This document shows positions 1-64,000 of a stretch of 64,000 nt of DNA, in pieces. The notes beneath the pieces were generated by a model. It saw nothing but the letters and a program-made list of their open reading frames with translations. It searched no databases and had not been told where the DNA came from. A program made the position numbers and the translations under genes. This stretch comes from Bacillota bacterium. Lineage in GTDB: Bacteria > Bacillota_A > Clostridia > Lachnospirales > Lachnospiraceae. The stretch spans positions 49,863 to 113,862 of the forward strand of contig JAEYMU010000042.1 of NCBI GenBank assembly GCA_023407175.1, written 5' to 3'. Numbering within the stretch: the stretch's first letter is position 1; each line of letters begins with the position of its first letter.

Positions 1-495
1 AATGTTGGCGGTATTGAATATGATTTATATATCGAACAGCCCTCTGGCGAAGTAGCTGGCTGGAATGGCGGTACCATTGGCGCAGGTCCTTGGGCAGCAG
101 GCGGTGCATGGTATAACGGCGTTGGTTTTACAATTGAGGATTATGAGAATGCAACAACAGCAGTAAATCATCTGAAAGAGACGATCAATGCTGGTTTAGG
201 TTTTGCTGATTCCACCGGCTTCTTTATGTTTATGAACTGGGCAAACAACGGAACCGATGACTACATCGACAATGTAAAGATTCTTGATAAAGACGGCAAT
301 GCTATGGAGCTTGTTGGTTTAGCAGGCGATGCAGCAGCTACTGATACAGCTACTGATACCACAGCAGCTACCGATACTACTTCAACTGCTCCTAAGACAG
401 GAACTACCTCCTATGCATTATTCTTTGCTGCTGGTGCAGCTGTTATGTTAACAGGCGCAGTAGTACTGAAAAGACGTAAGACTGTTGAAGAATAA
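1..495 (+). CDS. C-terminal part of a wall-anchored surface protein (5' end outside window)
   Basis: The reading frame is open from base 1, so this is the 3' end of a longer gene. The visible 164 residues begin inside a beta-rich domain containing NGTDDYIDNVKIL, a pattern common at the end of jelly-roll carbohydrate-binding modules. A low-complexity Ala/Thr/Asp linker of TATDTT-like repeats follows, then a sorting signal: APKTG, a hydrophobic helix and KRRK. APKTG differs from classical LPXTG in its first residue, but PKTG-type signals are common in clostridial surface proteins. I infer an exported, sortase-anchored, sugar-binding or sugar-degrading protein. The catalytic part, if any, is upstream and unseen. 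A strong terminator follows. Confidence 0.8.
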   Translation, partial: NVGGIEYDLYIEQPSGEVAGWNGGTIGAGPWAAGGAWYNGVGFTIEDYENATTAVNHLKETINAGLGFADSTGFFMFMNWANNGTDDYIDNVKILDKDGNAMELVGLAGDAAATDTATDTTAATDTTSTAPKTGTTSYALFFAAGAAVMLTGAVVLKRRKTVEE

Positions 496-536
496 TAATT
501 AATTTGTCTTATTCATAAAATTTTACCCATAAAATA

Positions 537-586
537 AGAATGAGGGCTTTCACATGTGTTCCTTACAATGTGAAAGCCCTCATTCT
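537..586 (+). terminator. Intrinsic terminator after the surface-protein gene
   Basis: A nearly perfect 19-bp inverted repeat (arms beginning AGAATGAGGGCTTTCACAT) closes an 11-12 nt loop and is followed by TATTTGC. It separates the surface-protein gene from the two-component system. Confidence 0.8.
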
Positions 587-629
587 ATTTGCTAAGAGAA
601 CCTGTGAAATGAATGTCCTAAAGTATTTA

Positions 630-658
630 TTGCTAAAGTCCTGCGGCCTGGCTATAAT
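630..658 (+). promoter_or_regulatory. Promoter of the LytTR two-component system
   Basis: TTGCTA at 630-635, a 17-nt spacer and a perfect TATAAT at 653-658. The -10 box lies in an 18-bp palindrome (653-670, TATAATAAGCTTATTATA) that could also serve as an operator. The LytTR repeats seen upstream of the GH3 operons are absent here. Confidence 0.55.
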
Positions 659-698
659 AAGCTTATTATATCAGAAAATAGATTTCAGGAGGAGTACA

Positions 699-1409
699 AT
701 GGTACGGATTGCCATAGTCGAAGACGACGCAAAATATATGCAGCAATTATGCGGCTTTGTGAAGCGGTATGCGGGAGAAAATGATGAAATTATTGATATA
801 AAAACATTTTCTGATGGCGATGACATCGTATACGAATATAAAGCAGTTTATGATATTATATTTCTGGATATTCAGATGAAGAGAATGGATGGTATGAAGG
901 CAGCCCAGAATATACGCAAGATGGATGAAACGGTAATTATTATTTTTATCACTAACATGGCTCAGTATGCCATACAGGGGTATTCTGTAAATGCCATGGA
1001 CTTTGTGCTAAAGCCTGTAACTTATTTTGCCTTTTCAGAGGAACTGGCCAAGGCAATCCGGCGGTTGAAGGAAAGAACCAGAGCCTATCTGACCATCAAG
1101 CAGGAAGCGGGAATGCTGCGTCTGGATGTTACCCAGATTACCTATATTGAAAGCCAGGGCCATAAAATACTGATTCATACGGAAGCTGATGTCTATTCTA
1201 TGGTAGAAACCATGAAGAATATGGAGCAGCAATTGATGAAATACAAATTCTCCAGATGCAATAACTGCTATCTGGTCAATTTAAGATACATCGAAAGCGT
1301 CCAGCAGAGCTTGGTAACGGTTGCAGGAGAGAAGCTCCAGATCAGCCGTCCGAGAAAAAAAGCATTCATGGATGATATTACGGATTTTGTTGGAGGCGAG
1401 GTTATATGA
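699..1409 (+). CDS. LytTR-family response regulator (AgrA/LytR type)
   Basis: A 236-residue DNA-binding response regulator. The start is the ATG at 699, placed behind AGGAGG at 687-692; an upstream in-frame ATG at 540 lies in the preceding terminator. The N-terminal receiver domain has the acidic pair D9-D10, the phospho-acceptor D57 (IIFLDIQM) and K105 (VLKPV). The C-terminal half is a LytTR domain (ITYIESQGHKILIHT, then NNCYLVNLRYIESV). Proteins of this family bind tandem repeats about 21-22 bp apart. Its stop overlaps the kinase start by 4 nt, so the pair is co-translated. Likely targets are the three 21-bp repeat promoters at 2866, 9300 and 16277, which is inference from proximity and spacing. 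Confidence 0.92.
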   Translation: MVRIAIVEDDAKYMQQLCGFVKRYAGENDEIIDIKTFSDGDDIVYEYKAVYDIIFLDIQMKRMDGMKAAQNIRKMDETVIIIFITNMAQYAIQGYSVNAMDFVLKPVTYFAFSEELAKAIRRLKERTRAYLTIKQEAGMLRLDVTQITYIESQGHKILIHTEADVYSMVETMKNMEQQLMKYKFSRCNNCYLVNLRYIESVQQSLVTVAGEKLQISRPRKKAFMDDITDFVGGEVI

Positions 1410-2713
1410 CAACTGTACCCGATATACCCCGTTTATACACGGCAATTGCTGAATGGGCTGGCTGTCTGATCTATATTCTGTTTATGAGAAAACGCTTTAC
1501 AGGATTTCGGCTGGCGGTACTTCTTGCCGCATCCCTGGTGGCACTTTGCGCTTTGCAATATGTGAACGGTATGCTTCCCCTGGTCTTCTGGATACCGGGA
1601 ATGACAGCAGCGATGCTTCTCATGTATCTGAGTATTTTTATCTGTTGTGACATCTCAGCTCTGGATACGGCAGCCTGCTGTGCCCGGGCTTTTGTATTGG
1701 CTGAATTCGCTGCATCGCTGGAATGGCAGGTATATATTTTCTTTGCAATGCGGGGAGTTGACGTACAGTGGATCTCGGTGCTTTTTATGCTGGGGTTCAA
1801 TCTGGGAATTTATTCAGTGATCTATCTCCTGGAGCGCCGCCATGCTCCGAAGGGGAGAAATTTTGGAGCAACAACACGGGAGGTATTCAGCTCTGTCCTG
1901 ATTGCTTTGGCGGCGTTTCTTATGAGTAATATCAGCTTTATCTATACTGACACGCCCTTTACAGGCGTGGGAACGGGAATTTTATATATTCGTACGCTGG
2001 TAGATCTGGCGGGCTTTGTTATGCTGTTTGCCCAGCAGGATAAATGGATGGAGCTTCATATGAAGCAGGAGCTGGAGGCGATTAACCACATTCTGAAGCA
2101 GCAGTACGAGCAGTATCAGCTGTCCAGAGATAGCATCGAGCTGCTGAACCGCAAATATCACGACTTGAAGCATCAGATTAATATTATACGGATGGAACGC
2201 GACCCTGAGAAAAAGGAAGCCTATCTGGAGGAAATGGAAAGCGGCATCCGAATGTATGAGGCTCAGAATAAGACGGGAAATAGTGTTCTGGATACCATTT
2301 TGACCAGTAAGAGCCTGTATTGTGTGCAGCATGATATTAATTTCACCTGTGTAGCGGACGGAACTCTGCTTTCCTTTATGAATGTCATGGATATCTGCAC
2401 GATTTTCGGAAATATGCTGGATAATGCGGTTGAATGTGTGGAGCAGATAAAGGACAGCGAGCTGCGTTTGATACGAGCTGCGGTCTTTGCACAGAATAAT
2501 TTTTTAATGATTCGTGTTGAAAACTATTATGAGGCGGAGCTAACCATGTATGACGGACTGCCGGTCACAACCAAGCTGGATAATCGCTTTCATGGCTTTG
2601 GAATCAAAAGTATCCGTCAGGCAGTCGAAAAATATGAGGGAACCTTAACAATTCATACGGAAAATCATTGGTTCACAATGAGAATCCTGATCCCGTTGCC
2701 TGGAGAGGGATAA
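1406..2713 (+). CDS. GHKL sensor histidine kinase (AgrC-like)
   Basis: A 435-residue membrane kinase with about six hydrophobic segments in the first 215 residues, a coiled stretch, then a phospho-acceptor region NRKYHDLKHQINI (H252, with H256 near it) and a GHKL ATPase domain with the N-box GNMLDNAVE and a glycine-rich GFGIKSI. This is the architecture of AgrC-type kinases, which usually sense peptides or small ligands through their membrane domain. ATGA overlap with the regulator gene indicates one transcript. The ligand cannot be read from sequence. The regulated genes suggest a glycan- or glycoside-related cue, but a peptide signal is equally possible. Confidence 0.9.
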   Translation: MTTVPDIPRLYTAIAEWAGCLIYILFMRKRFTGFRLAVLLAASLVALCALQYVNGMLPLVFWIPGMTAAMLLMYLSIFICCDISALDTAACCARAFVLAEFAASLEWQVYIFFAMRGVDVQWISVLFMLGFNLGIYSVIYLLERRHAPKGRNFGATTREVFSSVLIALAAFLMSNISFIYTDTPFTGVGTGILYIRTLVDLAGFVMLFAQQDKWMELHMKQELEAINHILKQQYEQYQLSRDSIELLNRKYHDLKHQINIIRMERDPEKKEAYLEEMESGIRMYEAQNKTGNSVLDTILTSKSLYCVQHDINFTCVADGTLLSFMNVMDICTIFGNMLDNAVECVEQIKDSELRLIRAAVFAQNNFLMIRVENYYEAELTMYDGLPVTTKLDNRFHGFGIKSIRQAVEKYEGTLTIHTENHWFTMRILIPLPGEG

Positions 2714-2770
2714 CTGTACGGGAGATGGCAATTGAATAATATTTTGTATAGGACTTAAATAAAAGAGAAA

Positions 2771-2809
2771 AGTATTCTTAACATTTTCTATGTGAAGAAT
2801 GCTTTTTTT
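2771..2809 (+). terminator. Terminator of the two-component operon
   Basis: AGTATTCTT pairs with AAGAATGCT (one G-U) around a short AT-rich loop, followed by a run of seven T. It ends the lytTR/kinase transcript. Confidence 0.75.
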
Positions 2810-2865
2810 GTTGCATTGATGAAAAACCATACGAATGATATGCAGCTTATTTATAATAATAACGC

Positions 2866-2940
2866 AGGTTATGCTCTGAAATAAGCAATTTATGCGGAAA
2901 ATATGCATAAAAAAATAAGTATGATAACATTATAATTGTT
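2866..2940 (+). promoter_or_regulatory. LytTR-type direct-repeat promoter, copy A
   Basis: AGGTTATGC (2866-2874) and AATTTATGC (2887-2895) are exactly 21 bp apart; a third half-site ATATGC starts 11 bp after the second TATGC. TATAAT at 2931-2936 is the likely -10 box; nothing resembling TTGACA lies 17 bp upstream, so activation is expected. The same arrangement precedes the genes at 9508 and 16448. Confidence 0.7.
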
Positions 2941-2942
2941 CA

Positions 2943-3238
2943 ATAAGCTGATATTATCAGGAGTGAACATTTATTAATTGGGACAAATGGAGAAATGTTT
3001 TGCCTGAAAGGAGGTTGAAGCGCATAGGTCATTCTGAAAATCAAAGAAGGAAAATTGAAACTGTATTTTACAGGCAATACTTATGCTGCGGGAGACAAAG
3101 AGGAGCTGCTCATTTGGAAGGGGAGAACCCGTTATAATTACGCAGAGGTGCTGTGATTATTCAGAAGGACCGAAAAAGCATAGAAAAAGGATGAATTACT
3201 TAAAAACAATATGTAAAAAATCGGAGGTAGTGAAAAAA
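2943..3238 (+). other. Long 5' leader of the first GH3 cassette
   Basis: About 300 nt separate the inferred transcription start from the chosen start codon. The GH3 frame stays open back to 3083, but the extra residues look non-coding and no ribosome site supports an ATG there. An isolated AAAGGAGG at 3008-3015 lacks a well-spaced ATG. I recognise no riboswitch. Confidence 0.4.
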
Positions 3239-6200
3239 ATGAGAATCAAGAATAGGCGTAGGATTTATAGTGTGATAGCGATTCTGCTTGTTGTAGCTGT
3301 GGTTGCGGGAAACATTGCCTATACCGGCACGGGGACTGCTATGGCTACGGAAAGCGACGGAGCTTCTGTCACGAAGGATGGCGATTATTGCTATCAGGAG
3401 GGGTATAATGTAAGCGTTGAGCTTGAAGCAGAGGGCTCTGTCCTCTTGAAAAATGACGATAATGTTCTGCCGCTTGCGGAAGGGACTAAGGTAACAATTC
3501 TCGGAGCCATGTCCTATAATTATGTAGAGGGCGGTACAGGCTCGGCAGGCGGAGCAGATGATGAGAATACGGTTATGATGAATGACGCTTTTGGAGAAGC
3601 AGGTCTGGATGTAAATCCTGATGCATGGGATTGGCTTGCCGGTCAATGCGGAGGCTCCAGAGGTGTTGATGATAAGGACCCCGCGGGTGTGGGCTGGACA
3701 AGTTATACCAAAATTCATGAATTTGCTTCCGATGTATATGGAAGCGGTACATCGTCAATCGTTACTGACGGTTATTCGGATTATGCGATTGTGACAATTG
3801 CACGTTCCGGTGCGGAAGGAGCCTCTCCTTCCATGGATTATGACGGAGATGGAAGTACGCTTACAGGTACAACCTATCTGGAGCTTGATCAGAATGAAAA
3901 GGATCTTCTGACATACTGTGCGGCAAATTTCAGCCATACAATCGTCCTGATTAATTCGGCAACTGCTATGGAACTTGGCTTTCTTGACTCTGATGAATAT
4001 AATATTGATGCGGCACTTTGGATAGGACATCCGGGTGAAGCAGGTATTGTAGGCGTAGGTACAATACTCACCGGACGCACCAATCCATCCGGTCGTCTGG
4101 TGGATACATATTCCTATGATATGACGACGAATCCTACCTATTATAATACAGATAATAACAGCTATACAAACGGTCAGACCTTCTATCAGTATGAGGAAGG
4201 TATTTATGTGGGCTATCGATACTATGAGACGGCCGATGCCGTAGGATATTTCGACTCCCCGGAATTTACCTCCCTGTCCTTAAAAAATGGAAGTGCCAGC
4301 GGCTATGATCAGGTAGTGCAGTATCCCTTTGGCTATGGACTTTCCTATACCTCCTTTACCGAAAAAATAACAAAGTCCGAGGTGGATTTAAAGGCTCACG
4401 GCACGAACAGCATTACGGTAAAGGTAACCAATGACGGTTCTGTGGCCGGTAAGGATGTTGTGGAGCTTTATATGGAGGCCCCTTATCAGTCCGATACGGA
4501 GAATTTTGGTATTAAGGGAGTGGGCCTTGAGAAATCCAAGGTTGTACTGATTGGCTTTGCAAAAACTGACGAAATTGCGCCCGGTGAATCGGCAGAAGTG
4601 ACGATCACCTTCCAAACAGATAATCTTGCATCCTATGATAACTTCGGTCAGGGCTGCTATGTTTTGGAAAAGGGTGAATATAAATTCCATGTACAAAAGG
4701 ATGCTCATCAATGGGGCGGGGAAGGCAGCACCAATGCCGCCAGTGACACAGCCTCCGCAAATCTTAAAAAATCTATTATCTATAATGAGAGCGGAAATGT
4801 CAGTGACGCAGAATATGCGGGTGCACGTGACTCGGATGATGTGATTGCCGTAAATTCCATGGATGATGTGACAGCCGGTGACGGAAATATGCTTGACGGT
4901 TATCTTTCCCGGAATGATATTGCCGGTGGAATGACAGCTATCATGCAGCATCAGTCTGATGAGGCTTCCAACGAGATACTGAATTCTGATATAGAAGCCT
5001 GCCTGAATCTGACGAATACGGACACCTATGACTATACTTATGAGACCTATATTAACGGTGTGAAAACGACTCTTTCAGAAACAATTTATGCCCATGGCAA
5101 TAATATGATGCCCTTTGCCGAGCAAACGCCGGACGGTATCGATACCCAGACACTGAGTGAGCAGAAATGGGGACAGACCTATTATGTGCTGGAGGATGAG
5201 AACGGTGAAGCCGTGCTGGATGATAATGGTCTTCCCACGGTGGTCGCTAAAGAGCCGACTGACGGAAGTGCTTATCATAAGCTTAGCTGTGAGGATATGA
5301 CGAATGTTCCCATTGACACCACTGAGGGTAAGGCTATTTGGAATATGCTGGTAGAGGAAACAACCCTGGCAGAAGCAATTGAAATTCAGGGAAATTCCGG
5401 TTGGAATGTAAGTGCAGTTGACTCTGTCGGCAAAAGTGCCCAAAAGTGTCAGGATGGACCAGGAGAGCCTGCCAATGGTACTGTTGCAGGCGGAACATGG
5501 TTCCCCTGTGCGGTAACCATTGCTGCAACCTGGAATACAGAGCTTGCCTATGCGGAAGGTGTTGCTTACGGTAATCAGGCCGCCCTGTTTGGTGTGGGCG
5601 GAGCCTATGCACCTGCCATGAATACTCATAGATCTCCATTCGGCGGACGTAATTTTGAATATTATTCAGAGGATGGCTTCATTGCAGGGCAGATAGGCGG
5701 CAATGCGGTATCGGGCATTCAGTCCACCGGTACAAATGTATTTATCAAGCACTTTGCTTTGAATGACGGAGATACCAACCGTGGCGGTAATACAACCTGG
5801 GCCAATGAACAGGCAATCCGTGAGATTTATCTGGTTCCTTATGAGATTTCCGTGAAGGAATACAACGCAAACGGTATTATGGGTTCGCTGAACAGAATCG
5901 GTATGTCCTGGTACCATTACGGAATGTATGTGAGTATTCTCCGTAATGAATGGGGCTGGAACGGCTATTTAATTACTGACGGTGACGGAGCTGACGGTGA
6001 TGCCTATAACTCAGCACAGGCTATGCTTTCCGTACTGGGCTCCATGCTTAACCGCGGTGTTTATATTAATGCGGCTTCCACCCAGGCGGCATATGGTGAT
6101 GCTTCTTCTTATGCTTATGGACAGTACAGCTTACATCAGGTTATGTTATATTGTTTATACCAGTATTGCGGAAACGGTACGATCGGTGCCACAACCACAT

Positions 6201-6310
6201 CCAGTGATTTCCCTGTCGGTGCGGTAGTTGTCGGAGGAATGGCTGCAGCGGTGATCATAATTATAGCCAGTATCATTGCGGTTCGTGTCAGAAAGAAAAA
6301 GAAGGCTTGA
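3239..6310 (+). CDS. Membrane-anchored GH3-family glycosidase with permuted domain order (cassette 1)
   Basis: About 1023 residues from ATG 3239 (GGAGG at 3223-3227). An N-terminal signal-anchor (residues 8-28) is followed by the GH3 C-terminal alpha/beta domain (SVLLKNDDNVLPL; SGAEGAS with E193, the expected acid/base), an Fn3-like domain (NSITVKVTNDGSVAGKDVV), then the GH3 TIM-barrel domain (DGPGEP with D739, GGRNFEYYSEDG, KHFALND with K837, and LITDGDG with D914, the expected nucleophile). A final membrane helix and KKKKA end the chain. Ordinary GH3 enzymes have the barrel first, as in the 806-residue paralog at 16448. Reversed order is known in some rumen clostridial beta-glucosidases. 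The Trp after the nucleophile and the Arg of DGPxGxR are missing, so substrate and even activity are uncertain. Confidence 0.85.
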   Translation: MRIKNRRRIYSVIAILLVVAVVAGNIAYTGTGTAMATESDGASVTKDGDYCYQEGYNVSVELEAEGSVLLKNDDNVLPLAEGTKVTILGAMSYNYVEGGTGSAGGADDENTVMMNDAFGEAGLDVNPDAWDWLAGQCGGSRGVDDKDPAGVGWTSYTKIHEFASDVYGSGTSSIVTDGYSDYAIVTIARSGAEGASPSMDYDGDGSTLTGTTYLELDQNEKDLLTYCAANFSHTIVLINSATAMELGFLDSDEYNIDAALWIGHPGEAGIVGVGTILTGRTNPSGRLVDTYSYDMTTNPTYYNTDNNSYTNGQTFYQYEEGIYVGYRYYETADAVGYFDSPEFTSLSLKNGSASGYDQVVQYPFGYGLSYTSFTEKITKSEVDLKAHGTNSITVKVTNDGSVAGKDVVELYMEAPYQSDTENFGIKGVGLEKSKVVLIGFAKTDEIAPGESAEVTITFQTDNLASYDNFGQGCYVLEKGEYKFHVQKDAHQWGGEGSTNAASDTASANLKKSIIYNESGNVSDAEYAGARDSDDVIAVNSMDDVTAGDGNMLDGYLSRNDIAGGMTAIMQHQSDEASNEILNSDIEACLNLTNTDTYDYTYETYINGVKTTLSETIYAHGNNMMPFAEQTPDGIDTQTLSEQKWGQTYYVLEDENGEAVLDDNGLPTVVAKEPTDGSAYHKLSCEDMTNVPIDTTEGKAIWNMLVEETTLAEAIEIQGNSGWNVSAVDSVGKSAQKCQDGPGEPANGTVAGGTWFPCAVTIAATWNTELAYAEGVAYGNQAALFGVGGAYAPAMNTHRSPFGGRNFEYYSEDGFIAGQIGGNAVSGIQSTGTNVFIKHFALNDGDTNRGGNTTWANEQAIREIYLVPYEISVKEYNANGIMGSLNRIGMSWYHYGMYVSILRNEWGWNGYLITDGDGADGDAYNSAQAMLSVLGSMLNRGVYINAASTQAAYGDASSYAYGQYSLHQVMLYCLYQYCGNGTIGATTTSSDFPVGAVVVGGMAAAVIIIIASIIAVRVRKKKKA

Positions 6311-6321
6311 AAGGAGAAACA

Positions 6322-7302
6322 ATGAAAAAATTAGGGCATATTATTTCATGTGTATTTTTAATCACTTCCTGTTTTTTATTGATGGCATGCAGCAAACAGG
6401 CATCCGACAGCCAGAAGGTATCGGATGATCAGCCAGCAGGAAAAGTGGTAACGGCTCCTACCGATTTTACCTTTGATGCGCAGTCGGGAGCGTTTACCTT
6501 TAGTGCAACTGATGAAAACGCAGGCTATTATTTTGTAAGAGCCTATGCGGTCACGAATGGAGCGGAAGCCTCCACCTATACGGTAAGCTCAAAACGCATC
6601 CAGGGCGGAAAAACAGGTACCTTAAGCGGTACGGTTGATGTTTCAAGCTTTGGCTGGGGTAATTATAATGTGAAGCTTGTTACCTTTGCTGCCGCCGGCT
6701 CCGGCTATACGGCGCCGGACCCCACCGTTTTAAGCACCTCCTACGGTGTGGGAGGCATTCTAGAAAAGCCGGAGCTCATGGCTTTGGCAGACGGCAATGA
6801 AGTAGAATTGGTAATAGACTGGTATTCGCTTACCGACTGGTATGTCTATCAGTACCTGCCTTCTGTTGTCTTCAATATTTATTCCGATGAAGCCTGCACA
6901 AGTCTGGTTCAGACGGAAACGGTTGATTTAAGCACTCTTACAGTCAGCTATCATCCTACCGGAGGTATTATGTGGGGAGAGGATGCGGCAGGAGAGCATA
7001 AGTGGATTAATGACCAATATGCCTCAAAATATGACAGCTATAAATATACTTTGGAGGCAGGCACCTATTATATTACCTGCCAGGCAATATCGGGTGACGA
7101 GGCCATAGCAGCTTCTTCCAAAGTAAGTGATGTGGTGGAATTTACCTTAACCTCAGATGCGCCAACAGGAGCATACACGGCTTCCAAGACCTCCCTGTGG
7201 AAGGACCCTGAAGTTATGGGAGTTCCGTTGGCAACGGCAGGTCTCTATACGGACCGTATTGATTATGGTCCCACACAGACAACGACCTCCAAGGTGAATT
7301 AA
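6322..7302 (+). CDS. Lipoprotein with Fn3-like beta-sandwich domains (cassette 1)
   Basis: A 326-residue lipoprotein. The start is ATG 6322 behind AAAGGAG; a TTG 15 nt upstream overlaps the GH3 stop but has no ribosome site. The signal peptide ends in the lipobox LLMAC (acylated Cys at about residue 22). The mature part opens with APTDFTFDAQSGAFTF, which matches APANFTFNTADGSFSF in the lipoprotein of the next cassette, and is Thr/Ser/Tyr-rich beta-type sequence resembling Fn3 or Ig-like folds. No catalytic motif is visible. Being sandwiched between a surface GH3 and a permease, it may be a glycan- or ligand-binding partner. That is inference. Confidence 0.8.
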   Translation: MKKLGHIISCVFLITSCFLLMACSKQASDSQKVSDDQPAGKVVTAPTDFTFDAQSGAFTFSATDENAGYYFVRAYAVTNGAEASTYTVSSKRIQGGKTGTLSGTVDVSSFGWGNYNVKLVTFAAAGSGYTAPDPTVLSTSYGVGGILEKPELMALADGNEVELVIDWYSLTDWYVYQYLPSVVFNIYSDEACTSLVQTETVDLSTLTVSYHPTGGIMWGEDAAGEHKWINDQYASKYDSYKYTLEAGTYYITCQAISGDEAIAASSKVSDVVEFTLTSDAPTGAYTASKTSLWKDPEVMGVPLATAGLYTDRIDYGPTQTTTSKVN

Positions 7303-7326
7303 AACAGTTAAGAAATGAGGTAAATT

Positions 7327-9057
7327 ATGTCAGAACAAATCACAGGGGCTGAGATGAAGGAGATAGCACTGAAGTCCCACTCCAGGTTTTCCAGACTTCT
7401 CAATAAATATTTTCACCATATTGACAGAGGGGGCACCTTATCCAATGAGATTACCGCCGGTATCTCAATCTCCATCCTTTCCATCTGCGGTATATTTTTA
7501 AACATGCAGCTTGTTGCAAAAATGTCCGTTTCAGGCAGCTATACCGGGGCATCCTCCTCCCAGATAGCAGCAAATGGGGAGATTTATGCCAATATGTATT
7601 TTGCAGCAATGCTGATTGCTTTTATTGGAAGCCTTATGATTGGTTTAATCGCCAGACTCCCTCTGGTTCAGGTATCCAGCCTTGGATTAAGTACCGTCCT
7701 CATATCCATGATTGGAACAGAAAAAGGATTAACCTATTATAATCTGCTTGTGATAACCTTCTTCAGTTCCATCCTGTATGCATTGCTGGTATCTGTTCCT
7801 ATGGTCAAAAAGTGGGTTTTTCAGGCAATTCCCGCGTCCGTCCGTAAAGCACTTCCGGCGTCTGTCGGTCTTTTGCTGGCCTTTGTGGCTTTACAGCTGA
7901 CCGGTATCATAACGGTAGGAGGCTCCTTGGTTTCCGTCTATGGTGCCGGCTCGCAGCTGGATTATGTAGGTGATACGGTCAGTCTGGCGAATCTGGTCAG
8001 CTTTGGAAAGTTTTCTTATTCTACGGATAAGTTTCATCCTTTACTTTTGATCAGTGCCCTTGCCGTTATTATTACTTTTATATGTTATCTGATCTATAAG
8101 AGATTTTCAAAATATCCTTATTTCTTTTCTCTGCTAACCGGTACAGGCTTCTTCCTTGTGTTTAGTATTTCCGGAGTAGCAGTCAATTGGAATAACTTCC
8201 ATTTTTCCTTTGATTCTCTGTGGGGCAGGATTTGGATGATAGGAGGAGAGGATGCCATGCAGGCCCATATTTCCAGGATACTTGATAATTTATCTGTTGG
8301 AAAAATCTTCTCCGAGGGTATGGATTTCAGTGCTTATACGGCAAACGGCGGCAGTGTAGTTATGCTGTTTACCGCAGGGTTGCTTACCTTTCTATTCATG
8401 AGCATGTACGATGCACAGGCTGCACTCAGTGTGACCGCTGCAAGCAGCCGGGCATTCGATGCTAATAATCAAAAGGATCTGCAGCGGGCTCTGATGTGCA
8501 ATGCGGGGATCAATATAGTTGCCCCCTTGCTTGGAGCAGCTCCCGTTGCAATCGGAAAGGAATCCTATGCAGGGACTGAGGATGGCGCCAAGTCCGGTCT
8601 GGCTTCTGTTTCGGCATCCGTTCTATTCTTTATCTCTATGTTTGTATGGCTTATTCCTGCGGTTTTTGCCACGGCGTGTTCCTATGACATCGCATTCAAT
8701 ATGTATGGACATTATGGTACGGTCATGCAGCTGCTGACGGAATGCAGCTTTGGAGTAGCAGATGCGGTCATGGTGATTCTGGGATTGTCCATGATTAAGC
8801 ACAGTATAGGAATAGAAGGGAAGGATTATGCCGAATATGTGCCTTTTATCGTGACGATTGCCGGTACCTTCTTCCTGTCCAGCCTTGCATATGGGGTGGC
8901 TCTGGGAACAGTTGCATTTATTATAATCCAGCTGACTAAAATTAAAAAAGCGGTGAAGGGGAAGATGCCTGAGGCTCTGACCGAAATAGGCATTCCTACC
9001 GCTGTTATGGGCTTGCTTTCTGCTGTTCTGCTGATATCTGCAGCCCTTTTGATCTGA
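7327..9057 (+). CDS. NCS2-family permease, AzgA-like (cassette 1)
   Basis: A 576-residue polytopic membrane protein with roughly 12-14 hydrophobic helices. The N-terminal pattern FHHIDRGGTLSNEITAG and the segment IPASVRKALPASVGLLLAF correspond to the AzgA branch of the nucleobase:cation symporter-2 family. FMSMYDAQAALSV and GKESYAGTEDGAKSGL (E412) correspond to the family's D-T and ES-AG signature helices. AzgA proteins import purines such as adenine, guanine and hypoxanthine. This protein is clearly divergent, so its substrate is open. It is the last gene of cassette 1, 24 nt after the lipoprotein gene, and is followed by a strong terminator. Confidence 0.8.
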   Translation: MSEQITGAEMKEIALKSHSRFSRLLNKYFHHIDRGGTLSNEITAGISISILSICGIFLNMQLVAKMSVSGSYTGASSSQIAANGEIYANMYFAAMLIAFIGSLMIGLIARLPLVQVSSLGLSTVLISMIGTEKGLTYYNLLVITFFSSILYALLVSVPMVKKWVFQAIPASVRKALPASVGLLLAFVALQLTGIITVGGSLVSVYGAGSQLDYVGDTVSLANLVSFGKFSYSTDKFHPLLLISALAVIITFICYLIYKRFSKYPYFFSLLTGTGFFLVFSISGVAVNWNNFHFSFDSLWGRIWMIGGEDAMQAHISRILDNLSVGKIFSEGMDFSAYTANGGSVVMLFTAGLLTFLFMSMYDAQAALSVTAASSRAFDANNQKDLQRALMCNAGINIVAPLLGAAPVAIGKESYAGTEDGAKSGLASVSASVLFFISMFVWLIPAVFATACSYDIAFNMYGHYGTVMQLLTECSFGVADAVMVILGLSMIKHSIGIEGKDYAEYVPFIVTIAGTFFLSSLAYGVALGTVAFIIIQLTKIKKAVKGKMPEALTEIGIPTAVMGLLSAVLLISAALLI

Positions 9058-9125
9058 TAGGTAGGAATGGGGAAAGGACATATGATATATGGCATTCCCG
9101 GTAAATGTCTATAGATAAAGACGAA

Positions 9126-9178
9126 AATAACAAGTAATCCAGAAGGAAACAACAATTGGATTACTTGTTATTTTTTTT
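9126..9178 (+). terminator. Terminator of cassette 1
   Basis: A 15-bp stem (AATAACAAGTAATCC with its complement) closes a 17-nt loop, followed by eight T. This is the clean end of the first GH3-lipoprotein-permease operon. Confidence 0.9.
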
Positions 9179-9299
9179 GACTAAATCAGTCTATAGAAAG
9201 AAAAATCAAACCCATAACCAGTTTCTTGTTTGATGACTTGATATGTGCAATACAACCAATAAAGCTGTAGAAAGCATATGTATTTTAAACAAAAGATAC

Positions 9300-9373
9300 A
9301 GATTATGCTTTGAAATTAGCAGTTTATGCTAAAAACATGCACAAAAAAAATAATATGCTAAGATACAATTGTT
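9300..9373 (+). promoter_or_regulatory. LytTR-type direct-repeat promoter, copy B
   Basis: AGATTATGC (9300-9308) and AGTTTATGC (9321-9329) are 21 bp apart; a CATGC half-site follows 11 bp later. TACAAT at 9364-9369 is the likely -10, with no -35 consensus. ATATGTGCAATACA about 60 bp upstream is also shared with copy C, so B and C look like the more recent duplicates. The leader to the start codon is about 130 nt. Confidence 0.7.
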
Positions 9374-9507
9374 CATTTTTAAAGGAGGAAAAAAGCTTCA
9401 TCATCCTTCTTTTGCTATGAAAGGAGGCTTGGTCGGATTGGAAGCGGTAAGGTAAATGTAATATCAGAAGCTATGAAAAAAGGTAAAGAGGAATTAGAAG
9501 GAGGGAA

Positions 9508-12500
9508 ATGATTATTATGACAGTAAAAAAATCCAAAAAGGGCAAGATCGGTATGAGTGTGATTGCGGTTTTTGTCCTGATTGCGATTGTATTTAACGGT
9601 GTCATGGTGACTAGCTACGATACGATAGCGGCAACGAACGGCAAGATTACCATGAAAAATGTCGACCGTGCTTATACGCTGGCCGAGGGTACACAAGTGT
9701 GTACCGATCTGGAAAGTGAGGGTGCTACCCTGCTTTATAATAAAGACAACATACTGCCGTTGAATGGCAGCAAAGTTACCATTCTTGGCGCTTGCTCCCA
9801 TAACTATGTGCAGGGAGGCACAGGTTCGGCAGGCGGCCGTGATGATTCGAATACGGCGATGATGGATAAGGCTTTTGCCAATGCCGGCATCGATTACAAC
9901 AAGGAGGCGTGGACCTGGCTTGACAATGCACTTGGCAATGGTTCGGATATACATAATGGCAGCGTGAATGCAGAATATCTCGCTGCGGATGATCCTGCCG
10001 CAAGCTATAGCTGGACTTCCTACCAGCAAATTCATGAATTCAGCATCCAAACATACGAAAAATTTGTTACAGAGGACTTAATCGGTGATTATAGTGATGT
10101 TGCAATTGTTACGTTTTCCCGTTCGGGTGCGGAAGGTGCATCCCCCTCTCTGGACTATGACGGAAACCTTGATACGACCACAGGGCGTACCTATCTGGAG
10201 CTTGACGACAATGAAAAGGCCCTGCTGGCATTTTGCAAGGAGCATTTTAAATCCACTGTCGTGCTTGTTAATTCCGCCGTACCGATAGAATGCGGCTTTG
10301 TCAATAATTCGGCGTATAATGTGGGTGCCGTTCTCTGGATTGGTCATCCGGGTGAAGCCGGTATGTACGGTGTAGCAAATATTCTCAGCGGAAAGACAAA
10401 TCCTTCCGGCCAAGTGGTTGATACCTGGACCTATGATATGTCCACAAACCCTACATACTATTCGGCTGACGACCAGACTTATTCCAATATCACGCTGAAT
10501 TCAAAAAACAAGTACTATGAGTATAATGAAGGCATTTATGTGGGTTATCGTTACTATGAAACAGCAGATGCATCAGGCTATTTTGATAGTACTGAGTTTG
10601 GCAGTATCAAGTTCAAGGGCAACCTGTCAGAAGGCAAGTACTATTCGGAATTGAATGCGAACGGTACCTATGAAGAACAGAAGGCAGCTGGTCCTATGGC
10701 CACCTATTCCGGCTATGAAGAGGTCGTTCAGTTCCCCTTCGGCTATGGACTGTCTTACACGACCTTCACACAGAAAATTAAGAGTGAGGATGTTACACTG
10801 GAGGCACACGGTCAGAATTCTGTGACTGTTACTGTAAAGAATACAGGCAGTGTTGCAGGTAAAAGCGTTGTTCAGCTTTATATGCAAGCGCCCTATAACC
10901 AGGATAGCTCCCTTGGCGTCTCCGGCGTTGGTCTTGAAAAGGCGCAGGTAGTGCTGATTGGCTTTGCCAAGACAGATATGCTGGAGCCGGGAAAATCACA
11001 GGACGTTACAATTGAGTTTTCCACCGATGATCTGGCAAGCTTTGATGAATTTGGTCAGGGCTGCTATGTGCTTGAAAAGGGTGATTATACGTTCCATGTA
11101 TCTCCAAATGCTCATGGCTGGGCCAAGGAAGAAGCATATGGCAGTGACTACGACAGCCTGACCGTTTCTCTTGACGAAACGACTGTGTATAACGACAAAG
11201 ATGCTGGAGCACGTGTTGGAACCATGAATGGAGTGACTGTTACGGAAGGAACGACAGCCGTAAATGCCATGAATGATATCACTGCGGGAGATGGTGCCAT
11301 GCTGGTCAACAGCGGAGCATCCGGTACCTATACTCTGGGATATCTGTCAAGAAGTAACTTCTATACAGGTATGGTAGAGATCATGTCCTATCAGTCCGAT
11401 GATTATACAGGTGTTTATAGCGGCAATGGCTATGTATGGTCCGCCGACGGTAAAGGCACGACCCCGGTTGTGACCGGGGATGTGGCGGGACAGCGGAAGG
11501 CGGCAGATATTGTTCAGGAGGCGATTGAAACAACGCCTAAGAGCCTTGAGGATTCAAGCGGTGTTTCAGAGGGTATGACATATAATTATGGAAGCATCCT
11601 GGCCAACGGCATATCCTTTGGTGACGGCAATACCTCCAAGACGCTGTATGGCTATGGCAACGATACCTATATTAATATGAAGTATACCAAAGATGGTTTG
11701 CTGCAATCCGATGATAGCTATCTCAAGGCATTAAGCGGCATTGACATCACTTGGAGTGCAGCCTATTATGTAGCTCTTGATTCCAACGGAGAAACCGTTA
11801 AGGATACGGATGGCTATGTCAAGATTTATGATACAGAGGCGGATGCCAATGCCGAGGGCACCGCAACCAAATTGCAGTGTGAACACCTGTCCGGTGTTCC
11901 TGCCGCTGATTATGAACGTTGGGATAAGCTGACGAACGAGCTTACCTTCAAGGAAGCAGATGATTTAATGGGAGAAAACGGTTGGCATACCTATGGGGCT
12001 GACTCAGTTGGCAAAAAGTTCGGTCTTGCGGTTGACGGACCCGGCGAAGCCGGCAATGCACAGAATGCAGACTGTACCTGGTGGCCTTGTGCGGTTATCA
12101 TTGCTGCCACATGGAATACGGAACTTGCCGAGGCGGAAGGCGTGGCTTACGGGCATCAGGATCTTTTGAATAATACCCCAAGCTGCTATGCACCGGCTAT
12201 GAATACCCACAGAACTCCATTTGGCGGACGTGATTTCGAATACTACTCGGAAGACGGCTTTATTGCAGGTGTTATTGGCGGTCATGTTGTACAGGGCTTG
12301 CAGTCTACCGGTATGCATGTATTTATCAAGCATTTTGCTTTAAATGATTCCGATACAAACCGCGGAGGTGTTAATACCTGGGCAGACGAAATGTCCATTC
12401 GTGAGATCTATGCGAAGCCCTATGAAATCAGCACCAAGTATTTTGATGCAGATGGTATTATGGGTTCACTGAACAGCATGGGTATGGCCTGGTCCCATTC

Positions 12501-12912
12501 AGGCTTTTATATCACCATGGCCCGTGAAGAATGGGGCTGGAATGGTTTTCTGATTACCGACGGTGACGGTTCCTCCAGCGATGTTTATAACAACTATTCC
12601 TTCTGGACTCTGGGTACCCAGGGAGGGATTCTGGGCAGCGGCGATCTGTCAGCCAACACGGCTTATGCCTCCATTGGTACGGACGGTTCAGGTGCCACGA
12701 ATTATATTAACTATACACTCCATAATATTGCACGGAATGCACTATATCAATACAGCCACAATATCGATAAGCTGAATGCCGTTACGACGGTTACTCCAAA
12801 CACAGCACTGCCTATGATTATTATCATTGTCGGTGATGCTATCCTCCTGCTCGGCATTTTGATCGTATTGTTCGCAGTGGCGCTGCCCGGCATGAAGAAG
12901 AAAAAAGCATAA
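9508..12912 (+). CDS. Membrane-anchored GH3-family glycosidase with permuted domain order (cassette 2)
   Basis: An 1134-residue paralog of the protein at 3239. The start is ATG 9508 or ATG 9517, both behind AAGGAGG. Order: N-terminal membrane helix (about residues 14-34), GH3 C-terminal domain (LYNKDNILPL; RSGAEGAS with E209), Fn3-like domain (NSVTVTVKNTGSVAGKSVV), a linker, GH3 barrel (VDGPGEAGN, GGRDFEYYSEDG, KHFALNDSDTNRGG, LITDGDG with D1018) and a C-terminal helix before KKKKKA. Compared with cassette 1 it has extra sequence near residues 330-395 and 630-740. It carries the same departures from the GH3 norm (TDGDG instead of TDW, no Arg in the DGP loop), so these are a subfamily trait and not errors. 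Confidence 0.85.
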   Translation: MIIMTVKKSKKGKIGMSVIAVFVLIAIVFNGVMVTSYDTIAATNGKITMKNVDRAYTLAEGTQVCTDLESEGATLLYNKDNILPLNGSKVTILGACSHNYVQGGTGSAGGRDDSNTAMMDKAFANAGIDYNKEAWTWLDNALGNGSDIHNGSVNAEYLAADDPAASYSWTSYQQIHEFSIQTYEKFVTEDLIGDYSDVAIVTFSRSGAEGASPSLDYDGNLDTTTGRTYLELDDNEKALLAFCKEHFKSTVVLVNSAVPIECGFVNNSAYNVGAVLWIGHPGEAGMYGVANILSGKTNPSGQVVDTWTYDMSTNPTYYSADDQTYSNITLNSKNKYYEYNEGIYVGYRYYETADASGYFDSTEFGSIKFKGNLSEGKYYSELNANGTYEEQKAAGPMATYSGYEEVVQFPFGYGLSYTTFTQKIKSEDVTLEAHGQNSVTVTVKNTGSVAGKSVVQLYMQAPYNQDSSLGVSGVGLEKAQVVLIGFAKTDMLEPGKSQDVTIEFSTDDLASFDEFGQGCYVLEKGDYTFHVSPNAHGWAKEEAYGSDYDSLTVSLDETTVYNDKDAGARVGTMNGVTVTEGTTAVNAMNDITAGDGAMLVNSGASGTYTLGYLSRSNFYTGMVEIMSYQSDDYTGVYSGNGYVWSADGKGTTPVVTGDVAGQRKAADIVQEAIETTPKSLEDSSGVSEGMTYNYGSILANGISFGDGNTSKTLYGYGNDTYINMKYTKDGLLQSDDSYLKALSGIDITWSAAYYVALDSNGETVKDTDGYVKIYDTEADANAEGTATKLQCEHLSGVPAADYERWDKLTNELTFKEADDLMGENGWHTYGADSVGKKFGLAVDGPGEAGNAQNADCTWWPCAVIIAATWNTELAEAEGVAYGHQDLLNNTPSCYAPAMNTHRTPFGGRDFEYYSEDGFIAGVIGGHVVQGLQSTGMHVFIKHFALNDSDTNRGGVNTWADEMSIREIYAKPYEISTKYFDADGIMGSLNSMGMAWSHSGFYITMAREEWGWNGFLITDGDGSSSDVYNNYSFWTLGTQGGILGSGDLSANTAYASIGTDGSGATNYINYTLHNIARNALYQYSHNIDKLNAVTTVTPNTALPMIIIIVGDAILLLGILIVLFAVALPGMKKKKA

Positions 12913-12922
12913 TTTTAACCTC

Positions 12923-12957
12923 GATTTACCGGGAGCAATCCCGCTCCCGGTAAAATC
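12923..12957 (+). other. Intercistronic hairpin
   Basis: GATTTACCGGGAGC pairs with its complement (one bulged A) around a 6-nt loop. No T run follows and the next gene starts 31 nt later, so it more likely stabilises the upstream GH3 mRNA than terminates it. Confidence 0.55.
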
Positions 12958-12987
12958 TGATTATCATGATCAAGGAGAAATGATAAT

Positions 12988-14271
12988 ATGAAAAAAATTA
13001 ATAAAGTTATGTGCTGTGCTGCAGCTCTTGCTATATGCATCGGGACAATGTCCGGATTGACTGCCTGCAGTAATGGCAGCAGCAGTACTGCACCTGCCAA
13101 TTTTACTTTTAATACAGCGGATGGGTCGTTTTCCTTCGATGCTGTCCCCAATGCCGAAACCTATCTGGTCGGTGTCAGCAAGGTTTTGAATGATACCACA
13201 GGAAAGGCACTGCAGAATGTAAATGGTGCCGTTGAGACTACCAAAGCAGACGGAAGCACCTGCTATATCTGGTCTGAACAATCAGGCTCCAGTGCCGGAC
13301 TTGCTGATAACGATAACGACGGTAAGGTAACAGGTACGGTCGTATTCCGTGAATATTCCTCCTCAGCAACGACAGTTGGGGATGTTCTTTCTATGGATAA
13401 ACTGCCGCTTGGTCATTATATCGTACAGGCGATGGCTGCCTCCAACGATAAGCTTCCCAATCCAGAGCCTGCGATGTCGGAGTTTGTAATGTGCGGAACG
13501 CTGGCAATGCCTTCCGGCTTTACAGCCCAGGTTAACAGTGAGGGCTATATGGAGATTACCGCACCGAGCAGCTACTATCTGAACTGCCTTACTGTGACGG
13601 GCATGCCGGAAAAGATGGTATTTGAGATTATGGACGGAACCACAAGTGTTGAGACGATTACTATGGATGATTTCTCCTATACCAATACAGTGAATGGTCC
13701 GAATAAGGCATATACCTTCACGAACAATACGGTAACCGGCACGACTAAGCTGGATACAGGTAAGGAATACACGGTAACGGTTACAGCCGCAGGTGACGGC
13801 GATCAGATTAAGGATGCTTCTGCACCTGCATATATGGCCACGGCAACAGCCGCAGCAGAGTTCGCCACCACATATGATACTTCTGCTTCCGGAATCTGCG
13901 GTGATTATAGCATTGCCGTAACCATTGGCCTTGATGCTGACGGTAATAATATTTACGAGCTGACTGCTTCCGTTAATAATATCACGATTCTTCGTGAGAG
14001 CGGAATTTATAATACCCAAGGAGTCATTGAAACGCTGGATGATTTGAACACCTATGCAGAGGGTATCACGCTTAGCTTTACAACGATGAAATCGGATGCC
14101 GGTTCCGCTATTCTTGACGGCAAGACACTTACCGTTACAAAGGGTACGACTTCGGGCGGTTGGGGTGCTCCAGACAAGACAACCTATAACCTGACTGGCA
14201 CGGGGCTGTCATTGGACGGTACTTCATTTGATCTCGCTGTGCCGACTAATACCGGCGGATTTCCCTTCTAA
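12988..14271 (+). CDS. Lipoprotein with Fn3-like beta-sandwich domains (cassette 2)
   Basis: A 427-residue lipoprotein; ATG 12988 follows AAGGAGAAATGATAAT. The signal peptide ends at the lipobox LTAC (Cys near residue 27). The mature start APANFTFNTADGSFSF aligns with the cassette 1 lipoprotein; this one is about 100 residues longer. It contains several Thr/Gly-rich beta segments such as GKEYTVTVTAAGDGDQIKD, typical of tandem Fn3 or Ig-like modules, and no visible catalytic motif. A role as surface ligand-binding partner of the GH3 and permease is inferred from its conserved middle position in both cassettes. Confidence 0.8.
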   Translation: MKKINKVMCCAAALAICIGTMSGLTACSNGSSSTAPANFTFNTADGSFSFDAVPNAETYLVGVSKVLNDTTGKALQNVNGAVETTKADGSTCYIWSEQSGSSAGLADNDNDGKVTGTVVFREYSSSATTVGDVLSMDKLPLGHYIVQAMAASNDKLPNPEPAMSEFVMCGTLAMPSGFTAQVNSEGYMEITAPSSYYLNCLTVTGMPEKMVFEIMDGTTSVETITMDDFSYTNTVNGPNKAYTFTNNTVTGTTKLDTGKEYTVTVTAAGDGDQIKDASAPAYMATATAAAEFATTYDTSASGICGDYSIAVTIGLDADGNNIYELTASVNNITILRESGIYNTQGVIETLDDLNTYAEGITLSFTTMKSDAGSAILDGKTLTVTKGTTSGGWGAPDKTTYNLTGTGLSLDGTSFDLAVPTNTGGFPF

Positions 14272-14296
14272 TCACATTTGAGAAGCTATGATAATA

Positions 14297-14337
14297 AAGC
14301 ATCAACCGTTCCAGAGGTCTCTGAAACGGTTGATGCT
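14297..14337 (+). other. Intercistronic hairpin before the permease gene
   Basis: AAGCATCAACCGTTCCAGAG pairs with its near-perfect complement (one mismatch), with no T run behind it. It may act as a partial terminator or processing site lowering permease expression relative to the surface proteins. Confidence 0.5.
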
Positions 14338-14374
14338 TCAAACAGGAATATATTATGTCATGGAGAAAAAATAA

Positions 14375-16102
14375 ATGGACAATAATGTACTTACACAAAC
14401 GGAGGCCGCTGTATCCAAACAGAAAGGGGAACCCTGCGGGCTTTCTAAAAAATTGAATCAGTATTTCCACCATCTTGACCGGGGAGGTACATTAAAGGGT
14501 GAAGTGATGGCCGGTATTGCAATGTTTTCTTTGGCCATCTGCGTGATATTTATGAATATGCAAATTGTGGCCGGCGCTGTTAACGGCAAGGTTGAACTGG
14601 GGACTTCACCCGGAGATCCCACCAATATCGCGGCTGCATCAACCTATGCCCAGATTTACATTGGTTCGATTTTGATTGCCTTTATTGGCAGCCTGATCAT
14701 TGGTCTGGTGGCAGGATTGCCTTTCGCACAGCTTTCTACAATGGGCTTTGCAAGCTCAATGCTTAGTCTGGTTGGCACAGAAGCTGGTCTTACCTATTAC
14801 AATCTGCTGTTCATCAATTTTATTGCAGCCCTGATTTATGGCCTGGTTGTCGGAGTACCGGTTGTCAGAGAAGGTGTATATAAAGCACTGCCTGCATCCG
14901 TTCGCAGGGCATTGCCGGCTGCTGCCGGACTGATATTTGCTTTTGCGGCTCTGAAGATGAGTGGGTTTGTTACCACATCTGATATCGCTTTAGGTAATAT
15001 TGGCGGGCAATCTATTACCGTCATAACAGGCTTTGCTGATTTCTCCGGAGGGAAAAAAATGGCTACCTTTGCTTTTATCGGTGCGATTGCTGCGATTCTT
15101 ATATATTGCATACTAAAGGGCTTCAAGCGTAAGCATCCAGTATTTTGGTCATTGGCAGGAGGTACCGGACTTTTTATTCTTATCGATATTATCTTCTGCG
15201 GCCTGGATGTGGCAAATACGGATTCCTTCATCAATTTCGGAAGGGTATGGATGATTACCGCCTCACAGGCCAGTATGGAAACACCCTTTGGAGACAGCTA
15301 TCTAACCTACTTCGGCCCTGCTATAAAAGAGGTATTTTCGAATTTCAGTGATATTTTCACGAAGGGAGCAGACTTCTCTGCATATACCGGCAGCACTTTG
15401 GCACTGGTACTTAGCGGCGTGCTTTGTTATGTATTTATGGGCGTATATGATGCAGAAGGCACAATGCTGGCTGTTAAGGATGCACTGAACCGTAATGCAA
15501 ATGAAGCGGGAAGGGTTGATTTTGATAGTCAGAAGGGGATACGTAAGATATTGCTTTGCAATGCGGGCATGAATATCATTGCGCCGTTTTTGGGTATTGG
15601 CGGGATATCTGTCAGCAAGACCTCCGTGGCGGCCACAGAGGATAACGGCAAATCCGGCCTCGCATCCATTGTGGCCGGCATCGGCTTTCTGATTTCTCTG
15701 TTCCTTATGTTGTTCCCTGTATTGTTTGCAACAGTCACATATCCTGTATACAGTATGAATCAATGGAACTATGACGCATATGGCAACGGAGGATTTGTTT
15801 ATTTGATGCAGGGGGCAGCCTTTGGTATTGCTGACGCAGTCATGGTATGCGTAGGACTTTCCATGCTGCGTGCACTTAAAAATATAAATTGGAGAGAGCT
15901 TGCAGACTGGATACCGGCCGTTGTAACGGTTGCAGCATCGGCGGTGCTCACAAATCTTGCTTTCGGCATAGCTCTGGGAGTCATTGTGTTCTGCCTGATC
16001 AGGCTGCTTTCCTTCCGTAAGGGCAGCAAGCTTGCTATTCCGACTGTTGTACTGCTGGCACTGATGATTGTTATGCTGGTACAGCAATATGTATTCATAT
16101 AA
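14375..16102 (+). CDS. NCS2-family permease, AzgA-like (cassette 2)
   Basis: A 575-residue polytopic membrane protein, clearly paralogous to the permease at 7327: FHHLDRGGTLKGEVMAG near the N-terminus, LPASVRRALPAAAGLIFAF, and FMGVYDAEGTMLAV. The AzgA signature helix reads SKTSVAATEDNGKSGL here, so the Glu retained in the first permease (KES) is Thr416 (KTS) in this copy. The two may therefore differ in substrate or coupling. It ends cassette 2; the hairpin at 16117-16156 follows. Confidence 0.8.
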   Translation: MDNNVLTQTEAAVSKQKGEPCGLSKKLNQYFHHLDRGGTLKGEVMAGIAMFSLAICVIFMNMQIVAGAVNGKVELGTSPGDPTNIAAASTYAQIYIGSILIAFIGSLIIGLVAGLPFAQLSTMGFASSMLSLVGTEAGLTYYNLLFINFIAALIYGLVVGVPVVREGVYKALPASVRRALPAAAGLIFAFAALKMSGFVTTSDIALGNIGGQSITVITGFADFSGGKKMATFAFIGAIAAILIYCILKGFKRKHPVFWSLAGGTGLFILIDIIFCGLDVANTDSFINFGRVWMITASQASMETPFGDSYLTYFGPAIKEVFSNFSDIFTKGADFSAYTGSTLALVLSGVLCYVFMGVYDAEGTMLAVKDALNRNANEAGRVDFDSQKGIRKILLCNAGMNIIAPFLGIGGISVSKTSVAATEDNGKSGLASIVAGIGFLISLFLMLFPVLFATVTYPVYSMNQWNYDAYGNGGFVYLMQGAAFGIADAVMVCVGLSMLRALKNINWRELADWIPAVVTVAASAVLTNLAFGIALGVIVFCLIRLLSFRKGSKLAIPTVVLLALMIVMLVQQYVFI

Positions 16103-16116
16103 GGGAATGTAGATGA

Positions 16117-16156
16117 AAGAGCATTCTGATTTGCTTTTTAAGTCAGGGTGCTCTTT
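16117..16156 (+). terminator. Weak terminator-like hairpin after cassette 2
   Basis: AAAGAGCATTCTGATTT pairs with AAGTCAGGGTGCTCTTT through several G-U pairs. There is no T run, so termination may be partial. Confidence 0.45.
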
Positions 16157-16276
16157 CCAATCCACCTACAGGATAGGCTTAAAACTAAGGAGGACAAGTA
16201 ATTCCTGCTGCATTGGATATGTGCAATACAGACGAATAATATGATCAAAACCATATGGTTTTTACACAAAAAGTAC

Positions 16277-16350
16277 AGATTATGCTTGAAAATTAGCAGT
16301 TTATGCAAAAAATATGCACAAAAAATATAGTGTGCTAAGATACAATTGTT
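16277..16350 (+). promoter_or_regulatory. LytTR-type direct-repeat promoter, copy C
   Basis: AGATTATGC (16277-16285) and AGTTTATGC (16298-16306) are 21 bp apart, TATGC recurs 11 bp later, and TACAAT at 16341-16346 is the likely -10. It drives the GH3 / GtrA / glycosyltransferase / chemoreceptor operon with a leader of about 90 nt. Confidence 0.7.
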
Positions 16351-16447
16351 AAAGCAGTGGACCGTTAAGCTAAGAAGGGGGTAAAATTCAACTAAAAATT
16401 TATTCATACGGAATAGCATATTACTTAAGGAGATTGAAGGAAGTCAT

Positions 16448-18868
16448 ATGAAATATAAAGAGCTAATTGAAAAAATGACGTTAGAAGAAAAAGCATCCTT
16501 ACTATCAGGTAAGGATTTCTGGCAGACCCAGGATATCAAAAAGCACGGAATTAAGAGCATGTTTCTTGCGGACGGACCGCATGGAATCAGAAAGCAGGAG
16601 GCGGCGGCAGATCATCTTGGATTAAATCCCAGTATATCGGCAACCTGCTTTCCGACCGCAGCAACGATTGCCAACAGTTGGAATGAAGAGCTGGGAGAAA
16701 GAATCGGAGAGCACCTGGGAGAGGAAGCAGCTTCCCAAAAGGTTAATGTTCTTTTGGGACCTGGTATCAATATGAAACGCAATCCCTTATGCGGGAGAAA
16801 TTTTGAATATTTCAGTGAGGACCCCTACCTGGCAGGAAAGCTGGGAGCAGCCTATATCAGAGGAATTCAGTCGAGGGGAATAGCTGCCTGTGTAAAGCAT
16901 TTTTGCGCAAATAATCAGGAGGAGCGGCGAATGTCCATCGATACGGTGGTGGATGAAAGAGCTCTGCGGGAAATATACCTGACGGCCTTTGAAATCGCCG
17001 TGAAAGAGGGGCATGTAAAGACGGTTATGTCCTCCTACAATAAACTGAATGGTACCTATACAAATGAAAATACCTACCTTATGGATATTCTGCGTAAGGA
17101 ATGGGGCTTTGATGGCTGTGTGATTACCGATTGGGGAGGCAGCAATGACCGGGTAGCAGGACTTCGTGCAGGCAATGAGCTGGAGATGCCGACAACGGCC
17201 GGAGAATCCAACCGGGAGATTGTCAGAGCCGTACAAAATGGCCAGATAAAGGAAGAAGAGCTGAATCAATGTGTGGATCGACTTCTGGAGCTGATATTTA
17301 CAACTCATGAGGCCTTAAATAAAGCACCGGGGAAAATCGACTTTAAAAAACATCATGAAATGGCTCAAAGAGCAGCCGAGGAATCCATTGTCCTGTTGAA
17401 GAATGAGGATAATATTCTGCCCCTGCATCATGGCGACAATGTGGCAGTTATCGGTGATTTTGCCAGAAATGCCAGATACCAGGGAGCCGGGTCCTCCATC
17501 GTCAATCCGGCTGTCCTGGAGCATACCATTACCCTGCTGGAGCAATCGGGATTAAACTGTATCGGATTTGAACCGGGCTTTCACCGCTATGGGAAGAAAA
17601 GCAGGGCACTGGAAGAAAAGGCCTGCATCCTTGCAGAGAAAGCAGATATTGTTCTCCTATATCTGGGGTTGGATGAGGTTACGGAGGCAGAAGGGCTTGA
17701 CCGGAAGGATATGAAGCTTCCCCAGAACCAGATTAGGCTGCTGAATGCAATCTATGAGGTGAATCCTAATATTGTAGTGGTATTATCCTGCGGCTCTGTA
17801 ATTGAGATGCCCTGGCACAGCAAGGCAAAGGGGCTGGTGCATGGTTATCTGAGCGGGCAGGCAGGGGCAAAGGCTATGCTAAGGGTACTGACAGGTAATG
17901 TCAATCCCTCCGGTAAATTGGCGGAAACCTATCCGATCTGCTATGAGGGGACTCCGACCTATCATTATTTTCCCGGAAAGGAAGTCAGTGTCGAATACAG
18001 GGAGAGTATTTTCATTGGCTACCGTTATTATGACACCTTGAAGGTTCCGGTGCTTTTTCCCTTTGGTTATGGTCTTAGCTATACCAGCTTTGAATATTCC
18101 AACCTATCGGTTGAAGAGGATAAGGTTACTTTCCAGATAAAGAATACGGGTAATGTCTGCGGTGGAGAGATAGCACAGCTATACGTGGGCTGCAAGTCCA
18201 GAGCAGTTTTCAGACCCAGGAAGGAGTTGAAGGGCTTTGCCAAGATATTCCTGGAGCCTGGAGAGATAAGAACAGTAACTCTTCCTTTTGATGACAAGAC
18301 CTTCCGTTATTTTAACGTAAAAACAGGCAGGTGGGAAACAGAGTCCGCAGAATATGAGCTTATGATCGGGGCCTCCTGTACAGATATCCGTTTGTCGGAT
18401 ACGCTGCCTGTCACAGGTCAGTCGATAATGCTTCCCTATGATAAGGAAAGGCTGCCATCCTATTATTCGGGGAAGATTAACAACGTCAGCCTGGAAGAAT
18501 TTGAACGGCTTTTAGAGCGGAAGGCTCCCTGTCCAAAGTGGAACAGGAGTGCGCCTCTCGATTATAACGACACAGTTGCACAGTGCCAATATGCAAGAGG
18601 ATGCTTTGCGAGATTTGCATATCATGCGGTTTGCTTTGCCCACTGGTTCTTGATAAAGATAGGGAAGCGAAGCAGTGCGAATCTGATTATAATGTCGGTT
18701 TACCATATGCCGTTTCGCGGTATTGCAAAGATGACCGGGGGAATCGTAAATATGCCGATGATCGATGGTGTTCTTATGATTGTCAATGGACATTTCTGGA
18801 AGGGCCTGGGCAAGGTTTTAAGTGAACGGAAAAAAATGAGGAAAGAGGCCAGGGCGAAGGAAGCATAG
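16448..18868 (+). CDS. GH3-family beta-glycosidase, conventional domain order
   Basis: An 806-residue cytoplasmic enzyme without signal peptide. The barrel comes first (LEEKASLLSGKDFW, DGPHGIR with D42, GRNFEYFSEDPYLAG, KHFCANNQEERR, VITDWGG with nucleophile D228), then the alpha/beta domain (ESIVLLKNEDNILPL; EAEGLDRKD with E415 as probable acid/base), then an Fn3-like domain (KVTFQIKNTGNVCGG). About 90 residues at the C-terminus are hydrophobic and basic (NMPMIDGVLMIVNGHFW, then KKMRKEARAKEA) and may associate with the membrane. Beta-glucosidase or beta-xylosidase activity on imported oligosaccharides is likely. Its intact active site contrasts with the two permuted paralogs under the same promoter type. 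Confidence 0.9.
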   Translation: MKYKELIEKMTLEEKASLLSGKDFWQTQDIKKHGIKSMFLADGPHGIRKQEAAADHLGLNPSISATCFPTAATIANSWNEELGERIGEHLGEEAASQKVNVLLGPGINMKRNPLCGRNFEYFSEDPYLAGKLGAAYIRGIQSRGIAACVKHFCANNQEERRMSIDTVVDERALREIYLTAFEIAVKEGHVKTVMSSYNKLNGTYTNENTYLMDILRKEWGFDGCVITDWGGSNDRVAGLRAGNELEMPTTAGESNREIVRAVQNGQIKEEELNQCVDRLLELIFTTHEALNKAPGKIDFKKHHEMAQRAAEESIVLLKNEDNILPLHHGDNVAVIGDFARNARYQGAGSSIVNPAVLEHTITLLEQSGLNCIGFEPGFHRYGKKSRALEEKACILAEKADIVLLYLGLDEVTEAEGLDRKDMKLPQNQIRLLNAIYEVNPNIVVVLSCGSVIEMPWHSKAKGLVHGYLSGQAGAKAMLRVLTGNVNPSGKLAETYPICYEGTPTYHYFPGKEVSVEYRESIFIGYRYYDTLKVPVLFPFGYGLSYTSFEYSNLSVEEDKVTFQIKNTGNVCGGEIAQLYVGCKSRAVFRPRKELKGFAKIFLEPGEIRTVTLPFDDKTFRYFNVKTGRWETESAEYELMIGASCTDIRLSDTLPVTGQSIMLPYDKERLPSYYSGKINNVSLEEFERLLERKAPCPKWNRSAPLDYNDTVAQCQYARGCFARFAYHAVCFAHWFLIKIGKRSSANLIIMSVYHMPFRGIAKMTGGIVNMPMIDGVLMIVNGHFWKGLGKVLSERKKMRKEARAKEA

Positions 18869-18928
18869 AAGGTTCGGCATGTATTTGGAGACGCAAAGCA
18901 TAAGCGCAGGAATGAGAGGTAGATCAAT

Positions 18929-19540
18929 ATGAATAGAGACAGTAGGGAATATGCCAAAACAAAGGGTATCTGGGCAAATTTCAAGGATAAGCATCCAAAC
19001 ATGGCACAGTTTTTGGTATTTTTTCTGTTGAGTAATGGAATAACAGTATTGCAAATGCTGCTTATGCCCATACTTAAGGAGGTATTTGTACATACGGCAC
19101 TGGTTGACACCAGCTTCCAGGTATTTAAGATAGGGCATAATTTTGATGGAAGTGATTTTTATATATTCAATTATTCCGCCGGCTCTCTTACTCAGGGCGG
19201 AGGCGGAGGACTTGCATATTTTCTTGCGGTTCAGATAACACTGGGTATAGCGCAGATTATTAATTTCTTTGCTCAGCGTAACATTACCTTTAAATCAAAC
19301 GGGAGCATAGGAAAAGCAGCCTTCTGGTATATCATAGCCTATCTGGTGATATCAATCGGTGCTGCTGCGCTGCAGGGACTTTATAAAGCGCCGATTTATC
19401 AGCTGTTTATCAACCAATGGGGAATGGGAGCTCTTGGGGAAACAATAGCGGATATTATTACAATGATCATTAATTGCGCAATTTCCTTCTGGGTTTTCTT
19501 CCCGATTTTCAAAATTATATTTAAAAAAGATGAGAAGTAA
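18929..19540 (+). CDS. GtrA-like membrane protein
   Basis: 203 residues with four hydrophobic segments and a loop rich in Gly (TQGGGGGLAYFLAV), followed by the family-typical stretch QIINFFAQRNITFKS. GtrA-like proteins are thought to help move lipid-linked sugars across the membrane or to assist glycosyltransferases that modify surface glycans. It starts 60 nt after the GH3 gene and lies 23 nt before a family 2 glycosyltransferase gene, the usual GtrA context. The starting ATG follows GAGAGGTAGATCAAT. Confidence 0.75.
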   Translation: MNRDSREYAKTKGIWANFKDKHPNMAQFLVFFLLSNGITVLQMLLMPILKEVFVHTALVDTSFQVFKIGHNFDGSDFYIFNYSAGSLTQGGGGGLAYFLAVQITLGIAQIINFFAQRNITFKSNGSIGKAAFWYIIAYLVISIGAAALQGLYKAPIYQLFINQWGMGALGETIADIITMIINCAISFWVFFPIFKIIFKKDEK

Positions 19541-19563
19541 TATAACGTAAAGGAAGCAGGAAA

Positions 19564-20580
19564 ATGAAGCTGTTGTCTATTATAATTCCCTGTTATAATT
19601 CACAAAATTATATGAGGCATTGTATCAACACTCTGCTGCCCGGTGGAGAGCAGGTGGAAATATTAATTGTAAATGACGGCTCAACGGATGAAACCGCGGA
19701 GATAGCGGAGGAATACAAAAGAGCCTATCCAACAATCATAAGGGTAATACATCAGGAAAACAAAGGCCATGGCGGAGCGATAAACGCAGGGCTTCGCCAG
19801 GCCTGCGGCCTATATCTGAAGGTAGTGGACAGCGATGATTGGGTGGATGTCTGTGCATATAGAAAAATTCTGGAAACACTTCAAGGATTGTCCTTGGAAG
19901 AAAAACGGATTGATATGCTCTTAAGCAATTTTGTGTATGAAAAGGAGGGGGCACACCGGCTTTCGGTGATGCATTATGAAAATGTATTTCCAAGGAATCG
20001 TATCCTGACCTGGGATGAGGTTGGCCATTTTAGAAAAGGGCAGTATATTCTCATGCATTCCGTCATCTATCGGACGGAGATTCTTAGAGAAAGTGGACTA
20101 GCATTGCCGGAACATACCTTTTATGTGGATAATTTATTTGTTTATATTCCGCTGGCTTATGTAAAGAAAATATTCTATCTGGATGTGAATTTCTACCGGT
20201 ATTATATAGGCCGGGAGGACCAGTCCGTGAATGAAAGGGTGATGATTGGGAGGATTGACCAGCAAATCAGGGTAAATCAGCTGATGCTTGAGATGGTTGA
20301 TTTAAGACGGATCATGAATTTTAATCTGCGCAGCTATATGTTTAATTATCTGGAGATCATTACTACGGTATCCTCCATTCTTCTCATACGTTCCGGCACA
20401 AAGGAAAATCTAATGAAAAAAAATGAATTATGGAAATATATCAAGAAAAAGGACCTGAGCCTGTACTATAGATTACGCAAGGGAATTATGGGCTTTACAA
20501 TCAATCTTCCGGGAAGAACAGGGCGGAAGATATCCCTGACGGCATATAAAATATCACAGAAGGTGGTTGGCTTTAACTAG
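19564..20580 (+). CDS. Family 2 glycosyltransferase
   Basis: A 338-residue GT-A fold transferase: SIIIPCYNSQNY at the N-terminus, LIVNDGSTDETAEIA, GHGGAINAGL, and the metal-binding DxD-type motif VVDSDDWVD at about residues 94-102. The C-terminal half is basic and lacks clear membrane helices. With the GtrA-like protein upstream it probably transfers a sugar to a lipid or surface polymer. The acceptor is unknown. The presence of a transferase in the same operon as a GH3 enzyme and a chemoreceptor is unusual. Confidence 0.88.
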   Translation: MKLLSIIIPCYNSQNYMRHCINTLLPGGEQVEILIVNDGSTDETAEIAEEYKRAYPTIIRVIHQENKGHGGAINAGLRQACGLYLKVVDSDDWVDVCAYRKILETLQGLSLEEKRIDMLLSNFVYEKEGAHRLSVMHYENVFPRNRILTWDEVGHFRKGQYILMHSVIYRTEILRESGLALPEHTFYVDNLFVYIPLAYVKKIFYLDVNFYRYYIGREDQSVNERVMIGRIDQQIRVNQLMLEMVDLRRIMNFNLRSYMFNYLEIITTVSSILLIRSGTKENLMKKNELWKYIKKKDLSLYYRLRKGIMGFTINLPGRTGRKISLTAYKISQKVVGFN

Positions 20581-20605
20581 CAGGTTCAAATAGGGGGGAC
20601 AGGTT

Positions 20606-22357
20606 ATGAGCAAATCTATCAAGTACAGAATTTTGTTTATTCTGGTTTGGTTGGTAATTTTATTTACTTTAAATACGATATTAAGCGGAGTTACCAATTC
20701 CCAGGTGCAATTATCGACGAGTTTGATTTCGGATTCCTTTGTAAGTCTGGAGTATCAGCAGGTAAAGCTGGCTAAAAATATTGATCAGATTAATCTGCTA
20801 ATTCAAACCGGCTATTCGGGAGACAACGGAGGGGATACGGTAAAAGAGGACTCCCGGACGATTCTCGATACGGTGGATCAGACAAGTGTAATCATTGACC
20901 AAATTGCTTCTCTCTGTAATGAATTTTCTGCAAGGGCCATGAACAGTGCTCTTCGGGATGCCTATAAACCCTATGAGGCCGATATGAATGCCTTTTTAAA
21001 ACAGGCGGCTGTGATAGCGGAAGGTATGAATAACAGCGACCTGGCATCGGCAGAGAAAGGGATTCAGGCCTTCGAGACATTATCAGCCGCAATGCTTCGT
21101 TCAGAAAATGATTTTCAGGAGGTGCTGGATCGCAGTATCAGCCATGAAACAGGTCTGGTTCATTCCAGAGTCGGCAGATCAACCGTTATTATCTGGGTAA
21201 TGGCTGTTATCTTTGTCATATCCAGCGCCGCCGCCTTTTATCTTTCCCAGAGGACGATTCTGATACCTTTAAGGAAGGTGAATGGGAGTCTGAATGATAT
21301 CATCCTTAAATTAAAGGAGAATGAAGGGGATTTGACGGTCAGGCTGGAGGCCGGCAGTGAAGATGAGATAGGGCAGATCGTAAAGGGTATCAATCAATTT
21401 CTTGAGACTCTGCAAAAGGTTATACTATCCATCAAAGCAGGGTCAAAAAGTATACATAGGGCAACGGAAACGATGAACAGCCATATACTGGAATGCAAGG
21501 ATTCCACCTCAAGCGTCTCAGCTGCATTGAATGAATTGTCGGCAGGCATGGAGGAGATTAACAGTACCCTGCAAACGATCGATAGTGGCGCCGGAGAGGT
21601 GCTGTCAGCAGCGAATATAATTGCAGATTCTGCTCAGAGGAATACGGAGCATATCGAGAATATTGCCGAGCGTGCGGAAAAAATCAGTACCCGGTCAAAT
21701 CAGAGCAGGGCACAGACACAGGAAATTCTGCAGGGAATCAGGAAGACGATGGAGTCCTCCATTGAGAAAAGCCATTCAGTTGTAAGGATTAATGAGCTTA
21801 CCGCCGATATTCTCGCGATTTCCGCCCAGACCAACCTGCTTGCCCTCAATGCATCCATTGAAGCGGCGAGAGCGGGGGAGGCGGGAAAAAGCTTCAACGT
21901 GGTGGCGGAAGAGATACGAAAGCTGGCTGAGGGTACAAAAGAAACAGCAAAGGATATTCAAAGCATTAATGCATCCGTAATAGAAGCCGTGGAAGAGCTT
22001 GTAAGGAATGCCAATGAGATTATGTCCTATATTACGGAAAAAGTCCTGACCGATTATGAAGGCTTCGTAGATGTGGCAAATATCTATAAGCAGGATGCAG
22101 ATACAATGAAGGGTATGCTGGTTCAATTTAGTACAAAATCGGGAGATTTAAGAAAGGTAGCGACACACATGGCTGACAGTATACAGGAAATCACAATGGC
22201 GGTGGGTGAAAGCGTAGGTGTTGTGATTCAGTCAAATGAAGATACCAATGTTTTATTGGACGCCGTATCTGCCATTACGCAGGAGGCATTCCATAACCGG
22301 GATATTGCGGAGGAACTGAACAGGGAAGTGAGTAAATTTAAACGGGTGGAAGCCTGA
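20606..22357 (+). CDS. Methyl-accepting chemotaxis protein
   Basis: 583 residues. A transmembrane helix near residues 7-27, a four-helix-bundle-like extracellular sensor with no recognised ligand motif, a second helix at about 195-215, a HAMP linker, then a long signalling coiled coil with the hairpin tip [19 protein letters not shown]. It would report ligand to a CheA/CheW array. It is the last gene of the GH3 operon (25 nt after the transferase), so its expression is probably tied to the LytTR-type promoter at 16277. A terminator follows. Confidence 0.92.
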
Positions 22358-22390
22358 GAAATTATTGTAAAGAATAATATGATATAGGAA

Positions 22391-22433
22391 GAAAACAACC
22401 GCGGATACCCTTACAGGTATTCGCGGTTGTTTT
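22391..22433 (+). terminator. Terminator after the chemoreceptor
   Basis: AAAACAACCGCGGATACC pairs with AGGTATTCGCGGTTGTTTT around a 4-5 nt loop and ends in TTTT. This closes the operon that starts at 16448. Confidence 0.9.
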
Positions 22434-22741
22434 AATTGCAGCCTGCTTGGTCCTTCAGAATTATTATAGGTTAAAAGCAATAAAAAATCTTCCGAATAAC
22501 CTGTTAAAAACACAAATCATACAAAAAAAAGCACATATTTTTCATTGTTAGAGCGAAATGACTAAATTATAATAAGTTTATAAAATTACTTGTTTGGAAT
22601 GAGAGGACGTTCCAGGAGACCTGTTCTGCAAAACTGTGATTGTACCGGCCGGCATGCGCATAGCTTTGAAAGGTGATCCATAAGCAGCTTGTCATTCCCT
22701 GAACAAATGATTTTATAATATGCATTATTCGGAGGTGTTTT
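22434..22741 (+). promoter_or_regulatory. Promoter and leader of the GH5 / CUT1 operon
   Basis: TTGTTA at 22545-22550, a 17-nt spacer and TATAAT at 22568-22573 form a good sigma-A promoter. The leader of about 160 nt contains small inverted repeats but no riboswitch I recognise. No LytTR-type repeat is present. Confidence 0.5.
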
Positions 22742-24088
22742 ATGAGAACGGATTTTGTGCAAATCTGCGGGGAAAACTTTACGGTCAATGGAGAACCTGT
22801 GATTCTTCGCGGTTGGGCACTGGGTTCATGGATGAATCTGGAGCATTTTATGATGGGATTACCGGGAACCAATTCCATGATTCAGGAAGCGTTTGCAGAT
22901 GTCTATGGCAAAGATAATGCCGAAAAGTTTTTTGACAGTTTTCTTGACCAGTTTGTCAAGGAAGAGGATATCATTTACTTAAAAAGCATCGGTACTAATT
23001 CCGTTCGTATTCCTTTTGGTTATCATTATTTTATTGATGACCAGAACCCTGATGTTTTTCTGGAGCGAGGTTTTCGCGTTTTAGATAAGGTAATAAAGAT
23101 TTGCAGAAAGCATGAGATGTATGTGATCTTAGATTTACATTCTGTTCCGGGATCTCAGAATACGGACTGGCATTCGGATAATATAACCGGACAGGCGCTT
23201 TTTTGGCAATACAGATGCTTTCAGGATCAGATAGTGGCCTTCTGGAGAGAATTGGCCTTCCGCTACAGGGATGAGCCGTGGATTGCCGGTTATGATGTTA
23301 TCAATGAACCCGGTTACGGCTTAAGCAAGGAAAAGTTTAATGGATTTTATGGCAGAGTTATGGAGACAATCCGTGAGGTGGATAAAGATCATATCATCTT
23401 TTTGGAGGGTGATGATTTTGGCCGCAGCTTTGAATTGTTTGATGAGCCGTCTGATCCGCAGGTTACTTATGCTGTTCATTTTTATCCCTTTGTGCTGGAG
23501 GATAACATTCTGGATCCGGCATTGGAGGAAGCAAGGAGAATAGAAATTTTTGAGAAGATTTTTTACCGGCAGCTGAAGGTTCGTGAGAGGTTTCACCGGC
23601 CGATCTGGTGCGGGGAATCAGGGTATGAGCTTCTGGAAGGCCAGCAGAACTTCTATTCAAAGCTGCTTCGCTATAATATCGGCTTATGTGAAAGCAATAA
23701 TCTCTCCTGGTCACTGTGGACCTATAAGGATGCCAGATCCATGGGCATTGCGGTGCCGAAGAAGGATTCACTATGGATTAAAATGCGCAGGGATATTGAA
23801 AAGGTATGGAGTCATGGCTGGGAACAGAAAGTGTCCATGGAAATCATGAGAGAAATCGGCGAGAAATATTTTCAGCCGTTGGAGCATGCTCTGTTGTATG
23901 ATTTGGATTTCAGGATGAGGTCCATTATGCATCGCATTGCGGTAGAACAGATTTTGAAGCCGAAGCTTCGCGAAATTCCATGGGAAGCTATTTGGGAGTA
24001 TCCCAAAGCTTTTGCATTTGAAAACTGTGAATTTCAAGATACCATCGTTCAGGATATCAGGAAATTTATCCTGGCACGGGCTGACTGA
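22742..24088 (+). CDS. GH5-family glycoside hydrolase (cellulase-like, cytoplasmic)
   Basis: 448 residues from ATG 22742 behind GGAGG. The GH5 barrel shows VILDLHSVPGSQN, DVINEPGYG with acid/base E189, and PIWCGESGYE with nucleophile E292; SWSLWTYKDA follows as the usual conserved Trp segment. There is no signal peptide, so it should act on oligosaccharides inside the cell, plausibly those imported by the ABC transporter just downstream. The last 100 residues are a helical extension of unknown role. The specificity (glucan, mannan or other) cannot be fixed from sequence. Confidence 0.87.
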   Translation: MRTDFVQICGENFTVNGEPVILRGWALGSWMNLEHFMMGLPGTNSMIQEAFADVYGKDNAEKFFDSFLDQFVKEEDIIYLKSIGTNSVRIPFGYHYFIDDQNPDVFLERGFRVLDKVIKICRKHEMYVILDLHSVPGSQNTDWHSDNITGQALFWQYRCFQDQIVAFWRELAFRYRDEPWIAGYDVINEPGYGLSKEKFNGFYGRVMETIREVDKDHIIFLEGDDFGRSFELFDEPSDPQVTYAVHFYPFVLEDNILDPALEEARRIEIFEKIFYRQLKVRERFHRPIWCGESGYELLEGQQNFYSKLLRYNIGLCESNNLSWSLWTYKDARSMGIAVPKKDSLWIKMRRDIEKVWSHGWEQKVSMEIMREIGEKYFQPLEHALLYDLDFRMRSIMHRIAVEQILKPKLREIPWEAIWEYPKAFAFENCEFQDTIVQDIRKFILARAD

Positions 24089-24127
24089 AAATACCGGTTA
24101 TGAAAAAATCTGAAGGAGGGTAAGAAA

Positions 24128-25486
24128 GTGAAAAATATTCTATCGGTCATATTAGTGATTATAATAGTTTTCTCTATGTTTACAGGTTGTTCTCAAAAGG
24201 AAAGTACATCAGATGAAGTTACTCCGGCGGTCACCGGAACCGCAGCCGCGCAGGGTGAATATGTCGGTTTTGACGGCATTGATCCGAATATTAAGGCCAA
24301 TGTTACTATTTACCGTTATTATGCTGATGCGGATAAGGTTAACATGGATGCTGCCATAGCTAAGCTGGCGGAAAAATACCCAAATCTTACGATTAATATT
24401 GAGCATCGTACTGATTCGGACGGAACAGCTTTAAAAACCTGGGCGGCAGTGGGAGAACTTCCCGATATTTTTGAAAACACTTCTGCGGAAGCCTATAATA
24501 CGCTGAAGGAAAACGGCGATTTGTATTACCTTGATGATGCGATTAAGGCCACCGGCTTCTATGATTTGTTTACCAATGGTGAAGTTTCACAAAAAGGCCA
24601 TACAAATGCGGACGGACACCAGTATTCCATGGCCTGTGAAGCAAATCATGTATTTGAGCTTTGGTATAACCGAGAGCTGTTTCATGAGTTGGGATTGCAG
24701 GAACCGACCAATTATGATGAATTTAAGAACTGTATTACGGTACTTAAGGATGCAGGCAAAGTTCCGATTGCTCTGTTTGGCGCAGAGCAGTGGCCGGGTA
24801 CGGCTCTTTACTCACTGGCAGCTATTGCGGAAGGCCAGACGGAAGGCGTAGAAGCTGTTAATGACAGCAAAGCTTCCATGAATGATGAGGCTTATGCACG
24901 AGCTGCAAAAAAGTTTGCAGAGATCGTGGATCTGGGTGCATTCGGAACAGGTTCATTATCAACAAATTATCAGCAGGCATCTGAAATGATGTTTAATGGA
25001 CAAGCCGGATTTTTTGCAAGCGGTACCTGGTTCTGGTCTACCATCGAGAGCGACGGATATGGTGATACAATAGATTGGTGCAATTATAATGTTTTTGCAG
25101 ATGCAGATAAAGCGGAAGAGGTAAAGGGAATGTGTGTCGGCGGCAAAATAAAGGAGATGCAGTATTCTGTAAATGCAAATCCGCCCTCGGGTCTGGATCC
25201 GTATACAGTTGCACTGCTGCTTTGCGAATTCGAATATTATGTACGGCTGAACGCTGCAGAAGCAGGAAATATGACCACAGTAAAAGGCGATTTCAATTTT
25301 GCCGGCGGTGAGGCTTATTCGGATTTTAACGACAACTATGGTACGTTCAAAACCTTTACTACCCTTACCGGAGATATGTCCAACGGTGATTTTGTGGAAA
25401 AGCTGGGTAATAACGTAGAGATGATGGTTTCCGACAACTACGACGGGGATGAATTTATTCAGGAGATGATTGCCAGCGGCTATTAA
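24128..25486 (+). CDS. CUT1 sugar ABC transporter, solute-binding lipoprotein
   Basis: 452 residues starting at GTG 24128 behind GGAGGG. The lipobox FTGC places the acylated Cys at about residue 22. The mature protein has the family 1 solute-binding fold: TIYRYYADADKVNMDAAIAK, LPDIFENTSAEAYNTL, and GQAGFFASGTWFW near the middle, typical of MalE-like oligosaccharide binders. It is paired with the two permease genes downstream and lies 40 nt after the GH5 gene. No ATPase gene is present, as is usual where a shared MsmX-type ATPase energises CUT1 importers. Confidence 0.92.
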   Translation: MKNILSVILVIIIVFSMFTGCSQKESTSDEVTPAVTGTAAAQGEYVGFDGIDPNIKANVTIYRYYADADKVNMDAAIAKLAEKYPNLTINIEHRTDSDGTALKTWAAVGELPDIFENTSAEAYNTLKENGDLYYLDDAIKATGFYDLFTNGEVSQKGHTNADGHQYSMACEANHVFELWYNRELFHELGLQEPTNYDEFKNCITVLKDAGKVPIALFGAEQWPGTALYSLAAIAEGQTEGVEAVNDSKASMNDEAYARAAKKFAEIVDLGAFGTGSLSTNYQQASEMMFNGQAGFFASGTWFWSTIESDGYGDTIDWCNYNVFADADKAEEVKGMCVGGKIKEMQYSVNANPPSGLDPYTVALLLCEFEYYVRLNAAEAGNMTTVKGDFNFAGGEAYSDFNDNYGTFKTFTTLTGDMSNGDFVEKLGNNVEMMVSDNYDGDEFIQEMIASGY

Positions 25487-25542
25487 ATTCGAGCATTCAG
25501 ATGAGTTCGAAAGACAGCACAGTATAAATTTATGAAAATTAT

Positions 25543-25583
25543 GAATGCGTTATGATGTCCGGAAACGGCATCATTACGCATTC
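25543..25583 (+). other. Hairpin between binding-protein and permease genes
   Basis: GAATGCGTTATGATG pairs with its imperfect complement around CCGGAAACGG, followed by TCATTAAGGAG without a T run. Such structures usually hold binding-protein mRNA above permease mRNA. Confidence 0.55.
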
Positions 25584-25606
25584 TCATTAAGGAGCTGATA
25601 ACATCA

Positions 25607-26494
25607 ATGAGTCCCATTTTTAAACATAGTAAATGGTGGATCGTATTGTTTGTATCACCGTTGATGATTATGTTTTCAATCATAATCATTATACCGTTAT
25701 TTCAGACATTGTATTATAGCTTTTTTGAATGGAACGGCATAAAAACAGTGGCCTTCCGGGGAATTGAAAACTATAAATCTTTATTTAAGGCACGGGAACT
25801 GAGAACGTCGTTCATAAACAGTGCTATTTACTCTGTAATCCTTACTGCGTTTCAAGTTGGTTTGGGTACCTTGTTTTCTTTTATTTTGACTAATTCAAAA
25901 ATAAGAGGTAGACTGGTTTATAGAAATATATATTTTATACCGGTTCTTCTTTCTATATCTGTAGTATCTCAGCTGTGGCTTTGGATTTATAACGGTGATT
26001 TTGGCATGATCAATAGACTGGCTGAAGCATTGGGCCTGGAATGGCGGCAGCAATGGCTCAACCAAAAGGGTTATGCTTTGATCGCAGTGGCAATTGCAGA
26101 AGCGTGGAAAGGCATGGGGTACATTATGCTAATCATCTATGCGGCGATGCGTAATATTCCCAGAGTTTACAATGAGGCTGCCAGCATTGACGGAGCCACA
26201 TCGTTACAGATGTTTCGCCATATCACGCTTCCGTTGGCGGCTCCAACGATTCGAGTGACAATCGTAATGTGTATTACCTATGGCTTCCGTGCATTTGAAA
26301 CCACCTTTCTTATGACAGGCGGCGGACCAGGCATATACACTTATAATCTGACCATTCTCATGTACAAGGCGATGTTTATTAAAAACGATTATGGGTATGG
26401 CAGTGCCATCGCAATGGTTATCGTAGTTTTGTGTGTTGGATTGATGCTTTTGATCAACCGTATGACAGCAAAATATGATGAGATCTACCGATAG
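25607..26494 (+). CDS. CUT1 ABC transporter permease (MalF/UgpA type)
   Basis: 295 residues, about six membrane helices, with the EAA loop EAASIDGA...ITLP near residues 192-215 that docks the ATPase. It starts at ATG 25607 (AAGGAG 14 nt upstream) and is followed after 13 nt by the partner permease. It belongs to the importer served by the lipoprotein at 24128. Confidence 0.92.
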   Translation: MSPIFKHSKWWIVLFVSPLMIMFSIIIIIPLFQTLYYSFFEWNGIKTVAFRGIENYKSLFKARELRTSFINSAIYSVILTAFQVGLGTLFSFILTNSKIRGRLVYRNIYFIPVLLSISVVSQLWLWIYNGDFGMINRLAEALGLEWRQQWLNQKGYALIAVAIAEAWKGMGYIMLIIYAAMRNIPRVYNEAASIDGATSLQMFRHITLPLAAPTIRVTIVMCITYGFRAFETTFLMTGGGPGIYTYNLTILMYKAMFIKNDYGYGSAIAMVIVVLCVGLMLLINRMTAKYDEIYR

Positions 26495-26507
26495 GAGAAG
26501 CGAAACG

Positions 26508-27338
26508 ATGAAAAAAAATACATTATCCAAACCTGTTACCCATTTCTTCCTGATTTTATATGGTATCATATCGATTTATCCGCTGTTTTGGCTTTTTCTG
26601 TATTCATTTAAGGATAATGAAGAAATCTTTGTGTCAAATCCTTTTGGAATTCCTCATACCTGGCGTATTCAGAATTATGTCGATGCTTTCAGCCAGTTTA
26701 ATGTGAAGGTTTATTTCAAAAACAGTTTGGTAGTAGCGGTGCTTACCATAGCGCTGGTGATTATGTTTTCATTGATGTTTTGCTATGTTGTAGCCAGACT
26801 GAATAACCGGGTGACACGTTTCATGCACTTTCTGGTTATGTCAGGTATGTTTATTCCCATTCAGGCTGTCATGATTCCGTTAGTAATTGTTGTACGGAGT
26901 TTCGGCTTTACAAATTCTCTCTGGTCAGTCATCATCCCATATACTGCGCTGGGCTTTCCCTTTGCCTGTATGCTGCTTTACGGCTTTTATCTGGGAATTC
27001 CCTTTGAATTGGAGGAATCCGCATATTTGGATGGCGCTTCCTTTGGAAGAACCTATTTTCAGATTATTTTTCCGCAGATGAAATCAGTAATCAGTGTTCT
27101 TGTTATCTACGAGTTCTTAAGCTGCTGGAATGAATTTAATCTGGCCCTGGTATTACTGACGAAGGATGCGATGAAAACCCTGCCGTTAGGGCTGGTAAAT
27201 TTCTGGACACAATATGATGCCCAATGGGGGGTAATTGGGGCTGCGATGATGATTGCCAGTGCTCCGGTATTGATCATTTATCTTTTCTTCAGCAACAAAA
27301 TCGCTGATGCCATGGCGGTTACAGGAATGAAAAACTAA
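26508..27338 (+). CDS. CUT1 ABC transporter permease (MalG/UgpE type)
   Basis: 276 residues from ATG 26508, chosen over an in-frame ATG at 26475 because AGGAG lies at 26493-26497 and the protein then begins MKKNTLSKPVTHFF. It has six membrane helices and the EAA loop EESAYLDGASF. It is the second half of the translocation pore, ending just before the sensor kinase gene. Confidence 0.92.
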   Translation: MKKNTLSKPVTHFFLILYGIISIYPLFWLFLYSFKDNEEIFVSNPFGIPHTWRIQNYVDAFSQFNVKVYFKNSLVVAVLTIALVIMFSLMFCYVVARLNNRVTRFMHFLVMSGMFIPIQAVMIPLVIVVRSFGFTNSLWSVIIPYTALGFPFACMLLYGFYLGIPFELEESAYLDGASFGRTYFQIIFPQMKSVISVLVIYEFLSCWNEFNLALVLLTKDAMKTLPLGLVNFWTQYDAQWGVIGAAMMIASAPVLIIYLFFSNKIADAMAVTGMKN

Positions 27339-27377
27339 TTGTTGATTCTGCCTTTGCGATTCAAGGAAGGGGATTAT

Positions 27378-29126
27378 ATGTTTGCTAAAAAGAAAGCTGG
27401 ATCTGTTTCTGTAAAACTTCGGTTTGTCATTGTTATATTCTTTCTGCTTCTGATTCTGTCCGTTTTTTTTATTCTACGGGTTCACTATAGCGACCTGGTG
27501 ATTAAAAAGGCAACTATGCAGCTTCAGTATGAAGATGAAATCCTGTCCCAATCGATCGAAGAACGTATCAAAACGGCAAATAGCGGCTGTAACACGATTA
27601 TTATCCATCTCAACAATACTCTGAAGGAGCAGAATGGAGATGGAGAATATCCTTCCGTAAATACTGCAACGCAAAAAAAGATATACCAATGCATGATTAA
27701 TACCTTTACCATGTTCTATGATGCGGCTCAGGTAATGATTGTCTGGGATAACGGCACCTGTTTTTATCAGAACAGGACGGAAAATTACTTTATGTATACC
27801 GGAGAATCAGAGCTGCTGGAAGAACTGGCTTCCTTAGGCATTACCAGAACCGGTTCCTGGCTTACCAGGATTAATTCCGACTGCAAAATTCAGGGAGAGG
27901 GTCAGTATTTTATCAAAGTATATGCGGACATTGATTCCGGTAAAAAGCTGGGCTACATCATATTCAAGCTCAATAATGTCTTTGATATTCTTGATGAAAA
28001 ATCCAGTCACCGCTCCTTCTATCTCTTTGATCGTGACCGTCAGTTGCTGCAGACGAATGACATTACAATACAGGAGGAACTTTTATCGTATTATGACAAT
28101 CAGGACCGGCTAACGATGTCGCAGCAGCTAAGTAGTCAATTGTCAGAAAAGGATCCAAGTACACAGTATACTGATTATGTAACCCTGGAAAATGGATGGA
28201 CCTTGGTATCCGTATCTGATTTCCGGGAAATGTTAAAGGACCTGCATCGTACCATCGCTTTTATTTTGATGATTTGTCTGGTCATTATGACGGTGCTGTG
28301 TACGATTCTCAATACGATTGTTCAGCATATCATAAAGCCGATTCGTACGCTTTCCAGACATATGGTCAGCTTTCAATCTGAGCTTCTGTCACCTATTTCC
28401 ATACCGCATTCTGATGATGAAATCGGTATTCTGGTTGATCATTTTAACGAAATGGCTCAAAAAAACAAAGAGCTGTTTGAGCATGTATTGGAGGAAAAGC
28501 GTCAGCAGGAGCATTTGCAGTTTGCATTGCTCCAATCGCAGATTAAGCCGCATTTTCTCTATAATACACTGGATACCATTTATTGCCTCATTGCAATGAA
28601 AAGGCAAAGTGAGGCCAGCTATGTGACAAAGCTTCTGTCGGAATACTACCGCCGGGTCCTTAGCAAGGGATTGGATTGGGTGTTATTAAATGATGAAGTG
28701 GCAGAGGTGGAAAAGTATCTGGAAATTCAGTCGATTCGGTATCGGAATGTGTTGTCCTATTCCATTGAGTTTGAAGCGGGCGTTGATTTGATCAAGATTC
28801 CGAAACTGACCTTACAGCCCCTGGTGGAAAATGCAATATATCATGGGATAAAATCCTCGGATCATCCGGGGCATGTGACAATCCGAATCACTCAAGAGGG
28901 TGATTACATTGAAATACGTGTCATGGATGATGGGGTTGGCTTTTCTGAAGAGCAATTCCGCGAGATTATTAATCAGCCCAGAGATGCGGATTCCGGCTTT
29001 GGGTTAAGGAATGTGATCGACAGATTACGGTTATATTATAAGGACAGCTGCGAGGTATTACTGGAAAAAAGGAATGTGGGAACATCTGTTTTGCTGCGAA
29101 TTCATGTTGAACCGGAAGAGGTGTAG
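27378..29126 (+). CDS. YesM-type sensor histidine kinase
   Basis: 582 residues from ATG 27378 (AAGGAAGGGG upstream); an in-frame TTG at 27339 lacks support. A membrane helix near residues 14-34, a large extracytoplasmic sensor, a second helix near 290-312, HAMP, then the His_kinase domain with QSQIKPHFLYNT (H392) and an ATPase domain (VENAIYHGI, MDDGVGF). Such kinases sense extracellular sugars, often with the binding protein, and pair with YesN regulators. The gene for its partner starts 2 nt after its stop. Confidence 0.92.
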   Translation: MFAKKKAGSVSVKLRFVIVIFFLLLILSVFFILRVHYSDLVIKKATMQLQYEDEILSQSIEERIKTANSGCNTIIIHLNNTLKEQNGDGEYPSVNTATQKKIYQCMINTFTMFYDAAQVMIVWDNGTCFYQNRTENYFMYTGESELLEELASLGITRTGSWLTRINSDCKIQGEGQYFIKVYADIDSGKKLGYIIFKLNNVFDILDEKSSHRSFYLFDRDRQLLQTNDITIQEELLSYYDNQDRLTMSQQLSSQLSEKDPSTQYTDYVTLENGWTLVSVSDFREMLKDLHRTIAFILMICLVIMTVLCTILNTIVQHIIKPIRTLSRHMVSFQSELLSPISIPHSDDEIGILVDHFNEMAQKNKELFEHVLEEKRQQEHLQFALLQSQIKPHFLYNTLDTIYCLIAMKRQSEASYVTKLLSEYYRRVLSKGLDWVLLNDEVAEVEKYLEIQSIRYRNVLSYSIEFEAGVDLIKIPKLTLQPLVENAIYHGIKSSDHPGHVTIRITQEGDYIEIRVMDDGVGFSEEQFREIINQPRDADSGFGLRNVIDRLRLYYKDSCEVLLEKRNVGTSVLLRIHVEPEEV

Positions 29127-29128
29127 CT

Positions 29129-29911
29129 GTGTATCGTATTATGTTGGCTGATGATGAGTTGATTTTTTTGGAGTATATGCAGAATGTCATTGATTGGAAT
29201 GCTTATGGCTGCCGGATATGCGCCTGTAAGGAGGATGGAATTTCAGCCTATGAGTATATTGTGGAAAATGAGCCTGATATTGCATTTATGGATATCAATA
29301 TGCCGAAGAAGAGCGGGCTGGAAGTCTGCAAATTGATACGGGAGAACAAGCTGCCCACAAAGCTTATCATTATGACTGCTCATGATGAATTTTCCTTTGC
29401 CTATCAGGCGATTAAGCTCGGTATTGACGATTATCTGCTAAAGCCCTTTGCAGCAGAGGAGCTGAATATGACGCTGGTCAAAATAATTGACGAGCTTCAA
29501 AGGGAGAAAAAGTCTAACGAGGATACAGCACAGTCCTTGGTGAAAATTCCTGATTTATTAAAAGAACCGATGGGAAAATATGAACTTCTGGCCAGGAGAA
29601 TAGATGATTATTTGCGAAACAATTATCATAAGGAATCACTTTCGCTGGATATCATTGCAGCGGACCTGGGATTTGAAAGCAGCTATCTGCGCAGAATTTT
29701 TAAGCTGAAAACAGGGCAGACAATTACACAGCGTTTGGAAGATATCCGTATTAATCAGGCGAAGAGGCTGCTGCGCTCCGGGCAGTACAGCCATAGTGAA
29801 ATAGCAAATCAAGTCGGTTTTTCTGACCAATTTTATTTCAGCAAAAGATTTAAGCAAATTTGCGGAATGACCCCTACAGATTATACGAAGAGATGTTTAC
29901 AGAATAAATAA
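29129..29911 (+). CDS. YesN-type response regulator with AraC DNA-binding domain
   Basis: 260 residues, GTG start at 29129. The receiver domain has D8-D9, the acceptor D55 (AFMDINMPKKSG) and Lys in LLKPF. After a linker comes an AraC-type double helix-turn-helix (SLDIIAADLGFESSYLRRIF; IANQVGFSDQFYFSKRFK). It most likely activates the GH5/ABC operon it sits in when the kinase is stimulated. A terminator follows. Confidence 0.93.
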   Translation: MYRIMLADDELIFLEYMQNVIDWNAYGCRICACKEDGISAYEYIVENEPDIAFMDINMPKKSGLEVCKLIRENKLPTKLIIMTAHDEFSFAYQAIKLGIDDYLLKPFAAEELNMTLVKIIDELQREKKSNEDTAQSLVKIPDLLKEPMGKYELLARRIDDYLRNNYHKESLSLDIIAADLGFESSYLRRIFKLKTGQTITQRLEDIRINQAKRLLRSGQYSHSEIANQVGFSDQFYFSKRFKQICGMTPTDYTKRCLQNK

Positions 29912-29955
29912 TTATAATGCAGACAGAGAACGGAGCACTGAATAACAGCGCACTA

Positions 29956-29986
29956 AATAACAGAGCATCATGCTCTGTTATTTTTG
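29956..29986 (+). terminator. Terminator of the GH5 / CUT1 / YesMN operon
   Basis: AATAACAGAGCA pairs with TGCTCTGTTATT around a 3-nt loop, followed by TTTTTG. Confidence 0.9.
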
Positions 29987-30228
29987 TAAAATCATATCAA
30001 ATAATTTGCAATCATATTCGGATAATCACCGAGATGATCATCTAAGTTTATGACACCTTATATCATGATATGACAGTTGTCCTGTGATATGAATTTGGCT
30101 AAAATAATCATATATAGAATAAATGTTTGAAGTTTTTTGTCTATTCACACGATGCTTCCGGTAAAATGTCTGCAAATAAAAAATAGAAAGGGCATCACAT
30201 GCAGAGCAGGGGACGAAGGTGAAACAAT
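29987..30228 (+). other. Intergenic region before the second YesMN locus
   Basis: It contains a 12-bp palindrome AGATGATCATCT, the palindrome TATCATGATA, and AT-rich candidate -10 sequences (TATATAGAAT). I cannot assign a convincing -35, and no RNA gene is visible. GGTGAAACAAT precedes the next start. Confidence 0.3.
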
Positions 30229-32040
30229 ATGAAAAACATAGTGGGGAAAGTCATACATCGGATATCCAGATTGAAAATACTGTATAAATTATTGCTGGTA
30301 TATATTGTAATCGTAATTGTTCCATTAACACTTTTGGGCAGCTATATGACCTGTACTACCGGTAATACAATTATGAATCAGCATAAAAACCAGGTGGAAG
30401 CCGAAAACAAAAGAATCCGGAATATTCTATTTAATGTCATTTATTTGGCAACCAATATCTCAGATAATATTATTTACGACAGTGAGCTGATCAAACTGTT
30501 GAACACCTCGTATGACACGGAAGATGAGGTATATGAGGCATATCGGAGTTATAAGGCAATTAATTCTATATTAAGCTCCAATACGGAATTTTCCAGTATA
30601 AAAATCTATGTGACGAATGAAACCTTGGTAACCAGCGGGGTATTCGTAAGAGTAGATGAGCAGATAGCCGCTTCCGATTGGTACCAGGAAGTGAAGGGGA
30701 AATCAGGGAAATTGATGTGGATTTACGATAATTCCATAGATACAGCGAGCTCTTTGCAATTGGTAAGAAGTCTTCCCGTCACAAAATCAGATGATTATGC
30801 CATACTTTCAATTAATGTCAGTACAAGTTACCTAAGATTTATGATAAACAGTAATACAATCAATTCCATATTGAGTATAAATAATATGGTTTCATTCTAT
30901 TCTCATAATTACAACGAAGTCGGCCGTTCACTGGCAGAAATATTTCCGGTAGATACCTTAACAATAAATAAAGCATATAAAGCAGAATACCAGGACAAAG
31001 ACACCTTGGCTTATTCGGGTATTCTTAACGCACCAAAAAGTAAATCAAAATTTCAGATAACTACTCTGGATTCCCTTACCTATAGTGATATTAATAAAGC
31101 AATTATAATTAATCTCGAGCTTATTATCGCTAATCTGATCATCTCCCTGCTTATCATAATCAGTTTTTCAATTGTGTTTAACAGGAGTATTCTGATATTA
31201 CGCTGGGAAATGAATAAGATTGCCAATGGGGATTTGAATATCATTAACAGCTTTCGAAGACAGGATGAATTAGGTGAATTATTCGCGGACATGAAAAAAA
31301 CGCTGTATAGAATACAGCAGCTAAATTCAAGTATCTATGAAGAAAAGCTGTCAAGGCAGCGATTATTAAATTATCAGCAGCAAATGGAATTCAGTCTGCT
31401 TGCCAATCAGATTAATCCTCATTTCCTGTATAACACGCTGGAAACCATAAGAATGCAATTGTCTGTCAGCAAGGAAAAAGAAGCGGCCCGGATTGTCAAG
31501 CAGTTGGGCCGGTTTATGCGGCATAATATTGAAGCAGATAACTCACTTGTTTTATTGTCAGCGGAACTGGAATATATCAGGATATACATGGATATCCAGC
31601 ATTTTCGCTTTGGCGACAGGATTAATTTTGTGATTAGTATCGATAGTAACGAGGATATTTCGGATTATCTGATATTGCCGCTGCTGATTCAGCCTATCGT
31701 AGAAAATGCTTTCATACATGGTTTAGAGAACAAGAAAACCGGAGGCACTATATCTATAAATATTTCATGTGATGAAGATTATGTAATAATCTCCGTTATG
31801 GATAACGGGCTGGGTATGAGCGAAGCTGTTTTATCGGATTTGATTATTAACATGAATAATGCAAATAGAAAACCGAAAAGCCATATCGGACTGCATAATG
31901 TTCAGCAGCGTATCAAACTTTTCTATGGCGAGAAGTATGGATTAAGCATTGATAGTGTTGAGAAACAGCATACGGTAGTAACGTTACACCTCCCGCATGA
32001 GGTTAATGATAAACTATTAACGAGAAATGAGGAACGGTAG
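30229..32040 (+). CDS. YesM-type sensor histidine kinase (second locus)
   Basis: 603 residues. A membrane helix at about 20-42, an extracytoplasmic sensor, a second helix near 290-312, HAMP, then LLANQINPHFLYNTLE (H398) and an ATPase domain with VENAFIHGLE and VMDNGLGMSE. It shares the architecture of the kinase at 27378 but its sensor region differs, so a different ligand is expected. The regulator gene starts 1 nt after its stop. Confidence 0.92.
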   Translation: MKNIVGKVIHRISRLKILYKLLLVYIVIVIVPLTLLGSYMTCTTGNTIMNQHKNQVEAENKRIRNILFNVIYLATNISDNIIYDSELIKLLNTSYDTEDEVYEAYRSYKAINSILSSNTEFSSIKIYVTNETLVTSGVFVRVDEQIAASDWYQEVKGKSGKLMWIYDNSIDTASSLQLVRSLPVTKSDDYAILSINVSTSYLRFMINSNTINSILSINNMVSFYSHNYNEVGRSLAEIFPVDTLTINKAYKAEYQDKDTLAYSGILNAPKSKSKFQITTLDSLTYSDINKAIIINLELIIANLIISLLIIISFSIVFNRSILILRWEMNKIANGDLNIINSFRRQDELGELFADMKKTLYRIQQLNSSIYEEKLSRQRLLNYQQQMEFSLLANQINPHFLYNTLETIRMQLSVSKEKEAARIVKQLGRFMRHNIEADNSLVLLSAELEYIRIYMDIQHFRFGDRINFVISIDSNEDISDYLILPLLIQPIVENAFIHGLENKKTGGTISINISCDEDYVIISVMDNGLGMSEAVLSDLIINMNNANRKPKSHIGLHNVQQRIKLFYGEKYGLSIDSVEKQHTVVTLHLPHEVNDKLLTRNEER

Positions 32041-32041
32041 C

Positions 32042-33595
32042 ATGAAGTTTATTATAGCTGATGATGAGCCAATTGTCAGGGAAGGCTTAAAAACAATAAT
32101 TGATTGGTCCGGTATGGGATTTACCTTATATGGCGAAGCATCGGATGGAAGTGAAGCTGTCACTAAAATATTGGAACTAAATCCGGAGCTGGCAATTTTA
32201 GATATAAAAATGCCAGAACTGTCTGGGGTCGAGGTGGCGGAAATAGTACGACAAAGGGGTTACTGTGGAAGAATTATAATACTTAGTGGCTTTTCTGATT
32301 TCACTTACGCCCAATCCGCTATCCGCTTTGGTATTGAAGCGTATTTATTAAAGCCTGTAGATGAAGATGAGCTGATTTCAGTCCTCGAGAATGTTAAAGA
32401 AAAAATGGAACAGGAAAATATTATGGGACTATATCATAGCCGGGGGCTTCAAGATAGGAAAAATATGCTGCTGTATCATATTCTTACGGGGGTGATATCC
32501 TGTGAGAGTCAGGATTTTAAGGATTTCGGCTTATCACTGAATATCAGTCCCTTCCGGATGGTCCTGCTTGATTATGCGAAATATTGTGACACCGATCTCG
32601 CTGATACATGCAATTACTGGAAGAAACTGTATTCCAATAATAAATCGGAATTTGTTGTTATTGATAATTCCATTGTTATTTTGATACAGGGCATGCCCCA
32701 TATAGAATATTTTTCAAAGCATATTATGTTGTATTTAAATAAATCGGCAAAGGACAGGGCTCAAAGGCCCTTTGTTATTGTCAGTGATATTTACGATGAT
32801 ATGAACCGTTCACCACAGATTTACCAAAAATTAAAAGGGATTTCAAACAGAAGGTTTTTTTATTATGAGGATAACAAGCCGTTTTTTTCAGAGAGTGGGG
32901 AATATGAAAAGGATATGGCAGGCGCTGATATTTTCAGTCCGATTGATTTTACTGAAAAAATATATAAAGCGATTCTGGATAAAAACACGTTATATATTGA
33001 AGAGACAGTTCTGAAATTATACCGTGTGCTACGGTGCAGAGAATTTACAGTGGAACAGACCTTTCAAATTCTAATCAATTGTATTATTCATTTGAAGGAA
33101 ACGCTCTGCAAAACCTGTATTACAGAATTTCTTGAGTTTAATGAAACAGAATTAATCGATGAGCTATGCAGATGCAGTTACCTGTCTGAAATTGTACATT
33201 TATTTATTCATAGATTTAGCTTATTGGCGGATCGTATCAAAAAGTCCGACGATGTGGATATTACAGAAAAGATTTTGAATTATATCAATCGCCATTATAA
33301 CGAGGATGTCAAGCTTGAGAAAATTGCGGATATGTTTGGGTATAATCCGGCATACCTGGGCAGGCTATTATCCTGTCGTCTCGGATCAAATTTTAATCTC
33401 TATATCGAAAAAAAGAGAATGGATAGGGCAATCTATATGCTGATACACACCGACATTAAAATACCGGCTATTTCTAATGATATCGGATATAACAATGTGG
33501 AGTATTTTTACAGGAAATTTAAAAAATATACCGGACTTACACCCGGCAATTTTAGAGCAAAACATTCTGATAATGAAAACCAGGCGATCGGATAG
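32042..33595 (+). CDS. YesN-type response regulator, long form
   Basis: 517 residues from ATG 32042 (GAGGAA 7 nt upstream; an in-frame ATG at 32027 lies inside the kinase gene). The receiver domain has D7-D8 and acceptor D54 (AILDIKMPELSG). A central region of about 250 residues without assigned function separates it from an AraC double helix-turn-helix (LEKIADMFGYNPAYLGRLL; ISNDIGYNNVEYFYRKFKK). Likely target: the Lpl-type ABC genes that follow. Confidence 0.92.
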   Translation: MKFIIADDEPIVREGLKTIIDWSGMGFTLYGEASDGSEAVTKILELNPELAILDIKMPELSGVEVAEIVRQRGYCGRIIILSGFSDFTYAQSAIRFGIEAYLLKPVDEDELISVLENVKEKMEQENIMGLYHSRGLQDRKNMLLYHILTGVISCESQDFKDFGLSLNISPFRMVLLDYAKYCDTDLADTCNYWKKLYSNNKSEFVVIDNSIVILIQGMPHIEYFSKHIMLYLNKSAKDRAQRPFVIVSDIYDDMNRSPQIYQKLKGISNRRFFYYEDNKPFFSESGEYEKDMAGADIFSPIDFTEKIYKAILDKNTLYIEETVLKLYRVLRCREFTVEQTFQILINCIIHLKETLCKTCITEFLEFNETELIDELCRCSYLSEIVHLFIHRFSLLADRIKKSDDVDITEKILNYINRHYNEDVKLEKIADMFGYNPAYLGRLLSCRLGSNFNLYIEKKRMDRAIYMLIHTDIKIPAISNDIGYNNVEYFYRKFKKYTGLTPGNFRAKHSDNENQAIG

Positions 33596-33729
33596 AAGAA
33601 GCGTTTATTTGAAACGTATTCACTGCGGATAGTCAAATTAGTTTAAAAATCATATACAATTTTGTCAATGCTTCCTTGTGAGCTCTCTTATATAATATAG
33701 CTAGTTTATGCAGCATAGGAGGTTTTGAC

Positions 33730-34671
33730 ATGAGCTTTGTAAAAAATATAGGTAACTGCTTTGTTAATAAAAGAAAGCGATATGGCATTAAACTGGCGCT
33801 GCTTGTCCTGCCATTTATGTTAATTCCATTAATTTTCAGTTATTATCCGTTATATGGATGGATCTATGCTTTTTTTGATTATAGACCGCCCAGACCTTTA
33901 AAAAATTGTGAATTTGTTTCCTTTCGATGGTTTGTTACTCTCTTTGAAAATGGAACGAAAAGAAAGCTTATCTTTGATGTTATGAAAAACACCTTTGCAA
34001 TGAGTGGACTGGGAATTATATTTTCCTGGCTTCCGATGGCGTTCGCTATTTTTCTATCGGAGCTCAAGAGCAAATGGTTTAAAAAATCCGTGCAGACTCT
34101 GACCACTCTTCCTAATTTCATAAGCTGGATCATGGTCTATTCATTGGCATTTTCCATGTTTTCCAGTACGGGGATGCTGAATAGCCTGTTATTATCCACT
34201 GGAATTACTCATGAGCCGATTTTATTTCTGCAGGACAATACACATACCTGGCTTTCTATGTGGCTATGGGGAACCTGGAAGGGGCTTGGATGGGGAGCAA
34301 TTCTGTATCTGGCCGCTATAGCCGGTATTGACCAGGAGCTGTATGAGGCTGCCAAGGTGGACGGGGCAGGACGCATGCGGTTGATATGGCATATTACGGT
34401 ACCCTGTCTTTTACCTACTTTTTTTGTTCTGCTGTTACTGAATGTCGCGAATTTTCTAAATAATGGCATGGAGCAGTATTATGTTTTTCAAAATGCCTTC
34501 AATCAAGCTAAAATACAGGTGTTAGATTTATATGTGTATAATTTGGGCATGGGCTCCGGCAGTTATTCATTAGCAACAGCAATCAGTATTATGAAAAGTA
34601 TTGTTAGTGTTACGCTGCTGTTCATTGTGAATTCAATGTCCAAAGCGTTTCGCGGTGAAACTATAATATAG
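33730..34671 (+). CDS. lplB: CUT1 ABC transporter permease (LplB type)
   Basis: 313 residues with six membrane helices. The N-terminal LALLVLPFMLIPLIFSYYPL and PLYGWIYAFFDYRP are typical of LplB/YteP permeases; the EAA loop reads YEAAKVDGAG. It follows TAGGAGGTTTTGAC and precedes the partner permease gene by 24 nt. The symbol reflects family similarity, not a known substrate. Confidence 0.88.
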   Translation: MSFVKNIGNCFVNKRKRYGIKLALLVLPFMLIPLIFSYYPLYGWIYAFFDYRPPRPLKNCEFVSFRWFVTLFENGTKRKLIFDVMKNTFAMSGLGIIFSWLPMAFAIFLSELKSKWFKKSVQTLTTLPNFISWIMVYSLAFSMFSSTGMLNSLLLSTGITHEPILFLQDNTHTWLSMWLWGTWKGLGWGAILYLAAIAGIDQELYEAAKVDGAGRMRLIWHITVPCLLPTFFVLLLLNVANFLNNGMEQYYVFQNAFNQAKIQVLDLYVYNLGMGSGSYSLATAISIMKSIVSVTLLFIVNSMSKAFRGETII

Positions 34672-34695
34672 GTGCTGTAGAGGGGGTAAGAAAAT

Positions 34696-35613
34696 ATGAG
34701 TAGTACAAAACGAAGCAGCAACAATACAAAAATAGCTCCATTGGATATATTTTTATACATATTTTTTGCAATAATAACCTTTCTGTGCATCTATCCTTTT
34801 TATTATTTGATTATTAATACAATAAGCGCGAATAACCTCAGTTCAAACGGAGATGTGTTATTCTGGCCGAAACAGATACAGTTTGAGAACTACAGGCAGG
34901 TTTTTAAAATTCCGGGATTAGGAAATGCAGCAGTTGTTTCCGTTGCCAGAACGGTTATAGGTACCTTTCTGTCTGTATTGGCGTCGGGTTTTTTGGGATT
35001 TATGTTTACTCAGAGTAAGATGGCGGGCAGGAAATTCCTTTATAGATTTACAATAATCACAATGTATTTTAATGCGGGGATTATTCCCTGGTATATTACG
35101 ATGAACAATCTTCATTTGACGAATAATTTTCTGGCTTATATTATTCCAGGCATGGTAACTCCGTTTAATATCATTCTTGTAAAAACCTATGTTGAATCAA
35201 CGCCAAAATCACTGCAGGAAGCGGCAGAAATCGACGGAGCAGGTATCATAACTGTTTTCTTACGAGTGATGATACCACTCTGTAAACCGATATTGGCTAC
35301 GATTGCAATATTTGCGGCCGTGGGTAATTGGAATTCATTCCAGGACACCCTGATTCTTGTAACGGATGATAAATTATATACGCTACAGTATATTCTTTAT
35401 AAATATATTAATCAGGCCAGCTCCTTAGCTAATTTAATTAAAAGTAATTCCGGTGCAATCAATAGTATCATGGCAACGGCGGCTACAGAACAAACTGCTG
35501 CCTCCGTTCGAATGACCGTATCGGTAATCGTTGTTCTTCCAATTTTACTTGTATATCCTATCTTTCAAAGGTTTTTTGTGAAGGGCATCATGATTGGATC
35601 GGTAAAGGGATGA
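34696..35613 (+). CDS. lplC: CUT1 ABC transporter permease (LplC/YtcP type)
   Basis: 305 residues, six membrane helices, EAA loop EAAEIDGAG, and the family ending FQRFFVKGIMIGSVKG. It forms the pore with the LplB-type permease. The binding protein gene follows 76 nt later, the reverse of the order at 24128. Confidence 0.88.
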   Translation: MSSTKRSSNNTKIAPLDIFLYIFFAIITFLCIYPFYYLIINTISANNLSSNGDVLFWPKQIQFENYRQVFKIPGLGNAAVVSVARTVIGTFLSVLASGFLGFMFTQSKMAGRKFLYRFTIITMYFNAGIIPWYITMNNLHLTNNFLAYIIPGMVTPFNIILVKTYVESTPKSLQEAAEIDGAGIITVFLRVMIPLCKPILATIAIFAAVGNWNSFQDTLILVTDDKLYTLQYILYKYINQASSLANLIKSNSGAINSIMATAATEQTAASVRMTVSVIVVLPILLVYPIFQRFFVKGIMIGSVKG

Positions 35614-35689
35614 GATAGAAGAATTAACATAAAAGGATAGGAATAAATCTTGTGCGCACAAGTTTATTAATAAATAAGGGAGGCAATTT

Positions 35690-37471
35690 ATGAAACATAA
35701 TATGATAAAGAAATGGTTAGCCCTGGCATTGGCCTTTGTTATGCTATTAACGACGGCAGGATGCTCCGGAGGAGATAAAAACACAGAAGAAGATAAACAA
35801 CAAAGCAATACCTCTTCCGAGGAGGATGGGACAAGCGGGATTGATCATTCAAAAACCATAACACTTGATGTGTTTTCTACACAAGGAAATTATCAGGGAA
35901 TCCAGAGTGGCTGGTTTGCCAAAATTATCAAAGACAAATTCAATATTGAGCTGAATATTATAGCTCCTAACGTTGCAGGCGGCGGTGACACCTTGTATCA
36001 GACCCGGTCGGCAGAAGGAAATCTGGGAGATATCGTAATTATTGACAGGGCCAGAATGAAGGACTGTGTTGAATCCGGTATTATCCTTGACGTAACGGAT
36101 TATTATGCAAAGAGTACATATCTTAAGGATTTTGACTTGTCTATCCAGGCTACAAAGGAGTATTTGGGCACGGACAGAATATATGCATTATCCGGCGGCT
36201 CCACCAGTAAGGCTACGGATCCGGTATTTGAAAATCAAGCTCCCTATGTAGGAACCTTTATGCGTCTGGATTATTATAATGAATTGGGAAATCCGGAGAT
36301 GAAGAATACGTCGGATATGCTGAAGGTCTTAAAACAGATGCAGGATGCTCATCCTGAGACAGAGGATGGAAAGAAGGTTTATGCATTCTCATTGTTTGAT
36401 GACTGGGACGGAGACTATATGGCATTAGCGTCGAAATATGCCTTCCTTTATGGCTACGACGAGGGAAAAGCAGGCTTCCTGTTCCCCAGTCCGGATGCAA
36501 CCTCCTATTCCAAGATTACCGACGATGATGGGGTATATTACAGGGCCTTAAAAATGTTTTATGATGCCAATAAGTTAGGATTGGTTGACCCGGATTCAAG
36601 CTCTCAGGATTGGGATACGGTGTATAACAAAATGCAGAATGGACAGACCCTGTTTTCATTTTGGCCCTGGCTTGCATCAGCTTACAATACCCTGGATAAT
36701 AAAAATGCCGGTAAGGGAATGGCATTTATTCCGGTCGAAGATCAGGAGCTTGTAAATGATGGATATAACAGATACGGCAATACAGGTTTGGCAGTAGGTA
36801 TAGGAAGCAAGACAGAATATCCGGATCGTGTGTTTGAATTTGTGGATTGGCTGGCATCCAGTGAGTTTGTATACTATACCGGATGGTCCAAAGCAGGTAT
36901 TAAGGGCTTGACCTGGGATATGGTAGACGGGCGGCCGGAGCTTACGGATTTTGGATATGAATGCTTCAATGATGAAAATACGATCATGCCTGATGAATAT
37001 GGCGGAGGAACCTTCATAGACGGACAAAGCAATATTGGTTTTGTGTTCCGTACGGCTACCTCAGTCGATGCTGAAACAGGTGAAAAATATTCTATCGCAG
37101 ATTGGTCATCTGTATTAGAAAAAACAAAAACTGTATTTGATGATAAATATGAAGAAACCTTTGGTGCAAAAAATGCGGCAGAGTATTTGCTTGAAAATAA
37201 TCTGGTTAAGGTTTCACCGGGATGTGGTTATTTTGCACCCGCAGAGGATACGGAATTAGCAACAAAGAGATCCCAGTGCGGTGATTTGATTACGAATGTA
37301 TCCTGGCAGATGATTTTTGCGAAGAATGAAGACGAATTCAATACATTATGGACTGACATGAAAGAGCAGCTTGGCGGATTGGGCTATGACGATGTTGTAG
37401 CGGCAGATATACAAAAAGTAGAAGGACTTCGTGAGGCTCGTGCAGAAGCTGTGGCAGCCGAGAGTAATTAA
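35690..37471 (+). CDS. Lpl-type solute-binding lipoprotein
   Basis: 593 residues starting at ATG 35690 behind GGGAGG. The lipobox is TTAGC (Cys at about residue 25). The large binding-protein fold with FFDDWDGDY-like aromatic patches and SSEFVYYTGWSKAGIKG matches LplA-type binders that accompany LplB/LplC permeases and import di- or oligosaccharides. The two hairpins downstream end the transcript. Confidence 0.88.
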   Translation: MKHNMIKKWLALALAFVMLLTTAGCSGGDKNTEEDKQQSNTSSEEDGTSGIDHSKTITLDVFSTQGNYQGIQSGWFAKIIKDKFNIELNIIAPNVAGGGDTLYQTRSAEGNLGDIVIIDRARMKDCVESGIILDVTDYYAKSTYLKDFDLSIQATKEYLGTDRIYALSGGSTSKATDPVFENQAPYVGTFMRLDYYNELGNPEMKNTSDMLKVLKQMQDAHPETEDGKKVYAFSLFDDWDGDYMALASKYAFLYGYDEGKAGFLFPSPDATSYSKITDDDGVYYRALKMFYDANKLGLVDPDSSSQDWDTVYNKMQNGQTLFSFWPWLASAYNTLDNKNAGKGMAFIPVEDQELVNDGYNRYGNTGLAVGIGSKTEYPDRVFEFVDWLASSEFVYYTGWSKAGIKGLTWDMVDGRPELTDFGYECFNDENTIMPDEYGGGTFIDGQSNIGFVFRTATSVDAETGEKYSIADWSSVLEKTKTVFDDKYEETFGAKNAAEYLLENNLVKVSPGCGYFAPAEDTELATKRSQCGDLITNVSWQMIFAKNEDEFNTLWTDMKEQLGGLGYDDVVAADIQKVEGLREARAEAVAAESN

Positions 37472-37485
37472 TACATATGTTAATC

Positions 37486-37517
37486 ATGGGTTGCCATCAT
37501 TTATTATGGCAACCCAT
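37486..37517 (+). terminator. Hairpin after the Lpl-type operon
   Basis: ATGGGTTGCCAT pairs perfectly with ATGGCAACCCAT around an 8-nt loop. There is no T run, so it may protect the 3' end instead of terminating. Confidence 0.55.
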
Positions 37518-37584
37518 ATTACCCAATATGTGATTTTGATGGAAACAGGTAATTAACTTTAAGAAGTATTAATAATAGGAAGAA

Positions 37585-37622
37585 AACGGCCGCGGGTATC
37601 CAAAGGATGTCTGCGGTTCTTT
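37585..37622 (+). terminator. Terminator-like hairpin upstream of the heat-shock operon
   Basis: AACGGCCGCGGGTATCC pairs, with several G-U pairs, with GGATGTCTGCGGTT and is followed by CTTTT. It resembles the terminator at 22391. Confidence 0.6.
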
Positions 37623-37665
37623 TAAATAATGCTGGCAATCTAATAAATAATTAATAAAATTTACC

Positions 37666-37694
37666 TTGACAAAAGAAAATGTGAGTGATATTTT
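37666..37694 (+). promoter_or_regulatory. Sigma-A promoter of the hrcA operon
   Basis: TTGACA at 37666-37671, 17-nt spacer, TATTTT at 37689-37694. The CIRCE operator lies immediately downstream, where HrcA binding would block initiation. Confidence 0.8.
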
Positions 37695-37705
37695 ATATAT
37701 AGATA

Positions 37706-37732
37706 TTAGCACTCTTCAAGGTTGAGTGCTAA
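37706..37732 (+). promoter_or_regulatory. CIRCE operator (HrcA binding site)
   Basis: A perfect TTAGCACTC-N9-GAGTGCTAA inverted repeat. HrcA represses the operon through it at normal temperature. Confidence 0.97.
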
Positions 37733-37786
37733 CAGATCCAAAAATGCAGAAGGAGCTTAAATTATTTCGATGGATCGGGGTTGATT

Positions 37787-38818
37787 ATGCAGCAATTAGA
37801 TGATAGAAAAATGAAAATATTGCAGGGAATCATTCGAAATTATTTGGAAACCGGTGAACCGGTAGGTTCGAGAACCATTTCGAAATACACGGACCTGAAT
37901 TTAAGCTCTGCAACCATCAGAAATGAAATGTCCGATTTAGAAGAGATGGGCTATATTGTCCAGCCCCATACCTCTGCCGGACGTATTCCGTCGGATAAGG
38001 GATACCGGCTGTATGTCGATATGCTTCTTCAGGATAAGGTTCAGGAAGTAGAGGACATGAGAGAAATACTGATACAAAAGGCAGATCGCCTGGAGAGCTT
38101 ATTACAGCAGGTGGCAAAGCTTCTGGCAGTCAATACCCAGTACACGACGATGGTTACAACTCCACAGTATAAGAAGAAGGTCAAATTCATACAGCTGACC
38201 GAGGTCGATGAAAATCAGCTGCTGGCTGTTATCGTATTTGAAAGGAATATTGTAAAGAATAAAATCATCAACATAGCAACATCCTTAAATAAGGAAACTT
38301 TACTGAAATTAAACATTATTATGAATACCTTCCTGCAGGGACTGGATTTGGGGGAGATTAACCTTCCTGTGATTTCCCAGATGAAGGAGCAGGCCGGAGA
38401 TTACCGGACTATTGTGAATGATATTCTAGATGCTATTATGCAGGCAGTAAATGAGGATGATGATTTTGAAGTATTTACCTCCGGGACGACCAATATTTTA
38501 AAATATCCGGAACTAAGCGATAAGGAAAGCGCCAGCAGCTTACTATATACCCTGGAGGAGAAGAAGGCACTGTCCGAGTTCATCCAGGATAAGATGGAGG
38601 ATGAAGAAAACAGAGGAATTCAGGTTTATATCGGTGATGAAACTCCGGTTGATGCAATGAAGGAATGCTCCGTTGTAACTGCGACCTACGAAATTGAAGA
38701 AGGGGTATATGGTAAGGTGGGCATTATCGGCCCTAAGCGGATGGATTATCAGAAGGTAGTTAACACACTGCAATCCTTAATGATGCAGTTGGATGATATT
38801 TTCAAGAAGAAAACCTAA
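37787..38818 (+). CDS. hrcA: Heat-inducible transcription repressor HrcA
   Basis: 343 residues from ATG 37787 (GGGG at 37777-37780); an in-frame TTG two codons earlier is possible. The N-terminal winged helix contains KILQGIIRNYLETGEPVGS and SSATIRNEMSDLEEMGY, followed by SAGRIPSDKGYRLYVD, all HrcA hallmarks. It binds the CIRCE element just upstream and so regulates its own operon, with activity normally dependent on GroEL. Confidence 0.96.
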   Translation: MQQLDDRKMKILQGIIRNYLETGEPVGSRTISKYTDLNLSSATIRNEMSDLEEMGYIVQPHTSAGRIPSDKGYRLYVDMLLQDKVQEVEDMREILIQKADRLESLLQQVAKLLAVNTQYTTMVTTPQYKKKVKFIQLTEVDENQLLAVIVFERNIVKNKIINIATSLNKETLLKLNIIMNTFLQGLDLGEINLPVISQMKEQAGDYRTIVNDILDAIMQAVNEDDDFEVFTSGTTNILKYPELSDKESASSLLYTLEEKKALSEFIQDKMEDEENRGIQVYIGDETPVDAMKECSVVTATYEIEEGVYGKVGIIGPKRMDYQKVVNTLQSLMMQLDDIFKKKT

Positions 38819-38916
38819 AATCGAAATAAACCATTTGGAAAGGTGGTTAACGGCTTTTGAAGGAAGCAGATAAAGCAGTAGAGATAATTAAGGCTGCAAT
38901 GGAAAAGGAGAAAGCA

Positions 38917-39573
38917 ATGAACGAAAAGTCAAAGGATACGCAAAAGCAGGACCCTACAGGTGCAGAGAATGAGGTTTTAGACCATGAGGTATCGGAAGAT
39001 GCTTTGAAGGAAGAAATAATGAATGACGGTAATGAATTAGAGACGGAGGAAATCCTCCCGGAAGCGGAGGCTTCCGAGGAAAAGCCGGAGAAAACGAGTA
39101 AATCTCTTTTTAAGAATAGCAAATCTAAGGAGCTTGCGGAAAAAAATCAGAAAATTGAAGAATTAAATGACCGGCTCCTTCGTAACGTTGCAGAATTTGA
39201 CAATTACCGTAAGCGTACCGAGAAGGAAAAAGCTGCAATGTACGATATTGGAGTAAAAAGCATTATTGAGAAAATGCTCCCCATTATCGATAACTTTGAA
39301 CGGGGCTTGGGGACAATTACGGAAAAGGAAAAAGAGAGTGCCTTCGCACAGGGGATCGAGATGATTTATAAGCAGCTGGTTACGGCCCTTGATGAAATCG
39401 GTCTGAAGCCGATTGATGCGGTAGGAAAGGAATTTGATCCAAATCTTCACAATGCAGTTATGCATGGAGAGGATGAAACCCTGGGAGAAAACATCGTATC
39501 CGATGAATTCCAGAAGGGTTATATATACCGTGACATGGTAGTACGTCATAGTATGGTTAAGGTAGTGAATTAA
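38917..39573 (+). CDS. grpE: Nucleotide exchange factor GrpE
   Basis: 218 residues from ATG 38917, chosen because AAGGAG lies 7 nt upstream; in-frame ATG 38899 and TTG 38857 are weaker. A long acidic disordered N-terminus precedes the coiled coil (LNDRLLRNVAEFDNYRKRTE) and the beta-domain with PNLHNAVMHGED-like sequence. It releases ADP from DnaK. It lies between hrcA and dnaK, the standard clostridial order. Confidence 0.95.
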   Translation: MNEKSKDTQKQDPTGAENEVLDHEVSEDALKEEIMNDGNELETEEILPEAEASEEKPEKTSKSLFKNSKSKELAEKNQKIEELNDRLLRNVAEFDNYRKRTEKEKAAMYDIGVKSIIEKMLPIIDNFERGLGTITEKEKESAFAQGIEMIYKQLVTALDEIGLKPIDAVGKEFDPNLHNAVMHGEDETLGENIVSDEFQKGYIYRDMVVRHSMVKVVN

Positions 39574-39607
39574 GAATAATGACAGTCAACAATTAAATTT
39601 ATGATAG

Positions 39608-41503
<1,896 letters not shown>

Positions 41504-41545
41504 AATAAAGCGTAATTTACGCGGATGATGATAAAAAGGGTATGT

Positions 41546-41616
41546 TTTACCGGTATACGGGTATATTGACAATGTTAATCGGTCAGATGACATTGCCAAT
41601 GTACCTTTTCCGGTAA
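41546..41616 (+). other. Large hairpin between dnaK and dnaJ
   Basis: TTTACCGG and GGTATATTGACAATG pair with CATTGCCAATGTACC and CCGGTAAA, giving a stem of over 20 bp with a 16-nt loop and no T run. It lies in an unusually long 227-nt gap and may be a processing or attenuation site that keeps DnaK above DnaJ. Confidence 0.5.
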
Positions 41617-41730
41617 ATGCAGCAGCCCTTCTACAGTAAGTTTGATGGGCGGTCATAGGGACTGCCTGTTTGACTGTCTTTCTACAGAGGATTTACAGTA
41701 AATTTGTAACTATGAAAGGTGAAGGAGAAG

Positions 41731-42867
41731 ATGGCAGATAAACGCGATTACTATGAGGTCTTAGGAGTCGGCAGGACAGCGGCGGATGATGAAATTAAAA
41801 AAGCGTACAGACAGCTTGCAAAGAAATACCATCCGGATATGAACCCAGGGGATAAGACTGCTGAAGCTAAATTCAAGGAGGCTTCCGAGGCTTATGCTGT
41901 TCTTAGTGATGCCGATAAACGTAGACAATATGACCAATTCGGACACTCGGCTTTTGATGGCGGTGCGGGCGCAGGCGGCTTTGATTTTGGCGGAATGGAT
42001 ATGGGAGATATCTTTGGAGATATCTTCGGCGATTTGTTCGGCACAAGGAGCAGACGTCCGAATAACGGACCGATGCAGGGCGCGAATCTGCGGACTTCTG
42101 TCAGAATAACCTTTGAGGAAGCTGTATTCGGTACACAGAAGGAGCTGGAGCTTACACTGAAGGATGAGTGTACCACCTGCCACGGAAGCGGTGCGAAGCC
42201 AGGGACCAGTGCGGATACCTGTCCGCAGTGTGGAGGTAAGGGCCAGGTGGTTCATACCCAGCAGTCCCTGTTCGGAATGGTGCGTAATGTTCAGACCTGT
42301 CCCAATTGCCGGGGTACCGGTAAGATAATTAAGGAGAAATGTACGAGCTGCTATGGAACGGGCTTTATCAGCAGTAAGAAAAAAATAGAGGTTGTCATAC
42401 CTGCAGGAATTGACAGCGGGCAAAGCGTCAGAATCCGCGGAAAGGGCGAGCCTGGAACAAACGGCGGACCCAGAGGAGATTTGCTGGTTGAGGTAGAGGT
42501 AAGCAGGCATCCGATTTTCCAGAGACAGGATTATGACATCTATTCAACTGCCCCCATTTCCTATGCAACAGCAGCACTTGGCGGAGACATCAAGATCAAT
42601 ACAGTGGATGGAGACATTATATATAATGTAAAGCCAGGTACCCAGACGGATACAAAGGTGCGTCTGCGGGAAAAGGGAGTTCCGAGTCTGCGTAATAAGG
42701 CGGTTCGGGGCGACCATTATGTTACCCTCGTGGTACAGGTGCCCGCCAGTCTGAATGCGGAGCAGAAGGAGCTACTGCGCCGTTTTGACGATGCGATGAA
42801 CGGCAGAACCAGCCCCGAGAATACCGAGGGTGAGAAGGATAAAGGAAAGAAGAAATTCTGGAAATAA
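41731..42867 (+). CDS. dnaJ: Co-chaperone DnaJ (Hsp40)
   Basis: 378 residues from ATG 41731 behind GAAGGAGAAG; a GTG four codons upstream is in the ribosome site. J domain with HPD ([12 protein letters not shown]), a Gly/Phe-rich linker with GDIFGD repeats, four zinc-finger CxxCxGxG motifs ([32 protein letters not shown]) and the substrate-binding C-terminal domains. It stimulates DnaK ATPase. Confidence 0.97.
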
Positions 42868-42872
42868 ATCAT

Positions 42873-42921
42873 AACAGGAAGGGCTTTTGCAACAGGTGCC
42901 TTGATGCAAAGGCCCTGTTTT
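42873..42921 (+). terminator. Terminator after dnaJ
   Basis: AACAGGAAGGGCTTTTGCA pairs imperfectly with TGCAAAGGCCCTGTT, then TTTATT. prmA downstream may thus be only partly co-transcribed. Confidence 0.7.
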
Positions 42922-42960
42922 ATTGCAGTGTAGGACAGAGCATTCGGCTTAAAATCAGGT

Positions 42961-43049
42961 GTGCAGAATTTATGCACAGAAATGGAATTAAGTTTGAAAG
43001 CTGCTTTCAAACTATTTATTGGTGCATATCACAAGCAGGCTTGTGATAT
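42961..43049 (+). other. Three tandem hairpins in the prmA leader
   Basis: GTGCA/TGCAC (42961-42976), TTTGAAAG/CTTTCAAA (42993-43011) and ATATCACAAG/CTTGTGATAT (43026-43049). The last ends about 17 nt before the start codon, close to the ribosome site AGAAGGG. They could form a structured 5' leader; I do not recognise a known riboswitch. Confidence 0.45.
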
Positions 43050-43065
43050 ACAGAAGGGTGTAATT

Positions 43066-44043
43066 ATGAAATGGACAAAATTCACATTGGAGACGACAAC
43101 CCAGGCGGTAGATTTAGTCAGCGATTTGCTGAATGACCTGGGGATTGCTGGAATTGAGGTCAGTGATAACATTCCTCTGTCGGAAGAGGACAGAAAGAAG
43201 CTTTTCATTGATATTCTTCCGGAATTGAAGGAGGATGACGGGACAGCCCTGGTCAGCTTCTATGTGGAGGAGGGACAGGCTTCCCAGGCTTTGCTCACTT
43301 CAATCAGTGAGGGCTTGCAGGAAATGTCGGCTTATATCGAGGTTGGCAGCGGAAGAATTACAACTACTCAGACAGAGGATAAGGACTGGATTAATAACTG
43401 GAAGGAATTTTTCAAGCCCTTCCGGGTGGACGATACCATCGTTATTAAACCGACCTGGGAGGAGCTGACGGATTATCAGGACAATGACCTTGTCATTGAA
43501 ATTGATCCCGGAACCTCCTTTGGAACAGGAGCCCATGAGACAACAAAGCTTTGTATTCAGGGGCTTAAGCATTTTATGGAGCCTGAGGCAATCGTGCTGG
43601 ATGCCGGAAGCGGCAGCGGTATCCTGTCCATCCTGGCGAAAAAGCTGGGAGCAAAAGAGGTACTGGGAATTGATATTGATGAAAATGCTACTGCCTCCGC
43701 CATAGAGAATGCCGAAGTGAACGGTCTGCCGGTCATGATCGGTTTACCGGTTCGGGAAGAAAGCCTTTCTTTTATGACCGGTGATATCATATCGGATGAT
43801 GGAATCCGAACACAAATAGGGAAAGAAAAGTATGATCTGGTGGTTGCCAATATTCTGGCAGATGTTATCATCCCCCTTTCAGAGGTAATTGGTGAAAATC
43901 TAAAGCCAGGAGGTATCTTCATCAGCTCCGGGATCATCAATCTGAAGGAAAAAGCAGTGGAAGAGGCTCTTAGAAAAAATCATTTTACTATTTTGGAGAC
44001 CAATCGGATGAACGACTGGGTATCCTTTGTAGCGAAAAAATAA
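43066..44043 (+). CDS. prmA: Ribosomal protein L11 methyltransferase PrmA
   Basis: 325 residues from ATG 43066 behind AGAAGGGTG; the frame is open to 42961 but that stretch is hairpins. The N-terminal substrate domain is followed by IDPGTSFGTGAHETTKL and the SAM-binding motif VLDAGSGSGILSILAKKLGA, then DLVVANILADVI. It methylates ribosomal protein L11. Its place right after dnaJ is typical for clostridia. Confidence 0.95.
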   Translation: MKWTKFTLETTTQAVDLVSDLLNDLGIAGIEVSDNIPLSEEDRKKLFIDILPELKEDDGTALVSFYVEEGQASQALLTSISEGLQEMSAYIEVGSGRITTTQTEDKDWINNWKEFFKPFRVDDTIVIKPTWEELTDYQDNDLVIEIDPGTSFGTGAHETTKLCIQGLKHFMEPEAIVLDAGSGSGILSILAKKLGAKEVLGIDIDENATASAIENAEVNGLPVMIGLPVREESLSFMTGDIISDDGIRTQIGKEKYDLVVANILADVIIPLSEVIGENLKPGGIFISSGIINLKEKAVEEALRKNHFTILETNRMNDWVSFVAKK

Positions 44044-44090
44044 CGAAGGCATGGATTGGATATTCATAGCTATGAAATATAAGTTTTAGA

Positions 44091-44135
44091 GAAAGGGATG
44101 TCAAAGCTCCTGTGGAGCTTGTGATATCCCTTTAT
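44091..44135 (+). terminator. Terminator after prmA
   Basis: AAAGGGATGTCAAAGCTCC pairs with GGAGCTTGTGATATCCCTTT around TGT, followed by TTT. A second hairpin (ATTGCTTTATA / TATAAAGCAAT, to about 44168) follows at once. Confidence 0.75.
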
Positions 44136-44251
44136 TGCTTTATAGAAATTACGTCCTATAAAGCAATATGCCTTTCCGTACAGGATGTGCATGCGCAGGG
44201 TATTATGTCGGCCTTGCCGACCGCACACAGCGCGAGAGTTTGCAATTTATA

Positions 44252-44295
44252 TTGACATAGGTATAATAATCGTATAAAATCATATATAACATATA
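44252..44295 (+). promoter_or_regulatory. Promoter and putative operator of the LysR gene
   Basis: TTGACA at 44252-44257 with TATAAA (15-nt spacer) or TAAAAT (17-nt spacer) as -10. ATATATAACATATA just downstream (44282-44295) recurs in both arms of the perfect inverted repeat at 45359-45407, suggesting a shared binding site, perhaps for the LysR protein. Confidence 0.5.
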
Positions 44296-44341
44296 GATAT
44301 AGTATGAATATAATAAACTATGACCTAACAGGAAGCAAGGG

Positions 44342-45259
44342 GTGAAGCGCTTGACCTTACAGCAAATCAAGTATGTAATAACCGTGGCGGAATGCAATTC
44401 AATGAACAGGGCTTCTCAGGAGCTGTTTATATCACAGTCCTGCTTGTCGGGAGCCATTAAGGAGCTGGAAAATGAAATCGGTTTTTCGGTTTTCAACAGA
44501 AGCAACCGGGGAATAGCTGTTACGCCTGATGGGAAGGAATTTCTCGGATATGCGAAGCAGATCATGGAGCAATACCAGCTGATTGAAAGCAGGTACGTGA
44601 ATAAACAGATTGTAAAGAATAAATTCAGTGTTTCTGCCCAGCACTATTGCTTTGCAGTGAATTCCTTTATGAGGATGATAAGAAAGCTGGACATTGACGA
44701 CTATGAGTTTACCATTCATGAAACGAAAACCTATGCCGTAGTCGAGGATGTAAAATCCGGCTACAGCGAAATCGGGATTATATATCTGGATGAATTTAAC
44801 CAAAAGGTGATTGAGAAGCTCCTTGGTGAAAGCGATCTGGTATTTCATGAGCTGTTTCAATGCGGGATTTATGCCTATCTGTGGAGTAAAAATCCCCTGG
44901 CCTCTAAGTCGGAGATAACCTTAGAGGAGCTAAGCGAGTATCCCTTCCTGTCCTTTGACCAGGGGAAGAATAATTCCCTGCATTTTGCAGAGGAGGGGCT
45001 TGGTACATATGAGTATAAGAAGGTAATAAAAGTAAATGACAGAGCCTCCATGCTTAACCTTATGGTGGGGCTGAACGGATTTACCCTTTGCACAGGACTG
45101 ATCTGCGAAGATTTATATGGGATGGAGTATAAGGCAATCCCCTTGAAATCAAAGACGACTAAGAGAATCGGGTATATTGTCAGAAAAAATACGGCCTTAA
45201 CATCAGCCGGAGAGTTATATATCAATGAGCTGAATAAGATAAAAAACCGGCTGGTATAG
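44342..45259 (+). CDS. LysR-family transcriptional regulator
   Basis: 305 residues, GTG start at 44342 in GGGGTGAAG. The N-terminal helix-turn-helix (MNRASQELFISQSCLSGAIK, then NEIGFSVFNRSNRGIAVTP) is classic LysR, followed by the effector-binding domain. It is divergence-free: all neighbours read the same way, and the GST / cysK genes start 248 nt downstream across a perfect inverted repeat. It probably controls those genes. Its effector is unknown; neighbouring cysK suggests a sulfur or oxidative cue, which is inference. Confidence 0.9.
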   Translation: MKRLTLQQIKYVITVAECNSMNRASQELFISQSCLSGAIKELENEIGFSVFNRSNRGIAVTPDGKEFLGYAKQIMEQYQLIESRYVNKQIVKNKFSVSAQHYCFAVNSFMRMIRKLDIDDYEFTIHETKTYAVVEDVKSGYSEIGIIYLDEFNQKVIEKLLGESDLVFHELFQCGIYAYLWSKNPLASKSEITLEELSEYPFLSFDQGKNNSLHFAEEGLGTYEYKKVIKVNDRASMLNLMVGLNGFTLCTGLICEDLYGMEYKAIPLKSKTTKRIGYIVRKNTALTSAGELYINELNKIKNRLV

Positions 45260-45358
45260 GAGAAAATGATAGCCAGGTACAGATTTTTTCTATTATCCCT
45301 GATGGCAATGCTATGTTATGCTATAGGTATTCCCATAAAAATCATCCTTGGAAAGGAC

Positions 45359-45407
45359 TTAATCGCATATATAACATATAAATTATATATGTTATATATG
45401 CGATTAA
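45359..45407 (+). repeat. Perfect 22-bp-arm inverted repeat upstream of the GST / cysK genes
   Basis: Two perfectly complementary 22-nt arms (TTAATCGCATATATAACATA and two more bases) flank AATTA. No T run follows on the + strand. About 65 bp downstream, GTGTCA-N17-TAGTAT (45450-45478) is a weak promoter candidate, so the repeat is placed as an upstream operator. On RNA it would form a very stable hairpin. Confidence 0.7.
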
Positions 45408-45507
45408 AAGGGAAGATAGATAAAAGGTAATTCGGTGTCATTAGTACAAGTGTCAAGCAGTCAGCATACTGGTAGTATTACTGAATATTTTAAGGAGGAT
45501 ATCGATT

Positions 45508-46467
45508 ATGGCAAACAGTAACATCGTAACCTCTGAAAATGCACATGAGATTTCGGAAACAGGTGCATTTGTCAGACAGAAGAATAGATTCACTACTCCC
45601 TTTGGTGATGGGGAAGGAGAGCTTCCTGTGGAGGCCGACCGCTACCGGCTCCTCTGGGCACCCATCTGTCCCTGGGCCCACCGCCAGATTATAGCCTTCC
45701 GGCTGCTGGGACTTGACCAGGTAATCAGTGTGGGAAAGGCAAATCCGGTCAGAACAGAGAAGGGCTGGGAATTTTCCCTGGATGAGGGGGGAGTGGACCC
45801 GGTGCTTAAGATACGTTATCTGCCCGAAATCTATGAGGAAACAGATCCTGATTATACGGGAAGGGCCACTGTTCCTGCCGTAGTGGACTTAAAAACCAGA
45901 AAAGTAGTGAATAACGATTATTTCCGGCTGACTAATGATTGGGAAACCGTATGGAAGCCGTTTCATAAAAAGGGAGCGCCGGATTTATACCCCGAAAACT
46001 TAAGAAAGGATATTGACGAGTTAAATAATATCATTTTTCATGAGGTCAATAACGGTGTCTATAAGGCGGGTTTTGCAAAAACGCAGGAGGAATACGAGAA
46101 GGCCTATGATGCTCTATTCGCACGGTTGGACTGGTTGGAGGAAAGACTGTCCCATTCCAGGTATCTATTTGGGAATCAATTAACGGATTCGGATATACGG
46201 CTTTATGTTACTCTTGCAAGGTTTGACGCAGCATATTATCTGGTCTTTCGAACGAACCGCAACCGGCTGGTGGATTTTCCTAATCTATGGAATTATGCGA
46301 AGGATTTGTACCAGACCCCCGGCTTTGGCGATACCACCGATTTTGATGCCATTAAGCGGGGCTATCAGTTAGGCTCCCAGGCGACAAATCCCTATCAGAT
46401 TCTGGCGAAGGGCCCGGATTTATCTATCTGGAAGGAGCCGCATGACCGGAACCGAACCTATAGTTAG
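45508..46467 (+). CDS. Xi-class glutathione transferase-like protein (hydroquinone reductase family)
   Basis: 319 residues behind AAGGAGGATATCGATT. The thioredoxin-like half has the redox Cys54 in ICPWAHR and the all-helical half contains YLFGNQLTDSDIRLYVTLAR, both as in YqjG/ECM4 glutathionyl-hydroquinone reductases. The N-terminal lead FVRQKNRFTTPFGDGEG also fits. Most clostridia do not make glutathione, so the thiol used here is uncertain. A close paralog lies on the other side of cysK. Confidence 0.85.
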   Translation: MANSNIVTSENAHEISETGAFVRQKNRFTTPFGDGEGELPVEADRYRLLWAPICPWAHRQIIAFRLLGLDQVISVGKANPVRTEKGWEFSLDEGGVDPVLKIRYLPEIYEETDPDYTGRATVPAVVDLKTRKVVNNDYFRLTNDWETVWKPFHKKGAPDLYPENLRKDIDELNNIIFHEVNNGVYKAGFAKTQEEYEKAYDALFARLDWLEERLSHSRYLFGNQLTDSDIRLYVTLARFDAAYYLVFRTNRNRLVDFPNLWNYAKDLYQTPGFGDTTDFDAIKRGYQLGSQATNPYQILAKGPDLSIWKEPHDRNRTYS

Positions 46468-46532
46468 TGTGGGTCAAGGGTTATTTTTACACATTAAATT
46501 AAAACTTTAATTGCTTTAGAATGGAGGATTAT

Positions 46533-47474
46533 ATGGCAAAGATATATGACAGTATATTAGAACTGGTGGGACATACACCGATTGTAAGGTTTCACAGACT
46601 GGAGGAGCAGAAGGGTCTCCAGGCTTCGATTCTTGGTAAGCTGGAATATTTTAACCCGGCGGGAAGCGTTAAGGACCGCATTGCACTGGAGATGATTGAG
46701 ACTGCGGAAAAGGAAGGAAAGCTTACGCCCGGCGGTACTATTGTAGAAGCTACCAGCGGCAATACGGGCATCGGTTTGGCAGCCGTTGCAGCTGCTAAGG
46801 GCTATAAGGCAATCTTTGTTATGCCCGATAATATGAGCAAAGAAAGAATCAGTATTCTGGAAGGGTATGGCGCTAAAGTTTATCTGACACCGGCCGAACA
46901 GAATATGCCCGGAGCAGGGGCTAAGGCAGCGGAGATTATTGCCTCCACTGAGAACTCCTACCTGCCGGGGCAGGGTGGGAATCCGAATAACCCGGCGGCA
47001 CATTTAAAAACAACGGGTCCTGAGATTTGGGAGGATACCGAGGGAAAAGTAGATATCTTTGTCGCCACGGTGGGAACCGGAGGCACCATAACCGGAGTCG
47101 GCACCTACCTAAGGGAGAAAAATCCCGATATCCAGATCATTGCCGTAGAACCGGCCGGATGCCCGGTGCTATCCGGAGGGCAGCCCGGTATTCATAAAAT
47201 CCAGGGAATCGGCGGAGGTATCATTCCTCCGGTACTGGACAGGGAAATCTATAATGAAATCATTCTTGTAACGGATGAGGATGCCTATGCGGAGACCAGG
47301 AACATTGCCTTAACCGAGGGCATATCTGTGGGAATCTCGGCGGGTGCGGCGCTGTGGGCCGGTATTCAGGTGGCAGAAAGACCGGAGAACAAGGGGAAGA
47401 ATATCGTAATCATTCTGGCTGACTCAGGTGAAAGATATCTCTCCTCCGGAATCTATGATAAGGAACAGGAGTAG
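46533..47474 (+). CDS. cysK: Cysteine synthase (O-acetylserine sulfhydrylase)
   Basis: 313 residues from ATG 46533 (GGAGG 5 nt upstream; an in-frame ATG at 46521 overlaps the ribosome site). PLP-binding K47 in NPAGSVKDR, the substrate loop TSGNTGIGLAAVA, and the phosphate-binding GTGGTITG are all present. It converts O-acetylserine and sulfide to cysteine. Both neighbours encode GST-like thiol enzymes, so cysteine may feed the thiol they use. Confidence 0.95.
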   Translation: MAKIYDSILELVGHTPIVRFHRLEEQKGLQASILGKLEYFNPAGSVKDRIALEMIETAEKEGKLTPGGTIVEATSGNTGIGLAAVAAAKGYKAIFVMPDNMSKERISILEGYGAKVYLTPAEQNMPGAGAKAAEIIASTENSYLPGQGGNPNNPAAHLKTTGPEIWEDTEGKVDIFVATVGTGGTITGVGTYLREKNPDIQIIAVEPAGCPVLSGGQPGIHKIQGIGGGIIPPVLDREIYNEIILVTDEDAYAETRNIALTEGISVGISAGAALWAGIQVAERPENKGKNIVIILADSGERYLSSGIYDKEQE

Positions 47475-48470
47475 GTGATAGGATTGAGTTTAAAAACGTG
47501 GGTTGGAACCGAAATTGGACAGAAGGGCAGGTTTGTACGCCAGACCAATCATTTTATTACCCCCTTCGGTGACAGGGAGGGGGAGCTTCCGGTAGAAGCG
47601 GACCGTTACCGTCTGCTCTGGGCGCCTGTTTGCCCCTGGGCACACCGCTCTGTGATTGTCAGAAGCCTGCTTGGACTGGACAGGGTAATCAGTCTGGGAA
47701 CGGCCGATCCGATCAGACCGGAGGTGGATCGAAGTGACTGGGCCTTTACGCTGGATGAAAACGGGGAGGACCCTATATTAAAAATTAAATATATCAGTGA
47801 GGTATATATCAAGGCTGACCAGGAATATAAGGGCAGATTCACAGTTCCGGTCGTAGTTGATCTAAAAACCGGGAAGGCAGTAAATAACGATTATTTTAAT
47901 CTGACGATATATTGGGAGACGGCATGGAGAAGGTATCATAGGGAGGGTGCACCCGATCTGTATCCGATACCACTGCGCAGGGAAATAGATGCGCTGAATG
48001 AAATCTTGTTTCATGAGGTTAACAACGGAGTATACAAGGCTGGTTTTGCCCGCAGCCAGGAGGCTTATGAGGAAGCATATGAGCTGGTGTTTGCACGTTT
48101 GGATATATTGGAGCAGCATCTGGAGACAAACCGCTTTCTCTTTGGCGATTATATCACGGAAGCGGATGTCAGACTTTACGTTACCCTGGCAAGATTTGAT
48201 GTAGCCTATTATAATGGCTTTCTGGTAAATCGGAACCGCCTTTTGGAATTCAAGAATCTCTGGGGCTATGCAAGAGATTTATATCAGACCCCGGGCTTTG
48301 GGGATACCACCGATTTTGACGGGATTAAAAAGCATTACCATCTGTGTGCGATTGCCACAAATCCAGGTGAAATATTACCGAAGGGACCCGATGTTTCCCT
48401 ATGGAAGCTGTCCCATGGCAGGGAAATATTAAGTAAAGACCCTGGGAACAAATTCATCCTGGAGCAGTGA
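47475..48470 (+). CDS. Xi-class glutathione transferase-like protein, second copy
   Basis: 331 residues, beginning at GTG 47475 directly after the cysK stop (TTG 47484 is an alternative). It is a paralog of the protein at 45508: redox Cys53 in VCPWAHR, VNNDYFNLT, FLFGDYITEADVRLYVTLAR and YQTPGFGDTTDFD are shared. The tight packing shows cysK and both GST-like genes form one operon. Retention of two copies suggests different substrates or a heteromeric role. Confidence 0.85.
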   Translation: MIGLSLKTWVGTEIGQKGRFVRQTNHFITPFGDREGELPVEADRYRLLWAPVCPWAHRSVIVRSLLGLDRVISLGTADPIRPEVDRSDWAFTLDENGEDPILKIKYISEVYIKADQEYKGRFTVPVVVDLKTGKAVNNDYFNLTIYWETAWRRYHREGAPDLYPIPLRREIDALNEILFHEVNNGVYKAGFARSQEAYEEAYELVFARLDILEQHLETNRFLFGDYITEADVRLYVTLARFDVAYYNGFLVNRNRLLEFKNLWGYARDLYQTPGFGDTTDFDGIKKHYHLCAIATNPGEILPKGPDVSLWKLSHGREILSKDPGNKFILEQ

Positions 48471-48504
48471 GGGCTGTGGGGTTGGGAGCAAAATGGAGGA
48501 TTCT

Positions 48505-48981
48505 ATGGACATCGAGATCAGAACGACGATGGAAAATGTGGATTGGAGCAGGGTTAGCAGCATATTAGACCACTATGGCTTAAGTCATGAGGCTGCGGAT
48601 ATCCAAAGGACTATATTTGAACGAAGCTATGCGGTTGCTTTCGTCTATGACGGAGATTTATTGGTTGGTTGCGGGCGCGTACTTTCCGATGGGATCAGCC
48701 AGGCAGCTATCTATAATGTTGTTTTGGAGGAAGCCTATCACGGAAGGCAATTGGGCAGAGCCATTATTGAGGCGCTTATTGAGCAGGTGAAAAACTGTAC
48801 CATCATTTTGTATACGCATCCCCAGACGATTGCATTGTATGAAAAGCTGGGATTTCGCAGACAAAAAACAGGCTTTGTCATGCTGAATAAATCCAGGCAG
48901 CAGGAGGAATGGATGGAGCAGGAGGGCTTTTTGCTTCCGCAGCATTACCGGTTTGGAGATAATAAATTTGAAGCAATATAG
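48505..48981 (+). CDS. GNAT-family N-acetyltransferase
   Basis: 158 residues from ATG 48505 behind GGAGG (an in-frame ATG at 48493 overlaps it). The acetyl-CoA binding core appears as LVGCGRVLSDGISQAAIYNV, YHGRQLGRAIIEALIEQ and YEKLGFRRQKTGF. The substrate is not predictable. It sits 34 nt after the second GST-like gene and is probably the last gene of that operon. Confidence 0.88.
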   Translation: MDIEIRTTMENVDWSRVSSILDHYGLSHEAADIQRTIFERSYAVAFVYDGDLLVGCGRVLSDGISQAAIYNVVLEEAYHGRQLGRAIIEALIEQVKNCTIILYTHPQTIALYEKLGFRRQKTGFVMLNKSRQQEEWMEQEGFLLPQHYRFGDNKFEAI

Positions 48982-49145
48982 TATTTAATCAGTATAAAAT
49001 CCTTTACTTTTACTAAGCGTTCAGCTAAAATTATGGTATATCCTGGGAATAGAAAAGACACGGGAAGAAGAATATTCCCTTAGGCTGAAACTTTTCTTTA
49101 AGCTATGGCGTCTAATAGACAGATAATAGTAAAGGAGTGAGTATT

Positions 49146-50651
49146 GTGCAAATGAAACAAGGTTTTATAAAACAAGGGTTAACAGTGAAAAATGCCATAA
49201 GGCTGGTGATGCTTTTTGCCCTGCTTGCGATTTTGTTTCAGCTTTCGGGTAAAGTGGCGTTGGCGGACAGTAAAGAAATATATAAGGATGGGATTTATTG
49301 CTATACAATTATAGATGAGAGTAATAAGGAAGTCCGGCTGGTGGGAGTGGAGCAAAAGGATGCGGTTAAGGAATTCCAAATTCCCGGAACAGCTTTGATT
49401 AACGGCACAGAGTATAAGGTTGCAGCAGTGAATATCAGCTATGAATATTATGAAAATAATACATATGCGAAATTCTATAAAAATGTGGAAAAGCTGACGA
49501 TTTCAGAGGATTTTACAGGAAGTCTTTATAATCTTATCTATGTATTTGGCAAGGTGCGTACTGTCGAATTCAAGGGCACAACTCCGCCGAAGGAGGCTTA
49601 TTTTGAGCTGCTTAATGGCTTCACTCATCCGGATATTTTGTTTGTTGTACCGAAGGGGACTGAGAAAGCTTATTCCAAGGTTATTAAGGAAACAATGCAA
49701 TATTCTTCACTAAGTGACCTGTATGAGCATCCGATTGAGCTGGTACCGGTGATAACCTCAGATGCTGCCGCAAAGGTAGAGGATGGCTGCTTTAATTATG
49801 GTAACTATATTTTTCAGGTGACCTCCTCAGCTAAGAATGGAACCGGTACGGTGCAGCTGATTGGTTTACAGAAAGCGCGTCAGAGTACTTATCTGTCCCT
49901 GCCGGAGAAGGTGACCAATGACGGCTATACCTACAAGCTTACGAGGCTGGGTCTCTTTTCACTGGTTTACAGCGGAGCAATTACCATTGTAGTTCCCGAT
50001 ACGGTAACCGAGATGAATTCATATGTATTTGATAAGTTTGTTGAGGTGTTATTTTTGTCAAAGAACTGCAAGACGCTTCCCAGGGGATTGATAACGAATG
50101 AAAATGGAGAAAGCAATCTGCGCTTTGTCTATGTTCCTGAAGGTGTTACAACGATAGCGGAAGGAGCTTTTAATAATATAGGATCGAATAAGGCCAGCAT
50201 CATTCTTCCAAGCACAATCAAATCACTTGGCAAGAAGTCGCTTTATCTTTTTGATTATGTAACCTTCCTGAATAAGAAGCCCATTAGTAATATAAAGGCG
50301 GCCATTGCAAACGGAACAACAGTAAAGGTTCCTTCGGCCTCCATTAAGACCTATAAAGCGGCACTAAGCAGCAAGGTATCCGTAATAGCCGCCAAGAATG
50401 TGGTGAAATCAAGCAAGCTGACAACAGCGGATCAAAGCATATCATTAAAATTAAAGAAAACCTATACGGAAAAGGCTGCATTAAGCAAGGCCTCCAATGA
50501 AACGGTATTCTGGCTTTCTACGGATACGAATATTATTACGGTGTCGAGTACCGGCAAGATTACGGCCAAGGGCACTGGAACAGCTTATGTGCTTGCCTAT
50601 ACCAGAACCTCCGGGCTGCATAAGGTGATTAAGGTTACTGTAACGAAGTAG
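49146..50651 (+). CDS. Secreted BspA-like leucine-rich protein with Big_2 domain
   Basis: About 501 residues; GTG 49146 lies 8 nt after AAAGGAG (ATG 49152 is possible). An N-terminal signal peptide ends near ALADS. The middle shows BspA-type LRR_5 features, such as LVYSGAITIVVPDTVTEMNS and FVYVPEGVTTIAEGAFNN. The last 75 residues are a bacterial Ig-like Big_2 domain (VSSTGKITAKGTGTAYVLAY). There is no wall-anchor signal, so retention at the surface is unclear. Such proteins usually mediate adhesion. Confidence 0.82.
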   Translation: MQMKQGFIKQGLTVKNAIRLVMLFALLAILFQLSGKVALADSKEIYKDGIYCYTIIDESNKEVRLVGVEQKDAVKEFQIPGTALINGTEYKVAAVNISYEYYENNTYAKFYKNVEKLTISEDFTGSLYNLIYVFGKVRTVEFKGTTPPKEAYFELLNGFTHPDILFVVPKGTEKAYSKVIKETMQYSSLSDLYEHPIELVPVITSDAAAKVEDGCFNYGNYIFQVTSSAKNGTGTVQLIGLQKARQSTYLSLPEKVTNDGYTYKLTRLGLFSLVYSGAITIVVPDTVTEMNSYVFDKFVEVLFLSKNCKTLPRGLITNENGESNLRFVYVPEGVTTIAEGAFNNIGSNKASIILPSTIKSLGKKSLYLFDYVTFLNKKPISNIKAAIANGTTVKVPSASIKTYKAALSSKVSVIAAKNVVKSSKLTTADQSISLKLKKTYTEKAALSKASNETVFWLSTDTNIITVSSTGKITAKGTGTAYVLAYTRTSGLHKVIKVTVTK

Positions 50652-50704
50652 GATCGGTTGTCAGAACAAATATAATAAAGCTTAGAATTAGAGGTATTAA
50701 TCTT

Positions 50705-51271
50705 ATGAAGAGGATTGCTGTTCTGAGTGATATTCATGGGAATGTAGAGGCCCTTAGACAAATCGAACAAAAATTACTTGCCACAGATGCGGTTATTTTT
50801 CTGGGAGATCTTTTTACGGGCGGAGATTTTCCTAAGGAATGTTTTGAGCTGTTAAAAAGAATGAATGTGGAGGTTTGGATTAAAGGAAATACAGATGAAT
50901 GGGTTGATATGAATTTTGCTTTGAGTAAGCTTAATGATTTGTGTCTTGAGGAGGCTGAAAAAGCCAGGTCTTTACTCGATAAAAAAGTAATTGATGATAT
51001 ATTCGGTATGGACACAGTGAAAACAGTTATTATCGAAAATTTAAAATTTTTTTGCATACATGATTTTGAAATAGAAAATTCAAGCAATTTTTTTATTTTA
51101 AGCAACAAAATAAAGGATATCAATGCAGATATAATATTATGCGGACATATACATATGCAAATATTACTGCAAACGGAGTATGGCCTTTTGTTAAATCCGG
51201 GCAGCGCTTATGACGGGCATTATTCAATAATTGAAATAAACGAGTCTTCTTATTCAATTCATTTGTATTGA
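50705..51271 (+). CDS. YfcE/MJ0936-type metallophosphoesterase
   Basis: 188 residues. The calcineurin-like motifs are complete: LSDIHGN, FLGDLFTGG, IKGNTDEW, CIHDFE, CGHIHMQ and LNPGSAYDG. Enzymes of this small family are metal-dependent phosphodiesterases or phosphatases. The gene is visibly more AT-rich than its neighbours (for example around 51040-51110), which hints at separate acquisition. No close partner gene is evident. Confidence 0.87.
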   Translation: MKRIAVLSDIHGNVEALRQIEQKLLATDAVIFLGDLFTGGDFPKECFELLKRMNVEVWIKGNTDEWVDMNFALSKLNDLCLEEAEKARSLLDKKVIDDIFGMDTVKTVIIENLKFFCIHDFEIENSSNFFILSNKIKDINADIILCGHIHMQILLQTEYGLLLNPGSAYDGHYSIIEINESSYSIHLY

Positions 51272-51378
51272 TAACCGCGATAGAAATCATGATGATAATG
51301 AAAGATTATTGATGAAGCTTCTATCAAGAAGTATGCCTATATAAGCATATAAGGAATCCGAAAGATAATCTGCTTACA

Positions 51379-51413
51379 AGAAGACCGATGCCTGTAATGC
51401 GGTCTTCTTTTCC
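51379..51413 (+). terminator. Terminator upstream of rsmE
   Basis: AAGAAGACCG pairs with CGGTCTTCTT around a 12-nt loop, followed by TTCCTTT. It ends the accessory block. Confidence 0.75.
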
Positions 51414-51457
51414 TTTGCGGTAAAATTAATATCAGAGACAATTTACAAAACAAATGT

Positions 51458-51486
51458 TTGCCTTGCTGACCAGAATATGGTATGAT
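51458..51486 (+). promoter_or_regulatory. Promoter of the rsmE operon
   Basis: TTGCCT at 51458-51463, a 17-nt spacer and TATGAT at 51481-51486. Confidence 0.5.
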
Positions 51487-51573
51487 ATAAGGGATGATAA
51501 TACTCTGCGTAACAGAGCAGTATTGGAAGAAAAGCGTAATTTTAAATCCAGAGATAGTGCCAAGGAGACAGCT

Positions 51574-52314
51574 ATGCATCGTTTTTATACAGAACCGGAC
51601 AGGATAAGTACGGATAAGGCCACCATTACGGGCTCTGATGTGAACCATATTAAGAATGTACTGCGTATGCAGCCGGGTGAGGAAATTATAATTTGTAATG
51701 GACAAGGAAAAGATTGCTATTGTATAATTAGTAGGGTGTCGGAGGCTGAAATCACCGCTGATATTAAGCAAATTAAGAGCTCAGAGTCTGAGCTTAGGAC
51801 AAGAATTACTCTGTTTCAGGGACTTCCAAAGAAGGACAAGATGGAGCTGATCATACAGAAGGCAGTTGAGCTTGGGGTTTACGAAATTGTTCCAGTTATG
51901 ACAAAGCGTGTGATTGTAAAGCTGGAGGATAAGAAGAAGGAAGAAAAGAAGCTGGAGCGCTGGCAGGCCATTGCTGAAGGGGCAGCGAAACAGTCTGGTC
52001 GCGGAATGATACCGCGCATACTTCCGGTACTTAGCTTCCGGGAAGCCGTTAACAAAGCGGCGGCGCTGGAGCTTTCCATAATACCCTATGAAAATGCAAG
52101 AGGAATGCAGTTTACAAAGGAGTTGATGGGAAGTCTGGGGAAATATAATTCGATTGGGGTTTTTATAGGGCCGGAAGGAGGCTTTGAGGAAGCAGAGATT
52201 GAACTGGCGAAGGAACACCGGATCGTTCCGATAACACTTGGCAGCAGGATACTTCGGACAGAGACAGCTGGACTTGTGACCTTGTCCATGATGCTGCTTG
52301 CGCTGGAGGAATAA
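51574..52314 (+). CDS. rsmE: 16S rRNA (uracil-1498-N3)-methyltransferase RsmE
   Basis: 246 residues from ATG 51574 with AAGGAG 6 nt upstream; the frame is open to 51454 but covers the promoter. The N-terminal PUA-like part (MHRFYTEPDRI, VNHIKNVLRMQPGEEII) precedes the SPOUT methyltransferase knot (IGPEGGFEEAEIELA; LGSRILRTETAGL). It methylates U1498 of 16S rRNA. In many Firmicutes this gene directly follows prmA; here 7.5 kb intervene. Confidence 0.95.
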   Translation: MHRFYTEPDRISTDKATITGSDVNHIKNVLRMQPGEEIIICNGQGKDCYCIISRVSEAEITADIKQIKSSESELRTRITLFQGLPKKDKMELIIQKAVELGVYEIVPVMTKRVIVKLEDKKKEEKKLERWQAIAEGAAKQSGRGMIPRILPVLSFREAVNKAAALELSIIPYENARGMQFTKELMGSLGKYNSIGVFIGPEGGFEEAEIELAKEHRIVPITLGSRILRTETAGLVTLSMMLLALEE

Positions 52315-52362
52315 AGGCCTATAAGGTTATGCCGGATTATCAGGTTTTTGGAGGTAACTATT

Positions 52363-53166
52363 ATGGAAATACAATTATGGAGAGAAATACTTGATCCATA
52401 TGCCTTGGCTGTAGACGAGCTGATTATAAAATTTAATCATATGATAGATGAGTATAAGCATGTCGGTGCATATTCACCGATAGAACAGGTTACAGGAAGA
52501 GTAAAAACTATTTCAAGTATTTTAGAGAAGGCTCAGAAAAAGGATATTGATTTAAGATATTTTGAAGAAAAAGTAGATGATATAGCAGGAATCCGAATTA
52601 TCTGCCAGTTTGTTGAGGATATTTACAAGGTGGTGGATATTATCAAGAGCCGGTCCGATATGCTGGTCATTCATGAAAAGGATTATATTGAGAATGCTAA
52701 GAAGAGCGGTTATCGTTCCTATCATTTAATTGTCAAATATGCAGTGGAAACATTAAAGGGAACCAAGGAGCTTCAGGTGGAAATACAGATCAGGACACTG
52801 GCTATGAATTTCTGGTCGACCATAGAGCACTCCCTTCAATATAAGTATAAGCAGAATATGCCGGAGAATATCAGGGAGCGGTTATCCTCTGCCGCCGAGG
52901 CAATTCTTATTCTCGACAGGGAAATGTCCGTGGTGCGGGATGAGATTATGGATGCCCAGAATTCCTTTACAATTAAGGCAAATATCGTGGCAGATATACT
53001 GAATAACATACAAAACCTGTATAAGGTTGCCAATAAGCAGGAGGTCATCGGAATTCAGGATGATTTCTTTCGAATTTATCAGCACGGGGACCAGAACGAG
53101 CTGGCAGAGTTCAGCAGGAAGCTTGATATGATATCTGCAAGGTATCGGGCACAGAGCCTGCGATAA
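52363..53166 (+). CDS. Small alarmone synthetase (RelP/RelQ type)
   Basis: 267 residues from ATG 52363 behind GGAGGT. Only the (p)ppGpp synthetase domain is present: VKTISSILEKAQKKD, DIAGIRIICQFVEDIY, GYRSYHLIVKY, VEIQIRTLAMNFWSTIEH. No hydrolase or TGS domain is seen. It would make ppGpp from ATP and GDP or GTP in response to stress. Cotranscription with rsmE (48 nt upstream) is likely. I cannot decide between the RelP and RelQ subclasses. Confidence 0.9.
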   Translation: MEIQLWREILDPYALAVDELIIKFNHMIDEYKHVGAYSPIEQVTGRVKTISSILEKAQKKDIDLRYFEEKVDDIAGIRIICQFVEDIYKVVDIIKSRSDMLVIHEKDYIENAKKSGYRSYHLIVKYAVETLKGTKELQVEIQIRTLAMNFWSTIEHSLQYKYKQNMPENIRERLSSAAEAILILDREMSVVRDEIMDAQNSFTIKANIVADILNNIQNLYKVANKQEVIGIQDDFFRIYQHGDQNELAEFSRKLDMISARYRAQSLR

Positions 53167-53239
53167 AAACGGTATAAGCAGAGCCGATAAAACCTTGAAC
53201 AAAGGCCTCGCTTATATATAACATTGATGGAGTGAGAAA

Positions 53240-54706
53240 ATGAATTTACCGTTAGTTTTTGAGGACAGAATGAAGAAGCTTTTAGGGGAGGAATACGAAG
53301 AGTATTTGAACTGCTACTCAAAGCCTCATTACGGAGGCTTGAGGGTAAATACTCAAAAGACAACCCCGGAGGCATTCGAGCAGCTCTGTCCCTTTTCTAT
53401 TCAGAGAATCCCCTGGGTAAGAAATGGTTATTATTATGATACCTCCGAACAGCCTGCAAAGCACCCCTATTATTATGCCGGCTTATACTATATACAGGAG
53501 CCCAGTGCCATGACTCCGGCAAGCCTGCTGCCGATTGACAGGGGAGATAAGGTACTTGATATCTGTGCGGCACCAGGCGGAAAGAGTACGGAGCTTGGAG
53601 CCAGGTTATGCGGGGAGGGAGTTTTGGTTTCCAATGATATCAGCAATTCCAGGGCTAAGGCACTTTTGAAAAACCTTGAGCTTTTTGGAATCCGCAACGC
53701 TCTGGTGCTGTCCGAGGCACCGAATAAATTGGTTCAGTATTTCCCGGAGTATTTTGATAAAATTTTAATCGATGCCCCTTGCTCAGGGGAAGGAATGTTT
53801 CGTAAAAGTCCTGTCATTATAAAGAATTGGGAGCAGTATGGCGTGGAATATTATAATAAGCTTCAGAAGGAAATTATCCTGCTGGCGGCGAAGATGCTAA
53901 AGCCGGGGGGATATATGCTGTACTCCACCTGTACCTTTTCGCCGGAGGAAAATGAGGGGACGATTTCCTATCTGCTGGAGCAATACCCTGAATTTCAAGT
54001 GGTGGGGGCTATTCCCACGGAGCAAATACGCAGGGAAGCCGGACTGTCCTATGAGGGTTTTGACTTTGGAAAGCCGGAATGGGTGAACGGCAAGGAGGAG
54101 CTAAAAAACTGTCTCCGCCTCTGGCCTCACAAAATCAATGGAGAGGGACATTTTATTGCCCTGCTGCATAAATCCCTGCTGGGAAATGAGGAGGGAGAAA
54201 AAGGTTTCTTTGACAAAAGCTCAACCCACTACACAAGTAGTAAAGGTGGAGGGAGGACGGTAAGCGGTGGTTCTACAGCGAGAGAAAAGAATCTTCCGTC
54301 AGAGGAAGCAATGGATTTTATCAAAAATCTCAACTTTCCCATTAAGCGGGAGCTTCTGGAGGTACGGGAGGATAGATTGTATCTGTTGCCGGAGGGGCTT
54401 CCTGACTTAAAGGGACTTCGGATATTAAGACAGGGTCTTCTCCTCGGTGAAATCAAGAAGCAGCGCTTTGAACCCTCCCAGGCACTTGCGATGGCATTGA
54501 AACCCGCTGAGTATAATAAAATTCTCCGGTTAAAAACAGGGGATTCGAATGTAATCCGCTATCTGAAATGTGAGGCGATTGAACCGGAGGGAAGCTTTCA
54601 GGATGGCTGGTATCTGGTTTGTGTAGAGGATTTTCCGCTTGGTTGGCTCAAGATAGCGGGGAATCATTATAAAAATAAGTATCTGCCGGGCTGGCGATGG
54701 GTATAG
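53240..54706 (+). CDS. RsmF/NOP2-type RNA cytosine-C5 methyltransferase
   Basis: 488 residues. The SAM domain shows ICAAPGGKSTELGARL, the Cys-containing DAPCSGEGMFRK and YSTCTFSPEEN, the two-Cys signature of m5C methyltransferases (Sun/NOP2 family). A Ser/Gly-rich linker (about residues 320-355) leads to a C-terminal RsmF-like PUA-type domain ending GNHYKNKYLPGWR. The likely target is 16S rRNA. It is the third gene of the rsmE operon. Confidence 0.92.
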   Translation: MNLPLVFEDRMKKLLGEEYEEYLNCYSKPHYGGLRVNTQKTTPEAFEQLCPFSIQRIPWVRNGYYYDTSEQPAKHPYYYAGLYYIQEPSAMTPASLLPIDRGDKVLDICAAPGGKSTELGARLCGEGVLVSNDISNSRAKALLKNLELFGIRNALVLSEAPNKLVQYFPEYFDKILIDAPCSGEGMFRKSPVIIKNWEQYGVEYYNKLQKEIILLAAKMLKPGGYMLYSTCTFSPEENEGTISYLLEQYPEFQVVGAIPTEQIRREAGLSYEGFDFGKPEWVNGKEELKNCLRLWPHKINGEGHFIALLHKSLLGNEEGEKGFFDKSSTHYTSSKGGGRTVSGGSTAREKNLPSEEAMDFIKNLNFPIKRELLEVREDRLYLLPEGLPDLKGLRILRQGLLLGEIKKQRFEPSQALAMALKPAEYNKILRLKTGDSNVIRYLKCEAIEPEGSFQDGWYLVCVEDFPLGWLKIAGNHYKNKYLPGWRWV

Positions 54707-54724
54707 ATTGCTTGAGACTAAAAC

Positions 54725-54874
54725 AGGTAATTGCGAAACACTATAATCCACTAAATTTTCCGAACAACAGATACAAATTTCTCCACTCCAACGCTCCTTC
54801 CGCTTAACTTCTGCTCCGAAATTTGTATCTGTTGTCCGAAAAATTATTGACTTTTGTGAGTTTCGCAATTACCT
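54725..54874. repeat. 150-bp element with long terminal inverted repeats (MITE-like or large stem-loop)
   Basis: The ends AGGTAATTGCGAAAC / GTTTCGCAATTACCT are perfectly complementary, and complementarity resumes inward (TTTTCCG, ACAACAGATACAAATTT) to give arms of about 57 nt around a pyrimidine-rich 36-nt centre. No transposase is encoded. The size and TIR structure suit a non-autonomous mobile element; a bidirectional terminator is the alternative. I see no second copy in this window. Confidence 0.5.
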
Positions 54875-54910
54875 AATTACCTATTGAGATGAAAGGATAT
54901 GGAGGTCAGG

Positions 54911-55633
54911 ATGGCGAAGCAGCTTCGTTTGGATAAATATCTGGCAGACATGGGGATAGGGACCCGGAGTGAGCTGAAGTTATGGATCAGAAAGGGCCGG
55001 GTTACGGTAAACGGTTTGGTATGCAAGAGGCCGGAACAGAAGGTAGTTGCCGGCGAGGATGTGGTCTGCTTTGACGACACCTGTTTGGAATATACAAAAT
55101 ATGTTTATTATATGCTCCATAAACCGGCGGGAGTGGTATCCGCTACCACGGACAATCTGAACAAAACCGTATTGGAGCTGATAAAGGACCATAATATCAA
55201 GGATTTATTTCCGGTGGGAAGACTGGATAAGGATACGGAGGGCTTACTGCTCATTACGAATGACGGCGAGTTGGCCCATCGGCTTTTGTCTCCCAGAAAG
55301 CATGTTGATAAGGTTTATTATGCAAGGGTAAGAGGAGCGGTAACCGAGAAGGAGGAAAATATATTTACGGCCGGCGTTGATATCGGGGAAGAAAGCCTGA
55401 CTTTGCCGGCAAAGCTTAAGATACTGAACTCCGAGGATATCTCCGAGGTGGAGCTTACAATCCAGGAGGGCAAATTCCACCAGGTAAAAAGAATGTTCGA
55501 AGCAGTTGGAAAAGAGGTTATTTATTTAAAACGTCTTTCCATGGGAACACTGATTCTGGATGAGAGGCTCGCTCCCGGGGAATACCGGGAATTGACAGAG
55601 AAAGAGCTGGAAGCATTAAAACAATTATATTGA
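54911..55633 (+). CDS. RsuA-family 16S/23S rRNA pseudouridine synthase
   Basis: 240 residues from ATG 54911 (GGAGG 5 nt upstream; in-frame ATG 54899 overlaps it). An N-terminal S4 domain (RLDKYLADMGIGTRSELKLW) precedes the synthase core with the catalytic Asp in GRLDKDTEGLLL and the RsuA-type tail FHQVKRMFEAVGKEV. It isomerises a specific uridine in rRNA. Which position is modified cannot be told within the RsuA/RluB/E/F group. Confidence 0.92.
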   Translation: MAKQLRLDKYLADMGIGTRSELKLWIRKGRVTVNGLVCKRPEQKVVAGEDVVCFDDTCLEYTKYVYYMLHKPAGVVSATTDNLNKTVLELIKDHNIKDLFPVGRLDKDTEGLLLITNDGELAHRLLSPRKHVDKVYYARVRGAVTEKEENIFTAGVDIGEESLTLPAKLKILNSEDISEVELTIQEGKFHQVKRMFEAVGKEVIYLKRLSMGTLILDERLAPGEYRELTEKELEALKQLY

Positions 55634-55647
55634 AGCAGAGGTTAATC

Positions 55648-56310
55648 ATGTTAAAGGATATTGATGCGGTAATATTTGATTTGGACGGGACCCTGGTGGA
55701 TTCTATGTGGATGTGGGAGAGTATCGACCGGGAGTACCTGGCACGCTTTGGAATAGAGCTGCCGGAGGATCTGCAAAAAAAGATTGAAGGAATGAGCTTC
55801 TCGGAAACGGCGGCTTACTTTAAGGAGCGCTTTGAATTGCCGGATAGTCTGGATAAAATAAAAATTGACTGGAATAGGATGGCCTGGGATAAATACTTGA
55901 ATCAGGTTCCGCTTAAGGAGGGCGTGCTCCCTTTTCTTTCGTATCTTCGCGGGAAGGGAATCCCTGCCGGAATCGCCACCAGCAATTCCAAGGAGCTGGT
56001 CAGCCTGATTATCGAAAAGCATCAGCTGGGTGGATATTTTTCCTCCATCCGAACCTCCTGTGAGGTACCCATGGGTAAACCATCTCCGGACATCTATCTA
56101 TTGGTTGCAAAGGACCTGGGGGCCGAGCCGTCAAGGTGTCTGGTGTTCGAGGATATTTTGGTTGGCATAATGGCAGGAAAGAATGCGAATATGAAGGTAT
56201 GTGCCGTATATGATAAGTATTCGGAAGAAGAACAGGCAGAGAAGATAAAATGGGCGAACTATTTTATAAATTCCATGGCGGAGGTTGTTAATCAGTGCGC
56301 CAAAGCATAG
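55648..56310 (+). CDS. HAD-superfamily phosphatase (beta-PGM-like)
   Basis: 220 residues from ATG 55648 (AGAGG upstream; an in-frame TTG at 55630 overlaps the previous gene). Motif I is FDLDGTLVDS, motif II IATSNSKEL, and motif IV FEDILVGIMAGKNAN, with a helical cap in between. It could be a sugar-phosphate phosphatase or phosphoglucomutase. The substrate is open; its position among RNA-modifying genes gives no strong hint. Confidence 0.88.
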   Translation: MLKDIDAVIFDLDGTLVDSMWMWESIDREYLARFGIELPEDLQKKIEGMSFSETAAYFKERFELPDSLDKIKIDWNRMAWDKYLNQVPLKEGVLPFLSYLRGKGIPAGIATSNSKELVSLIIEKHQLGGYFSSIRTSCEVPMGKPSPDIYLLVAKDLGAEPSRCLVFEDILVGIMAGKNANMKVCAVYDKYSEEEQAEKIKWANYFINSMAEVVNQCAKA

Positions 56311-56340
56311 TCACAGGCTGATGGTAGAATGGAGAATTCT

Positions 56341-57378
56341 ATGAAGCAATTTTATGTACAGCAAAATGAGGCGGGACAGCGGCTGGATAAGCTGCTCTCT
56401 AAGCTTTTAAATAAAGCGCCAAAGAGCTTTATCTATAAGATGCTGCGAAAAAAGAATATTACCTTGAACGGCAAGAAGGCAGATGGTTCCGAAAAGCTTG
56501 CCGTCCAGGATGAAATCAAACTCTTTTTATCCGAGGAGACACTGGAGCTGTTTCGTGAGGCAGAGGATACGACAATAGTAGAAGAACAGCTTGGCGTGAT
56601 TTATGAGGACGAGCATATTCTGATTGTGAATAAACCCCTGGGAGTTTTGTCACAAAAGGCAAAAAAGGATGACATCTCTATGGTGGAGTACATTATTTCT
56701 TATCTACTCTCCACAGGGCAGATAACCAGGGAGCAGCTGGTGAGCTTTAAACCGGCTGTCTGTAACCGTCTGGATCGCAATACAGGGGGGGTTCTCATTG
56801 CGGGGAAGTCCCTTTTGGGCTTGCAGGAGATGGCAAATCTGTTAAAGAGCAGAGCCCTTGGCAAATATTATCTTTGTATTGTCAAAGGCTGGGTTGCGGA
56901 AAAAAAGCGGATTGAAGGCTACTTAAGCAAGGACGAAGATAGCAATAAGGTTAGAATTTATACCCGGCCGGAGGAAAATACGGAATATATCTGTACGGAA
57001 TATGAACCTCTGGTGAATTCAAAGAATGCCGGAAGAACTCCTGGAACAATCCCAAAGGAAAGAGCGGAGACCGGAGAAGATGATCCGGCGGGAAGCTTTA
57101 CACTTCTTCAGGTGAAGCTGGTCACCGGACGTTCTCATCAGATCAGGGCCCACCTTGCCAGTATCGGCCATCCGATCATCGGTGATTTTAAATATGGAAG
57201 CCAGAAGACAAATCATTATTTTAGATCAAAATACGGACTAACCAGCCAATTACTTCATTCCTACCGGATGGTATTCCCGAAGATAGAGGGAGAATTGGCG
57301 TATCTGTCAGACAAAGAATTCAAAGCGGCCCTTCCGGAGCAATTTGAGAAAATCAAAAGGGAGCTGTTCAAAGGGTAG
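56341..57378 (+). CDS. RluA-family pseudouridine synthase (RluC/RluD-like)
   Basis: 345 residues from ATG 56341 behind GGAG (in-frame ATG 56329 overlaps it). An N-terminal S4 domain (LDKLLSKLLNKAPKSFIYKM), then the core with catalytic Asp in CNRLDRNTGGVLIAGK and the RNA-binding tail VTGRSHQIRAHLASIGHPI. It modifies uridines in 23S rRNA. A loop around residues 220-240 is longer than usual. Confidence 0.92.
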   Translation: MKQFYVQQNEAGQRLDKLLSKLLNKAPKSFIYKMLRKKNITLNGKKADGSEKLAVQDEIKLFLSEETLELFREAEDTTIVEEQLGVIYEDEHILIVNKPLGVLSQKAKKDDISMVEYIISYLLSTGQITREQLVSFKPAVCNRLDRNTGGVLIAGKSLLGLQEMANLLKSRALGKYYLCIVKGWVAEKKRIEGYLSKDEDSNKVRIYTRPEENTEYICTEYEPLVNSKNAGRTPGTIPKERAETGEDDPAGSFTLLQVKLVTGRSHQIRAHLASIGHPIIGDFKYGSQKTNHYFRSKYGLTSQLLHSYRMVFPKIEGELAYLSDKEFKAALPEQFEKIKRELFKG

Positions 57379-57441
57379 GCAACTTTGATACAAGCAAAAC
57401 AGATATTATATCAGCGCCGAACGAAGTGAGTGCGCATCCAA

Positions 57442-57501
57442 AAGCGAACACAGTTCGCTTGGCACGAAGTGCCATATCATAATTGCAAGCAATTATGATA
57501 T
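57442..57501 (+). repeat. Cluster of three adjacent perfect hairpins
   Basis: AAGCGAAC/GTTCGCTT (57442-57460), GGCAC/GTGCC (57461-57473) and ATATCATAATTG/CAATTATGATAT (57474-57501) abut without spacing. They lie 22 nt before the recU start and could form a multi-hairpin leader or belong to an intergenic repeat family. Confidence 0.55.
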
Positions 57502-57523
57502 ATTATGAATAGGAGGTGTCGGT

Positions 57524-58063
57524 ATGCCGTCATGGAATTCCAGAGGCTTAAGAGGCTCGATGCTGGAGGAGCTTGTTAATCTTACGAACAGTAAATACCG
57601 TGAGAAGGGGCTGGCATTGATACAGAAGGTACCAACACCAATCACTCCGATTAATATTGATAAGGAGAACCGGCATATAACTTTGGCTTATTTTGAACAG
57701 AAAAGTACCGTTGACTATATCGGAGCCGTACAGGGGATCCCAGTCTGCTTTGATGCAAAGGAATGTGCTGTTGACACCTTTAGTATCAATAACATACATG
57801 AGCATCAGGTCGCCTTTATGAAGGAATTTGAAGAACAAAACGGAATCGCTTTTCTTTTAATTTATTATAAAAAGCATGAGCTGTATTATTATCTGACCTT
57901 TGAACAGCTCTATGAATTCTGGCTGCGAGCAGAAAATGGTGGCAGAAAGAGTTTCCGACTTGAAGAGCTGGATGACTCCTGGCAGATTCCGATGCTTGGA
58001 GGGGGCTGCATTCATTATCTGGATATGATCAAAAAGGATTTGGAACGCAGAGATTACATATAG
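57524..58063 (+). CDS. recU: Holliday junction resolvase RecU
   Basis: 179 residues behind AGGAGG. The family features are GLRGSMLEELVNLTN, a basic stalk region, VDYIGAVQGIPVCFDAKE and INNIHEHQVAFMKEFEEQNG, followed by the aromatic C-terminal part. D64, D77 and K79 are candidate metal and catalytic residues; D77 stands where B. subtilis RecU has Glu, a conservative change. RecU cuts Holliday junctions in recombination and chromosome segregation. Neighbouring genes are RNA-modification genes, whereas in many Firmicutes recU lies beside a penicillin-binding protein gene. Confidence 0.88.
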   Translation: MPSWNSRGLRGSMLEELVNLTNSKYREKGLALIQKVPTPITPINIDKENRHITLAYFEQKSTVDYIGAVQGIPVCFDAKECAVDTFSINNIHEHQVAFMKEFEEQNGIAFLLIYYKKHELYYYLTFEQLYEFWLRAENGGRKSFRLEELDDSWQIPMLGGGCIHYLDMIKKDLERRDYI

Positions 58064-58145
58064 GTAAAAAGTCTATACTTGGATGGCTTGAGATGCCCTA
58101 AAGCGGCATCATGGAGGTAGTGGATTATTGAAAGGCATATTTCAT

Positions 58146-58173
58146 AAAGTGAAATGTCATGACATTTCACTTT
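58146..58173. repeat. Perfect 28-bp palindrome
   Basis: AAAGTGAAATGTCA is followed directly by its complement. It sits 28 nt before the next start codon, and a smaller hairpin (GATGCC/GGCATC, about 58092-58110) precedes it. An operator for a dimeric repressor is the simplest reading; a T-less terminator is the alternative. Confidence 0.6.
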
Positions 58174-58201
58174 GCGTTGAAGAAAGACATGGTGAATTAC
58201 T

Positions 58202-58750
58202 ATGGGAATAAAAATTGACAGAACAGTTTATCAGGGCAGTCCGGACCCAGCCGGCAGGCTTGAAAAGGAAAACAGAACCTATGAGGTACTGGACAGGCTG
58301 GGGCTTTCGTTTATACGGCTGGATCATGAGGAGACAGCAACGATTGAGGATTGTCATGAGGTGGATGAGCTTTTACAGATTACGATCTGTAAGAATTTAT
58401 TTCTGTGCAATGCACAGAAAACAAACTTTTATCTGCTGATGATGCCGGGAAATAAGAAATTTCAGACGAAGCTTTTATCAGCACAAATCGGCTGTTCCAG
58501 ACTTTCTTTCGCAGATGCCGAATATATGGAGCGCTTTTTGGATATTACACCGGGCTCGGTCAGCATTATGGGACTGATTAATGATGTGAATAACCAGGTA
58601 CAGCTATTGATCGACAGGGAGGTTCTTAAGGAAGAGTACATTGGCTGCCATCCTTGCATCAATACCTCCAGCATCCGGCTAAGCACGAAGGATGTTATGG
58701 AAAAATTCCTTCCTTATATCCATCATGAGCCGATATTGGTTGTAATCTGA
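58202..58750 (+). CDS. ProX/YbaK-type aminoacyl-tRNA deacylase
   Basis: 182 residues. The whole length fits the ProXp-ala / PrdX group of YbaK-fold editing proteins: YEVLDRLGLSFIRLDHEETA, CKNLFLCNAQKTNFYLLMMP with the conserved Lys, and IGCHPCINTSSIRLS at the C-terminal end. Such free-standing proteins hydrolyse mischarged tRNA(Pro), for example Ala-tRNA(Pro). The AATTACT before the ATG gives only a weak ribosome site. Confidence 0.85.
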   Translation: MGIKIDRTVYQGSPDPAGRLEKENRTYEVLDRLGLSFIRLDHEETATIEDCHEVDELLQITICKNLFLCNAQKTNFYLLMMPGNKKFQTKLLSAQIGCSRLSFADAEYMERFLDITPGSVSIMGLINDVNNQVQLLIDREVLKEEYIGCHPCINTSSIRLSTKDVMEKFLPYIHHEPILVVI

Positions 58751-58775
58751 TGATGGAATAAAAAGTATTTGAATA

Positions 58776-58829
58776 AAAACACCAGAAGCCTTTCAACTAA
58801 AGAAATCAAAGGTCCACTGGTGCTTTTTT
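58776..58829 (+). terminator. Terminator after the ProX-type gene
   Basis: AAAACACCAG and following bases pair with CACTGGTGCTTTTTT, with a T run at the 3' side. It separates housekeeping genes from the duplicated secreted-protein region. Confidence 0.75.
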
Positions 58830-58869
58830 GTGTACTTGAATGGAAAAAGAATGAAATTATATCCAAATA

Positions 58870-58922
58870 TTCGAAAATATTCGAAATAATTAATTGACAA
58901 ATATTGTACATATTGGTATTAT
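58870..58922 (+). promoter_or_regulatory. TTCGAA-N4-TTCGAA operator and promoter, copy 1
   Basis: TTCGAA at 58870-58875 and 58880-58885 with 4 nt between, then TTGACA (58894-58899), a 17-nt spacer and TATTAT (58917-58922). The same order recurs at 62978-63034. Confidence 0.7.
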
Positions 58923-58981
58923 TTGTAATAGAATATTTAGTTGCCTGACTACAACATTCAATTTAAGAAAGGATGATAATT

Positions 58982-59380
58982 ATGAAGAAAAAATTTGTAT
59001 GCTTTTCGATTGCTGCAATAATGACATTGACAATGACTTCAGTGGCATTTGCTGCTTCCTTTGGCGGAGGAAATTCATACAGCAAATCTCTGTCATATAG
59101 TTCTGCCAGTACGACAACGTCATTGGCCGGCGGCTATAGCGGTACAGCGACTGTTTCCGGAACGGCTTACTTTTACAAACCCGGTAATCCATCAGATGTT
59201 CAGTCGGTACCGTTTTATAACAGTAATTCGGCATCAGCGGGTGGGGTTAACGCGACTGCCAGTATAACTCATGATTCAACCCATACGACTGGATACGCAG
59301 CAAATGCGTCTCATTCAGGAAGCGCAACGTTCTCAGGCGGAAGTCCGTCATATACTTATTCAGATTCATCAAGCCTGTAA
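58982..59380 (+). CDS. Small secreted Gly/Ser/Thr-rich protein, unknown function (copy 1)
   Basis: 132 residues from ATG 58982 (AAAGGATG upstream; ATG 58973 lies within it). A signal peptide ends at VAFA before ASFGGG. The mature part of about 108 residues has no Cys, is rich in Gly, Ser, Thr, Tyr and Asn, and contains related short beta-like stretches (SGTATVSGTAYFY; SGSATFSGGSPSYTYS). The paralog at 63099 is nearly the same, most strictly in the last 25 residues. I recognise no family. A secreted peptide toxin, adhesin or signal is conceivable from the ABC and lipoprotein neighbours, but nothing proves it. Confidence 0.8.
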   Translation: MKKKFVCFSIAAIMTLTMTSVAFAASFGGGNSYSKSLSYSSASTTTSLAGGYSGTATVSGTAYFYKPGNPSDVQSVPFYNSNSASAGGVNATASITHDSTHTTGYAANASHSGSATFSGGSPSYTYSDSSSL

Positions 59381-59445
59381 TAATTTTGTGTATAAAATTA
59401 GAAATTGAGAAGATGCTATTATAGTTAAGGAGTTCTAAATATTCT

Positions 59446-59583
59446 AAGGTGTGTCTCTCTTATTTGATTACTGATTAGAGTATCGGACAGGATTACGATA
59501 TCAAAATACAGGAAGCTATGAGGGCCATCAGCTTGCCTGGGTAAATGAGAGCTTTTGATATGATAGCAGAGGCACACCTTTTT
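59446..59583 (+). ncRNA. Long-range stem with terminator-like end in the intergenic region (copy 1)
   Basis: AAGGTGTGTCTCT pairs with AGAGGCACACCTT across about 110 nt and ends in TTTTT. The enclosed stretch contains ATATCAAAA/TTTTGATAT. The outer stem is kept in copy 2 (63566-63708), the inner one is not. It may act as a partial terminator lowering lipoprotein expression after the abundant small protein, or as a small RNA. Confidence 0.35.
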
Positions 59584-59618
59584 AAACATATGGACAACCA
59601 GGCAAAGGGGGACAGAAA

Positions 59619-61193
59619 ATGAAAAAAGCCAGAATAATAGTATTTCTTGTACTTATTGCAATGCTGCTTTTCTCCTGCAGCAATAAAAACAGCAGTAGCT
59701 CTGACGTTACTGTTCCGGCCCGCCAGTCGGAGGAAGCAGTATCCGATGACAATTCCTCCAATCAACCGATACAAAATGACACAGCCAGTCAGAGCAGTGG
59801 GCTTGAGAATAAAAATCAGGAGCCCTATTATACTTTTCTTGTAAATAACATAGAGGAGTTATTTCCGGATAAGAAAATAATCAATTGGGTTATGCCGGCT
59901 CCGGTTATGACCAATATTACGGAAGAGCATATCCTTGATTTTGATTATAAGCTTAATTCGAAGCCTGGTATCGATTATGTCGTACAGTTCATTTTAGCTA
60001 ACAGTATCTATGAGTATAGCCTTGTGATTGATAAAATCATCAGCGACGGAGTCAATATTGATATTTTTTCTACTGGTTTTTCGTCTCCGGGAATTGCCGG
60101 GAGTGTTTCGGTGCTGGACCCCTATTATTATTTCTATAATAAAGGATATTTGTATCCATTGGATGATTATCTGACGGGTAAAAACGGCAGTATATTGTAT
60201 GCATCCTACATACCCGAACTATGGGAAGGGTTGAAGCTGGACAATTCAATCTATGGGCTCAGCATGAGTTATTATTTAAATGCAGAGGATACCCTTTCAA
60301 TTAGTAAAGCTGCGGCTGAAGAATATAAGATAGACGTTACGAAATTTACACCGGATATCGCCAGCATAGAGGAGGCGGCAAAACGTATTACACAGGCGAC
60401 CGGAGAGCCTTCGGTTGAATTAGGAGGTGACCTGGCGGCTGTCAGTGCATATCTGGGATATCAATATGTTTGCGGTACGGTGGTAATCGATAAGGAGACA
60501 GATAAGGCCGTTAATTTATTTGAGACAGACAGCTTTCTTCACTACATTTCTACGCTAAGGGAATTCGTGCTAAGCGGATATATTGATCCGGATGTCTTTC
60601 ATAATATCGGTTCGGCACCGATTACTTTTAATACGACCGAATCAGGTATCTATTCTGATGATGTGATGGTTGCCCAATTATATGATTTGAAAGCAGAGGT
60701 TCCGAGAACAGCACTTTGTATATACAAAGCTTCGGCTAATCCCACAGAGGCCCTTGATTTGTTAACCCTGCTGCATTCCGATACAGATTTTGCGGATGCT
60801 TTTATCTATGGAGAGAATAGCTCGGCTGATGTATTGTTTCACTGGTATTCGAGCTTATATCTTTCAACAAGCACCCATAGTGATGAAGAGCGGAAGATAA
60901 GGAATAATATTGCTGCTTATAATGCCGGAATTGAGCTGGACCGGTATTCGACCTTTCATTTTAATATAAATGTCGCAGAAGAAACAATTAGCAATATAAA
61001 CCAAATATTATGTGAGTATATCTATCCCCAGGTGAATAGCAGTAAAACAGAGACATCTCAGGTTCAGTATTCCTTTCTTACAGGCCATACTGAAAATCCA
61101 TTGCAAATTGTTGATGAAATTAATGCTAAAATGAAGGCTGCCGGGCTTGATGCCTTGCTTAGCTCTGTTAATGAAAGCCTTGCAAATCACTGA
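59619..61193 (+). CDS. Solute-binding-like lipoprotein, unknown ligand
   Basis: 524 residues; ATG 59619 follows AAAGGGGGACAGAAA. Lipobox LFSC with Cys near residue 20, then a Ser/Asp/Gln-rich tether. The mature protein resembles family 1 solute-binding proteins in layout (PLDDYLTG, LYASYIPELWEGLKLDNSIY, then YSDDVMVAQLYDL), but the similarity is weak. No permease of the sugar type is nearby, so a scaffold or ligand-capture role for the secreted protein is as likely as transport. A truncated paralog begins at 63829. Confidence 0.7.
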   Translation: MKKARIIVFLVLIAMLLFSCSNKNSSSSDVTVPARQSEEAVSDDNSSNQPIQNDTASQSSGLENKNQEPYYTFLVNNIEELFPDKKIINWVMPAPVMTNITEEHILDFDYKLNSKPGIDYVVQFILANSIYEYSLVIDKIISDGVNIDIFSTGFSSPGIAGSVSVLDPYYYFYNKGYLYPLDDYLTGKNGSILYASYIPELWEGLKLDNSIYGLSMSYYLNAEDTLSISKAAAEEYKIDVTKFTPDIASIEEAAKRITQATGEPSVELGGDLAAVSAYLGYQYVCGTVVIDKETDKAVNLFETDSFLHYISTLREFVLSGYIDPDVFHNIGSAPITFNTTESGIYSDDVMVAQLYDLKAEVPRTALCIYKASANPTEALDLLTLLHSDTDFADAFIYGENSSADVLFHWYSSLYLSTSTHSDEERKIRNNIAAYNAGIELDRYSTFHFNINVAEETISNINQILCEYIYPQVNSSKTETSQVQYSFLTGHTENPLQIVDEINAKMKAAGLDALLSSVNESLANH

Positions 61194-61217
61194 TTTTTAC
61201 AGGAAGGTAATCCTACG

Positions 61218-62429
61218 ATGACAACAAAAAGAAAAATTCTGTTTTTATCCATGGTGATTATAGCCGCTATTGTCTGCCTGGCCTTATATTTTATTTTATT
61301 CAAGAGGCCTGTATATGGCAGTGATTTTTCCTATACCTATATGGGTTATGGTTTTTCTTCACAGGGAATTGTTTTTCAGCCGAATACGGGTAACGATAAA
61401 TCAGGTTATGTACATTTTATCGATTTAAAGAGCGGATATGATATACCCCTTTGTACCATCCCGAACTGCCGGCACAACAATGATGACTGCTTTGCTCACG
61501 TATTAGCTGATCCGATGAACAGCTACCAGAATATCTTGATTTATGACACCAAATTATACTATACACAGACACGATCCGAATTTCAGGGAGGCGATATTAA
61601 ATTCTGCCTGGATATTTATGAGTCAACGCTGCAGGGTGATAAAATAAGCAAACTGGCGACATTTGACAGTTATTTAGCGGCAATTTCCATGTATATTCAA
61701 AATGGTTATTTGTTTGCAGCCATGAGTAAAGATGAGGTTAAGACTCAAAATGATAATATATTAAGTCAAGCTCAAATATCCTACAGTATAGGTGTTGTAA
61801 ATCTTGAGAATAAAAAAAGCTTTCAAACTCCTGAAAAGAAGGGGTTTAACTGCGTTATGCTGCTGCTTGGAAGCTATAAGGATGCATTTTATTATGAGTT
61901 TATGTCATCAGCTGAGCAGGATAGTGTTGATTCGAAATTGTGTATTTATGAATATAATTATAAATTAAATAGTGAGAAAATCTGGGATGATAAGTATCAA
62001 AATATTAATGGAAGTGATTTTAATTACTTTAAAATTGTGAATAATAATATGATAATTCTGGAGCCAAGTGACAGCTTTGACCAGTACAAGGTATCCTCGG
62101 TTGATTTAAGCAATCACAGTAAGGCTGGGCTTGGCAGCTTTGAATTCGGGGCATTATTAGGCTTTAGTCCATATATTATGGGAGATAAGATATTTATCAG
62201 CAGGTATGATACGGACGACAACACTGTAATAGGCAACAGTTACTTTGACCTTGTTACGAAACAGAAGGAAACGGTTACCGGTTTTACAGAATACAGCATC
62301 GTGAATCGAATAAAAGATATACTAATCCTATATGATGAAAAGAACGGGCAATACGGCGTAATCACTGTAAATGATTACGCCGACAGCAACAGAGAGGGAC
62401 TTACTGTGATCAGACAGCCGGTATATTAA
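61218..62429 (+). CDS. Membrane-anchored extracytoplasmic protein with CxxPxCxH motif
   Basis: 403 residues. An N-terminal membrane helix (about 6-28, KRKILFLSMVIIAAIVCLAL) anchors an extracellular domain without catalytic signature. The motif LCTIPNCRHNNDDCFAH near residues 77-93 is typical of a group of clostridial surface proteins with repeated beta segments, and YFDLVTKQKETVTGF-type strands suggest a beta-propeller. It starts 24 nt after the lipoprotein gene and is followed by an ABC ATPase stub. Function unknown. Confidence 0.7.
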   Translation: MTTKRKILFLSMVIIAAIVCLALYFILFKRPVYGSDFSYTYMGYGFSSQGIVFQPNTGNDKSGYVHFIDLKSGYDIPLCTIPNCRHNNDDCFAHVLADPMNSYQNILIYDTKLYYTQTRSEFQGGDIKFCLDIYESTLQGDKISKLATFDSYLAAISMYIQNGYLFAAMSKDEVKTQNDNILSQAQISYSIGVVNLENKKSFQTPEKKGFNCVMLLLGSYKDAFYYEFMSSAEQDSVDSKLCIYEYNYKLNSEKIWDDKYQNINGSDFNYFKIVNNNMIILEPSDSFDQYKVSSVDLSNHSKAGLGSFEFGALLGFSPYIMGDKIFISRYDTDDNTVIGNSYFDLVTKQKETVTGFTEYSIVNRIKDILILYDEKNGQYGVITVNDYADSNREGLTVIRQPVY

Positions 62430-62449
62430 GCCTTGCGGAGGTGTTAATT

Positions 62450-62569
62450 ATGCAATTGGATTTTATAGAGATAAATAAAAGCTATGGCAGGCATCCTGCG
62501 CTTTTGCTTATGTTGTATATCAAATATTGTTGTCAAACTAAATACGGTCAAAAATACTATCATCGATAG
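62450..62569 (+). pseudogene. Truncated ABC transporter ATP-binding gene (N-terminal stub)
   Basis: A start at 62450 behind GGAGGTGTTAATT encodes MQLDFIEINKSYGRHPAL, which matches the first strand and A-loop Tyr of ABC ATPases, then diverges into unrelated residues and stops after 39 codons, before any Walker A. The good ribosome site and the 20-nt gap from the upstream gene show it was an operon member, broken probably by the tandem duplication. Confidence 0.7.
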
Positions 62570-62977
62570 TAAGGCTGGATTATTTTTTTTTCAAACTTCA
62601 CCTTCCGGACAGTTTAACTTTGTATTGCACAAGCTATTATAAAACGTAATTTCTGCAAAATCAACTGATTTGGTATAGCTGTTTGTCAAACGTTGTTCGT
62701 CAAAATGACAGTAGATAAACCCCTATAATAGGTATGTGCCTGAGGATAAAAGAGAAAAAAAGTGATAAAAAGTGAGGTGTTTGAAAACTATATCCACACT
62801 TTGTTAAATAAATGAAGTTACACAAATAAACTGTTAAAAAACGAGCAATATTTAAATGGACAAACCTTCTGTTTAAATGAAAATGAAAAAATGATTTCAG
62901 CGATTTGTACATAAAAGAGGATTCAATCGTATAAATCATACAATACTTCCATTAAATCACGATTCAAGGCTGAACTG
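62570..62977. other. AT-rich junction between the duplicated cassettes
   Basis: About 400 nt without a supportable gene. It has no recognisable continuation of the ABC ATPase, no terminator with a clear stem, and no similarity I can see to the region before copy 1. Confidence 0.5.
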
Positions 62978-63034
62978 TAATGTTTCGAATATATTCGAAA
63001 CATTATTTACAAATATTGTATAAATCGGTATTAT
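62978..63034 (+). promoter_or_regulatory. TTCGAA-N4-TTCGAA operator and promoter, copy 2
   Basis: A perfect 28-bp palindrome (62978-63005) centred on TTCGAA-TATA-TTCGAA abuts TTTACA (63006-63011), followed after 17 nt by TATTAT (63029-63034). The palindrome is longer than in copy 1, so this copy may be more tightly controlled. Confidence 0.7.
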
Positions 63035-63098
63035 ATTGTATATAGAATATTTAGCTGACTGACTATAACATTCAATTTAAGAAAGGATGATAAGAATT

Positions 63099-63500
63099 AT
63101 GAAGAAAAAATTGGTATGCTTTGCGATTGCCACAATAATGACATTGTCTATGACTTCAGTAGCATTAGCTACTTCCTTTGGCACAGGAGGAAACTCATAC
63201 AGCAAATATCTGTCATACACTTATGCCAGCACTACAACGTCATTAGGCGGCGGTTTTAGTGGTACAGCGACTGTTTCCGGAACGGCTTATTTTTACAATC
63301 CCGGAAATCCGTCAGATATTCAGGCGGTACCGTTTTATTGTAGTAATTCGGCATCATCGGGTGGGGTTAATGCGACTGCCAGTATAAGTCATGATTTAAA
63401 CCATACGGTCATATATTCAGCAAATGCGTCTCATTCAGGAAGCGCGACGTTTTCAGGCGGAAGCCCGTCATATACTTATTCAGATGCATCAAGCTTGTAA
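63099..63500 (+). CDS. Small secreted Gly/Ser/Thr-rich protein, unknown function (copy 2)
   Basis: 133 residues from ATG 63099. Signal peptide ending near VALA. The mature part aligns along its whole length with the protein at 58982; SGTATVSGTAYFY, NPSDIQAVPFY and HSGSATFSGGSPSYTYSD are kept, while the middle (SHDLNHTVIYSANA) varies and one Cys appears. Preserved reading frame and conserved ends despite many substitutions suggest both copies are under selection. Confidence 0.8.
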   Translation: MKKKLVCFAIATIMTLSMTSVALATSFGTGGNSYSKYLSYTYASTTTSLGGGFSGTATVSGTAYFYNPGNPSDIQAVPFYCSNSASSGGVNATASISHDLNHTVIYSANASHSGSATFSGGSPSYTYSDASSL

Positions 63501-63565
63501 TAATTTTTTGTAAAATATCAGAAATTGAGAAGGTGTTATTATAGTCAAGGTGCGCTAAATATTCT

Positions 63566-63708
63566 AAGGTGTGTCGCTCTTATCTGATTACTGATTAGAG
63601 TATCAGACAGGATTACAATACCAAAATACAGGAAGCCATGACGGCCATCAATTTTAATGCTTGTGTAAATGAGAGCCTTAAATCATGATAGCAGAGGCAC
63701 ACCTTTTT
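63566..63708 (+). ncRNA. Long-range stem with terminator-like end (copy 2)
   Basis: AAGGTGTG and AGAGGCACACCTTTTT are kept at the two ends as in copy 1, with a 2-nt insertion in the left arm. The inner pairing seen in copy 1 is lost. The remainder of 63501-63828 shows no gene. Confidence 0.3.
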
Positions 63709-63828
63709 AAAAATATATGGACAACCAATATGAATTTGAGAGCAGGGAAAACTCCTTCAGAATCCAGCGTGTATCAGGCGATATTTGAATCGTAGAGCGC
63801 CATTCTTACTAAGGCAAAGGGGTAGAAA

Positions 63829-64000
63829 ATGAAAAAAACCAGAATAATAGTATTTCTTACACTTATTGCAATACTGCTTTTCTCTTGCAGCAACAAAGAC
63901 AGCGGCAGTTCTGACGTTACCGTTCCAGCCAGCCAGTCAGACGAAACAGTATCCGATGACAATTCCTACGATCAACCGATACAAAATGATACAGCCAGTC
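63829..64000 (+). CDS. Solute-binding-like lipoprotein, copy 2 (3' end outside window)
   Basis: The first 57 codons are visible: MKKTRIIVFLTLIAILLFSC with the lipobox Cys at residue 20, then a Ser/Asp/Gln-rich tether. It is nearly identical to the start of the protein at 59619. GGCAAAGGGGTAGAAA precedes the ATG. Whether the rest is intact cannot be seen. Confidence 0.8.
   Translation, partial: MKKTRIIVFLTLIAILLFSCSNKDSGSSDVTVPASQSDETVSDDNSYDQPIQNDTAS

Follow-up and report, generated by a model that had tools for sequence, protein, structure and literature searches.

A paired direct repeat as predicted operator of a LytTR two-component regulon with GH3 operons

The window, that is the whole 64-kb stretch of DNA analysed here, carries three copies of a paired direct-repeat module, each in front of an operon that includes a GH3 gene and all located downstream of genes for a LytTR response regulator and its kinase. 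Judged from sequence, we are rather confident that this module serves a LytTR two-component regulon for GH3 operons as operator and promoter. The sites follow a strict geometry, are conserved, and prefer one class of downstream gene, GH3. Since the site is kept before the same kinds of genes in related bacteria, it is very probably the switch of the adjacent regulator.

Repeat modules, candidate promoters and genes of the window

An earlier note on this DNA had described the pattern AGRTTATGC-N12-ARTTTATGC at 2866, 9300 and 16277. All three copies were recovered with zero mismatches, and a fourth place was not found in the window even with up to 3 mismatches. Because shuffled sequences contained 0.50 matches on average at this tolerance, and 3 out of 100 shuffles reached 3 matches, the letter-pattern test alone is weak. 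The half-site is better drawn as RCARNTTATGC, which reaches 2 bases further to the left at the same 21-bp period. This results in 11-nt half-sites whose 9-nt cores are separated by 12 nt. The consensus of LytTR sites is [TA][AC][CA]GTTN[AG][TG]; the window sites fit both this consensus and the published LytTR layout. With a refined two-half-site matrix, trained in part on the three window sites, nothing in the window apart from the modules gave a strong match (Table 1). No other place scored above 13, the best one on both strands being intragenic with 12.8. At low scores the 21-bp period was not special in the window, with 9 places above 10, while the remaining periods between 17 and 26 had 3-9 each. 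Neither Rfam families nor tRNA genes were found in the window, and no plasmid match to module 1 was found.

The spacing inside the module had been regarded as fixed. It is nearly but not fully so, since the distance of TAYAAT from the beginning of the repeat is 65, 64, and 64 nt. Each of the three modules also carries an extended -10, TGATAACAT or TGCTAAGAT, always 29 nt past the second repeat, which on the score used ties with TAYAAT at 34/35 nt. In 26 out of 33 strong sites, the best-scoring extended -10 is situated 29-31 nt downstream. TAYAAT, previously taken as the -10, probably gives way in the window promoters to the extended -10 at 29 nt, the usual position in relatives. All three window modules have, as proposed, a third ATGC 11 bp past the second repeat, but it is not general in relatives: at this place one locus has ATGTGCACAAA (L002) and another ATGTGTA (L001).

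Table 1. Predicted sites and annotated genes of the regulator locus and the three operons. Operator scores refer to the refined two-half-site matrix.
Feature	Position	Strand	Description
LytTR response regulator, 236 aa	699..1409	+	Receiver and LytTR domain, Pfam PF00072, PF04397; homologues 233-236 aa
GHKL-type membrane sensor kinase, 435 aa	1406..2713	+	Pfam PF14501 (2.2e-31); hydrophobic segments in first half
Operator 1 (predicted)	2864..2895	+	GCAGGTTATGC-N10-GCAATTTATGC; score 30.4
Candidate extended -10 of promoter 1	2922..2930	+	TGATAACAT, 29 nt past operator; alternative TATAAT 2931-2936, tied score
Permuted GH3 protein 1, 1023 aa	3239..6310	+	Pfam order GH3_C, Fn3-like, GH3_N; hydrophobic segment near each end
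Putative lipoprotein 1	6322..7302	+	Lipoprotein-like start (LMAC); no Pfam or NCBIfam family
AzgA-like permease 1	7327..9057	+	phmmer: AZG1 5.2e-13, AZG2 2.1e-9; some homologues named AzgA family
Operator 2 (predicted)	9298..9329	+	ACAGATTATGC-N10-GCAGTTTATGC; score 30.8
Candidate extended -10 of promoter 2	9356..9364	+	TGCTAAGAT, 29 nt past operator; alternative TACAAT 9364-9369, tied score
Permuted GH3 protein 2, 1134 aa	9508..12912	+	Order GH3_C, Fn3-like, GH3_N; 46% identical to GH3 protein 1
Putative lipoprotein 2	12988..14271	+	No Pfam or NCBIfam family
Permease 2	14375..16102	+	39% identical to permease 1
Operator 3 (predicted)	16275..16306	+	ACAGATTATGC-N10-GCAGTTTATGC; score 30.8
Candidate extended -10 of promoter 3	16333..16341	+	TGCTAAGAT, 29 nt past operator; alternative TACAAT 16341-16346, tied score
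GH3 protein, normal domain order	16448..18868	+	No hydrophobic segment found
GtrA-type membrane protein	18929..19540	+	Pfam PF04138
GT2 glycosyltransferase	19564..20580	+	Pfam PF00535
Methyl-accepting chemoreceptor	20606..22357	+	Pfam PF00015, PF00672

By their Pfam domains, the genes at 699-2713 code for a regulator with receiver and LytTR domain and, beside it, a histidine kinase. The long open reading frame of the regulator opens at 540, and the start in relatives corresponds to 699. The regulator and kinase genes have 4 nt in common, and a related kinase was found in 78 out of 80 loci around related LytTR regulators. Upstream of the regulator gene the refined matrix detected no strong module in the window; a sigma-70-like TTGCTA-17-TATAAT at 630-658 is a match to the consensus only. 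One relative (L022) does carry repeats before the regulator operon. From the sequence, permuted GH3 protein 1 starts with the ATG at 3239 behind GGAGG, and permuted GH3 protein 2 has hydrophobic segments near both ends. For the permuted GH3 proteins, TDG of the query pairs with TDW of 8idz, and a crude catalytic-motif search yielded a candidate of some kind for 35 of 51 relatives, the contexts being mixed. For the GH3 protein with normal domain order the best NCBIfam model was NF041610 with 764 bits, which is below the cut-off of 1300.

Conservation of the module in related bacteria

A matrix built from the window alone was applied to upstream regions of the 80 loci, for whose collection the LytTR regulator had been the starting point. 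On the coding strand, the 21-bp pair was present in 30 out of 68 GH3 upstream regions, as against 0 out of 68 on the opposite strand at 21 bp and 0-7 at other periods; a match to the window matrix was missing in 38 of these regions. Non-GH3 genes had the pair in 9 out of 350 upstream regions on the coding strand versus 6 on the opposite one, and the LytTR genes' own upstream regions in 1 out of 46 versus 5. Matrix-free 11-mer repeats occurred at 21 bp in 18 of the 68 GH3 regions, versus 1-7 at other periods. Scores of 12 or less were obtained for 20 out of 37 upstream regions of long GH3 genes, and 3 out of 20 further GH3 genes, each separated by over 15 kb from any regulator copy, scored above 12. 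In 14 genomes, 31 of the 38 regulator copies have a long, mostly permuted GH3 gene within 10 kb, compared to about 1.4 expected. The proposal that the adjacent LytTR regulator controls the GH3 operons via the module agreed with the comparative data in orientation, exact period, and downstream gene class, and also for genes outside the training loci, although each of these tests might have gone against it. We grade it as supported by comparison only.

A side peak at a period of 30 bp was seen in 20 of the 68 GH3 regions, several cases consisting of a true half-site and a weak match, and in one paralogue (L190) the period of a good pair is 22 bp. Within a locus, the operators of both GH3 types resembled each other slightly more than between loci (16.0 versus 13.9 of 22), but 5 pairs are too small a basis for using this difference.

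A scan of 15 genomes resulted in 34 matches to the pattern versus 2 to the reversed pattern, and 17 of the 34 were located before GH3 genes. The strict letters were furthermore searched in 150 genomes from the family of [Clostridium] fimetarium (G002). Here 3 genomes matched with at most 1 mismatch and 55 with at most 2, the latter with 74 matches versus 43 for the reversed pattern. As a marker of the regulator the strict letters failed in this family: a match with up to 2 mismatches was found in 13 of 29 regulator-positive and in 42 of 121 other genomes. The strict pattern was dropped as a genome-level marker, and tests anchored on genes were used in its place. In Konateibacter massiliensis (L088) a chemoreceptor 58% identical to that of the window is preceded by a separate copy of the site, with a further regulator copy nearby; thus, the suggested membership of the chemoreceptor in the regulon gains support.

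Proposed mechanism and other readings

Upon activation by a signal, the GHKL kinase would phosphorylate the LytTR regulator. Two regulator protomers would then sit on the same face of the DNA, one at each RCARNTTATGC half-site, with two helical turns between them. The half-sites end about 30 bp before the candidate extended -10, and the bound regulator would recruit RNA polymerase to promoters that lack a good -35, with activation rather than repression of the targets as the proposed outcome. Two cassettes of membrane-anchored permuted GH3 protein, putative lipoprotein, and AzgA-like permease would be switched on, together with the operon encoding a GH3 protein without export signal, GtrA, GT2, and the chemoreceptor. 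The most likely role of such a regulon would be the search for a glycoside together with its cleavage and uptake.

A possible, though not a probable, reading is that the LytTR sites are real and the regulon remodels the cell's own surface glycans by GtrA, GT2, and GH3 instead of serving dietary glycoside use. None of the 80 loci has the window's permeases or lipoproteins, whereas 27 contain GtrA and 11 contain GT2, so the uptake part appears as a local addition to the core. However, GH3 relatives are commoner in these loci than GtrA (66 versus 27), and two AzgA-like permeases and the chemoreceptor in the window suggest uptake and search. It is improbable that the site belongs to a different regulator, e.g. 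one encoded elsewhere, or that the LytTR regulator acts as a repressor. The strict pattern does not follow the LytTR regulator in the 150 genomes, three control GH3 genes remote from any regulator copy (L201, L202, L208) have a weaker pair, and CoxC is a LytTR repressor according to the accessible part of PMC11347149. Yet both letters and layout match LytTR sites, and the tested regions were collected via the LytTR regulator; moreover, the CoxC repeats as described there overlap the -35, whereas about 30 nt separate those of the window from the proposed -10. That the modules are alike merely through tandem duplication of cassettes and promoters, with no regulator site involved, is very improbable: duplication would fit the identity of the permuted GH3 proteins (46%) and permeases (39%) and may account for how close to each other modules 2 and 3 are, which share ATATGTGCAATACA about 60 bp upstream that is absent from module 1, but not for the recurrence of the pair before GH3 genes of divergent genomes at exactly 21 bp and on one strand only, before a chemoreceptor (L088) as well as genes of different domain order, and on contigs that lack a regulator copy (L101, L082, L106), where some sites precede GH3 genes.

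Relation to known systems and wider meaning

The control of GH3 operons by a LytTR system proposed here can be compared with several described systems. In the accessible part of PMC4847170, LytTR sites are two direct repeats of 9-11 nt, 11-13 nt apart and upstream of the promoter. The window sites have this repeat layout of AgrA, ComE, PlnC, and YpdB of E. coli, which like the window system combine a receiver and LytTR domain with a membrane kinase; in contrast, the predicted targets in the window are GH3 operons. Compared to agr, the kinase reaches 21.8 bits at an AgrC cut-off of 500 and the regulator 49.3 bits at an AgrA cut-off of 400, far below these NCBIfam cut-offs. A scan of 13 proteins between 540 and 24088, which a short agrD could escape, recognised neither an AgrB domain nor an agrB or agrD gene. 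In LRS (HdrRM, BrsRM), repeats mostly 12 bp apart upstream of promoters and one putative extended -10, as far as presented in the available text of PMC6193735, resemble the window modules. However, LRS pair their regulator with an inhibitory membrane protein, whereas the partner in the window is a kinase with the GHKL ATPase domain PF14501, and LRS autoregulate, whereas the window has no strong module before the regulator gene and its regulator has a receiver domain.

The same pairing of LytTR and GH3 was reported in 2010 for three regulators in one genome, that of Butyrivibrio proteoclasticus B316, where PUL7, 21, and 33 have LytTR regulators beside secreted GH3 proteins with a C-terminal transmembrane helix (PMC2914790). 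The accessible portion of that account gives the pairing without operator, promoter or regulon; our analysis proposes these and extends the count to 14 genomes. Hence the LytTR/GH3 adjacency is on record, but a description of its operator was not found in the literature searched. The permuted order is shared by the GH3 beta-glucosidase BrGH3A, with sandwich domain, Fn3, and barrel. It is proposed in the available part of PMC11233000 to be intracellular and has 814 aa, in contrast to the 1023 and 1134 aa of the window proteins with hydrophobic segments near both ends.

More speculatively, and rather doubtful as a whole, these systems may form a sensor family dedicated to membrane-anchored permuted GH3 proteins across Bacillota and Actinomycetota. 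LytTR/GHKL pairs would each tend to bring their own surface GH3, multiply together with it within genomes, and use one 21-bp operator with extended -10. Enzyme and sensor may close a loop, with the kinase ligand being produced or removed by the GH3 at the surface; the aglycone released in the window, which is perhaps purine-like, would be taken up by the AzgA-type permease.

LytTR sites are said to share no common consensus (PMC4847170, accessible part). In contrast, the operator proposed here is readable from the sequence in distant bacteria and predicts target genes. It ties GHKL/LytTR systems to a defined enzyme class, by which what they sense becomes testable, and the site may help to find further members, e.g. 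chemoreceptors, where expression data are absent.

The modules and the genes behind them

The pattern AGRTTATGC-N12-ARTTTATGC, which the earlier note had placed at 2866, 9300 and 16277, is present at these three positions with 0 mismatches, and the window holds no other match at up to 3 mismatches. At this tolerance 100 window shuffles gave a mean of 0.50 matches and reached three matches in 3 of 100; taken alone, the shuffle test is poor evidence that the modules exceed chance. Refinement on the GH3 upstream regions of relatives redrew the half-site of the earlier note as RCARNTTATGC, and the refined matrix scores the modules at 30.4, 30.8 and 30.8 and the runner-up place, which is intragenic, at 12.8. 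In all three clusters headed by a module the first gene encodes a glycoside hydrolase of family 3 (GH3), and each cluster probably forms a single operon because its genes are closely spaced. The sequence ATATGTGCAATACA is common to the upstream regions of modules 2 and 3 (9241-9254 and 16217-16230) and absent for module 1, which is consistent with a duplicated promoter region.

Genes associated with the three modules
Feature	Coordinates	Remark
LytTR regulator and GHKL kinase	699-2713	
Cassette 1: permuted GH3, putative lipoprotein, permease	3239-9057	module copy in front
Cassette 2: permuted GH3, putative lipoprotein, permease	9508-16102	module copy in front
Third cluster: normal GH3, GtrA protein, GT2, chemoreceptor	16448-22357	module copy in front
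AzgA-like permeases, two, mutually divergent	7327-9057 and 14375-16102	behind permuted GH3 genes

Among named relatives of the regulator, the closest (87% identity) comes from an assembly of Mobilitalea sp., a Lachnospiraceae genus. The permuted GH3 protein matches solved beta-glucosidases. The permeases have no good Pfam family match and resemble the plant purine permeases AZG1 and AZG2 distantly; 120 close homologues, mostly unnamed, were among the matches listed. At 1-495 the terminal part of an open frame truncated by the window edge carries a PKTGT motif, a hydrophobic stretch and a basic tail, presumably as in a sortase-anchored surface protein.

Conservation of the 21-bp pair upstream of GH3 genes

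A profile from the regulator and 26 homologues provided the best 80 loci of a larger number matched, all from named genomes and with 42-80% identity to the window regulator. By tblastn, relatives of the kinase were found in 78, of GH3 in 66, of GtrA in 27 and of GT2 in 11 of the 80 loci; 5 of the 14 loci lacking GH3 are shorter than 10 kb. Relatives of the window permeases or lipoproteins were found in none of the 80, so these genes seem to have been added locally to a core formed by regulator, kinase and GH3.

Using one extraction rule for all loci, the matrix built from the six window half-sites only detected the 21-bp pair in 30 of 68 GH3 upstream regions, versus 0 of 68 when the opposite strand was scanned; these counts and those that follow are not independent events since the loci share descent. 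Other periods gave 7 (20 bp), 4 (22 bp) and 0-2 (rest of 15-29 bp). Upstream of genes unrelated to window proteins the pair occurred in 9 of 350 regions (opposite strand 6). The 46 regions preceding LytTR genes held 1 case on the coding strand and 5 on the opposite strand, and these 5 are perhaps sites of divergently oriented neighbors. Without gene anchoring, all 80 loci held 101 places at 21 bp versus 9-39 at other periods from 14 to 33 bp. The refined matrix, applied to the very regions it had been fitted to, reached 42 of 68 (opposite strand 1/68; other genes 14/350), with at most 20 of 68 at other periods (maximum at 30 bp) and a mean of 0.68 and a maximum of 3 in shuffled regions. A matrix-free test for 11-mers that recur with at least 9 of 11 positions identical likewise peaked at 21 bp in GH3 regions (18/68, versus 1-7 at the remaining periods between 12 and 40 bp); the 350 other regions gave 25 at 21 bp, inside their range of 7-43 over periods. 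In L173, L006 and L018 both halves of the pair deviate alike from the consensus, L173 carrying GCTCATGC twice, as if the two halves had changed together.

Of 37 further GH3 genes from six genomes (36 in long frames; about 1.65 kb, in one case 2.15 kb, taken at the gene start), 17 showed pairs scoring over 12, 12 over 15 and 10 over 17, including regions that fall in loci already among the 80 (L161, L169, L177-L179, L191). The opposite strand gave 1 per level and seven other periods gave means of 2.0, 0.6 and 0.3. For four of the 17 pairs (L161, L171, L180, L189), the distance to the predicted start downstream exceeds 400 nt. Among 18 GH3 genes with frames of 800-830 aa, the majority of them near a regulator, 7 had a pair over 17, and four of these (L218, L220, L225, L226) are outside the training loci; other GH3 genes reached 3 of 20 over 12 and 2 of 20 over 17. 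The three in question (L201, L202, L208), all distant from any regulator copy, have mutually similar upstream sequences with a weaker 21-bp pair and, nearer to it than usual, a TGCTATGAT-like candidate -10 that by eye is about 24 nt away. They are perhaps further regulon members or targets of another LytTR protein.

In 26 of 33 strong sites, the extended -10-like element with the best score is found 29-31 nt beyond the second half-site, and in 3 others an element there ties for the best score, whereas an even spread would put about 3 of the 33 there; TANAAT at 34/35 nt was found in 3. Hence, the -10 element probably differs from the TAYAAT proposed in the earlier note, although in all three modules TGNTAASAT at 29 nt only ties in score with TAYAAT at 34/35 nt. 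With a 17-nt spacer, the -35 element would start 6 nt past the repeat if the -10 lies at 29 nt, but 11 nt past it if the -10 lies at 34 nt. Repeats of the LytTR Regulatory Systems HdrRM and BrsRM mostly lie 10 bp ahead of the -35, according to the available part of PMC6193735, which is a point for TAYAAT. A -10 at 29 nt would arithmetically place the half-sites at about -73 to -63 and -52 to -42.

Reach of the proposed regulon across genomes

At up to 2 mismatches, 15 whole genomes contained 34 places versus 2 for the reversed pattern, not an unbiased rate as the genomes were partly picked for having shown matches. These comprised 17 before GH3 genes, 1 before a chemoreceptor gene (58% identity to that of the window), 3 overlapping ones before a LytTR gene, 7 other or unclassified non-coding and 6 intragenic places. 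In the relative L022, three overlapping 21-bp pairs precede the LytTR gene (1087-1160), suggesting its autoregulation. Sites before GH3 genes in [Clostridium] fimetarium (L101), Bifidobacterium oedipodis (L082) and Gemmiger formicilis (L106, a 13.7-kb contig) lie on contigs in which no regulator copy was found, which suggests action in trans.

Among 150 genomes of the family of [Clostridium] fimetarium, 29 carry the regulator at E 1e-50. The pattern occurred in 3 genomes at up to 1 mismatch, none of them regulator-positive, and at up to 2 mismatches in 13 of 29 regulator-positive versus 42 of 121 other genomes (74 places versus 43 for the reversed pattern). Site letters thus appear to drift, or sites are often missing, in this family, and the strict pattern cannot serve to mark the regulator. 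The case for the regulon is built on where the sites lie, on their period and strand and on the class of gene behind them; the proposed control of the three GH3 operons by the adjacent LytTR regulator through the module is well supported by comparison.

Regulator and enzyme genes also tend to be neighbors. Of the 38 regulator copies detected in 14 genomes at E 1e-40, 31 are accompanied within 10 kb by a GH3_C domain in a frame of at least 900 aa, versus about 1.4 expected under uniform placement. With frame length as a proxy for permutation, 39 of 53 long but 17 of 76 shorter GH3 genes have a regulator copy no more than 15 kb away. In the 80 loci, 45 of 51 permuted-protein relatives longer than 850 aa carry a hydrophobic segment close to each end. 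The regulator is multiplied in some genomes, with 9 copies in G003 (source of L003) and 6 in G008 (source of L031) at E 1e-40 and 10 in G049 at E 1e-50; most copies in G003 and G008 have a long GH3 gene close by.

In the literature searched, mostly outside subscription papers, no description of an operator for such LytTR/GH3 systems was found. The available part of a 2010 report describes three LytTR regulators in Butyrivibrio proteoclasticus, each near a secreted GH3 with a C-terminal transmembrane helix (PMC2914790), and the part seen of PMC5320581 lists a LytTR regulator with kinase in an arabinoxylan locus of Roseburia. The type of regulator is already known and the proposed GH3 regulon is new. 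As an alternative to a role in glycoside use, the regulon could remodel the cell's own glycans; its likeliest role is the sensing and use of a glycoside, combined with movement toward it.
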